Shown piece after piece: positions 1 to 47,428 of a DNA stretch of 47,428 bases. The first letter of the stretch is position 1; every line of letters begins with the position of its first letter. Position numbers and translations under genes: made by a program. Source of the stretch: a virus; the IMG/VR virus record IMGVR_UViG_3300021365_000030, positions 1 through 47,428 of that record. One strand, written 5' to 3'. The notes below the pieces were generated by a model. The model ran no database searches. It saw only the letters and a list, made by a program, of their open reading frames with translations, and was not told the DNA's origin.

Positions 1-2
1 CG

Positions 3-566
3 AAAGAACTCGGGCTCCGGGTCTTTAACTTCGGTATTCCTGCCTACAAATCTGCTAGCGGGAAACTGACGTGCCCTATGGCTGACAGTTGTGTTAAATT
101 CTGTTATGCCAAGAAAGGAGCCTACATATGGAGTAACGTAAAACCTGCGTTTGAAAAGCGTTATCAACTCAGCAAGACTGACAAGTTTGTTGAAGCTATG
201 AACGCTGAAATACGTAAGAAGAAACCTGATTACGTCAGAGTCCATGATAGTGGCGATTATTACTCTCGCGCATATCTAAAAAAGTGGATCGACATTGCTA
301 ATAGCAATCCTAACGTACGGTTTTACAGTTACACCAACATGGTAGATATGATGTTAAAAACCTCATTACCAGATAATTATGATATAATCTTCTCTGATTC
401 AGGGAAACAAAAACATTTAATAGATGAAAGAAAACACAGACACACCAAAATATTTTCTAATCACAGCGATCTTATACGCGACGGTTATATGGATGCTTCT
501 AGTATTGACTTGATGGCTACAAGATGGTTTAACAAAACAAATAAAGTAGGTTTGGTGTTCCACTAG
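3..566 (+). CDS. GP88-like phage protein (5' partial)
   Basis: The reading frame is open from the window edge, so the start is missing; an internal Met at 78 is not the true start. The visible N-terminal part reads GIPAYKSASGKLTCPMADSC, followed by VKFCYAKKGAY. This Cys-rich TCP...C...CYAxKG block is typical of the phage 'gene product 88' family named after mycobacteriophage L5 gp88. Downstream RVHDSGDY and FYSYTN segments also fit that family as I remember it. The molecular function of the family is not established. The three cysteines are spaced C-x5-C-x3-C, so this is not a canonical radical-SAM CxxxCxxC site. The first ~100 bases are richer in G+C than the rest of the gene. It heads the rightward early block; its own promoter lies outside the window. 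Confidence 0.7.
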   Translation, partial: KELGLRVFNFGIPAYKSASGKLTCPMADSCVKFCYAKKGAYIWSNVKPAFEKRYQLSKTDKFVEAMNAEIRKKKPDYVRVHDSGDYYSRAYLKKWIDIANSNPNVRFYSYTNMVDMMLKTSLPDNYDIIFSDSGKQKHLIDERKHRHTKIFSNHSDLIRDGYMDASSIDLMATRWFNKTNKVGLVFH

Positions 567-612
567 TTTACAAACAAAATAAAAACACTAATGGATAATA
601 AAAAATGAATAT

Positions 613-633
613 TAACAATTAAATTAAATACTT
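613..633 (+). promoter_or_regulatory. A-rich leader without Shine-Dalgarno
   Basis: The bases before the KTSC gene read TAACAATTAAATTAAATA and contain no purine-rich Shine-Dalgarno box. The same AACAATTAAA core occurs before two minus-strand genes (starts at 42320 and 23021), and a longer ATTAA run precedes the primase-helicase. It probably acts as a translation-initiation leader of the Bacteroidetes kind; a promoter role is also possible. Confidence 0.4.
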
Positions 634-867
634 ATGAACAAATTAGTTTTACCAATGCAGACTGTAGACGTCAACTCTACAGCAATTGACAGAGCAAGTT
701 ACAAGTACGAAGACTACAGACTTACTCTAACGTTTAACAATGGCAGTCGCTATAATTATGAAGGCGTACCAAATCATGTCTTTGAAGGTTTAAGATCTTC
801 ACAGTCAAAAGGTAAATTCATTAACAAATATGTTTTACCAGTTTACACGTTTAACTACGATAACTAA
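634..867 (+). CDS. KTSC domain-containing protein
   Basis: This 77-aa protein matches the short KTSC domain. It has the early V-N-S-T-A-I-D segment, a central LTLTFNNGSRYNYEGVP stretch, and a C-terminal SxGKFINKYV segment. The domain occurs alone in many phages and bacteria or fused to nucleic-acid enzymes such as lysyl-tRNA synthetase-like proteins; its role is unknown, possibly nucleic-acid binding. The length is normal for a stand-alone copy. The ATG follows an A-rich leader and the stop directly abuts the next gene's ATG, so the two genes are probably co-translated. Confidence 0.75.
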   Translation: MNKLVLPMQTVDVNSTAIDRASYKYEDYRLTLTFNNGSRYNYEGVPNHVFEGLRSSQSKGKFINKYVLPVYTFNYDN

Positions 868-1122
868 ATGACAGACAAAGAGTTAGACATTCTAGCTAAT
901 AAAGTTGCTGATATTATTTTAATTGCTTTACAAAAAAAGCAAGACGAATGGGATCAGCAATTTAATATTAGTGTCGAGCAAGAGACAAAAGAACTAGTGC
1001 TTGAAGAAATATACCACTGGGAAAAAGAATTAAAGAGAGCTGAAGAACAAGAAGATTATGCTAAAGCTGCTCTTATACACGGGAAAATAAAATATTTAGA
1101 AGATAAAATAAAAGAATTATGA
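868..1122 (+). CDS. Small charged protein with UVR-like helical hairpin
   Basis: I do not recognise a named family. The 84-aa product is highly charged and predicted all-helical. The C-terminal half (EDYAKAALIHGKIKYLEDKI) resembles the UVR motif of UvrB/UvrC, a helical hairpin used in protein-protein contacts, but the match is short and could be coincidental. It starts immediately after the KTSC gene and overlaps the ligase start by four bases (ATGA), which fits translational coupling. A DNA-metabolism accessory role is inference from location only. Confidence 0.6.
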   Translation: MTDKELDILANKVADIILIALQKKQDEWDQQFNISVEQETKELVLEEIYHWEKELKRAEEQEDYAKAALIHGKIKYLEDKIKEL

Positions 1123-1946
1123 TAAAACCAATGCTCGCATACAAAGTAGACAAAAAACCTGTCGACTGGTCCGAGAAAGTTTTCTTACAACCAAAGCTAG
1201 ATGGCGTGCGTTGTATATTTACTAAAGACGGTGCTTACTCACGTACAGGTAAAGAGTTTAAAAATGTAAGACATATAATGTATGATCTACAAGACTTTTT
1301 CAACAAGCATCCATTCACTGTATTAGACGGTGAGCTTTACAATCACGCATTGAATAACGACTTTGAGAAAATTATATCTTTAGTTAGAAAACAAAAGCCA
1401 ACTGAAGATGATATAAGAGACGCACAACACCTTGTACAGTACCACGTTTATGATACTGTTGCTCAAGGTCCTGTGTATGAGCAGAGATTTAATTGGCTGA
1501 CTACAAATCTACCAATAGCTGCTTCATTAACTCTTATTAAAAATACATTAGTCAACAGTTATGATGAAGCTAAGATGCTACATAATGTACACCTAGCTCA
1601 AGGCTACGAAGGCTCTATACTTAGACTAAATAAAAGTTACGAACAAAAACGTTCTTACAACTTACAAAAGTTTAAAGACTTTCACGACACTGAAGCTACT
1701 ATTGTAGGCTATGTACCCGGCAAGGGTAAGTTTACTGGCTTAATCGGTAAGTTTCTAATGCGCGATGATGAAGGTATTGAGTTCGGTTGTCCTATCGGCA
1801 AAGGCTACAACTTTCAAGATCGCCGCAATATACTAGAAAATGTACAAGATTATATCGGTAAGCGAGCTACATTCACTTACTTCGAGCGTACTAAAGCTAA
1901 CAGTTATCGTCATCCACTATATAAAACCTTACGTAATTATGAATAA
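1119..1946 (+). CDS. ATP-dependent DNA ligase
   Basis: The product is a minimal nucleotidyltransferase-type ligase of 275 aa that would seal nicks during replication and recombination. Motif I is QPKLDGVR, with Lys26 the predicted AMP-accepting residue. SRTGKEF follows near residue 40, VLDGELY near 68 is motif III-like, EGSILR near 165 is motif IV-like, and LQKFKDF near 182 is motif V-like. A short OB-type C-terminal domain (GYVPGKGKFTGLIGKF) completes the usual T7-like minimal architecture. The start overlaps the upstream stop (ATGA) and the 3' end overlaps the next small gene. Confidence 0.93.
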   Translation: MIKPMLAYKVDKKPVDWSEKVFLQPKLDGVRCIFTKDGAYSRTGKEFKNVRHIMYDLQDFFNKHPFTVLDGELYNHALNNDFEKIISLVRKQKPTEDDIRDAQHLVQYHVYDTVAQGPVYEQRFNWLTTNLPIAASLTLIKNTLVNSYDEAKMLHNVHLAQGYEGSILRLNKSYEQKRSYNLQKFKDFHDTEATIVGYVPGKGKFTGLIGKFLMRDDEGIEFGCPIGKGYNFQDRRNILENVQDYIGKRATFTYFERTKANSYRHPLYKTLRNYE

Positions 1947-2094
1947 ACTAGAACAAGAAAGAGCAAGAGAAATAAACAGAATGTCTATACAAGAGCTAGA
2001 ATCTCTATCATATAGATTAACTATTGATCAGAAAAATAAATGGGCAGGAGCTGGATACTCAGGTAAAGCCTATGTAAAATTAGTAGGAGTATGA
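1939..2094 (+). CDS. Small hypothetical protein (51 aa)
   Basis: I recognise no family. The ATG at 1939 overlaps the ligase stop by eight bases. A longer in-frame extension inside the ligase gene (Met at 1840) is unlikely because it translates as a hydrophobic shadow of ligase sequence. The product is charged and helical (MNKLEQERAREINRMSIQEL) with a Gly-rich C-terminus (AGAGYSGKAY). Its stop overlaps the next 35-aa gene by four bases. Position in a tightly coupled gene string is the main support. Confidence 0.55.
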   Translation: MNKLEQERAREINRMSIQELESLSYRLTIDQKNKWAGAGYSGKAYVKLVGV

Positions 2095-2198
2095 CAAAGA
2101 CAATATGGAAACTATATAATAACAACATGATTAGTATCGAAGTGGCTGATGAATTACTAGATGCTTGGTACGGACGTAATACTAAAAAATATAGATAA
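2091..2198 (+). CDS. Small hypothetical protein (35 aa)
   Basis: This short frame begins with an ATG overlapping the upstream stop (ATGA). It ends in a TAATG junction with the next gene, so it fills the gap between two likely genes exactly. The product reads MTKTIWKLYNNNMISIEVAD at the N-terminus, followed by an acidic helix and a basic C-terminus (RNTKKYR). The family is unknown. Coupled start and stop signals on both sides are the reason for calling it. Confidence 0.5.
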   Translation: MTKTIWKLYNNNMISIEVADELLDAWYGRNTKKYR

Positions 2199-2695
2199 TG
2201 AATATATTTTATTTACACAGAGACCCAGTTAAAGCTGCTAAGATACAATACAATAAGCATGTGGTTAAAATGATCTTAGAATCAGCCCAGATGCTTTGTA
2301 CTGCACATCATCATTATGCTGAACTTAATTACCCTATGGTAGAAGTTCCGTATAAGAAAGCGCATTATAATCATCCATCAACTATATGGTGCAGACAAAA
2401 CTCATATCAATACATGTGGTTGTATAAGCATATGCTAGCGCTAGGAGAAGAATATACTAAAAGATATAACAAAACACACTTAACAATTAAAAAATGCAAA
2501 GAAGTTTTAAAACAATTACCACTAGGAATGCCGGTGGGTACTTTTACAGAACCTCCTCAATGTATGCCAGACGAATACAAGGTGCAAGACGATAGTGTAT
2601 CAGCATACTGGAATTATTATGAAAACGAAAAATATAAAATAAAGAATAAAGATGAGCAGAAAATTATACGTACACAACTTGACAACCAACTTTAG
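2198..2695 (+). CDS. Conserved phage protein with HVVKM motif
   Basis: The 165-aa product opens with MNIFYLHRDPVKAAK and a QYNKHVVKMILESAQMLCTA block, followed by HHHY. I associate this His- and aromatic-rich pattern with a widespread uncharacterised family in marine and cyanobacterial phages. Further conserved-looking segments are NHPSTIWCRQNSYQYMWLY near 65-85 and PPQCMPDEYK near 128. The His/Cys content could suggest metal binding, but no catalytic assignment is justified. It starts within the upstream stop (TAATG) and sits between ligase and regulatory genes. Confidence 0.7.
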   Translation: MNIFYLHRDPVKAAKIQYNKHVVKMILESAQMLCTAHHHYAELNYPMVEVPYKKAHYNHPSTIWCRQNSYQYMWLYKHMLALGEEYTKRYNKTHLTIKKCKEVLKQLPLGMPVGTFTEPPQCMPDEYKVQDDSVSAYWNYYENEKYKIKNKDEQKIIRTQLDNQL

Positions 2696-2780
2696 AGGTA
2701 TAAAAAATAAGATTGAAAATCTTAAAAAAAATAAAACTAAGAAAAAAGGGACTGTGACAACAGCCTATAAGGGTATATAG
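2652..2780 (+). CDS. Possible small basic protein (42 aa)
   Basis: An ATG frame begins 44 bases inside the previous gene's 3' end and ends 10 bases before the next gene. The product starts MSRKLYVHNLTTNFRGIKNK and continues with a lysine-rich helix (IENLKKNKTKKKG). The high Lys content is compatible with a nucleic-acid-binding peptide, though AT-rich DNA produces such frames by chance. Similar ~44-base overlaps recur for other small genes in this block, which raises its plausibility a little. Confidence 0.35.
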   Translation: MSRKLYVHNLTTNFRGIKNKIENLKKNKTKKKGTVTTAYKGI

Positions 2781-2790
2781 TAAGGGGCTA

Positions 2791-3411
2791 ATGTCATACA
2801 AAAGGAATATTAAATATCTAGTTAGTAGAGGCATCGTATATAGGCAAGACCCTATTAACGATGTACCTACAATAGATACAGAAAAATATATGTTCTTTGA
2901 GAATGGTACATACGAATGTTACACATTATTTAATACTAAAGCTAAGATAACATCTTACAAAAGTCTTAAGTGGCATTTGTATGTTTTATGGTATTTAAAT
3001 ACTACTATGAATCAAGATCAGTTTGATAACATGGCTAAAGTTATATGTGATAAAAGAAATGGTTTTGTTACCTTTGACATTAGCGGATGGCACTATGAAA
3101 AAATAGTATATGATGTACTAATGAGCGATCTTGATGAACCACCTAGAAATAAATTACGTAAAGTAATATTTAAAGATCATAACATGCTAACTGTCAGTGA
3201 AAAACTAAGTATAGTTGGTAAGTTGATAGGTAAATCTAGTAATATAGACGCGGAAGCAATTTATCAATGCATGCTAGATATTAACGAGTTTGGTAAGAAA
3301 ATAACTATAACTGGTTTAGCTGGCTTGCTTGATTGCTCAACAAGAACAATATACAGGAATATGAACAACACGTTGAAGAAGGAAAAAGAATTATTAAACC
3401 AACAATTATGA
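2791..3411 (+). CDS. Putative DNA-binding protein with C-terminal HTH
   Basis: This 206-aa protein has no family I can name. The last ~50 residues contain a clear helix-turn-helix pattern: a helix (ITGLAGLLDCS) followed by a recognition-type helix (TRTIYRNMNNTLKKEKELL). This resembles HTHs of resolvase- or replication-initiator-type proteins. The N-terminal ~150 aa are rich in Tyr, Trp and Lys. Being directly upstream of the sigma-like gene and overlapping a small gene by ATGA, a role in transcription control or replication initiation is plausible but inferred. An AAGGGG tract a few bases before the ATG is one of the few Shine-Dalgarno-like sites here. Confidence 0.6.
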   Translation: MSYKRNIKYLVSRGIVYRQDPINDVPTIDTEKYMFFENGTYECYTLFNTKAKITSYKSLKWHLYVLWYLNTTMNQDQFDNMAKVICDKRNGFVTFDISGWHYEKIVYDVLMSDLDEPPRNKLRKVIFKDHNMLTVSEKLSIVGKLIGKSSNIDAEAIYQCMLDINEFGKKITITGLAGLLDCSTRTIYRNMNNTLKKEKELLNQQL

Positions 3412-3518
3412 GAAAAGATTTTAATGAATGGATGGCAAGCATAGGTAATATATATTACGCCAATGATAATCTTATGGCTGAAGCATTCGAAAAAATAGAT
3501 CAATATGAAGAAGTATAA
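3408..3518 (+). CDS. Small acidic hypothetical protein (36 aa)
   Basis: I chose the ATG at 3408, which overlaps the upstream stop as ATGA, over an in-frame TTG at 3333 buried in the HTH gene. The product begins MRKDFNEWMASIGNIYYAND and ends with an acidic helix (EKIDQYEEV). Its 3' end overlaps the sigma-factor start by 14 bases. No family is recognised. The double overlap argues for translational coupling between the HTH protein, this peptide and the sigma-like factor. Confidence 0.5.
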   Translation: MRKDFNEWMASIGNIYYANDNLMAEAFEKIDQYEEV

Positions 3519-4290
3519 TGTACAAAATTATATAAGGTATAAAACAGATGTTAAAACATCTATAGCTAATCTTGAAGGTAAATTTTACGATGAGTACACT
3601 AAAGATGAACTTATAATTAAGTTTATGCCTTTAGTTGAAAACTTAGCTAGAAAATTTTCAACCAGTGATCAAGCTTCCGGTATATTAAGTATTAATGACT
3701 TGATACAGATAGGTAATGAAGCTTTAGTTAAAGCTGTGAATAAAATAGACTGGTTAGTTATAGATGAATCACCTGATGTAGAAAAAACTTTAAAATCATT
3801 TTTAAGTAAACGAATCAAAGGTGCAATACGTAGAAGAATAGATATAAACAAAGGTGGTATGAGAATACCTGAACATAAGCTAAACGAAATACGTAAGAAT
3901 CCAGACAATGAAGATCTAAATAAAATATTTATAACTAGTATGTTTGCTTCGTTAGACAGTAGTCATACTAGTAAAGATAATACTTATAAGAACGATGACA
4001 ATAATATGAGCTACGCTCAGTCTATTGAAGATGAATCAAAACCTTATAATATAGATTTTATAAATGCTTACTTGATGGGTATAATGAAACAGTACCTTAG
4101 TAATGCTGAATACGATGTGCTTAGATTAAGTTACGGTTTAGACTGTGAAAAACACTCAGCAAAACAAATTGCTGTTAAGTTAAATATAACTGGAGTTAGT
4201 AATTATGTGCGAATATCTGAGATAAAAAAGGCTGCAATAGACAAGTTGATAGCCAACGTAGATAGCTCGCAAGTGATTGACTTTCTGTAA
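3505..4290 (+). CDS. Sigma-70-family RNA polymerase sigma factor (phage-encoded)
   Basis: The 261-aa product has the sigma-70 layout. Region 2 spans about 33-86 (FMPLVENLARKFS, then SINDLIQIGNEALVKAV, the core-binding and -10 helices). A region 3-like GGMRIPEHKLNEIRK lies near 117. Region 4 spans about 198-247 (LSNAEYDVLRLSYGL, then KQIAVKLNITG as the HTH). Such factors bind host core RNA polymerase and redirect it; no phage RNA polymerase was seen, so this is the best candidate for late-gene switching. The region-4 helix is divergent, so the promoter consensus cannot be guessed. An insert near 135-185 is Asp/Asn-rich and probably a flexible linker. Confidence 0.85.
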   Translation: MKKYNVQNYIRYKTDVKTSIANLEGKFYDEYTKDELIIKFMPLVENLARKFSTSDQASGILSINDLIQIGNEALVKAVNKIDWLVIDESPDVEKTLKSFLSKRIKGAIRRRIDINKGGMRIPEHKLNEIRKNPDNEDLNKIFITSMFASLDSSHTSKDNTYKNDDNNMSYAQSIEDESKPYNIDFINAYLMGIMKQYLSNAEYDVLRLSYGLDCEKHSAKQIAVKLNITGVSNYVRISEIKKAAIDKLIANVDSSQVIDFL

Positions 4291-4353
4291 GTTAAGTGAA
4301 AAAATTAATGTAAAACTTAAAATTAATATGTAATTATATATGTATAGACTAAT

Positions 4354-4905
4354 ATGAAATTAAATACCTTAAATGACAAACTGGCGTCTGTCCAGACAAG
4401 ATTTAAATCGAAAAAAAGTAGATTTAATTCATTCGGCAAATACAACTTCAGATCAGCCGAAGACATCCTAGAAGCAACAAAACCCTTTCTATTAGAGTTA
4501 GGAGTTAGTGTAACAATCAATGAAGAAATTATCAGTTTTGATCCATTTCCAATAATGAACTCACAAGCAACAATTAGTGACGGCGAGAATGCTATACACG
4601 CTAATGCTATTGTAGGTATTGATTTAAACCAAAAAGGTATGAATGTACCTCAGCAGTTTGGTAGTGCATCCAGTTATGCTAAAAAATATGCTCTTGGAAA
4701 TTTATTTCTAATTGATGATACAGCAGACAGTGATGCAACTAATACACACGGTAAAGCACCGAAAGCTAAAAACACATTAACCTCAGAAAAAGATCCAGCT
4801 TATCCAAAAGCAGTGGAATTTATTAAAAAAGGAGGTAAGTTATCAGCTATAAAAGCTAAATACAATATCTCTAAAGAGATAGAAACTAAATTAACAACAT
4901 TATAG
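4354..4905 (+). CDS. Erf-family single-strand annealing recombinase
   Basis: The 183-aa protein shows the hallmarks of the ERF superfamily: FGKYNFRSAEDILEATKPFL near 27-46 and GSASSYAKKYALGNLFLIDD near 101-120, followed by TADSD. ERF proteins anneal complementary ssDNA in recombination and concatemer formation. The C-terminal ~60 aa form a Lys-rich helical tail, a usual accessory region. It is followed after one base by a RecE-like exonuclease and then an SSB, the classical phage recombination trio. The AT-rich 63-base gap upstream, with TATATATG-like stretches, may hold a promoter. Confidence 0.9.
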   Translation: MKLNTLNDKLASVQTRFKSKKSRFNSFGKYNFRSAEDILEATKPFLLELGVSVTINEEIISFDPFPIMNSQATISDGENAIHANAIVGIDLNQKGMNVPQQFGSASSYAKKYALGNLFLIDDTADSDATNTHGKAPKAKNTLTSEKDPAYPKAVEFIKKGGKLSAIKAKYNISKEIETKLTTL

Positions 4906-4906
4906 T

Positions 4907-5647
4907 ATGGATGATTTAACAAGAAAAGATATATTAGAAAAGCTTAAGATTGATGAACATTACTATGGAGAGTTTGGTCAACAGTTTAGAAGTAATTCTG
5001 ATATATCTACGTTGTTAAAAAACCCTTTAGCCCTTAACAAACGTCAAGGTACTAATATTAATTTTTTAGTCGGTGGTTATTTCCACACTGCTATATTAGA
5101 GCCAGATAAACTAAAGAATTTTAAAATAGTAGAATCTACGACAAGAAACACAAAGGCTTATAAGGAGATTTCAGGCGGTGAAATGTGTTTACTACAACAT
5201 GAAGTAGACAAGACAGAGTTACTAATTGATACAATGAAACAGAACAAAGTTTGTATGGATCTAATCAATGGTATTAATGTCGAGTATGAACAACCTGGAA
5301 TTAGAGAGATTGAAGGGATGTGGTGGAAAGGTAAAGCAGATATTGTTAACCACGATGAGAAATTAGTTATTGATCTTAAAACAACTAGTGATATATCAAA
5401 ATTCAGAAGCTCAGCCTTTCGCTACAACTACGACAGTCAAGCGTATATTTATCGAAGATTATTTGGTTATGATTTACTATTTATAGCCATAGATAAGAAC
5501 ACTCATCAAATAGGTTTATTTGATTGTTCAGATGCTTTCTACGAAAGCGGTCTAGATAAAGTACAAAGAGCTGTAGAACAGTATAAACTGTTTTACGAAA
5601 CACCGGATTTCGATCCAAAACAATTTTTTATTAACAAGACTTTATAG
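4907..5647 (+). CDS. PD-(D/E)XK exonuclease, RecE/exonuclease VIII-like
   Basis: The 246-aa protein resembles the PDDEXK 'putative exodeoxyribonuclease 8' family. FLVGGYFHTAILEPDKLKNF near 48-67 is the family's N-terminal signature. The catalytic core has KGKADIV with Asp145 and VIDLKTT with Asp156 and Lys158. A following Tyr-rich helix (YNYDSQAYIYRRLFG) matches the region that aligns DNA in this fold. It would resect duplex ends to give ssDNA for the adjacent Erf protein. Position between annealase and SSB supports that role strongly. Confidence 0.88.
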   Translation: MDDLTRKDILEKLKIDEHYYGEFGQQFRSNSDISTLLKNPLALNKRQGTNINFLVGGYFHTAILEPDKLKNFKIVESTTRNTKAYKEISGGEMCLLQHEVDKTELLIDTMKQNKVCMDLINGINVEYEQPGIREIEGMWWKGKADIVNHDEKLVIDLKTTSDISKFRSSAFRYNYDSQAYIYRRLFGYDLLFIAIDKNTHQIGLFDCSDAFYESGLDKVQRAVEQYKLFYETPDFDPKQFFINKTL

Positions 5648-5665
5648 TCTTAAAAAACTATTCAA

Positions 5666-5977
5666 ATGGCTAGTATTATTAAAGCAAACATTAATTTAAA
5701 TGAGATCCCAAAGGATAAAATCTACAAGGGTAAAAAAGGGTCTTATTTACCAATTACAATCACTATAAACGATGAGGTTGATAATTATGGTAATCAAGGC
5801 CCTGTAGTAGTAGAACAATCCAAAGAAGAACGTGAAGCTAAAGCTCCAAAAGTTTATTTAGGAAATGTAAAAGTTGTATGGACTAATGGAGACAATGTTG
5901 CTGCTGCTCCAAGAGACGGTCAACCTCAACAGGCTGCACCTGCTTTGACTCCACAAGAAGATGATCTACCGTTCTAA
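5666..5977 (+). CDS. Single-stranded DNA-binding protein (small, acidic tail)
   Basis: This 103-aa protein ends in PQEDDLPF, the acidic hydrophobic tail by which SSBs recruit partner enzymes. The N-terminal ~75 aa are compatible with a small OB fold (KGSYLPITITIND near 25-37, YLGNVKVVWTNGD near 65-77), and the 80-95 region is a Pro/Ala/Gln linker. The core is too divergent to be certain from sequence alone. The location after Erf and exonuclease and before primase-helicase strongly supports the call. The stop overlaps the next start by one base (TAATG). Confidence 0.78.
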   Translation: MASIIKANINLNEIPKDKIYKGKKGSYLPITITINDEVDNYGNQGPVVVEQSKEEREAKAPKVYLGNVKVVWTNGDNVAAAPRDGQPQQAAPALTPQEDDLPF

Positions 5978-6084
5978 TGTATAGAAATAACGGAGAGCTA
6001 GCGTGTCAATTTTGTCATGCTAGCATGTCGCAGGAAGAACACGACTTTTGTGATATATGTCCTGATTGCAGGGACGGTGATTAA
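5977..6084 (+). CDS. Zinc-ribbon miniprotein (35 aa)
   Basis: A short frame coupled to the SSB stop (TAATG) encodes two cysteine knuckles. The first is C10-x2-C13 (CQFC), and the second region is C25-x2-C28-x2-C31 (CDICPDC), with a His between them. This is a convincing four-Cys metal site in a very small protein. Similar zinc-ribbon peptides are common in phages, with unknown or regulatory roles. It lies between SSB and primase-helicase, so a nucleic-acid-related role is likely but unproven. Confidence 0.65.
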   Translation: MYRNNGELACQFCHASMSQEEHDFCDICPDCRDGD

Positions 6085-6106
6085 TAATTAAATTAAATTA
6101 AATTAA
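6083..6106 (+). repeat. ATTAA pentamer tandem repeat leader
   Basis: Four back-to-back ATTAA/AAATT-type pentamers (AATTAAATTAAATTAAATTA) sit directly before the primase-helicase ATG. There is no Shine-Dalgarno box. The repeat probably serves as an unstructured A-rich translation leader. A strand-slippage-prone repeat here could change leader length and therefore expression. Confidence 0.6.
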
Positions 6107-7828
6107 ATGCAGACAACAGAGATCAATGGATTTGCGATTGACAAGTTCAATCAGCATGGTCTAGAAGAGAGTAAAAAACAGGGTACTTGCCCTTTATGCT
6201 CTCACACTAGAAAACCCGCAAATAAGAAAGCTAAGTGTGCTTCTTATGATTGGGAACGGGGTCTCGGTACTTGTCACAACTGTAACAAATCATTTCAACT
6301 ACATACTTATCAGCGTAAAGGTAAAGCTGAAAAAGTATATGTTAAACCTGAAGTCAAAGCAGATCCGGAAAGACCGGAGTTCGTAAGTGATAAGGTTATA
6401 GAATGGTTTAGTACAAGAGGTATATCAGCTCAGACTCTCATTGACTTAAAAGTTAGTGAGGGCCCTGAGTGGATGCCACAGACCGGTAAGACCGAGAATG
6501 TTATAAAGTTCAATTATTTTATGGGCGGTGAATTAACTAATGTTAAATACCGAGATGGAAGAAAGAACTTTAAATTATATAAGGGTGCTGAAAAAGTCTT
6601 TTACAATATAGATAGTACTGTAGGTTATGAATATTGTGTTATAGTAGAGGGTGAAATGGATGTGTTAGCTTTACATGAAGCTGGTATAACAAATGCTATA
6701 TCAGTTCCAAATGGTGCAACACTTAATACCAATAACCTAGATTACTTAGATAGTTGTATTGATTATTTCGAAGACAAAGAAAAGATTATATTAGCCGTAG
6801 ACTCTGATGAAGCTGGGCAAGCTTTACAAGCAGAGTTAATTAGAAGGTTAGGATCTGAAGTTTGTTTTATATCAACTTTCGAAGATTGTAAAGATGCAAA
6901 TGAATACTTACAAAAATATGGCAAAGAAAAGCTTACAGAAAGAATCACTGGCGCAAGGCCCGTACCTCTTGAAAACGTTACTACGTTTAGAGATATCGAG
7001 GATGAAGTCACTGACTTTGTTAGGAATGGTTTTAAGCCTGGCTTTCAAATTGGTTTACAGAACTTTGATGATATCTTTTCTACGTATACTGGTCAATTTA
7101 TTACTGTCACTGGAATACCTTCTTCTGGGAAATCGGATTTCGTGGATCAAATGGTTGTTGGCTATAACGCAAACTACGGTTGGAAAACAGCTTTTGCGTC
7201 TCCAGAGAATGTACCGACATATCTACACGCTCATAAATTAATGCGTAAGACTTGGCAAGGTATGCCAACGAAAGAAGATATCGGTGGAGATAAATGGAAT
7301 CAAATAGCAGATCATTGTAATAGTAATTACTTTCACATTGATATGGAACGTTATACTTTAGAATCAGTACTTAAAAAAGCTGCTGAGCTAGTTAAACGTA
7401 AAGGTATTAAATGCTTAGTTATAGATCCATTTAATAAAGTTAGAGATGTAGACTGTAAGACTGAAGATGTTAACCGTTATACAATGGAGTATCTGACTAA
7501 GATAGAAACGTTTGCTAAAAAGTTTGATGTACTTGTATTTATCGTAGCTCACCCAACTAAAATGTATAAAGACAAAGACGGTAAGATTGAAGAGCCTACA
7601 ATGTACAACATTAAAGGTGGTGGTGAATGGTATGATGCGTCTTATCACGGTTTATTAGTACATAGAGATTATGATAATAAAACAGTTAAGGCTAAGGTAC
7701 TTAAAATAAAGTTTCAAAACCTCGGTGAAAACGGAGCTGAAGCTATATTCAAATGGGAGCCAAGATCAGGTTGTTTTATTCCTCACGAACCTTTAGACGT
7801 ATCAGCTGATAAAATGCCTTGGGAGTAG
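6107..7828 (+). CDS. DNA primase-helicase, T7 gp4-like
   Basis: The 573-aa protein carries a complete bifunctional replication enzyme. An N-terminal zinc-binding domain uses C28-x2-C31 and C56-x2-C59 (CPLC, CHNC). The TOPRIM primase core has VEGEMD at 180-185 and AVDSDEAG at 230-237. The RecA-type hexameric helicase has Walker A GIPSSGKS at 336-343 and a Walker B-like CLVIDPF near 441; FIVAHP and ALF/GLLVHRD segments follow. The length is close to T7 gp4 (566 aa). It would unwind DNA and prime the lagging strand with a DNA polymerase that is not in this window. The C-terminal DKMPWE end is acidic and could contact polymerase, as in T7. Confidence 0.95.
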   Translation: MQTTEINGFAIDKFNQHGLEESKKQGTCPLCSHTRKPANKKAKCASYDWERGLGTCHNCNKSFQLHTYQRKGKAEKVYVKPEVKADPERPEFVSDKVIEWFSTRGISAQTLIDLKVSEGPEWMPQTGKTENVIKFNYFMGGELTNVKYRDGRKNFKLYKGAEKVFYNIDSTVGYEYCVIVEGEMDVLALHEAGITNAISVPNGATLNTNNLDYLDSCIDYFEDKEKIILAVDSDEAGQALQAELIRRLGSEVCFISTFEDCKDANEYLQKYGKEKLTERITGARPVPLENVTTFRDIEDEVTDFVRNGFKPGFQIGLQNFDDIFSTYTGQFITVTGIPSSGKSDFVDQMVVGYNANYGWKTAFASPENVPTYLHAHKLMRKTWQGMPTKEDIGGDKWNQIADHCNSNYFHIDMERYTLESVLKKAAELVKRKGIKCLVIDPFNKVRDVDCKTEDVNRYTMEYLTKIETFAKKFDVLVFIVAHPTKMYKDKDGKIEEPTMYNIKGGGEWYDASYHGLLVHRDYDNKTVKAKVLKIKFQNLGENGAEAIFKWEPRSGCFIPHEPLDVSADKMPWE

Positions 7829-8083
7829 ATGGGTAAGAAAAAGTCTCCATGGGATATGGGTGACTATACCCCTACTAATGAAGAAGCTGAAGCTATGAGA
7901 TGGTGTATAAGAAATAAAATATATATTACACCTGTGGCTGTAAGAGAAGCTAGATGGACTATAGAAATACTAAATAACGGTAGATCAAACACAGATCCAA
8001 AAGACTATAAAAAACTAGAGATATGGATTAAGATGTATGAGTACTATAAATACTATAAAAATAAATATGAAAACAAGGTTTAA
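7829..8083 (+). CDS. Small hypothetical protein (84 aa)
   Basis: The gene starts at the base after the primase-helicase stop. The product opens MGKKKSPWDMGDYTPTNEEA and ends in a Tyr/Lys-rich helix (MYEYYKYYKNKYENK). I recognise no named domain, although this small protein next to a primase-helicase has a familiar look from marine phage contigs. Its 3' end overlaps the next gene by 17 bases. A replication accessory role is only inferred from position. Confidence 0.65.
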   Translation: MGKKKSPWDMGDYTPTNEEAEAMRWCIRNKIYITPVAVREARWTIEILNNGRSNTDPKDYKKLEIWIKMYEYYKYYKNKYENKV

Positions 8084-8708
8084 AAATGCTAATGATGCTT
8101 ATGAAGCAGTACTAGATGAGATACTACAAAAAGGTATAGACTTTGGTGATACAAAAGCTATATTCAATTGTGGTTTTTATATAGATAATCCTTCAGATAA
8201 AACAATAACGAACGCTGAGCGTAAGTGGAGTAAGAAATATGCTGCAGCTGAGTGGTCTTGGTATCTGTCTGGTGATCCTAGTGTTGATAAATTAGCCGAA
8301 CTGTACGGTAAAGTACCACTAATATGGGCACGTATGGCTGATGAGTATGGTCAAGTTAATTCTAACTATGGTTATCAATGGCAAAGAAATAATCAATTAG
8401 GTTATGTTATTAGTAAACTAAGAGATGATCCAGATACTAGGCATGCTGCTATAAGTATATATGATGCAAAAGAACATAATAGATATGATAAAGATACGCC
8501 TTGTACTTATGCTATACAGTTTTCGATCATAGACGAAAAGCTTTGTATGTCTGTCTATATGCGTTCTAATGACATCTGGTACGGTTTCTGTAATGATCAG
8601 TATCAATTTGCATCATTGCAAGAGATGGTTGCAGACAGACTGTCTATTGAGACTGGCTGGTATTACCATCATGCACATAACATGCACTTATATAACAATA
8701 AATTATAA
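8067..8708 (+). CDS. Thymidylate synthase / dCMP hydroxymethylase family enzyme
   Basis: The 213-aa enzyme belongs to the ThyA fold. It has the catalytic Cys146 in TPCTYAIQF, the nucleotide-binding YMRSND at 164-169, and the closing H207/Y209 pair (HNMHLY). Glu62 probably corresponds to the essential active-site Glu. An ungapped comparison of RSNDIWYGFCNDQYQFASL with the E. coli segment RSCDVFLGLPFNIASYALL places Asp177 where thymidylate synthases have the uracil-selecting Asn. Asp at this site is the hallmark of T4 dCMP hydroxymethylase, so the substrate may be dCMP. I chose the ATG at 8067 over 8037 to shorten the overlap and start at a conserved-looking helix. Confidence 0.88.
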   Translation: MKTRFKNANDAYEAVLDEILQKGIDFGDTKAIFNCGFYIDNPSDKTITNAERKWSKKYAAAEWSWYLSGDPSVDKLAELYGKVPLIWARMADEYGQVNSNYGYQWQRNNQLGYVISKLRDDPDTRHAAISIYDAKEHNRYDKDTPCTYAIQFSIIDEKLCMSVYMRSNDIWYGFCNDQYQFASLQEMVADRLSIETGWYYHHAHNMHLYNNKL

Positions 8709-8712
8709 AATT

Positions 8713-9462
8713 ATGTATTATTTATACCACATACCAGGTAAAAAAATCGGTGTAACACGTGATCTTAATAGTCGGGTAACTCTTCAACAGGGTTATAGAC
8801 CAGGCGAATACGAAGTTCTACTTACTAGCGATGATATAGATTATATATCTGACAAGGAAATAGAACTTCAAAAGTCTTACGGCTATAAAGTAGATGTAAA
8901 ACTATATAAAAAACTATTTAATCAAATGAATATAAACGTAACAGAACAAACAACAACTTTTCCAGTACCTTTAAATAAATTAAAAGGTAGATTAATTGAT
9001 AATATAGGTTTAAAATGGGCCACAGATAATGGAGTATTTAGCTTAGATAAACAAACTATTGACTGGATAGTCAAAAATGCTAAAACATCTATGTTTAATG
9101 TAAATAGGTGTTATATATACAATAAGGCATATGCTAATGAATTTATAGAACAAAAAGCAGAAGAAAATGTTTATGATCTAATTAGGTCTTGGGCTAAAGA
9201 TAAAGGTATATATGAGTCTGGTGATTCTAGAACTCAGTACGTTAAACTTATGGAAGAAGCTGGTGAGCTTGCTCAAGCTATACTAAAGAACGATGAGCCA
9301 GAAGTAATAGATGCTATTGGCGATATGGTTGTTGTATTAACAAACCTAGCAGAACTTAGAGGATATAACATAGAAAAATGTATAGACAGTGCATATAACG
9401 TCATAAAGTCTAGACAAGGTAAAATGGTTAACGGAACGTTTGTAAAACAAGAGAGCTTATAA
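8713..9462 (+). CDS. GIY-YIG-like domain fused to MazG-like NTP pyrophosphohydrolase
   Basis: Residues 1-62 (MYYLYHIPGKKIGVTRDLNS, then a KEIELQKSYG helix) resemble a GIY-YIG nuclease core, with a Y-x-Y start and KIGVTRDLNSRV in place of YIGxTxxLxxR. After a ~90-aa variable linker, residues ~158-249 form a MazG-type four-helix domain (KLMEEAGELAQAIL, EVIDAIGDMVVVLTNLAE). This domain has the EExxE...ExxD metal-binding pattern, which hydrolyses NTPs or alarmones. I chose the ATG at 8713 because upstream codons only shadow the synthase gene. Whether the N-terminal domain cleaves DNA is uncertain: it may be a binding module. It sits among nucleotide-metabolism genes. Confidence 0.72.
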   Translation: MYYLYHIPGKKIGVTRDLNSRVTLQQGYRPGEYEVLLTSDDIDYISDKEIELQKSYGYKVDVKLYKKLFNQMNINVTEQTTTFPVPLNKLKGRLIDNIGLKWATDNGVFSLDKQTIDWIVKNAKTSMFNVNRCYIYNKAYANEFIEQKAEENVYDLIRSWAKDKGIYESGDSRTQYVKLMEEAGELAQAILKNDEPEVIDAIGDMVVVLTNLAELRGYNIEKCIDSAYNVIKSRQGKMVNGTFVKQESL

Positions 9463-9463
9463 T

Positions 9464-9817
9464 ATGGAGATAAAAACAAAGGATGAAATAGTACTAAAAG
9501 TACTTAAGAAGATGGATGAACGTAGTTTAGTAGGTCAAAAGAAATACGGAGCTACAATGATGCAAGAGATTGAAGGCCAAGAAAAAGACCTTAATAGGTT
9601 TTTAGTTGATGTTCAAGAAGAATTAATGGATGCATTGTTGTATATTGAAGCTGCTAAACGCTGTTTATCAGATGAAGTTGAAGAGCTAATGTTAAAGCAT
9701 CATGCTTACGAAGATGAGAGAATGAAAATTATAACTCAAAACGGTAATGATGGTTTACATTATGATAACTTAAGCGACTTTGATGTTAATTATGAATTAA
9801 TAAAAGGTAATGATTAA
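9464..9817 (+). CDS. MazG-like / all-alpha NTP pyrophosphohydrolase family protein
   Basis: The 117-aa product has the phage-type RSLVGQKKYGATM signature near 20-32 followed by LNRFLVDVQEELMDALLYIE near 44-63. In this family the EExxDA pattern supplies metal ligands. Such proteins hydrolyse nucleoside triphosphates to monophosphates, trimming dUTP or unwanted nucleotides. The C-terminal ~40 aa are acidic and lower in complexity. The gene follows the MazG fusion by one base and overlaps the next by eight bases, so two related hydrolases are made together. Confidence 0.7.
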   Translation: MEIKTKDEIVLKVLKKMDERSLVGQKKYGATMMQEIEGQEKDLNRFLVDVQEELMDALLYIEAAKRCLSDEVEELMLKHHAYEDERMKIITQNGNDGLHYDNLSDFDVNYELIKGND

Positions 9818-10265
9818 AAGAAAAAAACCTTTTAAAAAGAAAAGAGGTCCTGTTGTAAGTAAAAAAGTTACTTACGACGGGATCAACTTTGCTTCAGGTT
9901 TAGAACGTTATATGTATATGGCGTTGAAAAAAGCTAAAATAAAAGCCAAGTACGAAGGAGAGACTTTTGTACTATTAAGTGGCTTTCATTTTGACAATGA
10001 AGTATATGAGAGACAGTCTAATGGTAAAGGTGAATATAAGAACAGAGGATGCAAACGTATCTTACCTATAAAGTATACACCGGATTTTATAGGTGATGAC
10101 TTTATAATTGAAACTAAAGGTAGAGCTAATGAATCATTTCCTATGCGATGGAAGTTGTTTAAGAGATTAGTAATGAATCAGTTTCCTACAGTTACATTAT
10201 ATAAACCACAAAATCAAAAAGAATGCGACAGAACGATAGAGCTAATCCTTTCGAAAAGAAAATAA
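9810..10265 (+). CDS. PD-(D/E)XK endonuclease, T7 endonuclease I / DUF1064-like
   Basis: The 151-aa protein has a very basic N-terminus (MIKRKKPFKKKRG) and a nuclease core: FASGLERYMY with Glu32, KYTPDFIGDDFIIETKGR with Asp92, Glu101 and Lys103. This E...D...ExK arrangement is shared by T7 endonuclease I, a Holliday-junction resolvase, and DUF1064 proteins. A WKLFKRLVMNQFP helix follows, as in that group. It would resolve branched DNA before packaging, fitting the recombination genes upstream. Without a search I cannot choose between the two families. Confidence 0.82.
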   Translation: MIKRKKPFKKKRGPVVSKKVTYDGINFASGLERYMYMALKKAKIKAKYEGETFVLLSGFHFDNEVYERQSNGKGEYKNRGCKRILPIKYTPDFIGDDFIIETKGRANESFPMRWKLFKRLVMNQFPTVTLYKPQNQKECDRTIELILSKRK

Positions 10266-10393
10266 TAGCTAGACAAAAGTATGCTGAAAGAAAAATTGAT
10301 AAGTTTGTCAAATGGAGTTGGGAAACTAAAGGCAAAGTAAGATCAATAGATATAGAACAATTACATAAAAGATATAACATTAAATGCACATGA
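10223..10393 (+). CDS. Small basic hypothetical protein (56 aa)
   Basis: An ATG frame overlaps the nuclease 3' end by 43 bases and ends by overlapping the next small gene by 10 bases. The product is basic: MRQNDRANPFEKKIIARQKY at the N-terminus, then helices with KFVKWSWETKGKVRS and IEQLHKRYNIKC. The alternating IDIEQLHKRYNI could be one half of a DNA-binding helical motif. I recognise no family. Filling the gap with coupled ends is the main evidence. Confidence 0.5.
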   Translation: MRQNDRANPFEKKIIARQKYAERKIDKFVKWSWETKGKVRSIDIEQLHKRYNIKCT

Positions 10394-10542
10394 AAGAAAA
10401 CGAAAATGAATCAGCCTGGGCTTTAGAAATAGGTTTTTATCCTGGAGTATTACTAGGTTTTAGATCATACAAAGAGTTTGATATAGATATACACGTACTT
10501 TATCTACCATTTATAGACTTAGCATTAACAATTTATAAGTAA
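10384..10542 (+). CDS. Small conserved-looking hypothetical protein (52 aa)
   Basis: The product contains WALEIGFYPGVLLGFRSYKE followed by FDIDIHVLYLPFIDLALTI. I associate this pattern with a small uncharacterised protein often carried by aquatic phages near ribonucleotide reductase or glutaredoxin genes; that is memory, not a search. It overlaps the previous small gene by 10 bases and its stop overlaps the nrdB start (TAATG). Aromatic and hydrophobic content suggests a compact beta-rich fold or membrane contact. The start could also be the second Met, at 10390. Confidence 0.6.
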   Translation: MHMKENENESAWALEIGFYPGVLLGFRSYKEFDIDIHVLYLPFIDLALTIYK

Positions 10543-11510
10543 TGGGTTTGTTTGATGAGCGCGTAGCGTACAAACCGTTTGAATACCCTGAGTATTATAC
10601 TGAGGGTTGGTTGAAACAAGCACAAGCATTTTGGTTACACACTGAAATCTCAATGCAAAGTGATATTAAAGATTGGAAAGAAAAACTAAATGAAAAAGAA
10701 AAAAACCTCGTCGGAAACATTCTACTTGGGTTTGCTCAGACAGAATGCGCCGTGTCCGACTATTGGACTCAAAAAGTTGTTAAATGGTTTCCTAAACATG
10801 AGATCCAGCAAATGGCAATGATGTTTGGATCACAAGAAACTGTTCACGCAGTTGCTTATAGTTATTTAAACGAAACATTAAAATTAGAAGATTATGAAGC
10901 ATTTTTACACGAACCTGCTACGGCAGATCGTTTTGATAACCTCGTTTCTTACAATGGCGACAATACAATTGGTATTGCTAAATCTCTTGCTGTATTCTCA
11001 GCCTTCGCTGAAGGTGTTAGTCTTTATTCTGCCTTTGCAGTGTTGTATTCTTTTCAGCTACGTAATTTACTTAAGGGAATTGGGCAACAAATGAAATGGT
11101 CGGTAAGAGATGAATCATTACATAGTAGAATGGGTTGTCAATTATTTAAACATATGTGTCAGGAAGACAATCAGTTACTTAACTTATGTAGAGAAGATGT
11201 AATAAAAGCTGCTGAAACAATGGTTGACCTTGAGGTTAAATATATAGATAAGATGTTTGAGATGGGTGACATTGAAGGTATCTCAGCTAATGATTTAAAA
11301 CACTTTATAAAAAAGAGAACAAATGAAAAACTTGTGGAACTTGGTTATGTCGACTTGGGCAACTACTTCGCATATGACGAGAAAGCAGCAGCTAATCTTG
11401 ATTGGTTTTACCATCTTACCGGGGGCGTCACTCATACTGATTTCTTCGCTATTAGGCCGACTGATTATTCAAAGGCTAACGAAGGAGAAGACTTCGAGGA
11501 CATGTGGTAA
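10542..11510 (+). CDS. nrdB: Class I ribonucleotide reductase, beta subunit
   Basis: The 322-aa protein is the radical-generating subunit that pairs with NrdA to make dNTPs from ribonucleotides. The diiron ligands are all visible: Glu68 (TEC), Glu99 and His102 (ETVH), Glu157 (FAEG), Glu191 and His194 (DESLH). The radical-forming Tyr106 lies four residues after His102, as in E. coli Tyr122, so this is a normal tyrosyl-radical enzyme. The acidic C-terminus (EGEDFEDMW) is the tail that docks onto NrdA. It starts in the upstream stop (TAATG) and lies 440 bases before nrdA. Confidence 0.95.
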   Translation: MGLFDERVAYKPFEYPEYYTEGWLKQAQAFWLHTEISMQSDIKDWKEKLNEKEKNLVGNILLGFAQTECAVSDYWTQKVVKWFPKHEIQQMAMMFGSQETVHAVAYSYLNETLKLEDYEAFLHEPATADRFDNLVSYNGDNTIGIAKSLAVFSAFAEGVSLYSAFAVLYSFQLRNLLKGIGQQMKWSVRDESLHSRMGCQLFKHMCQEDNQLLNLCREDVIKAAETMVDLEVKYIDKMFEMGDIEGISANDLKHFIKKRTNEKLVELGYVDLGNYFAYDEKAAANLDWFYHLTGGVTHTDFFAIRPTDYSKANEGEDFEDMW

Positions 11511-11548
11511 TATTAAAATAGATAATAAAGAAATTACAGAACAATTAT

Positions 11549-11779
11549 ATGAAAGAACAGACTTTACTAGAAATGAAAAACAAGATTGAAACCCTTGGGT
11601 TAATCAATCAAAGACTAATAAGTGAACTAAATCAAACAGCTACAATAGCTTTAGGAGTATTAGAAACAATAAAAAACATGCCAGGTTATGATAAAGCAAT
11701 CGAAAAAGTTAAGGAGCAGGCTGCTAAGCAAACTAGTGAGGCAGAAGCGACTAACTCCTTGGAAAAGGTTAGCGACTAG
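11549..11779 (+). CDS. Hypothetical coiled-coil protein (76 aa)
   Basis: The product is helical throughout: MKEQTLLEMKNKIETLGLIN and a following helix form a likely coiled coil with heptad-like Leu/Ile spacing. The C-terminal third is rich in Ala, Gln, Glu and Lys. No family is recognised. It sits between nrdB and nrdA with a small membrane gene, an arrangement common in phage nrd regions. An upstream in-frame start is not favoured because the ATG at 11549 follows an A-rich stretch. Confidence 0.55.
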   Translation: MKEQTLLEMKNKIETLGLINQRLISELNQTATIALGVLETIKNMPGYDKAIEKVKEQAAKQTSEAEATNSLEKVSD

Positions 11780-11954
11780 AGCAGGTTATATGGGCAGTGG
11801 TTTTTTAATCGCTGCCCAGTGGACTATAGAACCTAAGCTTTATATAGCGGGTTTTATATTAGTAGTAATACAGACAAGCTCTAGAAAACAATGGAATCTA
11901 GTAGCTTTAAACATTAATGGGCTCATTGCCTGGATAATACACTCAATAACATAA
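11736..11954 (+). CDS. Small two-helix membrane protein between nrdB and nrdA
   Basis: The conserved-looking part reads TPWKRLATRAGYMGSGFLIA, followed by two hydrophobic segments (YIAGFILVVIQT and LNINGLIAWIIHSI) separated by a basic loop (SSRKQWN). This fits two short membrane spans with positive residues on the cytoplasmic side. The start is uncertain: GTG at 11736 (44-base overlap), ATG at 11688 (92-base overlap) or ATG at 11790 (no overlap, but loses the basic leader). The stop shares one base with the nrdA start. The function is unknown; a holin-like role cannot be excluded but the early location argues against it. Confidence 0.55.
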   Translation: MRQKRLTPWKRLATRAGYMGSGFLIAAQWTIEPKLYIAGFILVVIQTSSRKQWNLVALNINGLIAWIIHSIT

Positions 11955-13672
11955 TGTGGAATAATGAATGGATCAAAGGAGAGGATTACCCTACGTGGGC
12001 GAATAGTGACGTATACAAGAAGACTATATCCGGGGGATATTTATTCGACGGAGAAACGCCTAGAGAGGCATACCAAAGAGTCGCTAAAACAGTTGCTCGT
12101 AGGTTATATAAACCAGAGATGGCTGAAACGTTTTTTAATTATATCTGGAATGGTTGGCTTTGTCTTGCTTCTCCTGTCCTTTCCAACACTGGTACAGATC
12201 GCGGTCTTCCTATCAGTTGCTTTGGTATCGATGTTGCTGACTCTATACAAGACATAGGAAGTAAAAACTTAGAGATGATGCTACTCGCTAAGCACGGCGG
12301 TGGAGTTGGTATCGGTATAAATCAAATTAGACCCGCTGGCGCTAGAATAACAGGTAATGGAACATCAGATGGAGTCGTACCTTTCTGCAAGATATATGAC
12401 TCAACAATTCTTGCAACTAATCAAGGGAGTGTCCGTCGTGGAGCTGCCTCAGTTAATATCAACATTGAACATGATGACTTCGAGGAGTGGCTTGAAATCA
12501 GGGAACCTAAAGGAGATGTTAACAGACAATCGCTTAACTTACATCAGTGCGCAATTGTTGGTGACAAGTTTATGCGTAAGCTTGAACAAGGAGATAAGGA
12601 AGCAAGATCTAGATGGAGTAAACTACTTAGAAAACGAAAAGCAACTGGAGAACCGTATATTATGTTTAAAGGAAATGTTAACAAAGCAAATCCAAAAGCA
12701 TATAAAGACAACGGACTGAAAGTACATATGACTAATATATGTAGTGAAATAACATTAACAACAGATGAAAACCACAGCTTTGTTTGCTGTTTATCATCAT
12801 TAAACTTAGCTAAATATGAAGAATGGAAAGACACTAACCTTATATACCACGCCACGTGGTTTCTTGATGGGGTTATGGAGGAATTTATTCAAAGAGCAAA
12901 AGGACTTAGAGGTTTTGAAAATGCCATTCGTTCTGCTCAGAAAGGACGAGCGCTTGGGTTGGGTGTACTTGGATGGCACACGTATCTCCAAGAAAAGGGT
13001 TTACCTTTTGAAGGTTTACTTGCTCAGTTTGAAACTAGGAAAATATTTTCACAGATTAAAATCGAAAGTGAAAGAGCCTCGAGAGATCTTGCGGAAATTT
13101 ATGGAGAGCCTTTATGGTGTATTGGTACCGGTATGCGTAATACTCATCTCCGTGCTATTGCTCCTACTGTTTCTAATAGCAAGCTTAGTGGGAATGTTTC
13201 TCCTGGTATTGAGCCGTGGGCTGCGAATGTTTTTACGGAGCAGAGTGCTAAGGGGACTTTCATTAGGAAAAACCCGACGTTAGTAAAGCTATTAAGAAAA
13301 CTAAAAATTAACAACAATGAAACATGGGATAAAATACTGGCTGACGGTGGTAGTGTTCAAAACATTAGTGAGCTTGATGGTATTACCCTGGGTCATGACA
13401 TACCCGCCAAGGAAGTTTTTAAAACCTTTAAGGAGATCAATCAACTGGAGTTAGTTAATCAAGCAGGTCTTAGGCAAGAGTATGTAGATCAATCAGTTAG
13501 TTTGAATTTAGCATTTCCTTCTGAAGCAACTCCTAAGTGGTTAAATAAAGTTCATTTTAATGCTTGGAAAAAAGGTGTTAAAACTTTGTACTACACTAGA
13601 ACTGAATCTGTTCTACGTGGAGATATTGCTCAGCAAGCTATGAACGAAGACTGTTTAGCGTGCGATGGATAA
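11954..13672 (+). CDS. nrdA: Class I ribonucleotide reductase, alpha subunit
   Basis: The 572-aa catalytic subunit has all radical-chemistry residues. Cys89 (SCF) and Cys278/279 (CCLSSLN) form the redox pair region. Asn261, Cys263 and Glu265 (NICSEI) form the active site, Tyr546-Tyr547 (LYYTRTES) carry the radical pathway, and Cys567/Cys570 (CLAC) are the C-terminal shuttle. At ~190 aa shorter than the E. coli enzyme (761 aa) it lacks the N-terminal ATP-cone, so the overall on/off inhibition by dATP is probably lost. The protein ends at the terminator. G+C rises in several stretches (about 12120-12300 and 13130-13280), suggesting patchy codon use. Confidence 0.95.
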   Translation: MWNNEWIKGEDYPTWANSDVYKKTISGGYLFDGETPREAYQRVAKTVARRLYKPEMAETFFNYIWNGWLCLASPVLSNTGTDRGLPISCFGIDVADSIQDIGSKNLEMMLLAKHGGGVGIGINQIRPAGARITGNGTSDGVVPFCKIYDSTILATNQGSVRRGAASVNINIEHDDFEEWLEIREPKGDVNRQSLNLHQCAIVGDKFMRKLEQGDKEARSRWSKLLRKRKATGEPYIMFKGNVNKANPKAYKDNGLKVHMTNICSEITLTTDENHSFVCCLSSLNLAKYEEWKDTNLIYHATWFLDGVMEEFIQRAKGLRGFENAIRSAQKGRALGLGVLGWHTYLQEKGLPFEGLLAQFETRKIFSQIKIESERASRDLAEIYGEPLWCIGTGMRNTHLRAIAPTVSNSKLSGNVSPGIEPWAANVFTEQSAKGTFIRKNPTLVKLLRKLKINNNETWDKILADGGSVQNISELDGITLGHDIPAKEVFKTFKEINQLELVNQAGLRQEYVDQSVSLNLAFPSEATPKWLNKVHFNAWKKGVKTLYYTRTESVLRGDIAQQAMNEDCLACDG

Positions 13673-13701
13673 TTATGCTATACACTTCTGTATATCTAAT
13701 T

Positions 13702-13734
13702 AAAAAAGGGCTCTCGTTATGAGGGCCCTTTCTT
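13702..13734. terminator. Bidirectional rho-independent terminator
   Basis: A GC-rich stem AGGGCTCTC / GAGGGCCCT (9 bp, one G-T wobble) closes a five-base GTTAT loop. It is preceded by an A-run and followed by TTTCTT, so each strand reads stem then T-rich tract. It lies exactly between the convergent early (+) and late (-) blocks and would stop both. Confidence 0.88.
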
Positions 13735-13740
13735 GGTTAC

Positions 13741-13779
13741 AGGAACGTTGGGTATGGTACGCCCATTATATTTGTTCCT
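13741..13779. repeat. Second inverted repeat in the convergent gap
   Basis: An outer 6-bp arm AGGAAC / GTTCCT encloses an inner TGGG / CCCA pair. It begins directly after the main terminator and touches the stop codon of the minus-strand thioredoxin-like gene. There is no following T-tract, so it may protect the late mRNA 3' end rather than terminate transcription. Confidence 0.4.
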
Positions 13780-14098
13780 ATTTATTTAATTCGTCGACAG
13801 CTTGCTGTATTTCTTTAGGATCTACAACTAATTGCATAGATAATCCACCGTGCCATATTTTTTTTAACTTCTTATTTTTATCAAATAATATTATAGCAGG
13901 AACTGATTTTATACTTTTCTTAAATTTCTCAGGTTGAGAATCGTAGTCTACTTCTAGTATCTTTACACCTTTTATTGATTTTAAAAACTTATAATCGTTT
14001 TTATGGTTCCAGTCTGAGTTCATGTAAAGCAATGTTACTTGTTGTGAAAACGAGTTTAAAGAAAATAGAAATACAATTAAAATTAGAATTTTTTTCAT
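13778..14098 (-). CDS. Secreted thioredoxin-fold protein lacking CxxC
   Basis: The first ~19 residues (MKKILILIVFLFSLNSFSQ) form a signal peptide ending in SFSQ, a style typical of flavobacterial exported proteins. The mature ~85 aa have a thioredoxin-like pattern: a first strand VTLLYMNSDW, a helix, ILEVDYDSQ, and the cis-Pro segment SVPAIILFDKNKK near 65-77. The catalytic CxxC is replaced by a segment without any Cys, so redox activity is unlikely. It is the last gene of the late block, in tight order after small membrane genes. A role in the cell envelope during lysis or superinfection blocking is speculation. Confidence 0.7.
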   Translation of the reverse strand: MKKILILIVFLFSLNSFSQQVTLLYMNSDWNHKNDYKFLKSIKGVKILEVDYDSQPEKFKKSIKSVPAIILFDKNKKLKKIWHGGLSMQLVVDPKEIQQAVDELNK

Positions 14099-14100
14099 GG

Positions 14101-14379
14101 TTATTTATTTATGATCTCAAATAGTTTTTCATCTATCTTGTCTAGTTTTTTACTGTTATTATCTACTTTTTCATTTATATTTATTATAGTTTCACGAACT
14201 AGTTGATCTTTTAAATCATACTCCGTTCTATTTATAGTAGGTTTAGGTAGTTCTTTTGCAAGCTCAATATCCGACTGCAGAGTAAAGTATACTGAAGCTA
14301 TAGATATTGCACCAACAACTATTATGCTTATAGTTTTCAAGTCTAAAGTTACTTGAGTGTTTTCTGATATATTAGTCAT
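14101..14379 (-). CDS. Single-span membrane protein with coiled-coil tail (possible lysis accessory)
   Basis: The 92-aa product has a short polar N-terminus, one membrane segment (ISIIVVGAISIASVYFTL, about 17-34) and a long charged helical tail (NRTEYDLKDQLVRETI, then a coiled coil to the end). The topology resembles i-spanin- or holin-like phage proteins, but no signature proves either. It lies two bases before the thioredoxin-like gene and five bases after a small peptide gene at the end of the late block, where lysis genes are often found. No endolysin is recognised nearby. Confidence 0.6.
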   Translation of the reverse strand: MTNISENTQVTLDLKTISIIVVGAISIASVYFTLQSDIELAKELPKPTINRTEYDLKDQLVRETIININEKVDNNSKKLDKIDEKLFEIINK

Positions 14380-14384
14380 AGTTT

Positions 14385-14462
14385 TTATTTGTACTTCTTA
14401 AACATTAGTTTATATAGTAGGCTGTTCCAAGTTTTCTGTATTTTGTCGATTACTTTTTGCAT
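14385..14462 (-). CDS. Possible 25-aa basic peptide
   Basis: An ATG frame encodes MQKVIDKIQKTWNSLLYKLM plus FKKYK, an amphipathic basic helix with a Trp. It lies 12 bases after the preceding small gene and five bases before the membrane-protein start, matching the tight spacing of the block. Peptides this short are hard to prove. The amphipathic character would fit membrane interaction. Confidence 0.4.
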   Translation of the reverse strand: MQKVIDKIQKTWNSLLYKLMFKKYK

Positions 14463-14474
14463 GCTTAAATTTTT

Positions 14475-14597
14475 TTATTTTGGTACACAGTTAGGAACCT
14501 TTCTATTACCTTTCATTTTCATACCAACTTGCTTATATTTTTTCCAGCAAGGCCCTTTTTTAATTAATTTTTTTAGTAACGGTGCTTCTTCTTTCAT
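14475..14597 (-). CDS. Small Cys-containing conserved-looking peptide (40 aa)
   Basis: The product starts MKEEAPLLKKLIKKGPCWKK and ends with the KxVPNCVPK motif. The combination of PCWKxYKQVGMKxKGxxxVPNCVPK recurs in my memory in marine phage proteins, sometimes as the tail of larger structural proteins, here as a separate gene. The two Cys could bind metal or form a disulfide. It begins nine bases after the giant-protein stop and has an A-rich leader. The function is unknown. Confidence 0.62.
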   Translation of the reverse strand: MKEEAPLLKKLIKKGPCWKKYKQVGMKMKGNRKVPNCVPK

Positions 14598-14606
14598 AAT
14601 ATATTT

Positions 14607-17600
14607 TTAAAATTCATCAAATGTTATCCCTCCGGATCGTTTTTTCTTTTTTGTAGTTTTCTTTTTCTTACTCTTTTTATTTTTCTCTATACCTAATTCC
14701 CAGTCTTGCCAACCAGCTGCCATAGCTATTCTTTCCCACACATCATAATCCTCGTTTAAAGCGCCTTGTATGTTTTGCGACTTACGTAAAGCTCTATCAA
14801 CCGGAATATTTGTTGTTGCTGAAATAACGTTAGCCATAGCCATGTATGCTGGATTATCTAAACTAAACTTCATGTCATCAAATGCTCCATATTCAGCTGC
14901 TTTTGATGCGTTTACTAATTTCTTATACTTAGATCCCACGGTTGGAGATATGCTAACTATTTCTTTAACAGCTTTAGAGTATTTAGGATTCTTTTTGCTA
15001 GACTCACTGTTTATAACCATAAGAGCATTCTTCACTTGAGCTGTTATTGCTCCTGGTATACCAGTACCTCTAAGTAATGAATCAGCCATACCATTAGCAA
15101 CTCTTCCTGATTTAGACAATAATTTTTCATCTTGCTCATCATCAGCGAAAGCTAAGCCAAATAAAGCATTTTGCACTACATTAAATATTAAGTTCTGCAC
15201 AAAACCGTAGTAAACGATTTTAGACGTGTTTTCTCTCCAATCACCTCTTTTATTAGCAAGGTCTAACATAGCTTTTTTCTGCAACCTAGCATACTGCATT
15301 GGTGTATTAGCAAAAGCTAAAACAACTCTACCTAAGTTACTAGCCTGTTGTTGACTTATCTTGTCTGTTCCAGATGACTGTTGAGATTTTTCAGATATAT
15401 CCTTAAAATCTAAAAAAGCTTTTTCTTTAGCCTCTACCTCAGATAGCCCTTGCTTTTTATAAGTGTTTATTCTATTTCTATAGAAAGTCGCACCACCTGA
15501 AGCTATAGCAAAACTATCAGCGTATTTAGTAAATACAAAACCTTTTTTTAGTATTGTGTTTATTATACCTCTAGCACCTGAATCAGCAGCTATTTCAGCC
15601 TCACTTACATTTAATTTTAATCCATCACGTCTAGCTGTTAAGTAGTCAGAGTTCATTATCTCTAAGAAATCTTTAGAATATTGCTTTACATCTACCAACC
15701 TAGCACTAGCTTTTAAAGGATTGTTATCTGTCCAGTTTATAAAGTTTATACTAGATAACGTCTGTAAAACCGCAGATCTAGTGTTTAAAAACATTATGGC
15801 ACCTACAGAATTATTTATATAATCTAAAGCTCTATCACCCGCAGTGTTTTGTGAACTTCTATTTTTACCAGACTGCATCCTTTCTAAAGTACCTTCTAAT
15901 GCTTTTCTATATTTCTTACCATAAGCTGCCTCTAGCTTATTCAAATTAGCTTCTGAAAATATTTCATCTTTATTTTGCTTCCACTGCTCTAAGTACTTAG
16001 CTCTTTTAACTTTACCAAGCAATGTTCTAGCATCGCTAGTTAACGTACCACTAAGCCAGTTTTTACCTGGTTCAGCCCAGCCATCACCTTTTGTTGTTGA
16101 CAAAAGTTCATTAGCAAAAGCTTCATATGTTGGGTTATCTTTTATAACTTTATTTAGTTCAGCTAAATCAGATTTGCTTAAACCAGGAACTTCTACACCC
16201 ATTTTTGTCCACATGCGAACTCTTAAAGCTTGCTCGTTAGTAAAACCTGTTTCATTTTTCTTTCTTAGTTTCTTAGGTATTATACCTAGTTTATTTTTTA
16301 AAGCTTTAACATCGTTAGCTAATGATATTTGATCTCTAATAATATTATCCTCAGCTCTAGCAAATGGATCAAATAAGTTTTCTTTGTAGAATTTAAGTGC
16401 CTGTTCACCTTTTTTACCTTTAGGTAGAGTCTTGTATAACAAACCAGCAAAATCTTCAGCAGTAGGTGATATAAATATATCAAATCTACCCTTACCTTTA
16501 CCCATTATTTCAGCCTTAGCTGATCCAAACGTTTTTTCTGAAGCTATGCCTGTTTTTTCCTGTATTATATCGTTAAATGTTTTTCCTAACTTTTTGCTAA
16601 ATTTAGCTTGCTGAACTTTACTTTTAACATCTACTACACTTAATATTTCTTTAACAGCTCTAACATTTCCTAAATGATCATCAGCAAAGTAAAAATCATT
16701 GTAACCGTCAGCCGCTTTATCTATCATCCATCTAGCTTTAGCTTGCGGAGTACCATCACCTAGACCTGTTATGTTTTCCAGTGGAATATTTAATCCCATG
16801 CTATCTAAAAACTCTTTTATAGGTCCAGCAGCGTCGGCTGGTCTAGCAGTTAATACAAACATGTCTCTTTTACCTGGGCTTTCACTTATGAACTTAGCTA
16901 CATCAAACAAAGGTCCTTTAGCACCTTTCATAACTTTACTAAACTCAGAAAAATCCCACTCAGCACCTTTAGCCTCAAGCTCACCTGCTCTTTTTGCAAA
17001 CTCAGTAGCGGTTAAAGACCCTTTCTTTCCATCAGGCATTTCATACAACACATTACTTTTAGTTGTAGCTAATGTATCATCAAAATCAAATACTCTTATT
17101 TTTTTAACAGGAGATTTAAGGTTTCTAGCTATAGATAAAGCTTTATCTATTTTACTTAAGTTTTCTAAAGACTCTTCATTAGATACTTTTTTAGAAAATC
17201 TAAGAATTTTAGGTGTATTTTCATTATTTACTAAAGTTGCTTTTGTTATAACATCAGCCAACTTAACGTATTCGTTAATTAAACCTTTAGCTTCGCTTCT
17301 AGTTACAGTGTTTAATCCTTCTAGTAAACCAGCCTCGCTTAATATAACAGATTCCATTATTTTATTCTGTTCTATTACAACATTTTTATTTTGCTCAAAC
17401 TTCTTAGGTACAACTACATTATACTCCTTAGCCTTAGTTTCGTTACCTTTATATATATTGTTTGGATTTAAACCTACGTACTCATTTTTAGCATTTTTAT
17501 ACGTATTAAAGTATCTTAAATCAGAGCTAGGAACTTTGTCCCAATCTTCTTTTTTACCAGACTCTACAGCTTTATTAAGTTGCTTCATCAACACTGGATG

Positions 17601-20600
17601 AGATGTTCCACCTGAGTTAGACCACTTATTTCCCTCAGAGTCTACTAAATTTCCTTTTAAGGTGTCATTTTCATTCTTTAAAGTATACTGTATATAATTA
17701 TCTTTTATCCACTTTTTATAATACTCTAATGATTGTTTAGCGTTAGGTTTTCCTTCTATAATATTCTTATACAACTGCACGCGTATATTAGCATGTTCAA
17801 TAGCTTGAAAAACGTGCTCATCTGTTGTTTCTTTTTTTCTTTCTAAAGCTCCTACCTCTCTACCTATAGCTGTTGCTTGATTTCTATTAGCATTTGCATT
17901 TAAACTAGGGTTATATATATACTCTCTTAAAACAGCAAAATCCTCAGGACCTGTTTTAGCAATAGCTAATTCTGCGTCTATTTGAAGATCTACACCTTTA
18001 TCATGTAGCTTTTTTAATTGTAAGTTCTTTTTCCAACTAGGACCATTTTTACCTCTAAAGGATTCTTTAAAAGCTTCTAGCTCTTTATCATTAAAACTTC
18101 TCTCATTCTTCTTAGCATCCTCTTTAACTTTAGTTAAATTTATTAACTCGTCATTAAGTATAGCTTGCTCAGCCTCAGTCCTAAGCTTTTTATCAACTAT
18201 TCTTCTAGGATCTGATATAATATCAAAACCTCTCTTACGCAGCGAGCTGATTTTATTGCCTGACGTCCAGTTTGTTGGTCTAGCAAATCGATCAACTGGT
18301 AGAAACTTAGGAAAAGTATTTACTAATACCTTTTGCTTGGCGACTCTATCCGTTCTAATTTTATTTAACGCTTTTTTATCTACCTTAGAGTCTAGTTTTG
18401 CTTGACCAGATTCTTTTCTTTTCTGAAATTTAGCACCAGCCTGTATTCTCTTACCTTGTTCAGGTATTAAAGTTTCTAACGCTCTATTTCTTATATGAAA
18501 ATCTAACGCTGCTTTTATATGCTGAGCATCTCTATATATTGGTTTTTTCTTACCTTCACTGTCGAGTTGATTAAACTCGTACTGCTTACCATCATACCCT
18601 TCTAGTGTGACGTTTTTACCCTTTATTATATCTGTATATGTTTTTAAACCACCAGTTAATTCACCTGCCTTATTGTATAATACCTTACCTATCTTTGTTT
18701 GTAATATTCCAGTAGCTTTACCAGTGTCATCCTTACTTCTAGGTAATCTAGCAAAATCCGATGCTGCATTATCTATTAAAAACTGTCTAGCTCTAACAGC
18801 TCCTTGTTGATCAAGTTTTTGTAAGTTTCTTTGTTTTTCTATAAGAGCAGAGACTGTTTTTATACCAAACATGTCTGCATAAAGCTGCGCTAATTCCTGA
18901 GGTATTTTACCAGTCTCTTTAAATCTACTAACTGATCTATCTTTAAAAGATTCTTTTACAGTACTAGATATCTTATCCTCAATAGCTTGTTTTTCACTCT
19001 TGTTAGTGTCTAAGGATTTTTTAAACTCTGGAGATATATAGTTAGATTTGAATTTAGTTGTTTCTGTAGGTTTTTTAGCCAACTTATCTACAGCAACACT
19101 GGTCTTAGTAGATGTGTCTACAATTTGTTTAGCTTGCTCAGAATCTGTACTAGTTCCATCTAGTTTTTTCTCACCTATGTTTTTAGCTCTTTCTAATATT
19201 TCAGCTTGTCTTCTACCAAGAAAATTTGGACCTAGAACTGTAGTTACCTTACTTTTCTCTGCATCAAAATCTTTTAAAAATTCTTTATTCCGACCTGGAA
19301 ATATACCTTGAAGTTGCTCCTTTACAGCTGTCTTGACAGACTCTATAGGTATAGAACCTGTTGGGTTAAACTTTATAGAGTTACTTATAACTGGCCAATT
19401 AGCCTCTACTATAGCATCTATAGCTCCAAACTTTTCTTCAGGTTTAGAAGAAGGTGAGTTTATGATATCAACTAATTGCTCGTTTTCTATAAGACCTTCT
19501 TTGAATAAATCTATATATTGCTTACCTTTAGGTGATATGTCAGAGTCCCGTCTACTTATCGACTTTGAAGGCTTTTGACCCTCTACCTGAACACCTTCAG
19601 CAGCTATTGAGATATCTTTAGCAGCTTGTATACCTTTTTCTTCTCCTTTAGAGTAGCTCTTTATCAGCTCAAACAAGTTTTTACCAGTGTCAGCATTTAA
19701 CTCCAGTTCTGGCATACCTTTTTTACGTAGAAATGGAACAAACTTTTCCATAGCGTTACCTACGTTTTCTTTAAACACTATACTTTTTTCTGTTATAGCA
19801 TCTGATAAAACAGTTAAATACTCTTCATAGTATTTACTAGCATCTAGCTCCTTACCTTTAGAATCATATCTGTAGTTATCGTCAATACGTTTTTGAACTA
19901 ATTCTTTTTGCTTAGGAGTTAACTCATTTAAAACATCGTCAATTAGTTTTATACCTTCTTCAGTTACGTTACCAGTTTTATCTTTAAAAGAATCTCTTAA
20001 AACAAAGTGTCCAGCCTCGTGTTTATCTACAGTTATATTTCTAGTTTCTTTAACTACAGCTTCATTTACATAATATACCTTATTATTAGGATCGTAAAAG
20101 CCGTCAGTTTGTTTAACATCTTCTTTACCATCAAAAACTTCTTCATATTTTTTCTGAAAATCATCAACAGATCTAATTGATACGGACTCACCCTCTTTAG
20201 TAGCACCTAACACATCCTCAGCTTGAGCTTTGTTTTCTTGTCTTTGTTTTAGGTAGTATTGATCTAGTTTGTCTTGTAGTTTATCGTACTTGTAACCTCC
20301 AGGATTATAAGCTTCAAGGTCTTTTGTTAAAGACTCTAGCTCTTTTTCCTGTCCTTGATTTTTATTTTTTATGTTTTCAAGAGCCTTTACCTTACCTCCT
20401 ATCTCGAAATACTCATCAATAAACTTATAAGATTCTGCTCTTTCTTTAGTACCATAGCCAGCTTTAAAGCTAATATTGTTATTTAAAATATCTTCAATAA
20501 CAAATTCTCTATTCCAGAGACCGTCAAGTGATTTAGAAGAAGGGTTCGCACCCATCCTAGCATAAATTATAGGTAGAGGAGTATTAACTAGAGCATTATT

Positions 20601-23021
20601 ATCCTTATCGTTAAACTTCTCACCTTTTTTCATTTTCTGTATAAGTATTCTTACACTTTCATCTGTAGGTTTTAAAGCACTTTTATCCTCAGCCTCAAAT
20701 CTTTCTTTAGCTAAATTAAGTTCAGCCTCGGCTTCTAATATGTTATAGTTTTTGTTAGCAGACTCTGCTTCTTTTTTAGCTTGTTCCTCTGTTATTTGTT
20801 GTGTCTTAAGCTTAGCATCTATACCTGCCATTTTTTCAGCTCTAGCGGCATCTATTTCGTTTATAGTTTCCTCACCTGGTTTCCTAACCGACTCAGCATC
20901 TATACCAGTTATTTTAGCAGCTTTATTCACGTATGCTGGGTTTAAGTTTAATAAACGCATATCTCTCTGAGCAGCCGCAAGTATACCGTTTTTACTAAAC
21001 GCTGATTTAGTTCCTAGTAAAGCCATTTTAGCGGTTTCACCAAGATAATGAAGAATAAATTCTTCTGGACTTTGTTCGAAGTAAGTACTCTCACCTCTAG
21101 GCCCATAACCAATACCTTCTGGATTCTGTATAGCCTCTAAAACTGTAGCAAATTCAAAAGAAAAAGCACCAGCACTAGCGTTAACAAATCTACCACCAAC
21201 ATCTTTAAGAACGTCAGATTTAGATAATTGTGCCATTACCGGGGAAAATATTGTTTTCGAAGGTATAGCTCTTAGTAAGCCAGAACCTAAAGAATTACCT
21301 CCACCTAGTGAAAATCCAAATGTAGCTGTAGCCCATTCTTGCTCTCTAGTAGCTTGTTGAGATAAACCTAGTGTTGTTTTTGTTGTTTCTAAGCCTGTGA
21401 AAACAGCGGCTTCATCTAGACCTTTTATAACAAAGTCACCAGCTTTTCTAAGCACTTTACTTGACTTAGCGGCTTTACTACTTTTAAAAGACTTATCCAG
21501 TAACTTGAACCCTTTTTGTATCTTATTTCCTCCTGCGCCTTTAAACAACATCAACTCTCCAACAAACATAGTCAGGTCAACAGTACCACCACCCACTACA
21601 CTCAACCAATTTTGAGATAAAGCTTCATCTAGGTATTCGTCGTTTATACCACCTAACCCAGCTTTTTTAGCTTCTTTTACAAATGCTCTATTAATAGTGT
21701 ACTGGGGTTTAGGCATAGCATCACCGCCAGTCATGTCTATTTTTTCTAAAATATTTTGACCCGCACTAAACCAAAAACCTTCCTGCTCTTTACTTAATGG
21801 ATCCGTGTTTGTTTGAATTGCTTTATTTAAAACAACATAATTTTCCAAAGCAGTGTTATAAGCTTTAGCTAAAGGATGATTACCATTGATTTTACTTATA
21901 TTTTCAGGTAATTCGTTTGTTGATGCTATTTGTTGCGCTCTTTCTAAATCTCCATACACAGTTTCTTCTGATCCAAAAAAATCTTTAACTACATTTGATA
22001 TGATAGCTGGACCTGTTTGAGACTCTTTAGTTATTTCTTCTTCACCATTTTCCTTTATAAAATCTGATATTCTATTAGATATACCCACTAAATTAGAGTA
22101 TGACTTAGTTAATTGATCTTGTATTTTGCTTAACTCTGTAGTTTTTGCTATTTCAGTTGCTTTTTCAGATCTCGAGTTCTCTTGTTTTTTATCTTCTTCA
22201 GATAAATCCTTATACTGTACTAAGTCTCCGGTGTTTATATTATAAAGTTCTCTTGACTCATCATTTCTTATCTCTTGTATCTTGTCTAGTATACTTTGTT
22301 TGTCTTTGTCACTTACTGTTTTTAAACTAGAGTAAAGTGTTTTTAGTTCTTTATCAGCACCCTTTAATATATTACCTCCTTGGTTTAATACAAAATCATT
22401 TGACTTATCGCCATACTTTTTTATTATAACATTTAGAGCGCTGTTAGCTGCTTTATTTTGATCTTCAGCTTGAAGCTCAGCTATAGATACACCGTTTATT
22501 TTTTCATTTTGAGCGAAATCATCATAAGAAAAGCCACCTGTTATAGCACTACTATGATCGCCAAATATACCAGTATATTTCACCCCAGGCCCTCCAAGAC
22601 CTAAAATACTAGGTGTATTTATAGTTTGGTATTCGACACCCTTTCCAGTAGTTTTAAGGTATAAATCTGAAATATTGTCAGGAGAGTAGTTCCATATACT
22701 AGAACCAGCTTTACTTAAGGTTTTATTTATATTGTCTAACTTTAAATCTTCTTTAGTCTTTGGTGATTCCAAAGAAATATCTTCCGAAGGTGAATCCGTA
22801 ACGCCCGCTTGTGATGCTGTCATTGGTTGAGACACCACATCCGCACCCGCTGCAGCGTCTTGTTGAAAATTTGGATCAAGTAAGTCACTGTGTTTTATTT
22901 TAGGTTCAGGGTCTTTATCTCCCTTGATCTTTTTTAAGTATTCTTTAACAGTCATATTAGATTGTTCAGCTGCTTTCTTTATTTGATCGTCAGTATATGA
23001 AACATCCTTGTAAGTATACAT
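14607..23021 (-). CDS. Giant polyvalent virion-associated protein (internal/ejection protein candidate)
   Basis: This 2,804-aa protein occupies the place of T7 gp16 after gp14/gp15-like genes. The N-terminus (~1-45) is a short helical domain. At 1001-1005 HEAGH is a zincin-type metallopeptidase motif inside DKHEAGHFVLRDSF. Around 1975-2120 lies a HAD-type phosphatase: FDFDDT with nucleophile Asp1979 and Asp1981, Thr2058 (LTARP) and the acidic pair Asp2114-Asp2115 (FADDH). The C-terminal ~600 aa carry segments I recall from marine phage giant proteins (GAIMFLNTRSAVLQTLSSIN, FANTPMQYARL), then a Lys-rich tail. Such proteins are thought to enter the host with the DNA. Peptidase and phosphatase activities are inferred from motifs only. 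A family of 'large polyvalent proteins' with mixed enzymatic domains is the best match. Confidence 0.82.
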   Translation of the reverse strand: MYTYKDVSYTDDQIKKAAEQSNMTVKEYLKKIKGDKDPEPKIKHSDLLDPNFQQDAAAGADVVSQPMTASQAGVTDSPSEDISLESPKTKEDLKLDNINKTLSKAGSSIWNYSPDNISDLYLKTTGKGVEYQTINTPSILGLGGPGVKYTGIFGDHSSAITGGFSYDDFAQNEKINGVSIAELQAEDQNKAANSALNVIIKKYGDKSNDFVLNQGGNILKGADKELKTLYSSLKTVSDKDKQSILDKIQEIRNDESRELYNINTGDLVQYKDLSEEDKKQENSRSEKATEIAKTTELSKIQDQLTKSYSNLVGISNRISDFIKENGEEEITKESQTGPAIISNVVKDFFGSEETVYGDLERAQQIASTNELPENISKINGNHPLAKAYNTALENYVVLNKAIQTNTDPLSKEQEGFWFSAGQNILEKIDMTGGDAMPKPQYTINRAFVKEAKKAGLGGINDEYLDEALSQNWLSVVGGGTVDLTMFVGELMLFKGAGGNKIQKGFKLLDKSFKSSKAAKSSKVLRKAGDFVIKGLDEAAVFTGLETTKTTLGLSQQATREQEWATATFGFSLGGGNSLGSGLLRAIPSKTIFSPVMAQLSKSDVLKDVGGRFVNASAGAFSFEFATVLEAIQNPEGIGYGPRGESTYFEQSPEEFILHYLGETAKMALLGTKSAFSKNGILAAAQRDMRLLNLNPAYVNKAAKITGIDAESVRKPGEETINEIDAARAEKMAGIDAKLKTQQITEEQAKKEAESANKNYNILEAEAELNLAKERFEAEDKSALKPTDESVRILIQKMKKGEKFNDKDNNALVNTPLPIIYARMGANPSSKSLDGLWNREFVIEDILNNNISFKAGYGTKERAESYKFIDEYFEIGGKVKALENIKNKNQGQEKELESLTKDLEAYNPGGYKYDKLQDKLDQYYLKQRQENKAQAEDVLGATKEGESVSIRSVDDFQKKYEEVFDGKEDVKQTDGFYDPNNKVYYVNEAVVKETRNITVDKHEAGHFVLRDSFKDKTGNVTEEGIKLIDDVLNELTPKQKELVQKRIDDNYRYDSKGKELDASKYYEEYLTVLSDAITEKSIVFKENVGNAMEKFVPFLRKKGMPELELNADTGKNLFELIKSYSKGEEKGIQAAKDISIAAEGVQVEGQKPSKSISRRDSDISPKGKQYIDLFKEGLIENEQLVDIINSPSSKPEEKFGAIDAIVEANWPVISNSIKFNPTGSIPIESVKTAVKEQLQGIFPGRNKEFLKDFDAEKSKVTTVLGPNFLGRRQAEILERAKNIGEKKLDGTSTDSEQAKQIVDTSTKTSVAVDKLAKKPTETTKFKSNYISPEFKKSLDTNKSEKQAIEDKISSTVKESFKDRSVSRFKETGKIPQELAQLYADMFGIKTVSALIEKQRNLQKLDQQGAVRARQFLIDNAASDFARLPRSKDDTGKATGILQTKIGKVLYNKAGELTGGLKTYTDIIKGKNVTLEGYDGKQYEFNQLDSEGKKKPIYRDAQHIKAALDFHIRNRALETLIPEQGKRIQAGAKFQKRKESGQAKLDSKVDKKALNKIRTDRVAKQKVLVNTFPKFLPVDRFARPTNWTSGNKISSLRKRGFDIISDPRRIVDKKLRTEAEQAILNDELINLTKVKEDAKKNERSFNDKELEAFKESFRGKNGPSWKKNLQLKKLHDKGVDLQIDAELAIAKTGPEDFAVLREYIYNPSLNANANRNQATAIGREVGALERKKETTDEHVFQAIEHANIRVQLYKNIIEGKPNAKQSLEYYKKWIKDNYIQYTLKNENDTLKGNLVDSEGNKWSNSGGTSHPVLMKQLNKAVESGKKEDWDKVPSSDLRYFNTYKNAKNEYVGLNPNNIYKGNETKAKEYNVVVPKKFEQNKNVVIEQNKIMESVILSEAGLLEGLNTVTRSEAKGLINEYVKLADVITKATLVNNENTPKILRFSKKVSNEESLENLSKIDKALSIARNLKSPVKKIRVFDFDDTLATTKSNVLYEMPDGKKGSLTATEFAKRAGELEAKGAEWDFSEFSKVMKGAKGPLFDVAKFISESPGKRDMFVLTARPADAAGPIKEFLDSMGLNIPLENITGLGDGTPQAKARWMIDKAADGYNDFYFADDHLGNVRAVKEILSVVDVKSKVQQAKFSKKLGKTFNDIIQEKTGIASEKTFGSAKAEIMGKGKGRFDIFISPTAEDFAGLLYKTLPKGKKGEQALKFYKENLFDPFARAEDNIIRDQISLANDVKALKNKLGIIPKKLRKKNETGFTNEQALRVRMWTKMGVEVPGLSKSDLAELNKVIKDNPTYEAFANELLSTTKGDGWAEPGKNWLSGTLTSDARTLLGKVKRAKYLEQWKQNKDEIFSEANLNKLEAAYGKKYRKALEGTLERMQSGKNRSSQNTAGDRALDYINNSVGAIMFLNTRSAVLQTLSSINFINWTDNNPLKASARLVDVKQYSKDFLEIMNSDYLTARRDGLKLNVSEAEIAADSGARGIINTILKKGFVFTKYADSFAIASGGATFYRNRINTYKKQGLSEVEAKEKAFLDFKDISEKSQQSSGTDKISQQQASNLGRVVLAFANTPMQYARLQKKAMLDLANKRGDWRENTSKIVYYGFVQNLIFNVVQNALFGLAFADDEQDEKLLSKSGRVANGMADSLLRGTGIPGAITAQVKNALMVINSESSKKNPKYSKAVKEIVSISPTVGSKYKKLVNASKAAEYGAFDDMKFSLDNPAYMAMANVISATTNIPVDRALRKSQNIQGALNEDYDVWERIAMAAGWQDWELGIEKNKKSKKKKTTKKKKRSGGITFDEF

Positions 23022-23041
23022 ATTTTATTTTATTTTAATTG

Positions 23042-24622
23042 TTAAAAAATTGGTAAATCACCAGTATCACTAAAGTCAAATATTTTATCAACTACACTAT
23101 CTATATTTTCAGAAACCTCTAAACTCTTGTTGCCTCTAAAATTAAACAGTGTTCTAGCTAAATTTTTAACTTGAGATTTATCTGACAAATCAAACTTCTT
23201 CATTTTTTTATTTCCAGTGCTTTTATCTGTCATAGTAAATTCAAGTATCTTAGTTTCTTCGTCGTAGTTTCTATCAGTAACTCTACTAGCATCTGGGCCA
23301 CCAATATTTGTCAAGTAAGATATAGGATCTTCTAAAAGATCATTAACAGCTCTATTAGCAGCGTTCATCTTGAAGTCTGTTTCTTCTTCTTCTCCTTCTT
23401 CTTGCTCTTCAACTTCTACAGCTGTAGGTTTTCCAATATTTTTAGTGTATATTGGATCGTTAACCTTCAAGTTAGGTATACCTAAGTTTTTCACATCATC
23501 TGGTGTTGCCAACCTCTTAGTGCCTAGTGATTCTAGATTTTTATGTACCATTTGACCAATTATAAAAGCCTCTCTAAGGGCTTCTGGAACTGATTCATAC
23601 ATAACTGCGGTTTCTTTATCCCATTTCAATCTACCTGTAATAAACTGTTTTTGCTGCTTCATCGAGTAAGACATTATTCCTTTAGCTTGAGATTTAATTA
23701 AATCCATGTAAGCTACATTGTCTTCGATAGCAGCGTTGTTTACAACCTGCTCTTTATACTGAAAACCACCTACAGTTCTAGTAGTTATATTTGGATAAAC
23801 AAATTCCTTTGTTAGTTGATTTTTATCATCAAATATATCAGCCTCTTGAAGTGTTTTATTTCTATCACTTTCAGCCATTACAGGTTCGAAAAATGATCCG
23901 TCCCATTTTGATAAATCTCTTTCAAATTTTATATTGACATATCCATCAGACTCTTTATAATCACCTAATAAATCAGCTTCTTTAAATTTATTATACACAT
24001 CACTTCCAACTTTTATCCGTGAGTTTATTTTAAGTATATTTGAATTATTATCGTTAGGAGCAATATTTATAGTACTTTCAACACCTGGCGTTTTTTTACC
24101 ATTAATAGCCATAACACCTATCAAATTAGATATTTCATCCCCACTAGCAGGTGCGTGACCATCTACTACTTGATCTATAGTTAAATCGTTAAACTCTTGC
24201 GCTCCAGTAGAAATATTGTTTATCTGGTCTTTACTATTTACCATGTAAGATTGAAAATTGCTTATAGCTTTTCTATACTCTTGCCTTTGTTTTTTATTTA
24301 AATTAGTATTCATACCTAGTTCAGCTGACGCATTCATAGCTGCTCCACCTTTTTCTTGAAATATTTTAGTAAGTTCATCTCTAACTCTAGTGTCTTTTAC
24401 ACCTGAAACAATTTTTAATATATCTTTATCTTGCTGTAACTCTGTGTTTACTAAAAACCTATTCTTAGCCTCGTCTATTTTTTTTTGTTTTTCTGCAGCT
24501 ATTCTCTTAGCTTCACTGTATTTATCTATACCGGAGCTAACAATGTCACCTATCTTACTAACACCTTGAGCCCATATCTCAGCTGATCTATCTACTATTA
24601 TTTGTGGATTTCTATAACTCAT
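23042..24622 (-). CDS. Internal virion protein (gp15-like position)
   Basis: The 526-aa product is mostly helical and charged: MSYRNPQIIVDRSAEIWAQG leads into a long amphipathic helix (IVSSGIDKYSEAKRIAAEKQ). An acidic run (VEVEEQEEGEEEE) near 395-410 precedes a C-terminal domain with DRNYDEETKILEFTM. No enzymatic motif is seen. It lies between a gp14-like and a gp16-like gene, where T7 has gp15, a core protein ejected to form the trans-periplasmic tube. The assignment rests on position, size and composition. The upstream leader is an A-run (TTAAAAAAAAAATATAAT) without a Shine-Dalgarno sequence. Confidence 0.62.
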   Translation of the reverse strand: MSYRNPQIIVDRSAEIWAQGVSKIGDIVSSGIDKYSEAKRIAAEKQKKIDEAKNRFLVNTELQQDKDILKIVSGVKDTRVRDELTKIFQEKGGAAMNASAELGMNTNLNKKQRQEYRKAISNFQSYMVNSKDQINNISTGAQEFNDLTIDQVVDGHAPASGDEISNLIGVMAINGKKTPGVESTINIAPNDNNSNILKINSRIKVGSDVYNKFKEADLLGDYKESDGYVNIKFERDLSKWDGSFFEPVMAESDRNKTLQEADIFDDKNQLTKEFVYPNITTRTVGGFQYKEQVVNNAAIEDNVAYMDLIKSQAKGIMSYSMKQQKQFITGRLKWDKETAVMYESVPEALREAFIIGQMVHKNLESLGTKRLATPDDVKNLGIPNLKVNDPIYTKNIGKPTAVEVEEQEEGEEEETDFKMNAANRAVNDLLEDPISYLTNIGGPDASRVTDRNYDEETKILEFTMTDKSTGNKKMKKFDLSDKSQVKNLARTLFNFRGNKSLEVSENIDSVVDKIFDFSDTGDLPIF

Positions 24623-24636
24623 ATTATATTTTTTTT

Positions 24637-25359
24637 TTAACCAGCGGCAATTAAAGAAGAGGCTATGTTACCAACACCACTTAAAGCACCGCTCCACGCT
24701 TGCGCTTTAGCTTGATTAGCTGAAGCTTCAGCGGCTTGTGCCTGTGATATTTTACCAGCCGCTCTATCAAGGTCTGCATCTGTTCTATTTTCTCGAGCTT
24801 GAAACATAAACTGTTTACCTGCCGCTTCTGTTGCTTGTACTCTCTGACCTTCTGATATAGCTATGCTTTGCATACGTTGTTGCTCAGCCATTTTAGCATT
24901 CATTAGGTTTTGCTCTCCTTGAGCTTTTAGTTTTTGGTTTTGAGCTTCTTGCTGTTCTATATTAGCAGCAACACCTTGTTTACTTTGTAACGCAGCTTGA
25001 GCTAAAGCTGTAGCGCCACCAGCAGAAGCACCTGTAGCTCTTATTGTGTCTAGTGTATTCGCTAAAGATATATCGGCTTGTTCTATCTGTATCTCAGCTG
25101 CTTTAGTTGCAACACCTAAATTTTCAAACGGGTTAGATAATTGACTACTAAGATCAGTAGCTAAACTACTAAGATCTTCTGTTGAAGCGTATGGATTTGT
25201 TATTTGCTGTCTAGAATTTTTTATTGATCTAAGCTCAGCTTCAGCTCTTTGCTTTTCTGATCTAGCTCTTCTAGCTGCTTTACCTGCCGCTCCACCAGCT
25301 ATAGCTCCACCTGCTAAACTTGCTGCCGCTCCAACGGCTAATGCTGTTACTACACCCAT
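24637..25359 (-). CDS. Internal virion protein, gp14-like (Ala-rich)
   Basis: The 240-aa protein begins with a glycine-zipper segment (LAVGAAASLAGGAIAGGAAG) that could insert into membrane. A long Ala/Gln-rich coiled coil follows, then another Gly/Ala-rich end (WSGALSGVGNIASSLIAAG). This layout is typical of T7 gp14-type ejection proteins, which form the outer-membrane part of the DNA conduit. Its position just before the gp15-like and gp16-like genes supports the call. Low complexity limits certainty. Confidence 0.68.
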   Translation of the reverse strand: MGVVTALAVGAAASLAGGAIAGGAAGKAARRARSEKQRAEAELRSIKNSRQQITNPYASTEDLSSLATDLSSQLSNPFENLGVATKAAEIQIEQADISLANTLDTIRATGASAGGATALAQAALQSKQGVAANIEQQEAQNQKLKAQGEQNLMNAKMAEQQRMQSIAISEGQRVQATEAAGKQFMFQARENRTDADLDRAAGKISQAQAAEASANQAKAQAWSGALSGVGNIASSLIAAG

Positions 25360-25362
25360 AAT

Positions 25363-25767
25363 TTATATTTTTTTTACTAATTCTTTAGAAGATTTATTGT
25401 CTATACTCCAACCAAGCTCTTCATGAGTTTTAATTAATGATTCATTTCTACCTATAGAGAACATATATTTTACGCCATTACTTCTACAAACTTCTTCAGC
25501 TGCATTTATTAAAAGTGCTATAGCTTGTTTTCTGTCAGCTTCTTTGTAATCTGGATTAGATACAACCCATTCTAATAAAGCTCCCTTAGAGTTAGTGTAA
25601 TATATGAAACCTGCCACGATAGGCACGTCTTTTTCAACCATCAAACCTCCTTTACCATTATCAGGTAAAAAATCTCTAGGTGGATTTTGCCATTCAGGCC
25701 ACTCATCCCACCAAGAACATAAGGTTTCCCAGTCGCTCTCTTTTAATTTTCTAATATTTAATTGCAT
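25363..25767 (-). CDS. GNAT-fold protein at the T7 gp13 position
   Basis: The 134-aa product has the N-acetyltransferase layout: an opening strand and helix (NIRKLKESDWETLCSWWDEW), a middle strand (PIVAGFIYYTNSKGALLEWV), a helix with YKEADRKQAIALLINAAEEV, and a C-terminal YMFSIGRNESLIKTHEELGW. The acetyl-CoA Q/RxxGxG/A loop is degenerate (EADRKQAIA), so catalysis is doubtful. T7-like phages encode a gp13-type protein in this exact place, between tail-tube and ejection genes. An assembly role for internal proteins is the more likely function. Confidence 0.65.
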   Translation of the reverse strand: MQLNIRKLKESDWETLCSWWDEWPEWQNPPRDFLPDNGKGGLMVEKDVPIVAGFIYYTNSKGALLEWVVSNPDYKEADRKQAIALLINAAEEVCRSNGVKYMFSIGRNESLIKTHEELGWSIDNKSSKELVKKI

Positions 25768-25777
25768 TTAATTTTAT

Positions 25778-27433
25778 TTAGTAAGCAGATGTCACATAGT
25801 CTGAGGACACCGCGAATAATTCAAGTGGTAAACTTCTGTTATCACTATCTGATTTTATTGTAACTGTTGAATAATACCCTTTAACACCGGTCATACTAGC
25901 TCCAAATACAACTTCTCCAGTTGTAGCTGGACTAGAGTTGACTAGATTAGCGTAGTATTTACCTTCTTTATTATCAAATCCAGCATGCACCGTAACTCCA
26001 TAATCTGGATCTGTATAAGCACCATCATCGAAACTAAGTACCTTGTTAGCGGTATCATTAAGCTCAAAACTTCTAGCCGCATTAAAGCTTGATACTTCCC
26101 AACCATTTGATCCTTCGTAATTTATAGTTTTAAACACTTTTGAAGTACTAGGATTTGGGTTGAATATAAACTCTATTGATGAATTATATTGAACACCATA
26201 TAAGTTGTTTCTGCTAGATATGTGATCGTAATGTTTCCAAAGCTTACCGCCGTTTACTGAATAGTAACAACTACCTAAACTAAAAGCTTGCTCTGGTTCA
26301 TAGTTAAAAAAGCTTGTCCAACCAAGAACAGACTCGTCAAAAGAAAGTGTTTCGTAATCAAAGAAGTTTATAGTTTCTCCATTACCTATTGTTTGCGCTT
26401 TGTTTACTGTTATATCTAGGCCATTTACCTCTGTAACTATTGTACCAGTTTTTAAGCCATTACCTCTAACCATTAAACCTACAACAATACCTTCTGCTGT
26501 ATCTACAGGTATAATATCACCTGTCACAGCGCTTGTCGTAGTTGTTACTAGAGTAGTTGCTGCTTCTTGCAAACTAACAACATACTGTTTATTATGTATG
26601 TCCCAAGCTCCATAAGATTTTCCACTTTCAGAAGTAGTATCTAATGAAGATAATTCATCTCTAAAGTAATCAATCATACCATAGTTAGATATCTCCGTTA
26701 TACCATCTCTAGATAATCTACCTACGATGTTCCTTCTCTTGTCTGTAAAGTATTTTCTGTAGCCATACACCGCAAAACTTTCTGGATTTTTACTTATACC
26801 GAAGTTTCCAGCGTAAGGTATTATCTGACCTATAACCAGGTTTGATGAAGTAACACTACCACCTCCTTCAGCGGAGTATATAGCGTCTTTATCTATAAGT
26901 GCTCTGTTTATTTTGTCTTCTTGAAATATTATAAGGTTTGTATCTTCAGCGTATAGTTTTTGTATACTACCATTAGCTGGATCAACAGATTTAGTTATAT
27001 CTTGACCAACGTTAAATACATTAGTATTATTAATACCTGTTCTAGAGTTAAATATACCTGAATATATTAAAGAGTTAAATCTAATAGATGAATTAGGTTC
27101 TGTTTCAACTAAATATGCTCTAGCACCATAACTAATGCTAGTATTATTAAAACCACCTCTTATTCTAGATTCTTCAACATACCAGCTAGTAAACGGCACA
27201 TCTGGAGCTGGAGAATTTTGAACTAAAGTTCCTTCTTGAATAGTACCACCATTAGGCCAAGTACCAGTAGGGTTTTGTGGAAAAGAACCAGCCAAGCCAT
27301 CCGGCACACCTGTAGATCCATTCCATGCGGCTGATACAATTCCTTTAGCCGTTTGTATATTGACTGGAGCATGAAGTACTGTCTTTTTCAAAAGAAAAGA
27401 ATTAAAATATTTTACTTCTATAGTTGCTGCCAT
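25778..27433 (-). CDS. Tail protein, beta-rich (nozzle / tail-tube type)
   Basis: The 551-aa protein is dominated by beta strands and short repeated segments of the propeller type (LYAEDTNLIIFQEDKINRAL, SYGAWDIHNKQYVVSL). Similar composition occurs in T7 gp12-type nozzle proteins. Residues ~295-345 contain an inserted module (GIVVGLMVRGNGL...VNGLDITVNKAQTI) that is also present in the 1,111-aa neighbour. It lies between that neighbour and the GNAT protein in a T7-like order. The start follows an A-rich leader with no Shine-Dalgarno sequence. Confidence 0.62.
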   Translation of the reverse strand: MAATIEVKYFNSFLLKKTVLHAPVNIQTAKGIVSAAWNGSTGVPDGLAGSFPQNPTGTWPNGGTIQEGTLVQNSPAPDVPFTSWYVEESRIRGGFNNTSISYGARAYLVETEPNSSIRFNSLIYSGIFNSRTGINNTNVFNVGQDITKSVDPANGSIQKLYAEDTNLIIFQEDKINRALIDKDAIYSAEGGGSVTSSNLVIGQIIPYAGNFGISKNPESFAVYGYRKYFTDKRRNIVGRLSRDGITEISNYGMIDYFRDELSSLDTTSESGKSYGAWDIHNKQYVVSLQEAATTLVTTTTSAVTGDIIPVDTAEGIVVGLMVRGNGLKTGTIVTEVNGLDITVNKAQTIGNGETINFFDYETLSFDESVLGWTSFFNYEPEQAFSLGSCYYSVNGGKLWKHYDHISSRNNLYGVQYNSSIEFIFNPNPSTSKVFKTINYEGSNGWEVSSFNAARSFELNDTANKVLSFDDGAYTDPDYGVTVHAGFDNKEGKYYANLVNSSPATTGEVVFGASMTGVKGYYSTVTIKSDSDNRSLPLELFAVSSDYVTSAY

Positions 27434-27468
27434 TGTTTTATTATTACTTGTTTATTATGTAAATTACT

Positions 27469-30400
27469 TTAAGGTATTGGAGTAAATTTAACAAAAAACT
27501 TTCTTCTACTAACTAAGTTAATTGGGCTACCATTGTCAGACACCACTAGAGAGAAGCTACTGTCAAATCCTGGAGTTGTACCCGTGAAAGGATTAGTATT
27601 TACTACAGTTGTACCGTTTTGTATTTCAAAAACCCCAACACCCCGACTCCACTCTATAGAGTATGTTAAATTATCTCCTTGTCTATTTCCACTAGCGTTA
27701 GATCCATTAATACCTGTTATTGTTTGTATTACTATTGAACCACCAAATCCAAAAACTTCTATTTCATTATTAGGTATAACGTTCGTTATAGTTGGTGTTA
27801 TATTTATCAATGGTTGATTAAACATAGAAACAGTATTTTGAGCGTCTCCCGGGTTTACTACTGTAACAAATTTGTAGTCAAAAATATTAGCAGGTGTATT
27901 TGTTTTGTATAAGAAGTATTCACCAACAGCTACTTGTACCTTAAATGTACCGTCTAGGTTATCTATAAGAGTAAACTTAGATGTTACGTCTTCAAGAGCA
28001 TCATCGGTAACCGTCATTACAATACTATCGAAGCTAGCTATATCGTTACCTAGTATATCTATAAACTTGAAATTAGTAGTTATATCATCTCCAGGTCCGT
28101 TCGCTTCAGAATGATTATATTGCCAATCAACGATCTGAGCTGCTTGAGGACTACCTTGTGATGCTATTGCTATGTTTAAATCAGATATTAAGCCTGATGT
28201 TGAAGTTTCCCAATATATATCTAATCTTGATTCTGTAGGTTTTGTTTCGAATATATTTATATTTTCAAACCTTTGATATGTTTGGTTTGGTGCGTATGGT
28301 AAATTTATTAAACCAAATTGATCTTCTACTACATTAGATGTAACAAACTCTGCCACAAAAGGATTTGATTCTGATCTAAAGAAAGCATAGTAAGGGCTGT
28401 TAGGATCAGTTACTGGCACAATAGCGGGACCTCCTCCATCAAATTGAAGTATGTCGAAAGAATCAAATAAGTCTTCTATTTGGTTTACAGTAAAAGATTT
28501 TCTTTCTGGAAAATACTGTTTACTACCAACAGTGTTAAATTCTGACGCTGTGTTTTCAACTCTACCAAATAGCTGAACAGAGCTTCTAAATTGTTTATCT
28601 TGAGCACCTACTTCTGATAAATCTCTTGGTATTTTATTTATGTTGTCGTTTAAAAGTGTTATAAATGTAGCGTTTTCATCTCTTAGCGGTATACTTCCAG
28701 GGTCATAATACGGTAGACCTTTCATAGCTCCAGCAGTATATACGTTGTAATAGTCTTGTTCTGTTTGTTTTACAACTATCTTGTAAGAATACCATCCAAG
28801 TGGATTATAATCAAGACTAGTTACATCTGAATTATACAAACCAGGTGTACCAGTTGTTTCGTTCCTGTCTATACCAACACCACTAAGTATTGAGTTAAAT
28901 AACATTTTAATGGAGTTTCCTGAAAAATCTATAGAATTGTTATTTGGGTTATATGGTAAATAAACTGTGTCGGCTCCAAAACCACCAGCACTAGCTTCAC
29001 CAACGTTGTTAGATAATATAACCGTTGATTGTCTACCAAATTTATCTGATAAAACAACTCCAACTTGATAGTTTCTGTTTTCTTTTAAGTTGTGATTTGG
29101 ATATTCTACAGTTGTTAGAGATGATCCAACTGATGAAACTTGTGCTTTAGTAGATGCAGCAACTTGGTAATCTATAAAGTTAGGCGGTGTGTGTTTATCT
29201 TGAAAATTACCATAAATAACTCTATTGCTAGAAACTTCCTGACTTAAAGCTTTTACTGGTATTTTATCATAAACCCTTATTATTTCGTCACTTGGAAGAG
29301 TTTTATAAGGTTTTTGTGATAAATAAGTATAATTAAGTACGTTTTCATTTCCTTGTATCTGTGAAACAGGTATTGTTTCAATAACCCTAACAGCCGTAGA
29401 GTCTGATTCTTTATATATAATATCTATGTCTGTTATTAAATAACTAGAAGATAAGTCATCAACCGCAGACGGAAGAGGTATCTGTAGATCTATCTTGTTT
29501 ACTTTATTTTCCATAAAGCCAACAATAGTACTAACAGGTGTTTGCTGCTCATCACCAAATATAAAATAACCATCTTGTTTAGGTATAAATGCTTCTTGAG
29601 TAAAAGGAGCTAATATAGAGTATTCACCATCAACGAATCTAAATCTATAGCTAAATCTAATAAATTTATCTTCTAGGTATTGAGGATCACCTGGAAAATC
29701 TTGCTCATAATAGGGGTTTTCTTTATGAAAAAATAATTGATTATCATCTAGTAGTGTTTGATTTTGACTAACAACTAATTCACCTTCATCACTCGCAGCT
29801 CCCGGAGTAAAACTAACAACTGTAGTGCCAGCAACAATACCCCCACCGGTGACAACATCGCCAGGGCTTATAAAACCTTGAACTTTATCAATATCAAAAG
29901 TATCTGTATTTACTACAGCCGCATCGTCCACGTAAGAAGTTCCTAAGCTAGGTAGTAGCTCACTGAAATTATCATACATTGTAGTTTCTAAACCTACAAA
30001 ATTAATATTTTCTGAGGTTGAAGATATGGTTTGAGGTTTATTAACTGTTATATCTAAACCATTAACAGCTGTGACATATGTATTAGTTGCTATTTCTAAG
30101 CCAGTAACACCTAAACCAGAGCTTATTCCAGTCGCATCAGCCACGGAGAACGTTTTGCTATCTGTAACAGTAGCTGTTGCATTTGTAGTTACTGTTGTTA
30201 CTCCAGTAGTTTCGCTTGGTTTGAATAGCTCTATTGATTGATAAGGATTATATTTAGCTACAGATATTTGATCCTCATTAACGTAATATACTGGATCTGT
30301 AAGTTCAGATGGATTTGCTAAAGTTGTGTTTATTTTTCTAGGTTGATTTCTATTATCTGTCCAGAATAGTAAATTTTCTAAAATATTTACACCTATAATA

Positions 30401-30804
30401 GGTCTGTTAGTAGAGAAGTTTAAAAAAGAGCCTTGAACAAGTTTGTTTTTTTGTCCACTTGATACGTTGTATGAATATATAAAGTTTTTAGCACTTTCAT
30501 TATATGTAGAAACACCTGAAGCGTAGGAATCTGTATAGTCTGTGAAGAATAAATATATTAAATTACTAGAATCATCAACAACATAGCCTATGCAAGTTAA
30601 GTTATCGCTGCCAGCATCAGCACCAAAATCACCGTTTACAGCTACAGCATTACCAAATATGTTTTCTAAAGCACCAACGTCTTCACCTTGAGATTTACTA
30701 ACCTGTATATTGTTAGCGTCTCTATATTCACCGTTTGGTATGAGTCTAGCATCTAAGTCCTTATTCATTTTGGACTTGATAAAAGCATTTTTAACTTCAG
30801 CCAT
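27469..30804 (-). CDS. Large tail protein (tail tubular B-like), 1,111 aa
   Basis: The N-terminus has the signature AFIKSKMNKDLDARLIPNGE followed by YRDANNIQVSKSQGEDVGAL. I associate this signature with a structural protein family found in many marine podovirus-like phages and their relatives. The remaining ~1,000 aa are beta-rich. Two tandem small modules sit near 205-365: one with VNGLDITVNKPQTI and one with ISPGDVVTGGGIVAGTTVVS. A C-terminal Ig- or cadherin-like domain is likely at ~1000-1111. The place after the adaptor genes and before the ejection genes matches T7 gene 12. Receptor contact by the C-terminal part is speculation. Confidence 0.68.
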   Translation of the reverse strand: MAEVKNAFIKSKMNKDLDARLIPNGEYRDANNIQVSKSQGEDVGALENIFGNAVAVNGDFGADAGSDNLTCIGYVVDDSSNLIYLFFTDYTDSYASGVSTYNESAKNFIYSYNVSSGQKNKLVQGSFLNFSTNRPIIGVNILENLLFWTDNRNQPRKINTTLANPSELTDPVYYVNEDQISVAKYNPYQSIELFKPSETTGVTTVTTNATATVTDSKTFSVADATGISSGLGVTGLEIATNTYVTAVNGLDITVNKPQTISSTSENINFVGLETTMYDNFSELLPSLGTSYVDDAAVVNTDTFDIDKVQGFISPGDVVTGGGIVAGTTVVSFTPGAASDEGELVVSQNQTLLDDNQLFFHKENPYYEQDFPGDPQYLEDKFIRFSYRFRFVDGEYSILAPFTQEAFIPKQDGYFIFGDEQQTPVSTIVGFMENKVNKIDLQIPLPSAVDDLSSSYLITDIDIIYKESDSTAVRVIETIPVSQIQGNENVLNYTYLSQKPYKTLPSDEIIRVYDKIPVKALSQEVSSNRVIYGNFQDKHTPPNFIDYQVAASTKAQVSSVGSSLTTVEYPNHNLKENRNYQVGVVLSDKFGRQSTVILSNNVGEASAGGFGADTVYLPYNPNNNSIDFSGNSIKMLFNSILSGVGIDRNETTGTPGLYNSDVTSLDYNPLGWYSYKIVVKQTEQDYYNVYTAGAMKGLPYYDPGSIPLRDENATFITLLNDNINKIPRDLSEVGAQDKQFRSSVQLFGRVENTASEFNTVGSKQYFPERKSFTVNQIEDLFDSFDILQFDGGGPAIVPVTDPNSPYYAFFRSESNPFVAEFVTSNVVEDQFGLINLPYAPNQTYQRFENINIFETKPTESRLDIYWETSTSGLISDLNIAIASQGSPQAAQIVDWQYNHSEANGPGDDITTNFKFIDILGNDIASFDSIVMTVTDDALEDVTSKFTLIDNLDGTFKVQVAVGEYFLYKTNTPANIFDYKFVTVVNPGDAQNTVSMFNQPLINITPTITNVIPNNEIEVFGFGGSIVIQTITGINGSNASGNRQGDNLTYSIEWSRGVGVFEIQNGTTVVNTNPFTGTTPGFDSSFSLVVSDNGSPINLVSRRKFFVKFTPIP

Positions 30805-30810
30805 TTAATT

Positions 30811-32037
30811 CTAGTGTTTTAACCATTTAGATTTACCTCTCATTGTTTGAACTATTTCATCAAGTTTGATGTTAGATAATCTTATCTTTGCATTTCTAAG
30901 TTTTGCAGACTTTTCCTTTTTAAGTCTCTGTACTATATACTCTGGTTGATTTATTCTAGTAGAGATTATAGCATGCGATATATAAGCATACATGGCTTCT
31001 TCAGCCATTTTAGGCACTCTAGTATCTAAGCTAGAAGATAAACCATCAGATACATACTCTAACACTATCAGTTTATCAACCAAATTAGATGAGAATGAAA
31101 ATTTGCCTTCTCTGTCGTTTATAGTAAACCATCCATTAGCGTTTGCATATTGAGGATCTAGTCCATAAACACCTCCGTAGCCATGACTAAAACCACTTCC
31201 GTAAGGACCATTCGCAAGAACGTCATCTACATTTACATTTCTATCATTTTTGTAGAAGTTAGTTTTCCATCTTTCCTCTACAACTGAAGTACCTTCTATG
31301 TTGTTACTATTAGCATCTTGAGTCGGTTGACCTTCACCGTCTTGTACAGGTGTTTGATATGGATTTGTAGTAAGTTTTGTTGGGTATATTTTATGAGCAA
31401 TACCTTGACTATCATACCATGACATGCTAACGTAGTTAACATAATCTTGGGGGATTATAACACTTAAGCTATTTGGTATTGTTAATTCTTGAGAGTTTAT
31501 ACTTCTTAATGTATCGTAGCTAAATTCCTGCATTGCGCGTTTAGCGTGAAATATAATATCTGTTCTTTTGCAACTTGGTATTAACTTGCCGCTACCTACA
31601 TAAGCAACTATAAAGTTATTTATAATATCATCAAGCTTGATATAGCTATAAGAACCATAATTGTCTTCTGTAGTATTACCGTAAGCTTTTTCTGATGGTG
31701 TGTTTCCATATACTCCACCATCTCGCTTTTTTAACTGAATAATTACAGTTGCATCTGATGGTATACCGACATCTATAGTAACTGTATTGTTTAACACAGT
31801 GTAAGATGTAACCTCTGTAAAACTACCACTAACACCTGTTGGACTTACATAAACTTTAAAGTTATTCAAGTCATATTGAGGATCAGTAGTCACAGTTGAG
31901 TAAAACACTAGATCCGTGTCGAAAGTAGTGGTAAAGCTTTGTCCAGAATCACCAACGTTATTACCTGAAAAACTTTGTGCGCCTTCGTAGTATTGTCTAT
32001 TGTTTTCGGTTATTAAACCACCATTTGGTAAAGGCAT
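30811..32037 (-). CDS. Tail tubular A / adaptor-like protein (408 aa)
   Basis: The N-terminal ~120 aa are a beta-rich domain (SFTTTFDTDLVFYSTV, then VTIDVGIPSDATVIIQLKKR), reminiscent of phage tail-fibre attachment domains of T7 gp17 type. From ~130 on (IKLDDIINNFIVAYVGSGKL, HAKRAMQEFSYDTLRSI, FSFSSNLVDKLIVLEYVSD) it looks like a helical head-tail adaptor as in P22 gp4 / T7 gp11. The basic C-terminus (KSAKLRNAKIRLSNIKLDE) would face DNA or portal. The combination of a fibre-type N-domain with an adaptor body is unusual but could be normal for this group. Confidence 0.6.
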   Translation of the reverse strand: MPLPNGGLITENNRQYYEGAQSFSGNNVGDSGQSFTTTFDTDLVFYSTVTTDPQYDLNNFKVYVSPTGVSGSFTEVTSYTVLNNTVTIDVGIPSDATVIIQLKKRDGGVYGNTPSEKAYGNTTEDNYGSYSYIKLDDIINNFIVAYVGSGKLIPSCKRTDIIFHAKRAMQEFSYDTLRSINSQELTIPNSLSVIIPQDYVNYVSMSWYDSQGIAHKIYPTKLTTNPYQTPVQDGEGQPTQDANSNNIEGTSVVEERWKTNFYKNDRNVNVDDVLANGPYGSGFSHGYGGVYGLDPQYANANGWFTINDREGKFSFSSNLVDKLIVLEYVSDGLSSSLDTRVPKMAEEAMYAYISHAIISTRINQPEYIVQRLKKEKSAKLRNAKIRLSNIKLDEIVQTMRGKSKWLKH

Positions 32038-32043
32038 ATCTTA

Positions 32044-32811
32044 TTAGCTTTTTTGATTTATTTCATTTTGTTGTACCTCACTAGCCGCTGCTTGTACTAT
32101 TTGAGGATCTCTTATTATTATACCAGCATATAGTAGTATCTTTAATATAAGCCTAGTCTGCTCAGATTCTTGTAGTTCAAAGTTTTGAGAACTTGCAGAA
32201 TCGTAAATATATTGACCTTGTGCTCCTACAGTAAACGCCCATACTATATTTTTAGGCTTTCTTAAGAAGTCTACGGTTATATTACCAATTTGATTTATGC
32301 TAGTTGGTCTGACATATAGTTTTTTATTTTCGTATAAGTAAGTAGGAAAGTCTTTTGTCGATGCTGTTAATGGTGATTTTTCTATATTGTAAAACTCGCT
32401 ACGTGGTAACCTTTGTAGCTCTACTGGTAATCCAAGTGAAGGATTGTATGTCACAGTCCCTAATTTATAGAAAGAGACTTGGTTTGCACCAGGTTCTTGA
32501 CCATTATATAATATTGTGTTTGAGTAAGTGTCTGTAGCTGGTAACTGCCAAGTTCCAGAACTATATGTACAATCACCAAATGTTTTAAACGGAGATATTT
32601 TCTCGTCTATGTTTAATTGTCTATCTGAGTAATCTAGATCGACTTGTGGCACTCGTAACTGCTGGTTTAAATCTTCGAAGTATTGCTCGAATATATCAAG
32701 TTGTGATTGTGTAGCTATTCTATTATACTCTACAGGTGTCATATATCCACGCTGCTCTTTGTTTAGTATTAATAAAACGGTTTGATATACAGTGTTTACG
32801 TTTATTGCCAT
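32044..32811 (-). CDS. Head-tail connector / ring protein (255 aa)
   Basis: The product starts with a helical bundle (VNTVYQTVLLILNKEQRGYM, then EYNRIATQSQLDIFEQYFED), followed by a beta-rich middle (LPVELQRLPRSEFYNIEKSP, KLYVRPTSINQIGNITVDFL) and a helical end (EQTRLILKILLYAGIIIRDP). This resembles the connector or adaptor proteins that stack below the portal in short-tailed phages, including crAss-like ones. The position between capsid and tail genes supports it. The exact ring order in the virion is not known. Confidence 0.62.
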   Translation of the reverse strand: MAINVNTVYQTVLLILNKEQRGYMTPVEYNRIATQSQLDIFEQYFEDLNQQLRVPQVDLDYSDRQLNIDEKISPFKTFGDCTYSSGTWQLPATDTYSNTILYNGQEPGANQVSFYKLGTVTYNPSLGLPVELQRLPRSEFYNIEKSPLTASTKDFPTYLYENKKLYVRPTSINQIGNITVDFLRKPKNIVWAFTVGAQGQYIYDSASSQNFELQESEQTRLILKILLYAGIIIRDPQIVQAAASEVQQNEINQKS

Positions 32812-32825
32812 TATTTTATATTTAA

Positions 32826-32858
32826 ATATATGGAGCGGTTTTACCCGCCCCTATATAT
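32826..32858 (-). terminator. Strong hairpin downstream of the 276-aa gene
   Basis: On the minus strand, GGGGCGG pairs with CCGCTCC (7 bp, one wobble) around a six-base loop, and outer ATATAT arms extend it by 6 bp beyond one bulged base. The following bases are A/T-rich but without a run of T, so it may be a partial terminator or an RNA-stability element. It separates the capsid-side genes from the tail genes. Confidence 0.55.
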
Positions 32859-32867
32859 TATTACCTG

Positions 32868-33698
32868 TTAATTAATCTTTTTATCTATAGATTTATAAAT
32901 TTCAACACCTTCATCTGTTTTTAAGAAGTATGCAAATGCTGAATAAGGATTTTCATCGAAAGGAACCTCCATTAGTTTTCTTCCATTACTAGCCCAAGTG
33001 AAGTATCTTTGATCATCTGATAATCTTATGATACCAGCCTCGGTAGCTTGTATTGCAAAATTCCTTAATTGCACGTTCTCATCATTAGCTAAATCTAGGA
33101 ATAAACCTGGACTCATCTTTGCAAACAATAGTAAATCTCTTTTAAGTTCCTTAGAACTCATCGTAGATACCTTAGATCCTATCTCAACCCTTAATATTGC
33201 TTCAGCATGGTCTATATCCATACCTCTAGCGGCATTTAAAGCGTCAATCTGTAGCTCTAATATATCTAATTCATCTTCTGCTATTTCGACTTGATCAAGT
33301 TCTTTATATAACTTATTTTTAGAAGGGTGATATAAAGACAGTACTTTTTGAAGGTTTTGTTTTTCTTTTGGAACAAACAACGAGCCATCTTTAAATATAA
33401 TGTGACCTAAAGTAGCTTCACCTTGTTGTTCTTTTACGAACGGTGAAGATTGGTTTGTTGCATATCTTATTTCTTTTTGTTCACGATTATCTTTATCAAA
33501 AAATAGTAAAGCATGCTTAGAAGTATGTTTACTAGGTATTGTAAATGTTATTGGTGATTTGTTAGAATTTAATATGTATGTTCTATCTTTTATTTCCCAG
33601 CTTGGTTTAGCTGGTTGTGTTTTTGTAGGAGCTTTTACTACTACTTCTTGCTGAGGAGCAACCTCAACTTTATTTGCTGGTGCTTTTTTTGCAGCCAT
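32868..33698 (-). CDS. Uncharacterised structural-region protein (276 aa)
   Basis: I do not recognise a family. The N-terminal ~35 aa are Lys/Pro/Ala/Val-rich and disordered (MAAKKAPANKVEVAPQQEVV). A beta-rich domain follows (RTYILNSNKSPITFTIPS, YATNQSSPF), then a helical C-terminal half with acidic runs (QVEIAEDELDILELQIDALN) and KELKRDLLLFAKMSPGLFLD. It lies directly after the capsid gene, flanked by hairpins on both sides. A head-completion, decoration or head-vertex role would fit, without direct evidence. Confidence 0.6.
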   Translation of the reverse strand: MAAKKAPANKVEVAPQQEVVVKAPTKTQPAKPSWEIKDRTYILNSNKSPITFTIPSKHTSKHALLFFDKDNREQKEIRYATNQSSPFVKEQQGEATLGHIIFKDGSLFVPKEKQNLQKVLSLYHPSKNKLYKELDQVEIAEDELDILELQIDALNAARGMDIDHAEAILRVEIGSKVSTMSSKELKRDLLLFAKMSPGLFLDLANDENVQLRNFAIQATEAGIIRLSDDQRYFTWASNGRKLMEVPFDENPYSAFAYFLKTDEGVEIYKSIDKKIN

Positions 33699-33734
33699 AA
33701 TATAATATAATTAAATAATTTATAAGGGTAATAA

Positions 33735-33761
33735 TTACCCCCGTCAGTTCAACGAGGGTAA
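33735..33761 (-). terminator. Hairpin downstream of the capsid gene, with alternative pairing
   Basis: On the minus strand TTACCCTCGT pairs with ACGGGGGTAA (10 bp with one U-G wobble) around a seven-base loop, 22 bases after the capsid stop. The next bases TTATTACCC can instead pair with the same GGGTAA arm, so two structures compete. A T-rich stretch follows. This fits a leaky terminator or attenuator that lets much more capsid RNA than downstream RNA accumulate. Confidence 0.6.
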
Positions 33762-33782
33762 GAATTACATTTGTTGAATCAA

Positions 33783-35228
33783 TTAGATTCCTTTGAATAA
33801 TACAAAGTTGTTAGCACCTTGTACACATAAACATCTTTCAGATAAGAAGTTTACTTCCATAGCATCTAGATCAGATGTAGCAGCTCCACCGGCAGAACCA
33901 GTTACCCATTGCTTCATTCTTCTGTCATTTGCTTGAGAAGCTCTATATCTTACATGTAAGAAAGGACGTCTAATGTTTGTACCTAATACTTGATCATAAA
34001 CCGTAGAAGTTCCAGCTGGTACTAATACACCTTCGATTGAAGATACTCCAGTCATACCACCACGCGTAGAAGCGTCGTTTAAGTATTTCCAGTCAGTCTT
34101 ATAGAAGTCATAAGAACCTCTTCTGAATCCAGAGAAACCTAAGTTCAATGCCATTTCTTCAGAGTTTTCAAATAATCCATAAGCAGTACCACCTTGAGCA
34201 CCTCCAGAGATTGCAGCTAACATATCGTCAAAATCTAAAGACGTTTGTCTTTGTAAGAATAACATGTTTTCTTCAATAGCTCCTTGAGTATCTAAGTTTT
34301 TCAAGATGTCATCGAAAGAATCAAGACCGCCAGCAGCAGTAAATCCTACGTTTACATTACCTCTATCTTCGATAGCAGCAAATAAACCTTGAGTACCTTT
34401 GTATTTTGCTGTTTTAGCAGCAGATGTAGGGGCAGCAATTTCACCTTCTACCACAGACATTTCTAGGTAGTCTTCAAAACGTAATCTTGTTTCAGACTCA
34501 GCTTTTAAGTACCATAAATATCCAGATGTTCCGTCTTCAGTAGCAACTTCTACCCAACCGATTTGAGCCATATCAGATCCGTTTACAACGTATTTATTTC
34601 TGATGATGATTGGTGAGTTAGAGAATTGTGTGAAAGAAGGGTCAACAGATATATACCCATCAGGGTTGGTAATTTCTTGGTAGTTAGGCGTGCTTGAACC
34701 TTTAGCATACTCAGATCCAAATACAAATACTTTTACACCTGTAGTTGCTAAACCAGATATATCTGCAGCGGTATAAGGAGCGACGGTAATTACACCGGTA
34801 GTTGTGTTAGATCCAGTTACAACAGCTTTTATCTCAGCTCCCGCTCCATCTAAAGCTACAATAGTAGCTCCTACAGATATAACGTTAGCGACGTAATCCT
34901 TAGGATCAACTGGTGCTAAATTTTGCTGTAAGTCAATTGTGTCTGTTCCATTAGTAGTACATCCATCGTAAGAGATATGTAGTCTGTTTTGCTCAGACCA
35001 AATTACTTGATCAGAAGTCATTGGCATTTCTGCCCCTACCATTCTTAAGAATCCAGATAATGTTCTGTTTCCGTAACGCTCTACTTCTTGTTCGTAGATC
35101 TCTGGTAAGTATTGTTGTGCGAAAGTGTCTGTTCCGTTAGCACCGTCGTTAAACTTTAGATAATTGCTATCTAAAATTTCTTGTTTTTGAGATGGTTTCA
35201 ATGAACCAAATTGTGGAGTTAAACTCAT
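33783..35228 (-). CDS. Major capsid protein
   Basis: The 481-aa product has the look of an HK97-fold capsid protein of marine or Bacteroidetes podoviruses. It has an N-terminal arm (MSLTPQFGSLKPSQKQEILD), then FAQQYLPEIYEQEVERYGNR and SGFLRMVGAEMPMTSDQVIW as the E-loop/P-domain area. A likely inserted beta domain (~110-170) includes VALDGAGAEIKAVVTGSNTT. The C-terminal part contains SLDFDDMLAAISGGAQGG and a Cys-containing end (RCLCVQGANNF). The size, the place after a scaffold-like gene and before connectors, and the downstream hairpin all agree. Codon use is less AT-rich than neighbours, in line with high expression. Confidence 0.83.
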   Translation of the reverse strand: MSLTPQFGSLKPSQKQEILDSNYLKFNDGANGTDTFAQQYLPEIYEQEVERYGNRTLSGFLRMVGAEMPMTSDQVIWSEQNRLHISYDGCTTNGTDTIDLQQNLAPVDPKDYVANVISVGATIVALDGAGAEIKAVVTGSNTTTGVITVAPYTAADISGLATTGVKVFVFGSEYAKGSSTPNYQEITNPDGYISVDPSFTQFSNSPIIIRNKYVVNGSDMAQIGWVEVATEDGTSGYLWYLKAESETRLRFEDYLEMSVVEGEIAAPTSAAKTAKYKGTQGLFAAIEDRGNVNVGFTAAGGLDSFDDILKNLDTQGAIEENMLFLQRQTSLDFDDMLAAISGGAQGGTAYGLFENSEEMALNLGFSGFRRGSYDFYKTDWKYLNDASTRGGMTGVSSIEGVLVPAGTSTVYDQVLGTNIRRPFLHVRYRASQANDRRMKQWVTGSAGGAATSDLDAMEVNFLSERCLCVQGANNFVLFKGI

Positions 35229-35242
35229 TTTGTTTAATTTTG

Positions 35243-36370
35243 TTAGTTAAATTTTCTTGTTTTTATCTTTAATTTTGAAGAATCAGCACCAGAAATAGCT
35301 TTAACTTTTAAACCATTAATAAACACATCACCGCCACTAGTTTTCCTAGGTTCAGTTGAAATGTTTTTTGATTTAACCATAACGTCTCTAACAGCATCGG
35401 CTTTGCCTTGCTCATAAAAATGTTGTGCTATTGTATCAGCGTTTCTAGCAGCATATAAAGCTTTGTGGTAACCTTTAGTATCTTTTACCTCTCCTTTATC
35501 ATTTAGGAACGTCCCAATGAAGTTAGAGATATCAGATTGTGCTTCTGCTACCTTTTGTGGATTTTTTACACTGTACCTGAATTTACTTTCACCAACATTA
35601 AAATCAAAACCTTTGAAGTCGTCAGTTAATAATTCATTAGTACGTTTTAAAAATTCCGAGTGTTTTGCTTTACCAGCTTTCTGCTCTTCATTATATCGGT
35701 TAAAAAAGTCAGTGGCTTTTTGTTGGTCTTGAGTTACGCCTGGTCTCAACTTGATCTCATCGTAGTATTTACTCTTTGTTTCCTCTAAAAAGTTTCTAGC
35801 TTTTGCAACTTCTTCTTTAAATGCAAGTTTTTTCTTGCGTATATCCCTCTGCTCGTCAATGTCTTCATCGTATGAAAAATCTTCTAGCATAAGACTTATA
35901 TCGTCACCTTCTAAATAAGGCTTCGTTTGTTTATAGTATTCTTTTAATAATGTTTCGTTATCAACATTAGAGTAATCAGCGTTAAGTCTAACATAGTCGT
36001 TTATATTACCACCTGTTTCCTCCATGAAAGAAACTAGCTTTTCTATGTTTTCTGGTAAGGGCTTGCCAATAACTTTTTCATCTCTAATAGCTTCTTTGTA
36101 TTCAGCCTCCACCTCTTTAACTTCTTCCTCAACCTCTTCAACTAATTGTATAGGTGAGTTAGATTCTTCTTCAGCTACCACTGTCTCTTCAACAACTGGT
36201 GCTTCTTTTTCTTCCTTGATAACTACTTTTGTAACCTCTGGTTCTGTTTCAATCAAAGGTTCTTTCATGCTAACCTTAGTGATATTATTCTCTGGTGTAG
36301 CTAATTTCTTAGGTGTCTTTTTTTTCTTTAATTTAAATTCACCCTCTTGTTTTACTGTTTGTTCTGACAT
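35243..36370 (-). CDS. Scaffolding protein
   Basis: The 375-aa product is highly charged and predicted mostly helical. Residues 1-100 combine a Lys patch (KLKKKKTPKK) with a Glu/Val-rich disordered stretch (EEEVKEVEAEYKEA). A helical middle follows (EEVAKARNFLEETKSKYYDE), and the end is basic (GADSSKLKIKTRKFN), as in scaffolds that dock on the capsid floor. It lies 14 bases before the capsid gene and after the portal gene, the normal scaffold location. No protease motif was seen. Confidence 0.7.
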   Translation of the reverse strand: MSEQTVKQEGEFKLKKKKTPKKLATPENNITKVSMKEPLIETEPEVTKVVIKEEKEAPVVEETVVAEEESNSPIQLVEEVEEEVKEVEAEYKEAIRDEKVIGKPLPENIEKLVSFMEETGGNINDYVRLNADYSNVDNETLLKEYYKQTKPYLEGDDISLMLEDFSYDEDIDEQRDIRKKKLAFKEEVAKARNFLEETKSKYYDEIKLRPGVTQDQQKATDFFNRYNEEQKAGKAKHSEFLKRTNELLTDDFKGFDFNVGESKFRYSVKNPQKVAEAQSDISNFIGTFLNDKGEVKDTKGYHKALYAARNADTIAQHFYEQGKADAVRDVMVKSKNISTEPRKTSGGDVFINGLKVKAISGADSSKLKIKTRKFN

Positions 36371-36401
36371 AATATAATAATATAAAATTAATAAAGTTTT
36401 T

Positions 36402-38822
36402 TTATCTAGGGTCGAATTGTTCTAATCCAAATCCGCCTAGTGAGTCAAAACCTGACGACTCAAAATTCTTAGGTAGTTCATCGTTCTGACGTTGCGCTAT
36501 AAGCTCTGATTGTTGTGTAGCTTGTATTCTAGTTCTTTCGTCCTTACGATCTTCTATATCTTTTTCTTTTCCTTTTTCAGCCTCAGCTCTAGCTTTCGCT
36601 AATTGAATATTGTAGTTAAACTCTTCAGCCATAAGCTCTTTCTTGATTTGAGCTTCAGTCTGCATACGTTGCATTTCAAACTGAGACTTACCCTGTTCTA
36701 TTTGAAGTGTTGTTTGAGCTAACGCTTGTTGTTTCTGAACCTCAGCCATAGCGGCTTTTTCAGCACCTTCGGCATTTGCTTGAGCTTGAGCTTGTATGTT
36801 TTGCATTTGAGCCTGCCTATCAGCTTCCATCTTTTGCTTACGTTTTATTTTAAGCATTTGATTTGCTAACTTAATATTGGATATCTGTCTTAAATCTATA
36901 ACATCTTCAAGATCAATACCTCCAGATTGTAACGCTATTTGTATATTTCTCTCTAATATTTGCTTTTCTTCTTCATCAGGTTCTAGATCTAAAAATATAC
37001 CGAACTCATGCATGTTTAATTTTTCAATCTGCTCCAATGTATTAACATTAAAGCTACTTATAGAATTCATTAAAGCGTTCTTAGTTAAAGGGAAGTTTAA
37101 CATATCCGCCGCTCTTAGACTTATATTCTCACATATTCTAACAGTGATATACATTAATGATTGAAGTATATGCTTTGTTGCTGTATTTGATGCAGCTGCG
37201 GCTAGTTTCTGTAAACCAACTAAAGAATCTTTTGCCGGTTGACTACCGTCTCTAGCTTCATTAAGCCCTGTCACATCTCTTATCATCTGTAAGTAGTATT
37301 GATAAGTTTGTATAAGCGCTTGTATCTTGCTCATACCTGACGATGTCTGTAATTCTTGTATTGGTACTTTAGCTCTGTTAGGATCACCATCTTGTGTTAA
37401 TGATCTACCAACTATACTACCAGTTTGGAAATACATATTAAGAGCTTCTTGTGGATTATAATTTGTTCCGTTACCAAGATCAACCTCAGCTAATCCGTCA
37501 ACATCTACAAAAACACCATCTGGTACCATACGTGCTAACACTTGTTGTATTTTTAAGTGAGTCAACTGTATCATATCAGCAAAACCTATAGTTTTACTTA
37601 CTATACTTTCAACTCTACCTTTGTACATTCTAGGAGCAGATATAGTATAATTCATATTAACCCTAGTTTGATCACTAAAAGGTCTAGTCATATTCTCTGC
37701 TAGCTCCCACTTAAGCATCTTTTCGTAACCCAATATCTTAGCGCCACTATATAATACTTCTATAGATCTACTTACTTTATTGAAGTTGTCACTCTCAGGC
37801 GGATCAAATGTATCGTCCTTTTGTAAAGCTTTTTCAAGACCTTGATCTGTTTGCTTTATTTTAAATACTTGATTACTATATGTTTTGTATTCAAAGTATA
37901 AAACTTGAACATTATCGTTATTACTATCTTGACCGTTAAAATTTCTAGTTCTAGTTGAATCACCTGGATAACGCTGTATCTCTATAAGATCTTCATCTGT
38001 TAGGTTCGGAAATTGTTTTTTAACTTCTTCCAACGGTACACTTTTAACTTCTCCTACGTAGTATATATCCTCAAAGTTTGGATCTTCTGTGTAAGAGTGT
38101 ACTAGATTAACTGGATCTACATAATCAACAGTAACTCCATTAGCTAGATTAAAATCAGTTTTACTAGCACCTATACCTAGTACAACTAAATCGTATGCTA
38201 CTCTTTTCTTAACCTCTTCGTATTTATTATAATCTAATACATTATTTATAAGCTCTTCTTCTGCTATTTCTACAGCTTGCTTATATGTTAACTGCATATG
38301 TAACTCTAGCTCTTCTTTACTTTTAGGTAACTGATCTTTAGGTACGTTAGTCCTACTTAAATCAATACCAAAATTCTGTTGAGCTTCTTGTATAAGGTTT
38401 TGTGAAAAAGCATCTTCAGCTAAATCAGTGGCATGCTGTGTTCTTTCTTTTACAGCAAACGGATCTGATGCAAATGATTTTATCTCATAACCTTTATCTG
38501 TCATACCGTTAACAACAATGTCAACAAACTTAGATAATACAGCTACAGGTTTCCAGTCTAGGTTTAAGTAGCTTAAGTCACCATTTATAGATAACTCATC
38601 TTTATATTTTTGCACAGACTGTTCTCCTCTTGCGTAGAGTCTTAACTTGTGAAAGTATTGCCAATTACCTGCAAATCTACCACCGACGTTTGTACCTCTA
38701 TCGCCTTTGAACCATTCATCTTCAATGGCTCTACCTACAGCATAACCATATTCTAAGGTTTGCTTTTCTGCGTCTGGTACTACCTGACTAGGGAAAGAAC
38801 TATTTGTGTTAGTATAAATCAT
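36402..38822 (-). CDS. Portal protein
   Basis: The 806-aa product is a large podovirus-type portal, the ring through which DNA enters and leaves the head. After an N-terminal arm it has wing/stem-type segments (FVDIVVNGMTDKGYEIKSFA near 90-110 and DYVDPVNLVHSY near 235). It carries the long helical stem region (QTSSGMSKIQALIQTYQYYL near 490-510), then a C-terminal Gln/Ala/Glu-rich coiled coil (~665-780) that may form a barrel above the portal. It abuts the terminase gene on one side and the scaffold gene on the other. The size is similar to portals of crAss-like and other Bacteroidetes phages. Confidence 0.82.
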   Translation of the reverse strand: MIYTNTNSSFPSQVVPDAEKQTLEYGYAVGRAIEDEWFKGDRGTNVGGRFAGNWQYFHKLRLYARGEQSVQKYKDELSINGDLSYLNLDWKPVAVLSKFVDIVVNGMTDKGYEIKSFASDPFAVKERTQHATDLAEDAFSQNLIQEAQQNFGIDLSRTNVPKDQLPKSKEELELHMQLTYKQAVEIAEEELINNVLDYNKYEEVKKRVAYDLVVLGIGASKTDFNLANGVTVDYVDPVNLVHSYTEDPNFEDIYYVGEVKSVPLEEVKKQFPNLTDEDLIEIQRYPGDSTRTRNFNGQDSNNDNVQVLYFEYKTYSNQVFKIKQTDQGLEKALQKDDTFDPPESDNFNKVSRSIEVLYSGAKILGYEKMLKWELAENMTRPFSDQTRVNMNYTISAPRMYKGRVESIVSKTIGFADMIQLTHLKIQQVLARMVPDGVFVDVDGLAEVDLGNGTNYNPQEALNMYFQTGSIVGRSLTQDGDPNRAKVPIQELQTSSGMSKIQALIQTYQYYLQMIRDVTGLNEARDGSQPAKDSLVGLQKLAAAASNTATKHILQSLMYITVRICENISLRAADMLNFPLTKNALMNSISSFNVNTLEQIEKLNMHEFGIFLDLEPDEEEKQILERNIQIALQSGGIDLEDVIDLRQISNIKLANQMLKIKRKQKMEADRQAQMQNIQAQAQANAEGAEKAAMAEVQKQQALAQTTLQIEQGKSQFEMQRMQTEAQIKKELMAEEFNYNIQLAKARAEAEKGKEKDIEDRKDERTRIQATQQSELIAQRQNDELPKNFESSGFDSLGGFGLEQFDPR

Positions 38823-41051
38823 TTATTTTATTATTTTTGAAATACTTCCGTTGTTGTCATATCGGTTAAAAGATAATTGCACTTTTCTCCTCTGTGTTCT
38901 ATATACTGGTGAATACTTATTTTTATTGCAAGCCATAGCAGCAAGTCCAGAACTTATCGTAGCATCATGCTTTGTTCTATTATTTATATTAAACCTTGCC
39001 CAGTCTTCTAATGTTCTTTGAAAATACATTTGACCGTAGCCTTCACCTATGTAGCCAACGTGATCTTCTATGTATGTTTCAATAGAAGCCGCATGAGCTT
39101 GTTTTATATCCTCGCTAGAGTTTGGTATTCCACCAATTTCCTTTTCAGTTACAGATAACTTATTGTATGCTTTATCAGGTCTATTTATAGAGAAGTTTCT
39201 ATAACCTCTTCTTTTTAAATAGTACAGTAATCTTGGTTTGTTGTTCTCTGCTAGTATTGGCATTCCATAAAAATGCAAAGCCATAAGCACGTCTTCAAAA
39301 AATATCTCAGCTGTCTGAGGTCTAGCTATGTATTCTAAGAAAAACATATTAGACGGAGCATTATCCATATTAAATTTAGTTAAACCGTGCAGAGATCCGT
39401 TAGAACCTCTCTTGTCAACCGTACCTGATATATCATAGCTATCACATCCAAAAGCACCTATATGCTCGCTACCTGGATATTTAAGGCCATTTTTAACAAT
39501 AACATTGTTTTGTAAGTTCATAGACGGAATCCACGATACATAAAACCTACCATTGTTATTTGGTTTAAATTCAACCACTGTATCTTTTACATCACCTCTC
39601 CATTGAAAACTACCTCTTGTGACTAAACTTTTATTTCTAACTTCTTCATTGTAATCTATCTGCTCGTATATCTTAGTTAGATTATATAAAGATAATTTTG
39701 CTTCATCTCTAAAAGCATGTTTCTCTGTTCTTGGAAACTGACGGTAGTATTCGTTTAATCCATCTTGATCACTCTTTAAACCATCAACTTCGTTCTCCCA
39801 ATGCTCTATTACTCCTGTTGTAATTATATCACCTGCTGGATCTACTGCTTTATCTTTTGGCGTATCGAATACAGGTAAGCCATAAGCGTCGATGAATCCT
39901 TCGTAATTCCATTCCATAGGTATGAACAAACTATATAATCCTGAGCTAGTCTGTCCGTTGCGGTTTCTCTCCCTGACGTCTGAAGCATAATATAATTTTT
40001 TAAAATTAGCACCACCTTTATCTAAAGCGTTTGAGGTACTACCCATCATACATTTACCAACTATCTTTTTACCTAATCGTAAACAAGTTTTTGTAACTCT
40101 CCAGTTATTTAGTATGTTGTCAGGTCTTTCCCACTTACCACTTTCATCGTGTACTAGTATCTTTAGTTTCTCACCATCGTACGAGTTGTCCCCGGTGTTC
40201 TTCCAGTCGATCGTTGTGTCGAGCCCCTGTTTATCCTCTGACGCGATACCCTCGTCGAGTTTCTTACGGGTAAGTTTCGAGGCTGGGACCCTATAAGCGA
40301 GTTCTGTCTTCGGCCTGTCCATACCGTCCTGGATCGGCTTGAAGAAGAAGGGATAATTAACCGAGATGGGGACGACCTTATCAGTAAACATCTTTTTAGC
40401 GTCTTGTCCTGACTTTGATAAAATGCCAAATCTTGAATCTGTGGATATTGTAGCAAGGTTAACCGCCTCACTTGATGCCATGAAAGAGAAACCTGATCGT
40501 CTGTTCTTAAGATAGCACATTCCGTAACACCGTACATCCGCTTTACAAGCTTCCCAGAAGATAAAGAATAATCTGTTTGATTCTCTATAGTCTGCTGCCC
40601 CAACATCAATCTTGGACCACTGCAAGAACATATAGTGAGTACCAGTAATATAATTGCTATTACCATTGTTTTTGAACCAAAAACCCTGCTCCCTTCTCTT
40701 AAACTCTTCATCAATATAGTCATACCATTTTTCTTTAAACACGTTAGGGTATTTCTCCCAATCAAATACACTCTTTATTTTTAAAAGCTCTTTAGGGTAA
40801 TCTAACTTCTCCCATTTTTGCTCTTGCTTTTTATTAGAGCGTTTATATACCTTTTCAGGTTCCAAAGGTAATCCTATGACCAAGTTCTGTATTTGTATAA
40901 CCTCACCTAGAGTACCGTCCTTACTGATAATGACTATGTCATGCTCAATATCATAACCATAACTCCATTTTTTGTATCTGTTATTTTTCTTTACAATACC
41001 TGGTTTTATGTAGTCGTCAAGTGTTTTTACTAATGTTTGCTCGTACATCAT
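38823..41051 (-). CDS. Terminase large subunit
   Basis: The 742-aa protein is the packaging motor and nuclease. The ATPase has a Walker A-like KNRRSGFS at 182-189 and Walker B ILVHDE with Asp302 and Glu303. The nuclease half has FGCDSYDISG with Asp537, and later acidic residues complete the RNase H-type site (EDVLMALHFYG region, HDATISSGLAAMA near the end). The N-terminal ~150 aa are a long extension seen in TerL of Bacteroidetes phages. The start overlaps the upstream gene by four bases; a second Met follows immediately. A stretch at about 40185-40385 is roughly half G+C, unlike the rest of the gene. Confidence 0.88.
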   Translation of the reverse strand: MMYEQTLVKTLDDYIKPGIVKKNNRYKKWSYGYDIEHDIVIISKDGTLGEVIQIQNLVIGLPLEPEKVYKRSNKKQEQKWEKLDYPKELLKIKSVFDWEKYPNVFKEKWYDYIDEEFKRREQGFWFKNNGNSNYITGTHYMFLQWSKIDVGAADYRESNRLFFIFWEACKADVRCYGMCYLKNRRSGFSFMASSEAVNLATISTDSRFGILSKSGQDAKKMFTDKVVPISVNYPFFFKPIQDGMDRPKTELAYRVPASKLTRKKLDEGIASEDKQGLDTTIDWKNTGDNSYDGEKLKILVHDESGKWERPDNILNNWRVTKTCLRLGKKIVGKCMMGSTSNALDKGGANFKKLYYASDVRERNRNGQTSSGLYSLFIPMEWNYEGFIDAYGLPVFDTPKDKAVDPAGDIITTGVIEHWENEVDGLKSDQDGLNEYYRQFPRTEKHAFRDEAKLSLYNLTKIYEQIDYNEEVRNKSLVTRGSFQWRGDVKDTVVEFKPNNNGRFYVSWIPSMNLQNNVIVKNGLKYPGSEHIGAFGCDSYDISGTVDKRGSNGSLHGLTKFNMDNAPSNMFFLEYIARPQTAEIFFEDVLMALHFYGMPILAENNKPRLLYYLKRRGYRNFSINRPDKAYNKLSVTEKEIGGIPNSSEDIKQAHAASIETYIEDHVGYIGEGYGQMYFQRTLEDWARFNINNRTKHDATISSGLAAMACNKNKYSPVYRTQRRKVQLSFNRYDNNGSISKIIK

Positions 41052-41317
41052 TTAGATCTCCCTTCTGCAAAACCTTTAAAAGATTTTTCTTTAGTGTTAC
41101 CACTTTCATTTATCATACTTTTTTCTTCTTCAATACGAGTTAGTATTTCAAAAGCGTCAAATATAGCTAGCTTCTTTGTAGCAGCAGCGTTCTTTAATCT
41201 ATCAGCAGTTATATCATCACCTGAATCTACTATAGGTTCTTTAGCTACCTTTATTAATTCCTCAACTGCTCTTTGCCCAGCTTGGATTATACTGAGCTTG
41301 GTTTTCTTCGTGCTCAT
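41048..41317 (-). CDS. Small protein at the TerS position (89 aa)
   Basis: The 89-aa helical protein begins MSTKKTKLSIIQAGQRAVEE and contains ITADRLKNAAATKKLAIFDA and a Glu-rich helix (EILTRIEEEKSMI). I remember near-identical proteins directly upstream of TerL in uncultured marine phages. The place and small helical build are compatible with a small terminase subunit, but no DNA-binding HTH is evident, so the name is tentative. It overlaps TerL by four bases at its end and the GroES-like gene by 56 bases at its start. Confidence 0.6.
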   Translation of the reverse strand: MSTKKTKLSIIQAGQRAVEELIKVAKEPIVDSGDDITADRLKNAAATKKLAIFDAFEILTRIEEEKSMINESGNTKEKSFKGFAEGRSK

Positions 41318-41867
41318 ATTTAATTACAATATCTTTTGATTTCATACAATATAATAATTCATCGTTAACGACAAATTCAAATTCGCTGTTAGGTGTAAAG
41401 CCTATAACATCTCCTTTGTTTATTTTAAGAGCTTCTAAGGAACTATTACCATACTTTAGTATTCCAATATGGTTTTTCTCTTTCTTTAGCTCTAGATCAT
41501 CCTTATTAATTATAGGTGCCACAAAGCATCTATTGTTAAAAGGTTTCCACGAGTTATCTTTACCGTATAAGTATATCTGATCTAATTGACAGAAATACCT
41601 ATTATCTTTGAAGTATTTACTACTGTTTACTTCTTTACCTTTTTGGTTGTAGTATCTTCTAAATACATTGTGGTGTATAATAACCTCATCACCTACTTTT
41701 ATAGGGGTTTTAAAGGCTATTGGCACAGATATCACTTTAGCTTTATTATTTATAAACTTGTGACTTTCTATTTTAGAATTTAAAACTAGTTTTTTATCAC
41801 CTACTTTTAACTCGTTGTCGTATCTCTCTCCTACTGGTTCTACAATAAAATCGTATACACTTCTCAT
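41262..41867 (-). CDS. GroES-like co-chaperonin (phage)
   Basis: The 201-aa product resembles the chaperonin-10 fold. It opens with a DFIVEPVGERY strand (GroES 'PLxDRVLV'), then KVISVPIAFKTPIKVGDEVI (GroES 'GxVxAVG...VKxGDxV'), and ends with EFEFVVNDELLYCMKSKDIV (GroES 'lxxxDIlAv'). A ~75-aa insertion in the middle (~80-155, Tyr/Asn/Lys-rich) enlarges it, as in divergent phage co-chaperonins such as T4 gp31. It would cap host GroEL to help the capsid protein fold. Its location just before the packaging and capsid genes fits. The mobile loop IVL-type residues are not recognisable. Confidence 0.68.
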   Translation of the reverse strand: MRSVYDFIVEPVGERYDNELKVGDKKLVLNSKIESHKFINNKAKVISVPIAFKTPIKVGDEVIIHHNVFRRYYNQKGKEVNSSKYFKDNRYFCQLDQIYLYGKDNSWKPFNNRCFVAPIINKDDLELKKEKNHIGILKYGNSSLEALKINKGDVIGFTPNSEFEFVVNDELLYCMKSKDIVIKYEHEENQAQYNPSWAKSS

Positions 41868-42094
41868 TAATACTGAAGATCATACTCAATGGATATAGCC
41901 ATGTTAGAATTAAACTTCTTCCATGGCAATACCTCATTGTTCTTTTTTATATGTATGTTGTAAGAATTATCTTCTTCATCCAGTAGTATATAAGCTATTT
42001 TATGACCACCATAAACTTCTTGACCTATAGAATAATGCATAGCATCATTTTTATAGTCAGAGCCTATGCTGATCTTTCTTATAATATTACTCAT
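41867..42094 (-). CDS. Small conserved-looking protein (75 aa)
   Basis: The product reads MSNIIRKISIGSDYKNDAMH at the start, then YSIGQEVYGGHKIAYILLDE and ends NSNMAISIEYDL. I recall a family with the same start (MSNxIRKISIGxDYK) in marine phages, without assigned function. It is a beta-rich single domain by pattern. It overlaps the next gene by eight bases upstream, and its stop touches the GroES-like start by one base, so it belongs to a translationally coupled string before packaging genes. Confidence 0.65.
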   Translation of the reverse strand: MSNIIRKISIGSDYKNDAMHYSIGQEVYGGHKIAYILLDEEDNSYNIHIKKNNEVLPWKKFNSNMAISIEYDLQY

Positions 42095-42320
42095 CTTCTT
42101 CTATTTCAGTGTACTCACCAGTAGATAAGTCTATGGATATTTTACCATACTCTTCTTCTAGTTCAACCTTGTACTCTTCTATCTTCACATTCATATCAGC
42201 GATAGCATGTAATAGACTATGTTTCTGTGACTCTAAAGCACCTATTTGACCTAACACACTTGCTAGTTCGTTCTGTTGCTTAACCACTTTCTTCAACTGA
42301 TCTTCTTTAATTTTTCCCAT
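42087..42320 (-). CDS. Small coiled-coil protein (77 aa)
   Basis: The product is a helical hairpin with heptad-type spacing: MGKIKEDQLKKVVKQQNELA, then LGQIGALESQKHSLLHAIAD and a second helix (VKIEEYKVELEEEYG). It ends in an acidic tail (STGEYTEIEEDE). I remember similar proteins upstream of terminase in marine phages. A structural chaperone or minor scaffold role is possible, unproven. Its leader carries the AACAATTAAA motif shared with two other genes. Confidence 0.62.
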   Translation of the reverse strand: MGKIKEDQLKKVVKQQNELASVLGQIGALESQKHSLLHAIADMNVKIEEYKVELEEEYGKISIDLSTGEYTEIEEDE

Positions 42321-42345
42321 TTTGATTAAATTTAATTGTTATTTT
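42321..42345 (-). promoter_or_regulatory. A-rich leader with AACAATTAAA core (late block)
   Basis: On the minus strand the bases before the coiled-coil gene read AACAATTAAATTTAATCAAA and end at the ATG. The core matches leaders at 613-633 (+) and 23022-23041 (-). There is no Shine-Dalgarno box. The adjacent TGTAACTATATAG segment further upstream could be a promoter, but the consensus is unknown. Confidence 0.4.
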
Positions 42346-42363
42346 TCTATATAGTTACACTAT

Positions 42364-42729
42364 TTATTCTGAAATTACTTCTTCCTCTTCAATTGGTGGT
42401 GGAACCTCTGCATTTCTTGGAAATCCATAGAATTGATGCGCTGAAGCATCACCTGGGTAAACCTCATTTGAGCCAAAGTCTAAGTCGTCTGTACTCATTA
42501 TATCATAAGCCCATCCTGGGTAATATACAGGTGGAGTTATTTCTTTTCCATCTGGATCATAAGTACCAGGTGTTTTTACTACTTTACCGATATTAACAAC
42601 TGCTTTTGTTCCGTTGATATACTGCATCGATGTAACACCTTCTTCTGTTACTTCTTGCCAAACGTCTTTTTGTATTAAAACGTCTTTACCTTGTTGTTCT
42701 GTATCAAATACTGTCTTGTAAATATTCAT
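42364..42729 (-). CDS. Small fibre-associated or virion protein (121 aa)
   Basis: No named family is recognised. The product starts MNIYKTVFDTEQQGKDVLIQ, contains GVTSMQYINGTKAVVNIGKV and a Pro/Tyr-rich part (ITPPVYYPGWAYDIM), and ends in an acidic tail (PPPIEEEEVISE). It lies five bases after the fibre gene, which is a usual place for a fibre chaperone or accessory protein, but it has no coiled-coil typical for chaperones. A second possibility is a minor tail or hinge protein. Confidence 0.6.
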   Translation of the reverse strand: MNIYKTVFDTEQQGKDVLIQKDVWQEVTEEGVTSMQYINGTKAVVNIGKVVKTPGTYDPDGKEITPPVYYPGWAYDIMSTDDLDFGSNEVYPGDASAHQFYGFPRNAEVPPPIEEEEVISE

Positions 42730-42734
42730 AGTTA

Positions 42735-45700
42735 TTATATTGTTGTTAAATCTTCTAATTGTACGTCTGCTAATGCTTTTGGATAATATTTTAAATCTTT
42801 CGTGTTACCGAAGAATTCATAATTACCGCCACCTTGATCAAAGTTTAATTTATCAAGTGTGTTTTTTGGATATACAGAGCCACTCAATTGCTCTGCTTCT
42901 TTTACTCCGTTTATATAAATCGCAAAATTATTTTCTCCATATCTTAACGCTACTTTATTGTAATCTAAAATATTTGATAATGTTATAGTATTATTAAAAA
43001 CATTAGAACCATTAATCCTTACAATAAACTTCATTTTATTAGAGCCTGAAAAATAAAACATGTTTATCCTATTATTTATATCACCATCTTCATATAAACT
43101 TATGATTCTAGTTGTACCATCATCAACCAAAGCGCTTATCTCTGCATACAATGTTCCCTCCTCGCTATTAATAACTGGTGTTGCATCTACACATGATTCT
43201 TGATTTCTAGTAGCTGTTGCTCCAGAGGTTGGGATATACGAGGTTGCGTAGGATTGTTGTTCAAGCATTGCTCCGAATATGTAAAGTCCATCTGTACCAT
43301 TACCAGTATAATTAGTACTTCCGTTTTTTGCTAAATAAATACCAAATTTAGTATTTGTATCAGTTAATGTTGTTGTTATAGAACATCTATACCACCCATT
43401 GCCAAAGTTTTCTATTTTAGAACTATTAGGTGCAGAAATAAAATCCCCATATACAACACCATTTTCTAAATCAAATATACTTCCTTGAGAGGGGTTTGAA
43501 CCAAGTAATCCAACTTGTTTAATTTCATTTGCTTTTGCGAAAAAAGAATATGTATATTGTGAACCTGAAGATAAGCTAAATATCCTTTCTTCTATTGCGT
43601 GTGTTCCACTATCTGATGTATCTATTAATTTATCAGAATTTAAAGTTCCATCAGGAGAAATTGTAGTATTAGGAGAAATAGATGACCTATAATTAACCCA
43701 AATAATATCACTAAAAAGTTCAGATTGTGTTATCAAATTCGTACTCTGTGGTTCAAGTAAAAATGCTTTTTCACCAGTTGAGTAATCTATTCTTGGTGTG
43801 TTAGTTGCAGATATTACTTCTTTTACAGATACGTTGTCTATCGTAATGCTTTGATTTGCACTTGATGAGCCATATTTCCTATGTATAAAAATATCATTAG
43901 TACCAGTTCCAGTAAAATAAAAAGTAAAATCTTGATAAGATGTTGTTAAACTTACAGAGCCTATTGTTGATACTGTAGCTGCTCCTTGTGTTTCCAATAC
44001 TTCAGCATCAAATGAAGAAGATGCTTTTATTCTTAAAACCACCTTGTATTGTTTACCACTTGCAAATACATTTTCTTGATAAATTCCTACATTACTATTT
44101 GATGCATCTACATTTAAAGTTGCAACATCTGTAAAAACTATAGTTGATGACCCACTTGTATAGTTTTCCCAATTAGCACTTCCATTACTAAAATCTCCAT
44201 TTACAACCAATTCTGGACCTATCTGATTTGTACTTTCAATTAAGCCTTGCTCGTTTACAAACGTAGCTTCTGAGCCTCTAGTAAAAGTAAACTGCTCTGC
44301 AATAGTATCAAAGTCTAAATCAAAAGTTGTTGCAACTGGATTTGGATATGTAAGGCATCTTAGATTTGCATCTGTTAATGCTTCTTTGTAAACTGCTACT
44401 GCTTTGTTTTTTCCGTAGAAAGCTCCACCACTACCACTATTAAAAGCCAACTTGGTTAGTGTATTTGCACTAAACATAGTTCCAGATGTATCTGTTGCTA
44501 CTTTTGTTCCGTTTAGCCAAAAACTCATATCGTTAGTCTTGTATTTTAGCGCTATTTTGTTAAATATTGAAACATCTACTTGATTAGCTGGAATTGTATA
44601 TTCTGCTACATAAACACCATTAACCCTAACAAATAAAATAATTGTATCATTGGTGTTCCAATAAATCATTACTCTATTTGTATTAGTACCATCTGTTAAG
44701 GAAATTATACTTGCAGCTCCTAAATTTTCATAAGTAGCTTCTGCATACAATACTCCCTCTGTACTATTTATCAAAGTAGAGTTACCACTATTGTTTGCAA
44801 TATCTTGTAGCCTAGTGTTTGTTGCTCCGTTAGTTGGAATGTATGATGTAACGTAGGATTGTTCTTCTACTTGTGCACCCCATAAATAAACATCTTCAGT
44901 AACACCATCTCCTAAATAATTTTTAGTAGAATCATCAACAACTGCATAAACCCTAATTGATTTATTACCAGCTGATAAAGTAGAATATGTTATTGAGCAT
45001 CTAAACCATCCGTTACCATAGTCTTCAATAGATGTACCCGTTACAAGACCAAAAGTACCTCCGACCACTCCGTTAACTATATCAAATTCAGCGTAAATAT
45101 TGGTACTTGTTTCCCAAAGTCTTATCCAACCTTTATCACCTTGTTTAGCAAAAACACTATATGTAACTTCCCCTAAAGGAAGGGTAACTGAAGTACTAAC
45201 GCTATGGTCATCTGTAACCGCAGTAGCCACTAAAGCAATAGCATTATTTTCTCCACTTGGAGATATGTTTGCGTTTTGATTTATAGTTGCTCTACCACCA
45301 CCCCAATTAGATAAATTTGAATAAGGTACTATATTCGTACTCTGTGGCTCTAGCAACCAACTTCCACAGCCACTATCTGGTACTACTTCTTGACCAAGAT
45401 ATTCTTTTACAGATACGTTGTCTATTGAGCCATTAAAACTATTTGAGTAAAAATATTTTCCAGTGCCATTAGCCACAAAATATTGTGTATGTGTTCCAAC
45501 GGAGTTTTCATAAGTGGCTGCATCTCCACCACCTCCACTATATAATTTTACACTACCACTAATATATTCTGTTATTTCAAACGTCCATTTGTATTTTTTA
45601 CCAGCTACTAGTGGTGGCGTTGCTTGGCTTAATATCCCACTTTGACCATCAATAGTAACTGTATTATTTTCAATAGTCCAATTTCCTAAAGACCAATTAC

Positions 45701-47428
45701 TATCTGTAGCAAAATCTCCATTTACAACTTCCTCACTCCCTAAAGAATCTTGATAACTAAACCCTTCGTAGTTTATTCTTGGTAAATCTGTATCGTCTGT
45801 TATTTCTTTAACTGATATGTCTGTAACAGAGCCTACAAAAGAAGAATTAGCATTAAACAAAAGTCTTGGTAAAGAATCAGTAGATGTTATATTAATTTCA
45901 TAAACTCCATTAGCTGCAAGATTATTAAATTCAATCCCTCCTGTTCCTTGTAAAGTTACCGAAACTGCTCCAGCAGAATAATCTTTAATTTCAAAAGATA
46001 ATTTTACTAAATCATTTTGAATATTACTTATACCTTGTGCTGTTTGCAATGTTGATGTTGATGTTTGAGTACCATCACAAGTTGCCTTACTATTAGTTTG
46101 GTCTACACTCCAACCACTTCCAAATGTCCAATCTTGTCCGACTTCTTTAACTGAGATGTTTGTTACTTCAGCATTATCATCTGTACTTCTAAAATCAAGT
46201 CTACTACTAGACGTAGGTGTAAAATAAACTGTACGAACACCTTCGTCTCCAGTGTTACTTAAAAGTGTTGACAACGTATTTCCATATACCGCAATAAAAC
46301 CATTGCTTTGTTCCCAAGAAACTTTATATGTTTTGCCTACCGTGAATGGAGATTGTGTTAGATTACCAGCTGAAGTCCCAACACGAACTGCTTTATCATC
46401 TCCTATACTCCATCCAGTTCCTACAATCCAATCTTGTCCGACTTCTTTTACTGAGATGTTTGTTACTGTGACGTCCACAACACCACTACCTCTTTTTAAT
46501 TGAAAACCACTTTCTGGTGCTTTTACATAGAACACTTTAGAGCCGACTGTAGATGTATCGTATACTATTGCACTATTACCACTTTTCAATGATGCACCAT
46601 TTGTAGCAACAACATCAAATGTTACCTTATAGTGTTTATTTAATATAAATGGATTGCCTTGATAAATAGCACTAAATCCACCACTACTTGATAAAACCCT
46701 TGCACCTTGTGAAGTTAACGACGCTTCTCCACTAAACGTCCAATTTTGTCCAACTTCTTTTACTGAAACGTTGTCTATTGTTGCTGAAATAACTTGCTCT
46801 GCACCAAATTTTCTTTTTATTTCTATATCTACACTCTCTGCTTTCATATAGAAAGATTTAGTGCCATCAGTTGTAATATCTAAACCAATAGACCCACCAC
46901 CATTTGTGTTTACCTCAATAGTTCCGACTAAGTTAGAAACATCAAGTGATATTAAATAAGTTTTTCCAACACTAAACACAGTTTGTCTTATTCCAGCAAA
47001 ACTACCATCAGTTGTAGCGAAACTTGCAGAACCATTACTTATAGTGGCTTGTGTTAAAGTCCAATCACTATCAGTAGCAAAATCTCCGTTAGTAATCAGC
47101 TCCGAGCCTTCTTGTGAAAAGTTACCATCTAAAACTTCTTCTGCACCTATCTGACTAAAATCTCCATTAGATACTTCTTCTGTACCTATCTGTGAAAAGT
47201 TACCATTTGAAACTAACTCATCACTAATTATCTGTACATTCTCTACTAAACCTTGTGCATTAACTCTAGTTGCAGCAGAATTTCTGCTGAATTGGAAATC
47301 ACCACTTAAATCTTCTACTACTGAAACGTTGTCTATTGAGCCTATAAAAGAACTTCCAGTAAAACTAACTGTTTGCGAGTTAGCGACATAATAAAATGTA
47401 TAAACGCCTATTGCTGACGGAATACTAT
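42735..47428 (-). CDS. Long modular tail fibre / adhesin with LamG-like and CBM-like repeats (5' partial)
   Basis: The frame is open up to the window edge with no stop, giving at least 1,563 aa; a GTG at 46979 is internal, not the start. The visible N-terminal part has FSRNSAATRVNAQGLVENVQ, a phage fibre motif that recurs as FTRGSEATFVNEQGLIE. Then come 13-aa repeats, several ~100-aa beta-sandwich units (VGKTYKVSW, NISVKEVGQDW), and two ~340-aa blocks 532 aa apart. Each block starts LLEPQSTN and contains GNGWxRCSIT, SYxTSYIPTxGAT and a laminin-G/concanavalin-like unit (NGTKVATDTSG). Such proteins bind surface polysaccharides. Repeats make length variation by recombination likely. Confidence 0.85.
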   Translation of the reverse strand, partial: SIPSAIGVYTFYYVANSQTVSFTGSSFIGSIDNVSVVEDLSGDFQFSRNSAATRVNAQGLVENVQIISDELVSNGNFSQIGTEEVSNGDFSQIGAEEVLDGNFSQEGSELITNGDFATDSDWTLTQATISNGSASFATTDGSFAGIRQTVFSVGKTYLISLDVSNLVGTIEVNTNGGGSIGLDITTDGTKSFYMKAESVDIEIKRKFGAEQVISATIDNVSVKEVGQNWTFSGEASLTSQGARVLSSSGGFSAIYQGNPFILNKHYKVTFDVVATNGASLKSGNSAIVYDTSTVGSKVFYVKAPESGFQLKRGSGVVDVTVTNISVKEVGQDWIVGTGWSIGDDKAVRVGTSAGNLTQSPFTVGKTYKVSWEQSNGFIAVYGNTLSTLLSNTGDEGVRTVYFTPTSSSRLDFRSTDDNAEVTNISVKEVGQDWTFGSGWSVDQTNSKATCDGTQTSTSTLQTAQGISNIQNDLVKLSFEIKDYSAGAVSVTLQGTGGIEFNNLAANGVYEINITSTDSLPRLLFNANSSFVGSVTDISVKEITDDTDLPRINYEGFSYQDSLGSEEVVNGDFATDSNWSLGNWTIENNTVTIDGQSGILSQATPPLVAGKKYKWTFEITEYISGSVKLYSGGGGDAATYENSVGTHTQYFVANGTGKYFYSNSFNGSIDNVSVKEYLGQEVVPDSGCGSWLLEPQSTNIVPYSNLSNWGGGRATINQNANISPSGENNAIALVATAVTDDHSVSTSVTLPLGEVTYSVFAKQGDKGWIRLWETSTNIYAEFDIVNGVVGGTFGLVTGTSIEDYGNGWFRCSITYSTLSAGNKSIRVYAVVDDSTKNYLGDGVTEDVYLWGAQVEEQSYVTSYIPTNGATNTRLQDIANNSGNSTLINSTEGVLYAEATYENLGAASIISLTDGTNTNRVMIYWNTNDTIILFVRVNGVYVAEYTIPANQVDVSIFNKIALKYKTNDMSFWLNGTKVATDTSGTMFSANTLTKLAFNSGSGGAFYGKNKAVAVYKEALTDANLRCLTYPNPVATTFDLDFDTIAEQFTFTRGSEATFVNEQGLIESTNQIGPELVVNGDFSNGSANWENYTSGSSTIVFTDVATLNVDASNSNVGIYQENVFASGKQYKVVLRIKASSSFDAEVLETQGAATVSTIGSVSLTTSYQDFTFYFTGTGTNDIFIHRKYGSSSANQSITIDNVSVKEVISATNTPRIDYSTGEKAFLLEPQSTNLITQSELFSDIIWVNYRSSISPNTTISPDGTLNSDKLIDTSDSGTHAIEERIFSLSSGSQYTYSFFAKANEIKQVGLLGSNPSQGSIFDLENGVVYGDFISAPNSSKIENFGNGWYRCSITTTLTDTNTKFGIYLAKNGSTNYTGNGTDGLYIFGAMLEQQSYATSYIPTSGATATRNQESCVDATPVINSEEGTLYAEISALVDDGTTRIISLYEDGDINNRINMFYFSGSNKMKFIVRINGSNVFNNTITLSNILDYNKVALRYGENNFAIYINGVKEAEQLSGSVYPKNTLDKLNFDQGGGNYEFFGNTKDLKYYPKALADVQLEDLTTI
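42738..43760 (-). repeat. Long fibre module, copy 2 (C-terminal)
   Basis: This ~1.0 kb block runs from LLEPQSTN to the gene's end. It shares its order of motifs (GNGWYRCSIT, SYATSYIPTSGATATR, EEGTLYAE, YINGVKEAE, YPKALADVQL) with the block at 44334-45356. Corresponding points are 1,596 bases (532 codons) apart, keeping the frame. Confidence 0.8.
44334..45356 (-). repeat. Long fibre module, copy 1
   Basis: The block shares its motif order with 42738-43760: LLEPQSTN, GNGWFRCSIT, SYVTSYIPTNGATNTR, TEGVLYAE, WLNGTKVAT, YKEALTDANL. The region between the two blocks carries the FTRGSEATFVNEQGLIE hinge and one CBM-like unit, so the full duplicated unit is ~1.6 kb. Confidence 0.8.
46109..46468 (-). 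repeat. ~300-bp tandem CBM-like unit repeats
   Basis: The stretch ending each unit (CAATCTTGTCCGACTTCTTT on the plus strand, then TACTGAGATGTTTGTTAC or a one-base variant) occurs at 46131-46167 and again exactly 300 bases away at 46431-46467. More diverged copies end near 46745, 45830, 45405, 43810 and 47315. Each unit encodes a ~100-aa beta-sandwich ending in the VSVKEVGQDW motif. Confidence 0.82.
47079..47207 (-). repeat. Three-and-a-third tandem 13-aa (39-bp) repeats
   Basis: The encoded peptide repeats NGNFSQIGTEEVS, NGDFSQIGAEEVL, DGNFSQEGSELIT and a partial NGDF. Unit starts are exactly 39 bases apart at 47207, 47168, 47129 and 47090. The longer CBM-like units also start with (V/I)xNGDFxxxxxW, so this looks like a stutter of that unit's first strand. 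Confidence 0.88.

Follow-up and report, generated by a model that had tools for sequence, protein, structure and literature searches.

Gene order at the locus

The window analyzed here is the whole IMG/VR record IMGVR_UViG_3300021365_000030 (47,428 bp). Open reading frames run off both of its ends and related contigs measure 59-68 kb, so the window is probably an incomplete genome. Its source is a marine phage whose host is probably flavobacterial; relatives found through the terminase are Flavobacterium elemo, Cellulophaga, Tenacibaculum and Maribacter phages and one uncultured genome. A structural operon occupies the minus strand from about 42 kb downward, in the order GroES-like protein, terminase (PHROG 6681), P22-type portal, MCP, ring-type proteins, muzzle, three smaller proteins (GNAT-like of 134 aa, 240 aa and 526 aa) and, last, a giant protein gene. 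The names MCP and ring were assigned by gene order together with PHROG 'virion structural protein' matches. Genes for DNA ligase, sigma factor, Erf, exonuclease, primase-helicase, thymidylate synthase and ribonucleotide reductase lie on the plus strand. The features around the giant gene are as follows.

27469..30804, minus strand: muzzle protein, N-terminal part (split gene); PHROG 14478
25778..27433, minus strand: muzzle protein, C-terminal part; Crassvirus muzzle C-terminal domain, Pfam PF25729, E=1.1e-14
25363..25767, minus strand: 134-aa GNAT-like conserved neighbor; PHROG 17252; synteny anchor
24637..25359, minus strand: 240-aa Ala/Gln-rich neighbor, candidate internal virion protein; syntenic with phi38:1 gp99, annotated structural
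23042..24622, minus strand: 526-aa neighbor at the position of crAss001 cargo protein 2 (gp46, 60.2 kDa; PMC10172136), a correspondence of position only
14607..23021, minus strand: giant protein gene, 2804 aa, last in the structural operon (ORF and synteny)
3505-4290: phage-encoded sigma factor

Family searches with the 526-aa neighbor (Pfam, PHROG) gave no significant match. The muzzle is encoded by two ORFs (1111 and 551 aa) in the window and in contigs L001 and L093, each half matching PHROG 14478, and phi38:1 and elemoF have a single longer gene at this position. The gene for the GroES-like co-chaperonin (41262-41867, minus strand) adjoins the terminase gene, as it does in the elemo, phi19:3 and Panino phages. 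Beyond it, a tail protein of at least 1,563 aa (42735-47426, minus strand; open at the window end) contains many near-repeated NGDF...W-type segments, which suggests duplicated binding modules.

In crAss001, the cargo proteins gp45, gp46, gp47, gp49 and gp50 follow the muzzle in gene order, and mass spectrometry showed them to be in the virion (PMC10172136). The window giant occupies the same slot, after portal, MCP, ring and muzzle, and is of similar size, and the muzzle C-terminal domain is common to the window phage and crassviruses (Pfam E=1.1e-14). The window phage groups with Cellulophaga phi38:1 and phi19:3 and the Flavobacterium elemo phages, none of them classed in Crassvirales; in our searches this group also includes the Cellulophaga phage phi13:2, which serves as outgroup in the crAss001 paper (PMC10172136). 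Position after the muzzle and size (PMC10172136) would also suit a subunit of a virion RNA polymerase, such as the crassvirus giants of the same slot (gp47, gp49 and gp50 of crAss001). We consider this identity very improbable because, unlike the crAss001 cargo, the window giant shows neither a DFDxD-type nor a single-subunit RNA polymerase motif in a scan of its sequence and has zincin and HAD domains instead, and because the phage has its own sigma factor (3505-4290).

Reading frame and domains of the giant protein

The giant ORF runs on the minus strand from 23021 down to 14607, ATG to stop, and the plus-strand translation of this interval is riddled with stops. The single open frame of 8.4 kb and 2,804 aa described in the earlier note, which left the strand unstated, is thus real. 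GC content is 0.45, 0.35 and 0.21 at the first, second and third codon positions, and the low third-position value fits coding DNA of an AT-rich genome. The residue positions reported previously for HEAGH (1001-1005), DFDDT (1979-1983), Thr2058 and Asp2114-2115 were all exact; Thr2058 lies in LTARP and the Asp pair in FADD. HEAGH is the sole HExxH in the protein; shuffles of the window giant contained HExxH in 0.3% of cases and the HAD motif set in 0 of 5,000. The whole giant had no significant match in Pfam, in the PDB or by tblastn, and the first lead for the HAD region was a PHROG match. Its parts are listed below; A2, A3 and A6 denote our alignments of the zincin, C-terminal and HAD regions.

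22767..23021, minus strand: conserved N-terminal segment, aa 1-85, common to relatives with differing middle
17166..22766, minus strand: central region, variable (aa ~86-1952), dissimilar in DNA to near relatives L002/L109 despite flanks of 93-94% identity
19602..20144, minus strand: gluzincin-type metallopeptidase-like domain, aa ~960-1140 (A2; hhalign to elemoF gp18)
20007..20021, minus strand: HEAGH motif, aa 1001-1005; H, E and H invariant in A2
19821..19823, minus strand: Glu1067, probable third zinc ligand (..EEYLTVLSDAI..); invariant A2 column E197
16527..17111, minus strand: HAD-superfamily phosphatase domain, aa ~1971-2165 (A6; PHROG 415; AlphaFold2)
17073..17087, minus strand: HAD motif I DFDDT, aa 1979-1983; D1979, D1981, D1982 and T1983 invariant in A6
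17019..17033, minus strand: nested-kinase site, aa ~1997-2001; P-loop domain here in contigs L004, L174 and L175, short loop in the window
16848..16850, minus strand: HAD motif II Thr2058, invariant in A6
16677..16682, minus strand: HAD motif IV Asp2114-Asp2115, invariant in A6, as is motif III Lys2095
14610..16526, minus strand: helical C-terminal region, aa ~2166-2804, conserved and ending in a Lys-rich tail (A3; hhalign to Gundel_1 gp74)

For comparison, 80 loci were fetched with the GNAT-like neighbor as anchor. The anchored IMG/VR loci and contigs L002-L004 yielded 52 long ORFs (>1,800 aa), a few of which are duplicate records of one contig. HExxH was present in 44 of these 52 syntenic ORFs, compared with 0.8% of shuffles. 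In A2 (25 sequences), whose identity to the window row is about 15-25%, H1001, E1002, H1005 and E1067 never vary. As judged from sequence, the metallopeptidase signature proposed earlier is therefore retained among relatives and followed by an invariant Glu. The zincin profile matched elemoF gp18 (hhalign, E=2.6e-6). AlphaFold2 predicted the HExxH and Glu helices in a low-confidence model (pLDDT 62.7), for which Foldseek matched no known zincin in the PDB. Single members weakly match several HExxH families in Pfam, as expected from the motif alone.

Iyer et al. 2017 propose self-processing for domains of this kind, and by analogy the peptidase may process the giant only. A different division of labor, which we regard as unlikely, is that the giant is indeed cargo, with the zincin acting as an assembly or maturation protease in the head that trims the giant or its neighbors and the HAD domain acting as a general protein or nucleotide phosphatase rather than in end-healing. 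The protease part of this alternative has a precedent in DdrB of phage P1, which is processed before packaging, as cited by Iyer et al. 2017 (PMC5512222).

The HAD catalytic residues (D1979, D1981, T1983, T2058, K2095, D2114 and D2115) are invariant or nearly so in A6, and the full motif set occurs in 21 of the 52 long ORFs, so the set noted before as complete is also conserved. AlphaFold2 modeled the domain with confidence (block pLDDT mostly 80-90) as alternating strands and helices, and motifs I-IV lie on this predicted Rossmann-like fold. The structure prediction thus favors a HAD assignment for the DFDDT segment. HAD entries are among the top PDB fold matches (prob 0.84-0.90, E 0.3-0.5), although HAD matches in the PDB are weak (E 0.3-1), and the viral Foldseek matches include entries titled 'Acid phosphatase' and 'Swiss Army Knife RNA repair protein HAD'.

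The C-terminal helical segments noted previously appear in the AlphaFold2 model as a helical bundle at ~2190-2390 (block pLDDT mostly 72-90); confidence is low beyond aa ~2600. The 31 sequences of A3 are 44-90% identical to the window row, and their profile matched Gundel_1 gp74 (hhalign, E=9e-9). Together with the Lys-rich tail and candidate hydrophobic helices at aa 475-493 and 2607-2625, this long helical C-terminus would fit a protein that serves mainly as an envelope-spanning ejection scaffold, T7 gp16-like, in which the enzyme domains are vestigial. Vestigial domains are hard to reconcile with catalytic residues that are invariant wherever the domains occur, whereas the surroundings of the zincin motif drift to about 15-25% identity, and we judge a mere scaffold to be quite improbable.

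Syntenic giants in related phages

A giant gene lies at the same locus in all six annotated phage records examined (1,691 to 3,859 aa) and in dozens of contigs. These giants are labeled structural in phi38:1, phi19:3, Gundel_1 and elemoF, labels that are annotations whose primary data we could not trace; the term mass spectrometry is absent from the Bartlau paper on Gundel and Calle. The last-gene giants of elemoF (gp18, 3694 aa), Gundel_1 (gp74, 2482 aa) and phi38:1 (gp101, 1691 aa) share synteny and structural annotation with the window giant. They gave no tblastn match at 1e-5, and the HAD domain was not found in them. Profile comparison detected homology to the window giant in elemoF gp18 (zincin) and Gundel_1 gp74 (C-terminus) and none in the giants of phi38:1, phi19:3 and Panino. 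With the HAD/C-terminal model, Foldseek matched viral proteins named polyvalent, as well as Gundel_1 and elemoC structural proteins.

A conserved frame and an exchanged middle

L002/L109 is 93.5% identical to the window over 13389-17165, which covers the downstream genes and the giant from aa 1953 to its end, and 93-94% identical over the MCP region, yet shows no DNA similarity across aa ~86-1952. In L003 and L004, at 87-88% identity, similarity likewise breaks off near aa 1972-2008. Among these relatives with 87-94% identical flanks, only aa 1-~85 and ~1953-end of the giant are shared, and the middle ~1,870 aa are swapped. The exchange boundary falls where the HAD domain begins on its N-terminal side. 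In the various relatives, the C-terminal region pairs with different central regions, with the HAD domain present or absent. We read aa 1-~85 and the HAD/helical C-terminus as a stable frame and the middle ~1,870 aa as an exchangeable payload. We claim no number of payload types, since clusters of the central regions were chained and their count depended on the threshold. Wholesale replacement of the middle among near-identical phages fits an arms race, and the swapped middles would amount to a natural payload collection on one delivery frame.

The giant gene of L003 and that of L004 are each interrupted by the insertion of one base, in one case within a poly-A run. The two contigs share a metagenome, so these splits are likely assembly or sequencing errors, and we attach no biology to them.

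A polynucleotide-kinase domain within the HAD domain in three relatives

The PHROG match of the HAD region was to PHROG 415, 'polynucleotide kinase', which 15 of 31 members matched (best 1.9e-8). In three contigs from different metagenomes (L004, L174 and L175), a P-loop domain of ~190 aa (GGPGAGKT) is inserted between HAD motifs I and II; L004 is 82-92% identical to the window in the HAD-domain part. This nested domain matches phage proteins at 8e-19 to 1e-2, several annotated as polynucleotide kinase and others as hypothetical. In the PDB it matches 4gp7 (E=0.0027), a chain that we take to be the Pnkp kinase domain of a bacterium. Shikimate kinase and zeta toxin follow closely behind it, so the kinase assignment relies mainly on the phage matches. 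The earlier guess that the phosphatase is of polynucleotide-kinase-phosphatase type thus gained independent support from PHROG 415 and from the kinase nested in three relatives. The window giant itself lacks the P-loop domain.

Phage RNA repair is known to use HAD phosphatases joined to polynucleotide kinases, as in the PKN-HAD family (PMC7824862). With T4-type Pnkp the HAD domain of the giant shares the DxDxT, Thr, Lys and DD motifs and the PHROG 415 match; it differs in sitting within a virion-type giant and, in the window copy, in having no kinase. Moreover, the kinase of the relatives interrupts the HAD domain, lying between its motifs I and II rather than being an N-terminal fusion. To our knowledge, a kinase nested in its partner phosphatase domain is an uncommon architecture, and it would be of interest in its own right.

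These matches also bear on the general-phosphatase part of the alternative described above. The weak PDB fold matches include Ceg4 and Eya2, HAD enzymes that act as protein-tyrosine phosphatases, which would suit a protein phosphatase; PHROG 415 and the kinase within the HAD domain of three relatives point instead to nucleic-acid ends. As for the type of nucleic acid, PF09414 and RtcB, sought as RNA ligases, were absent from 12 related records in searches whose controls worked, and PF09511 was absent from related records in a search whose control was silent too. An ATP-dependent DNA ligase is common among the related records and present in the window phage. Since a DNA ligase is encoded and an RNA ligase was not found, damaged ends of incoming DNA would be the likelier substrate.

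Proposed role of the giant protein

On balance, we lean towards the giant being ejected virion cargo of the polyvalent kind that is cut by its own zincin domain and delivers an end-healing HAD phosphatase. We infer that it would be packaged near the portal and pass through the tail together with the DNA or before it. The zincin domain would then cut the protein and free its working pieces. One piece would be the HAD phosphatase, of polynucleotide-kinase-phosphatase type, which would strip broken nucleic-acid ends of their 3'-phosphates and so allow a ligase to reseal them. This reading draws on the conservation of HExxH and Glu, the invariant HAD residues, PHROG 415, the nested polynucleotide kinase, the crAss001-like gene order, the giants annotated as structural, the Foldseek matches to polyvalent proteins, the swapping of modules and the DNA ligase. 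More tentatively, an end-healing enzyme (HAD, with a polynucleotide kinase nested in it in some relatives) might be injected as exchangeable cargo and repair host-inflicted breaks before phage expression. If the giant is ejected, nucleic-acid end-repair chemistry would be carried in the particle, ready before transcription. The interpretation in the earlier note is thus partly supported: the multi-domain giant in the cargo slot, the HExxH...E signature and the HAD motif set hold up, and an anti-defense role would be a further supposition. Within a limited literature check, we know of no description of such an activity for virion cargo.

The likeness to polyvalent proteins (Iyer, Burroughs, Anand, de Souza, Aravind 2017, J Bacteriol, PMC5512222) lies in the very large size, the late structural neighborhood, the combination of several unlike enzyme domains, the HExxH...E metallopeptidase-type hub and the modular architecture. 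The window giant has at least two disparate domains (HExxH...E peptidase-type and HAD), each conserved in relatives, and is encoded among late virion genes. It had no Pfam match to described polyvalent families, so we say that it would work like a polyvalent protein and claim no membership of the class. LPD38 was considered for the C-terminus and gave no match at E<=1 in a search whose control was also silent. The words phosphatase and polynucleotide kinase are absent from the main text of PMC5512222. Unlike the described polyvalent proteins, the window giant is uncharacterized over most of its middle.

Among the giants of other phages, ADP-ribosyltransferase-like motifs were seen by eye in elemoF (aa ~1110-1180) and Panino (aa ~640-710), and the Gundel_1 giant has a weak GNAT match (Pfam 0.0018). 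These segments suggest that the giants carry varied payloads.
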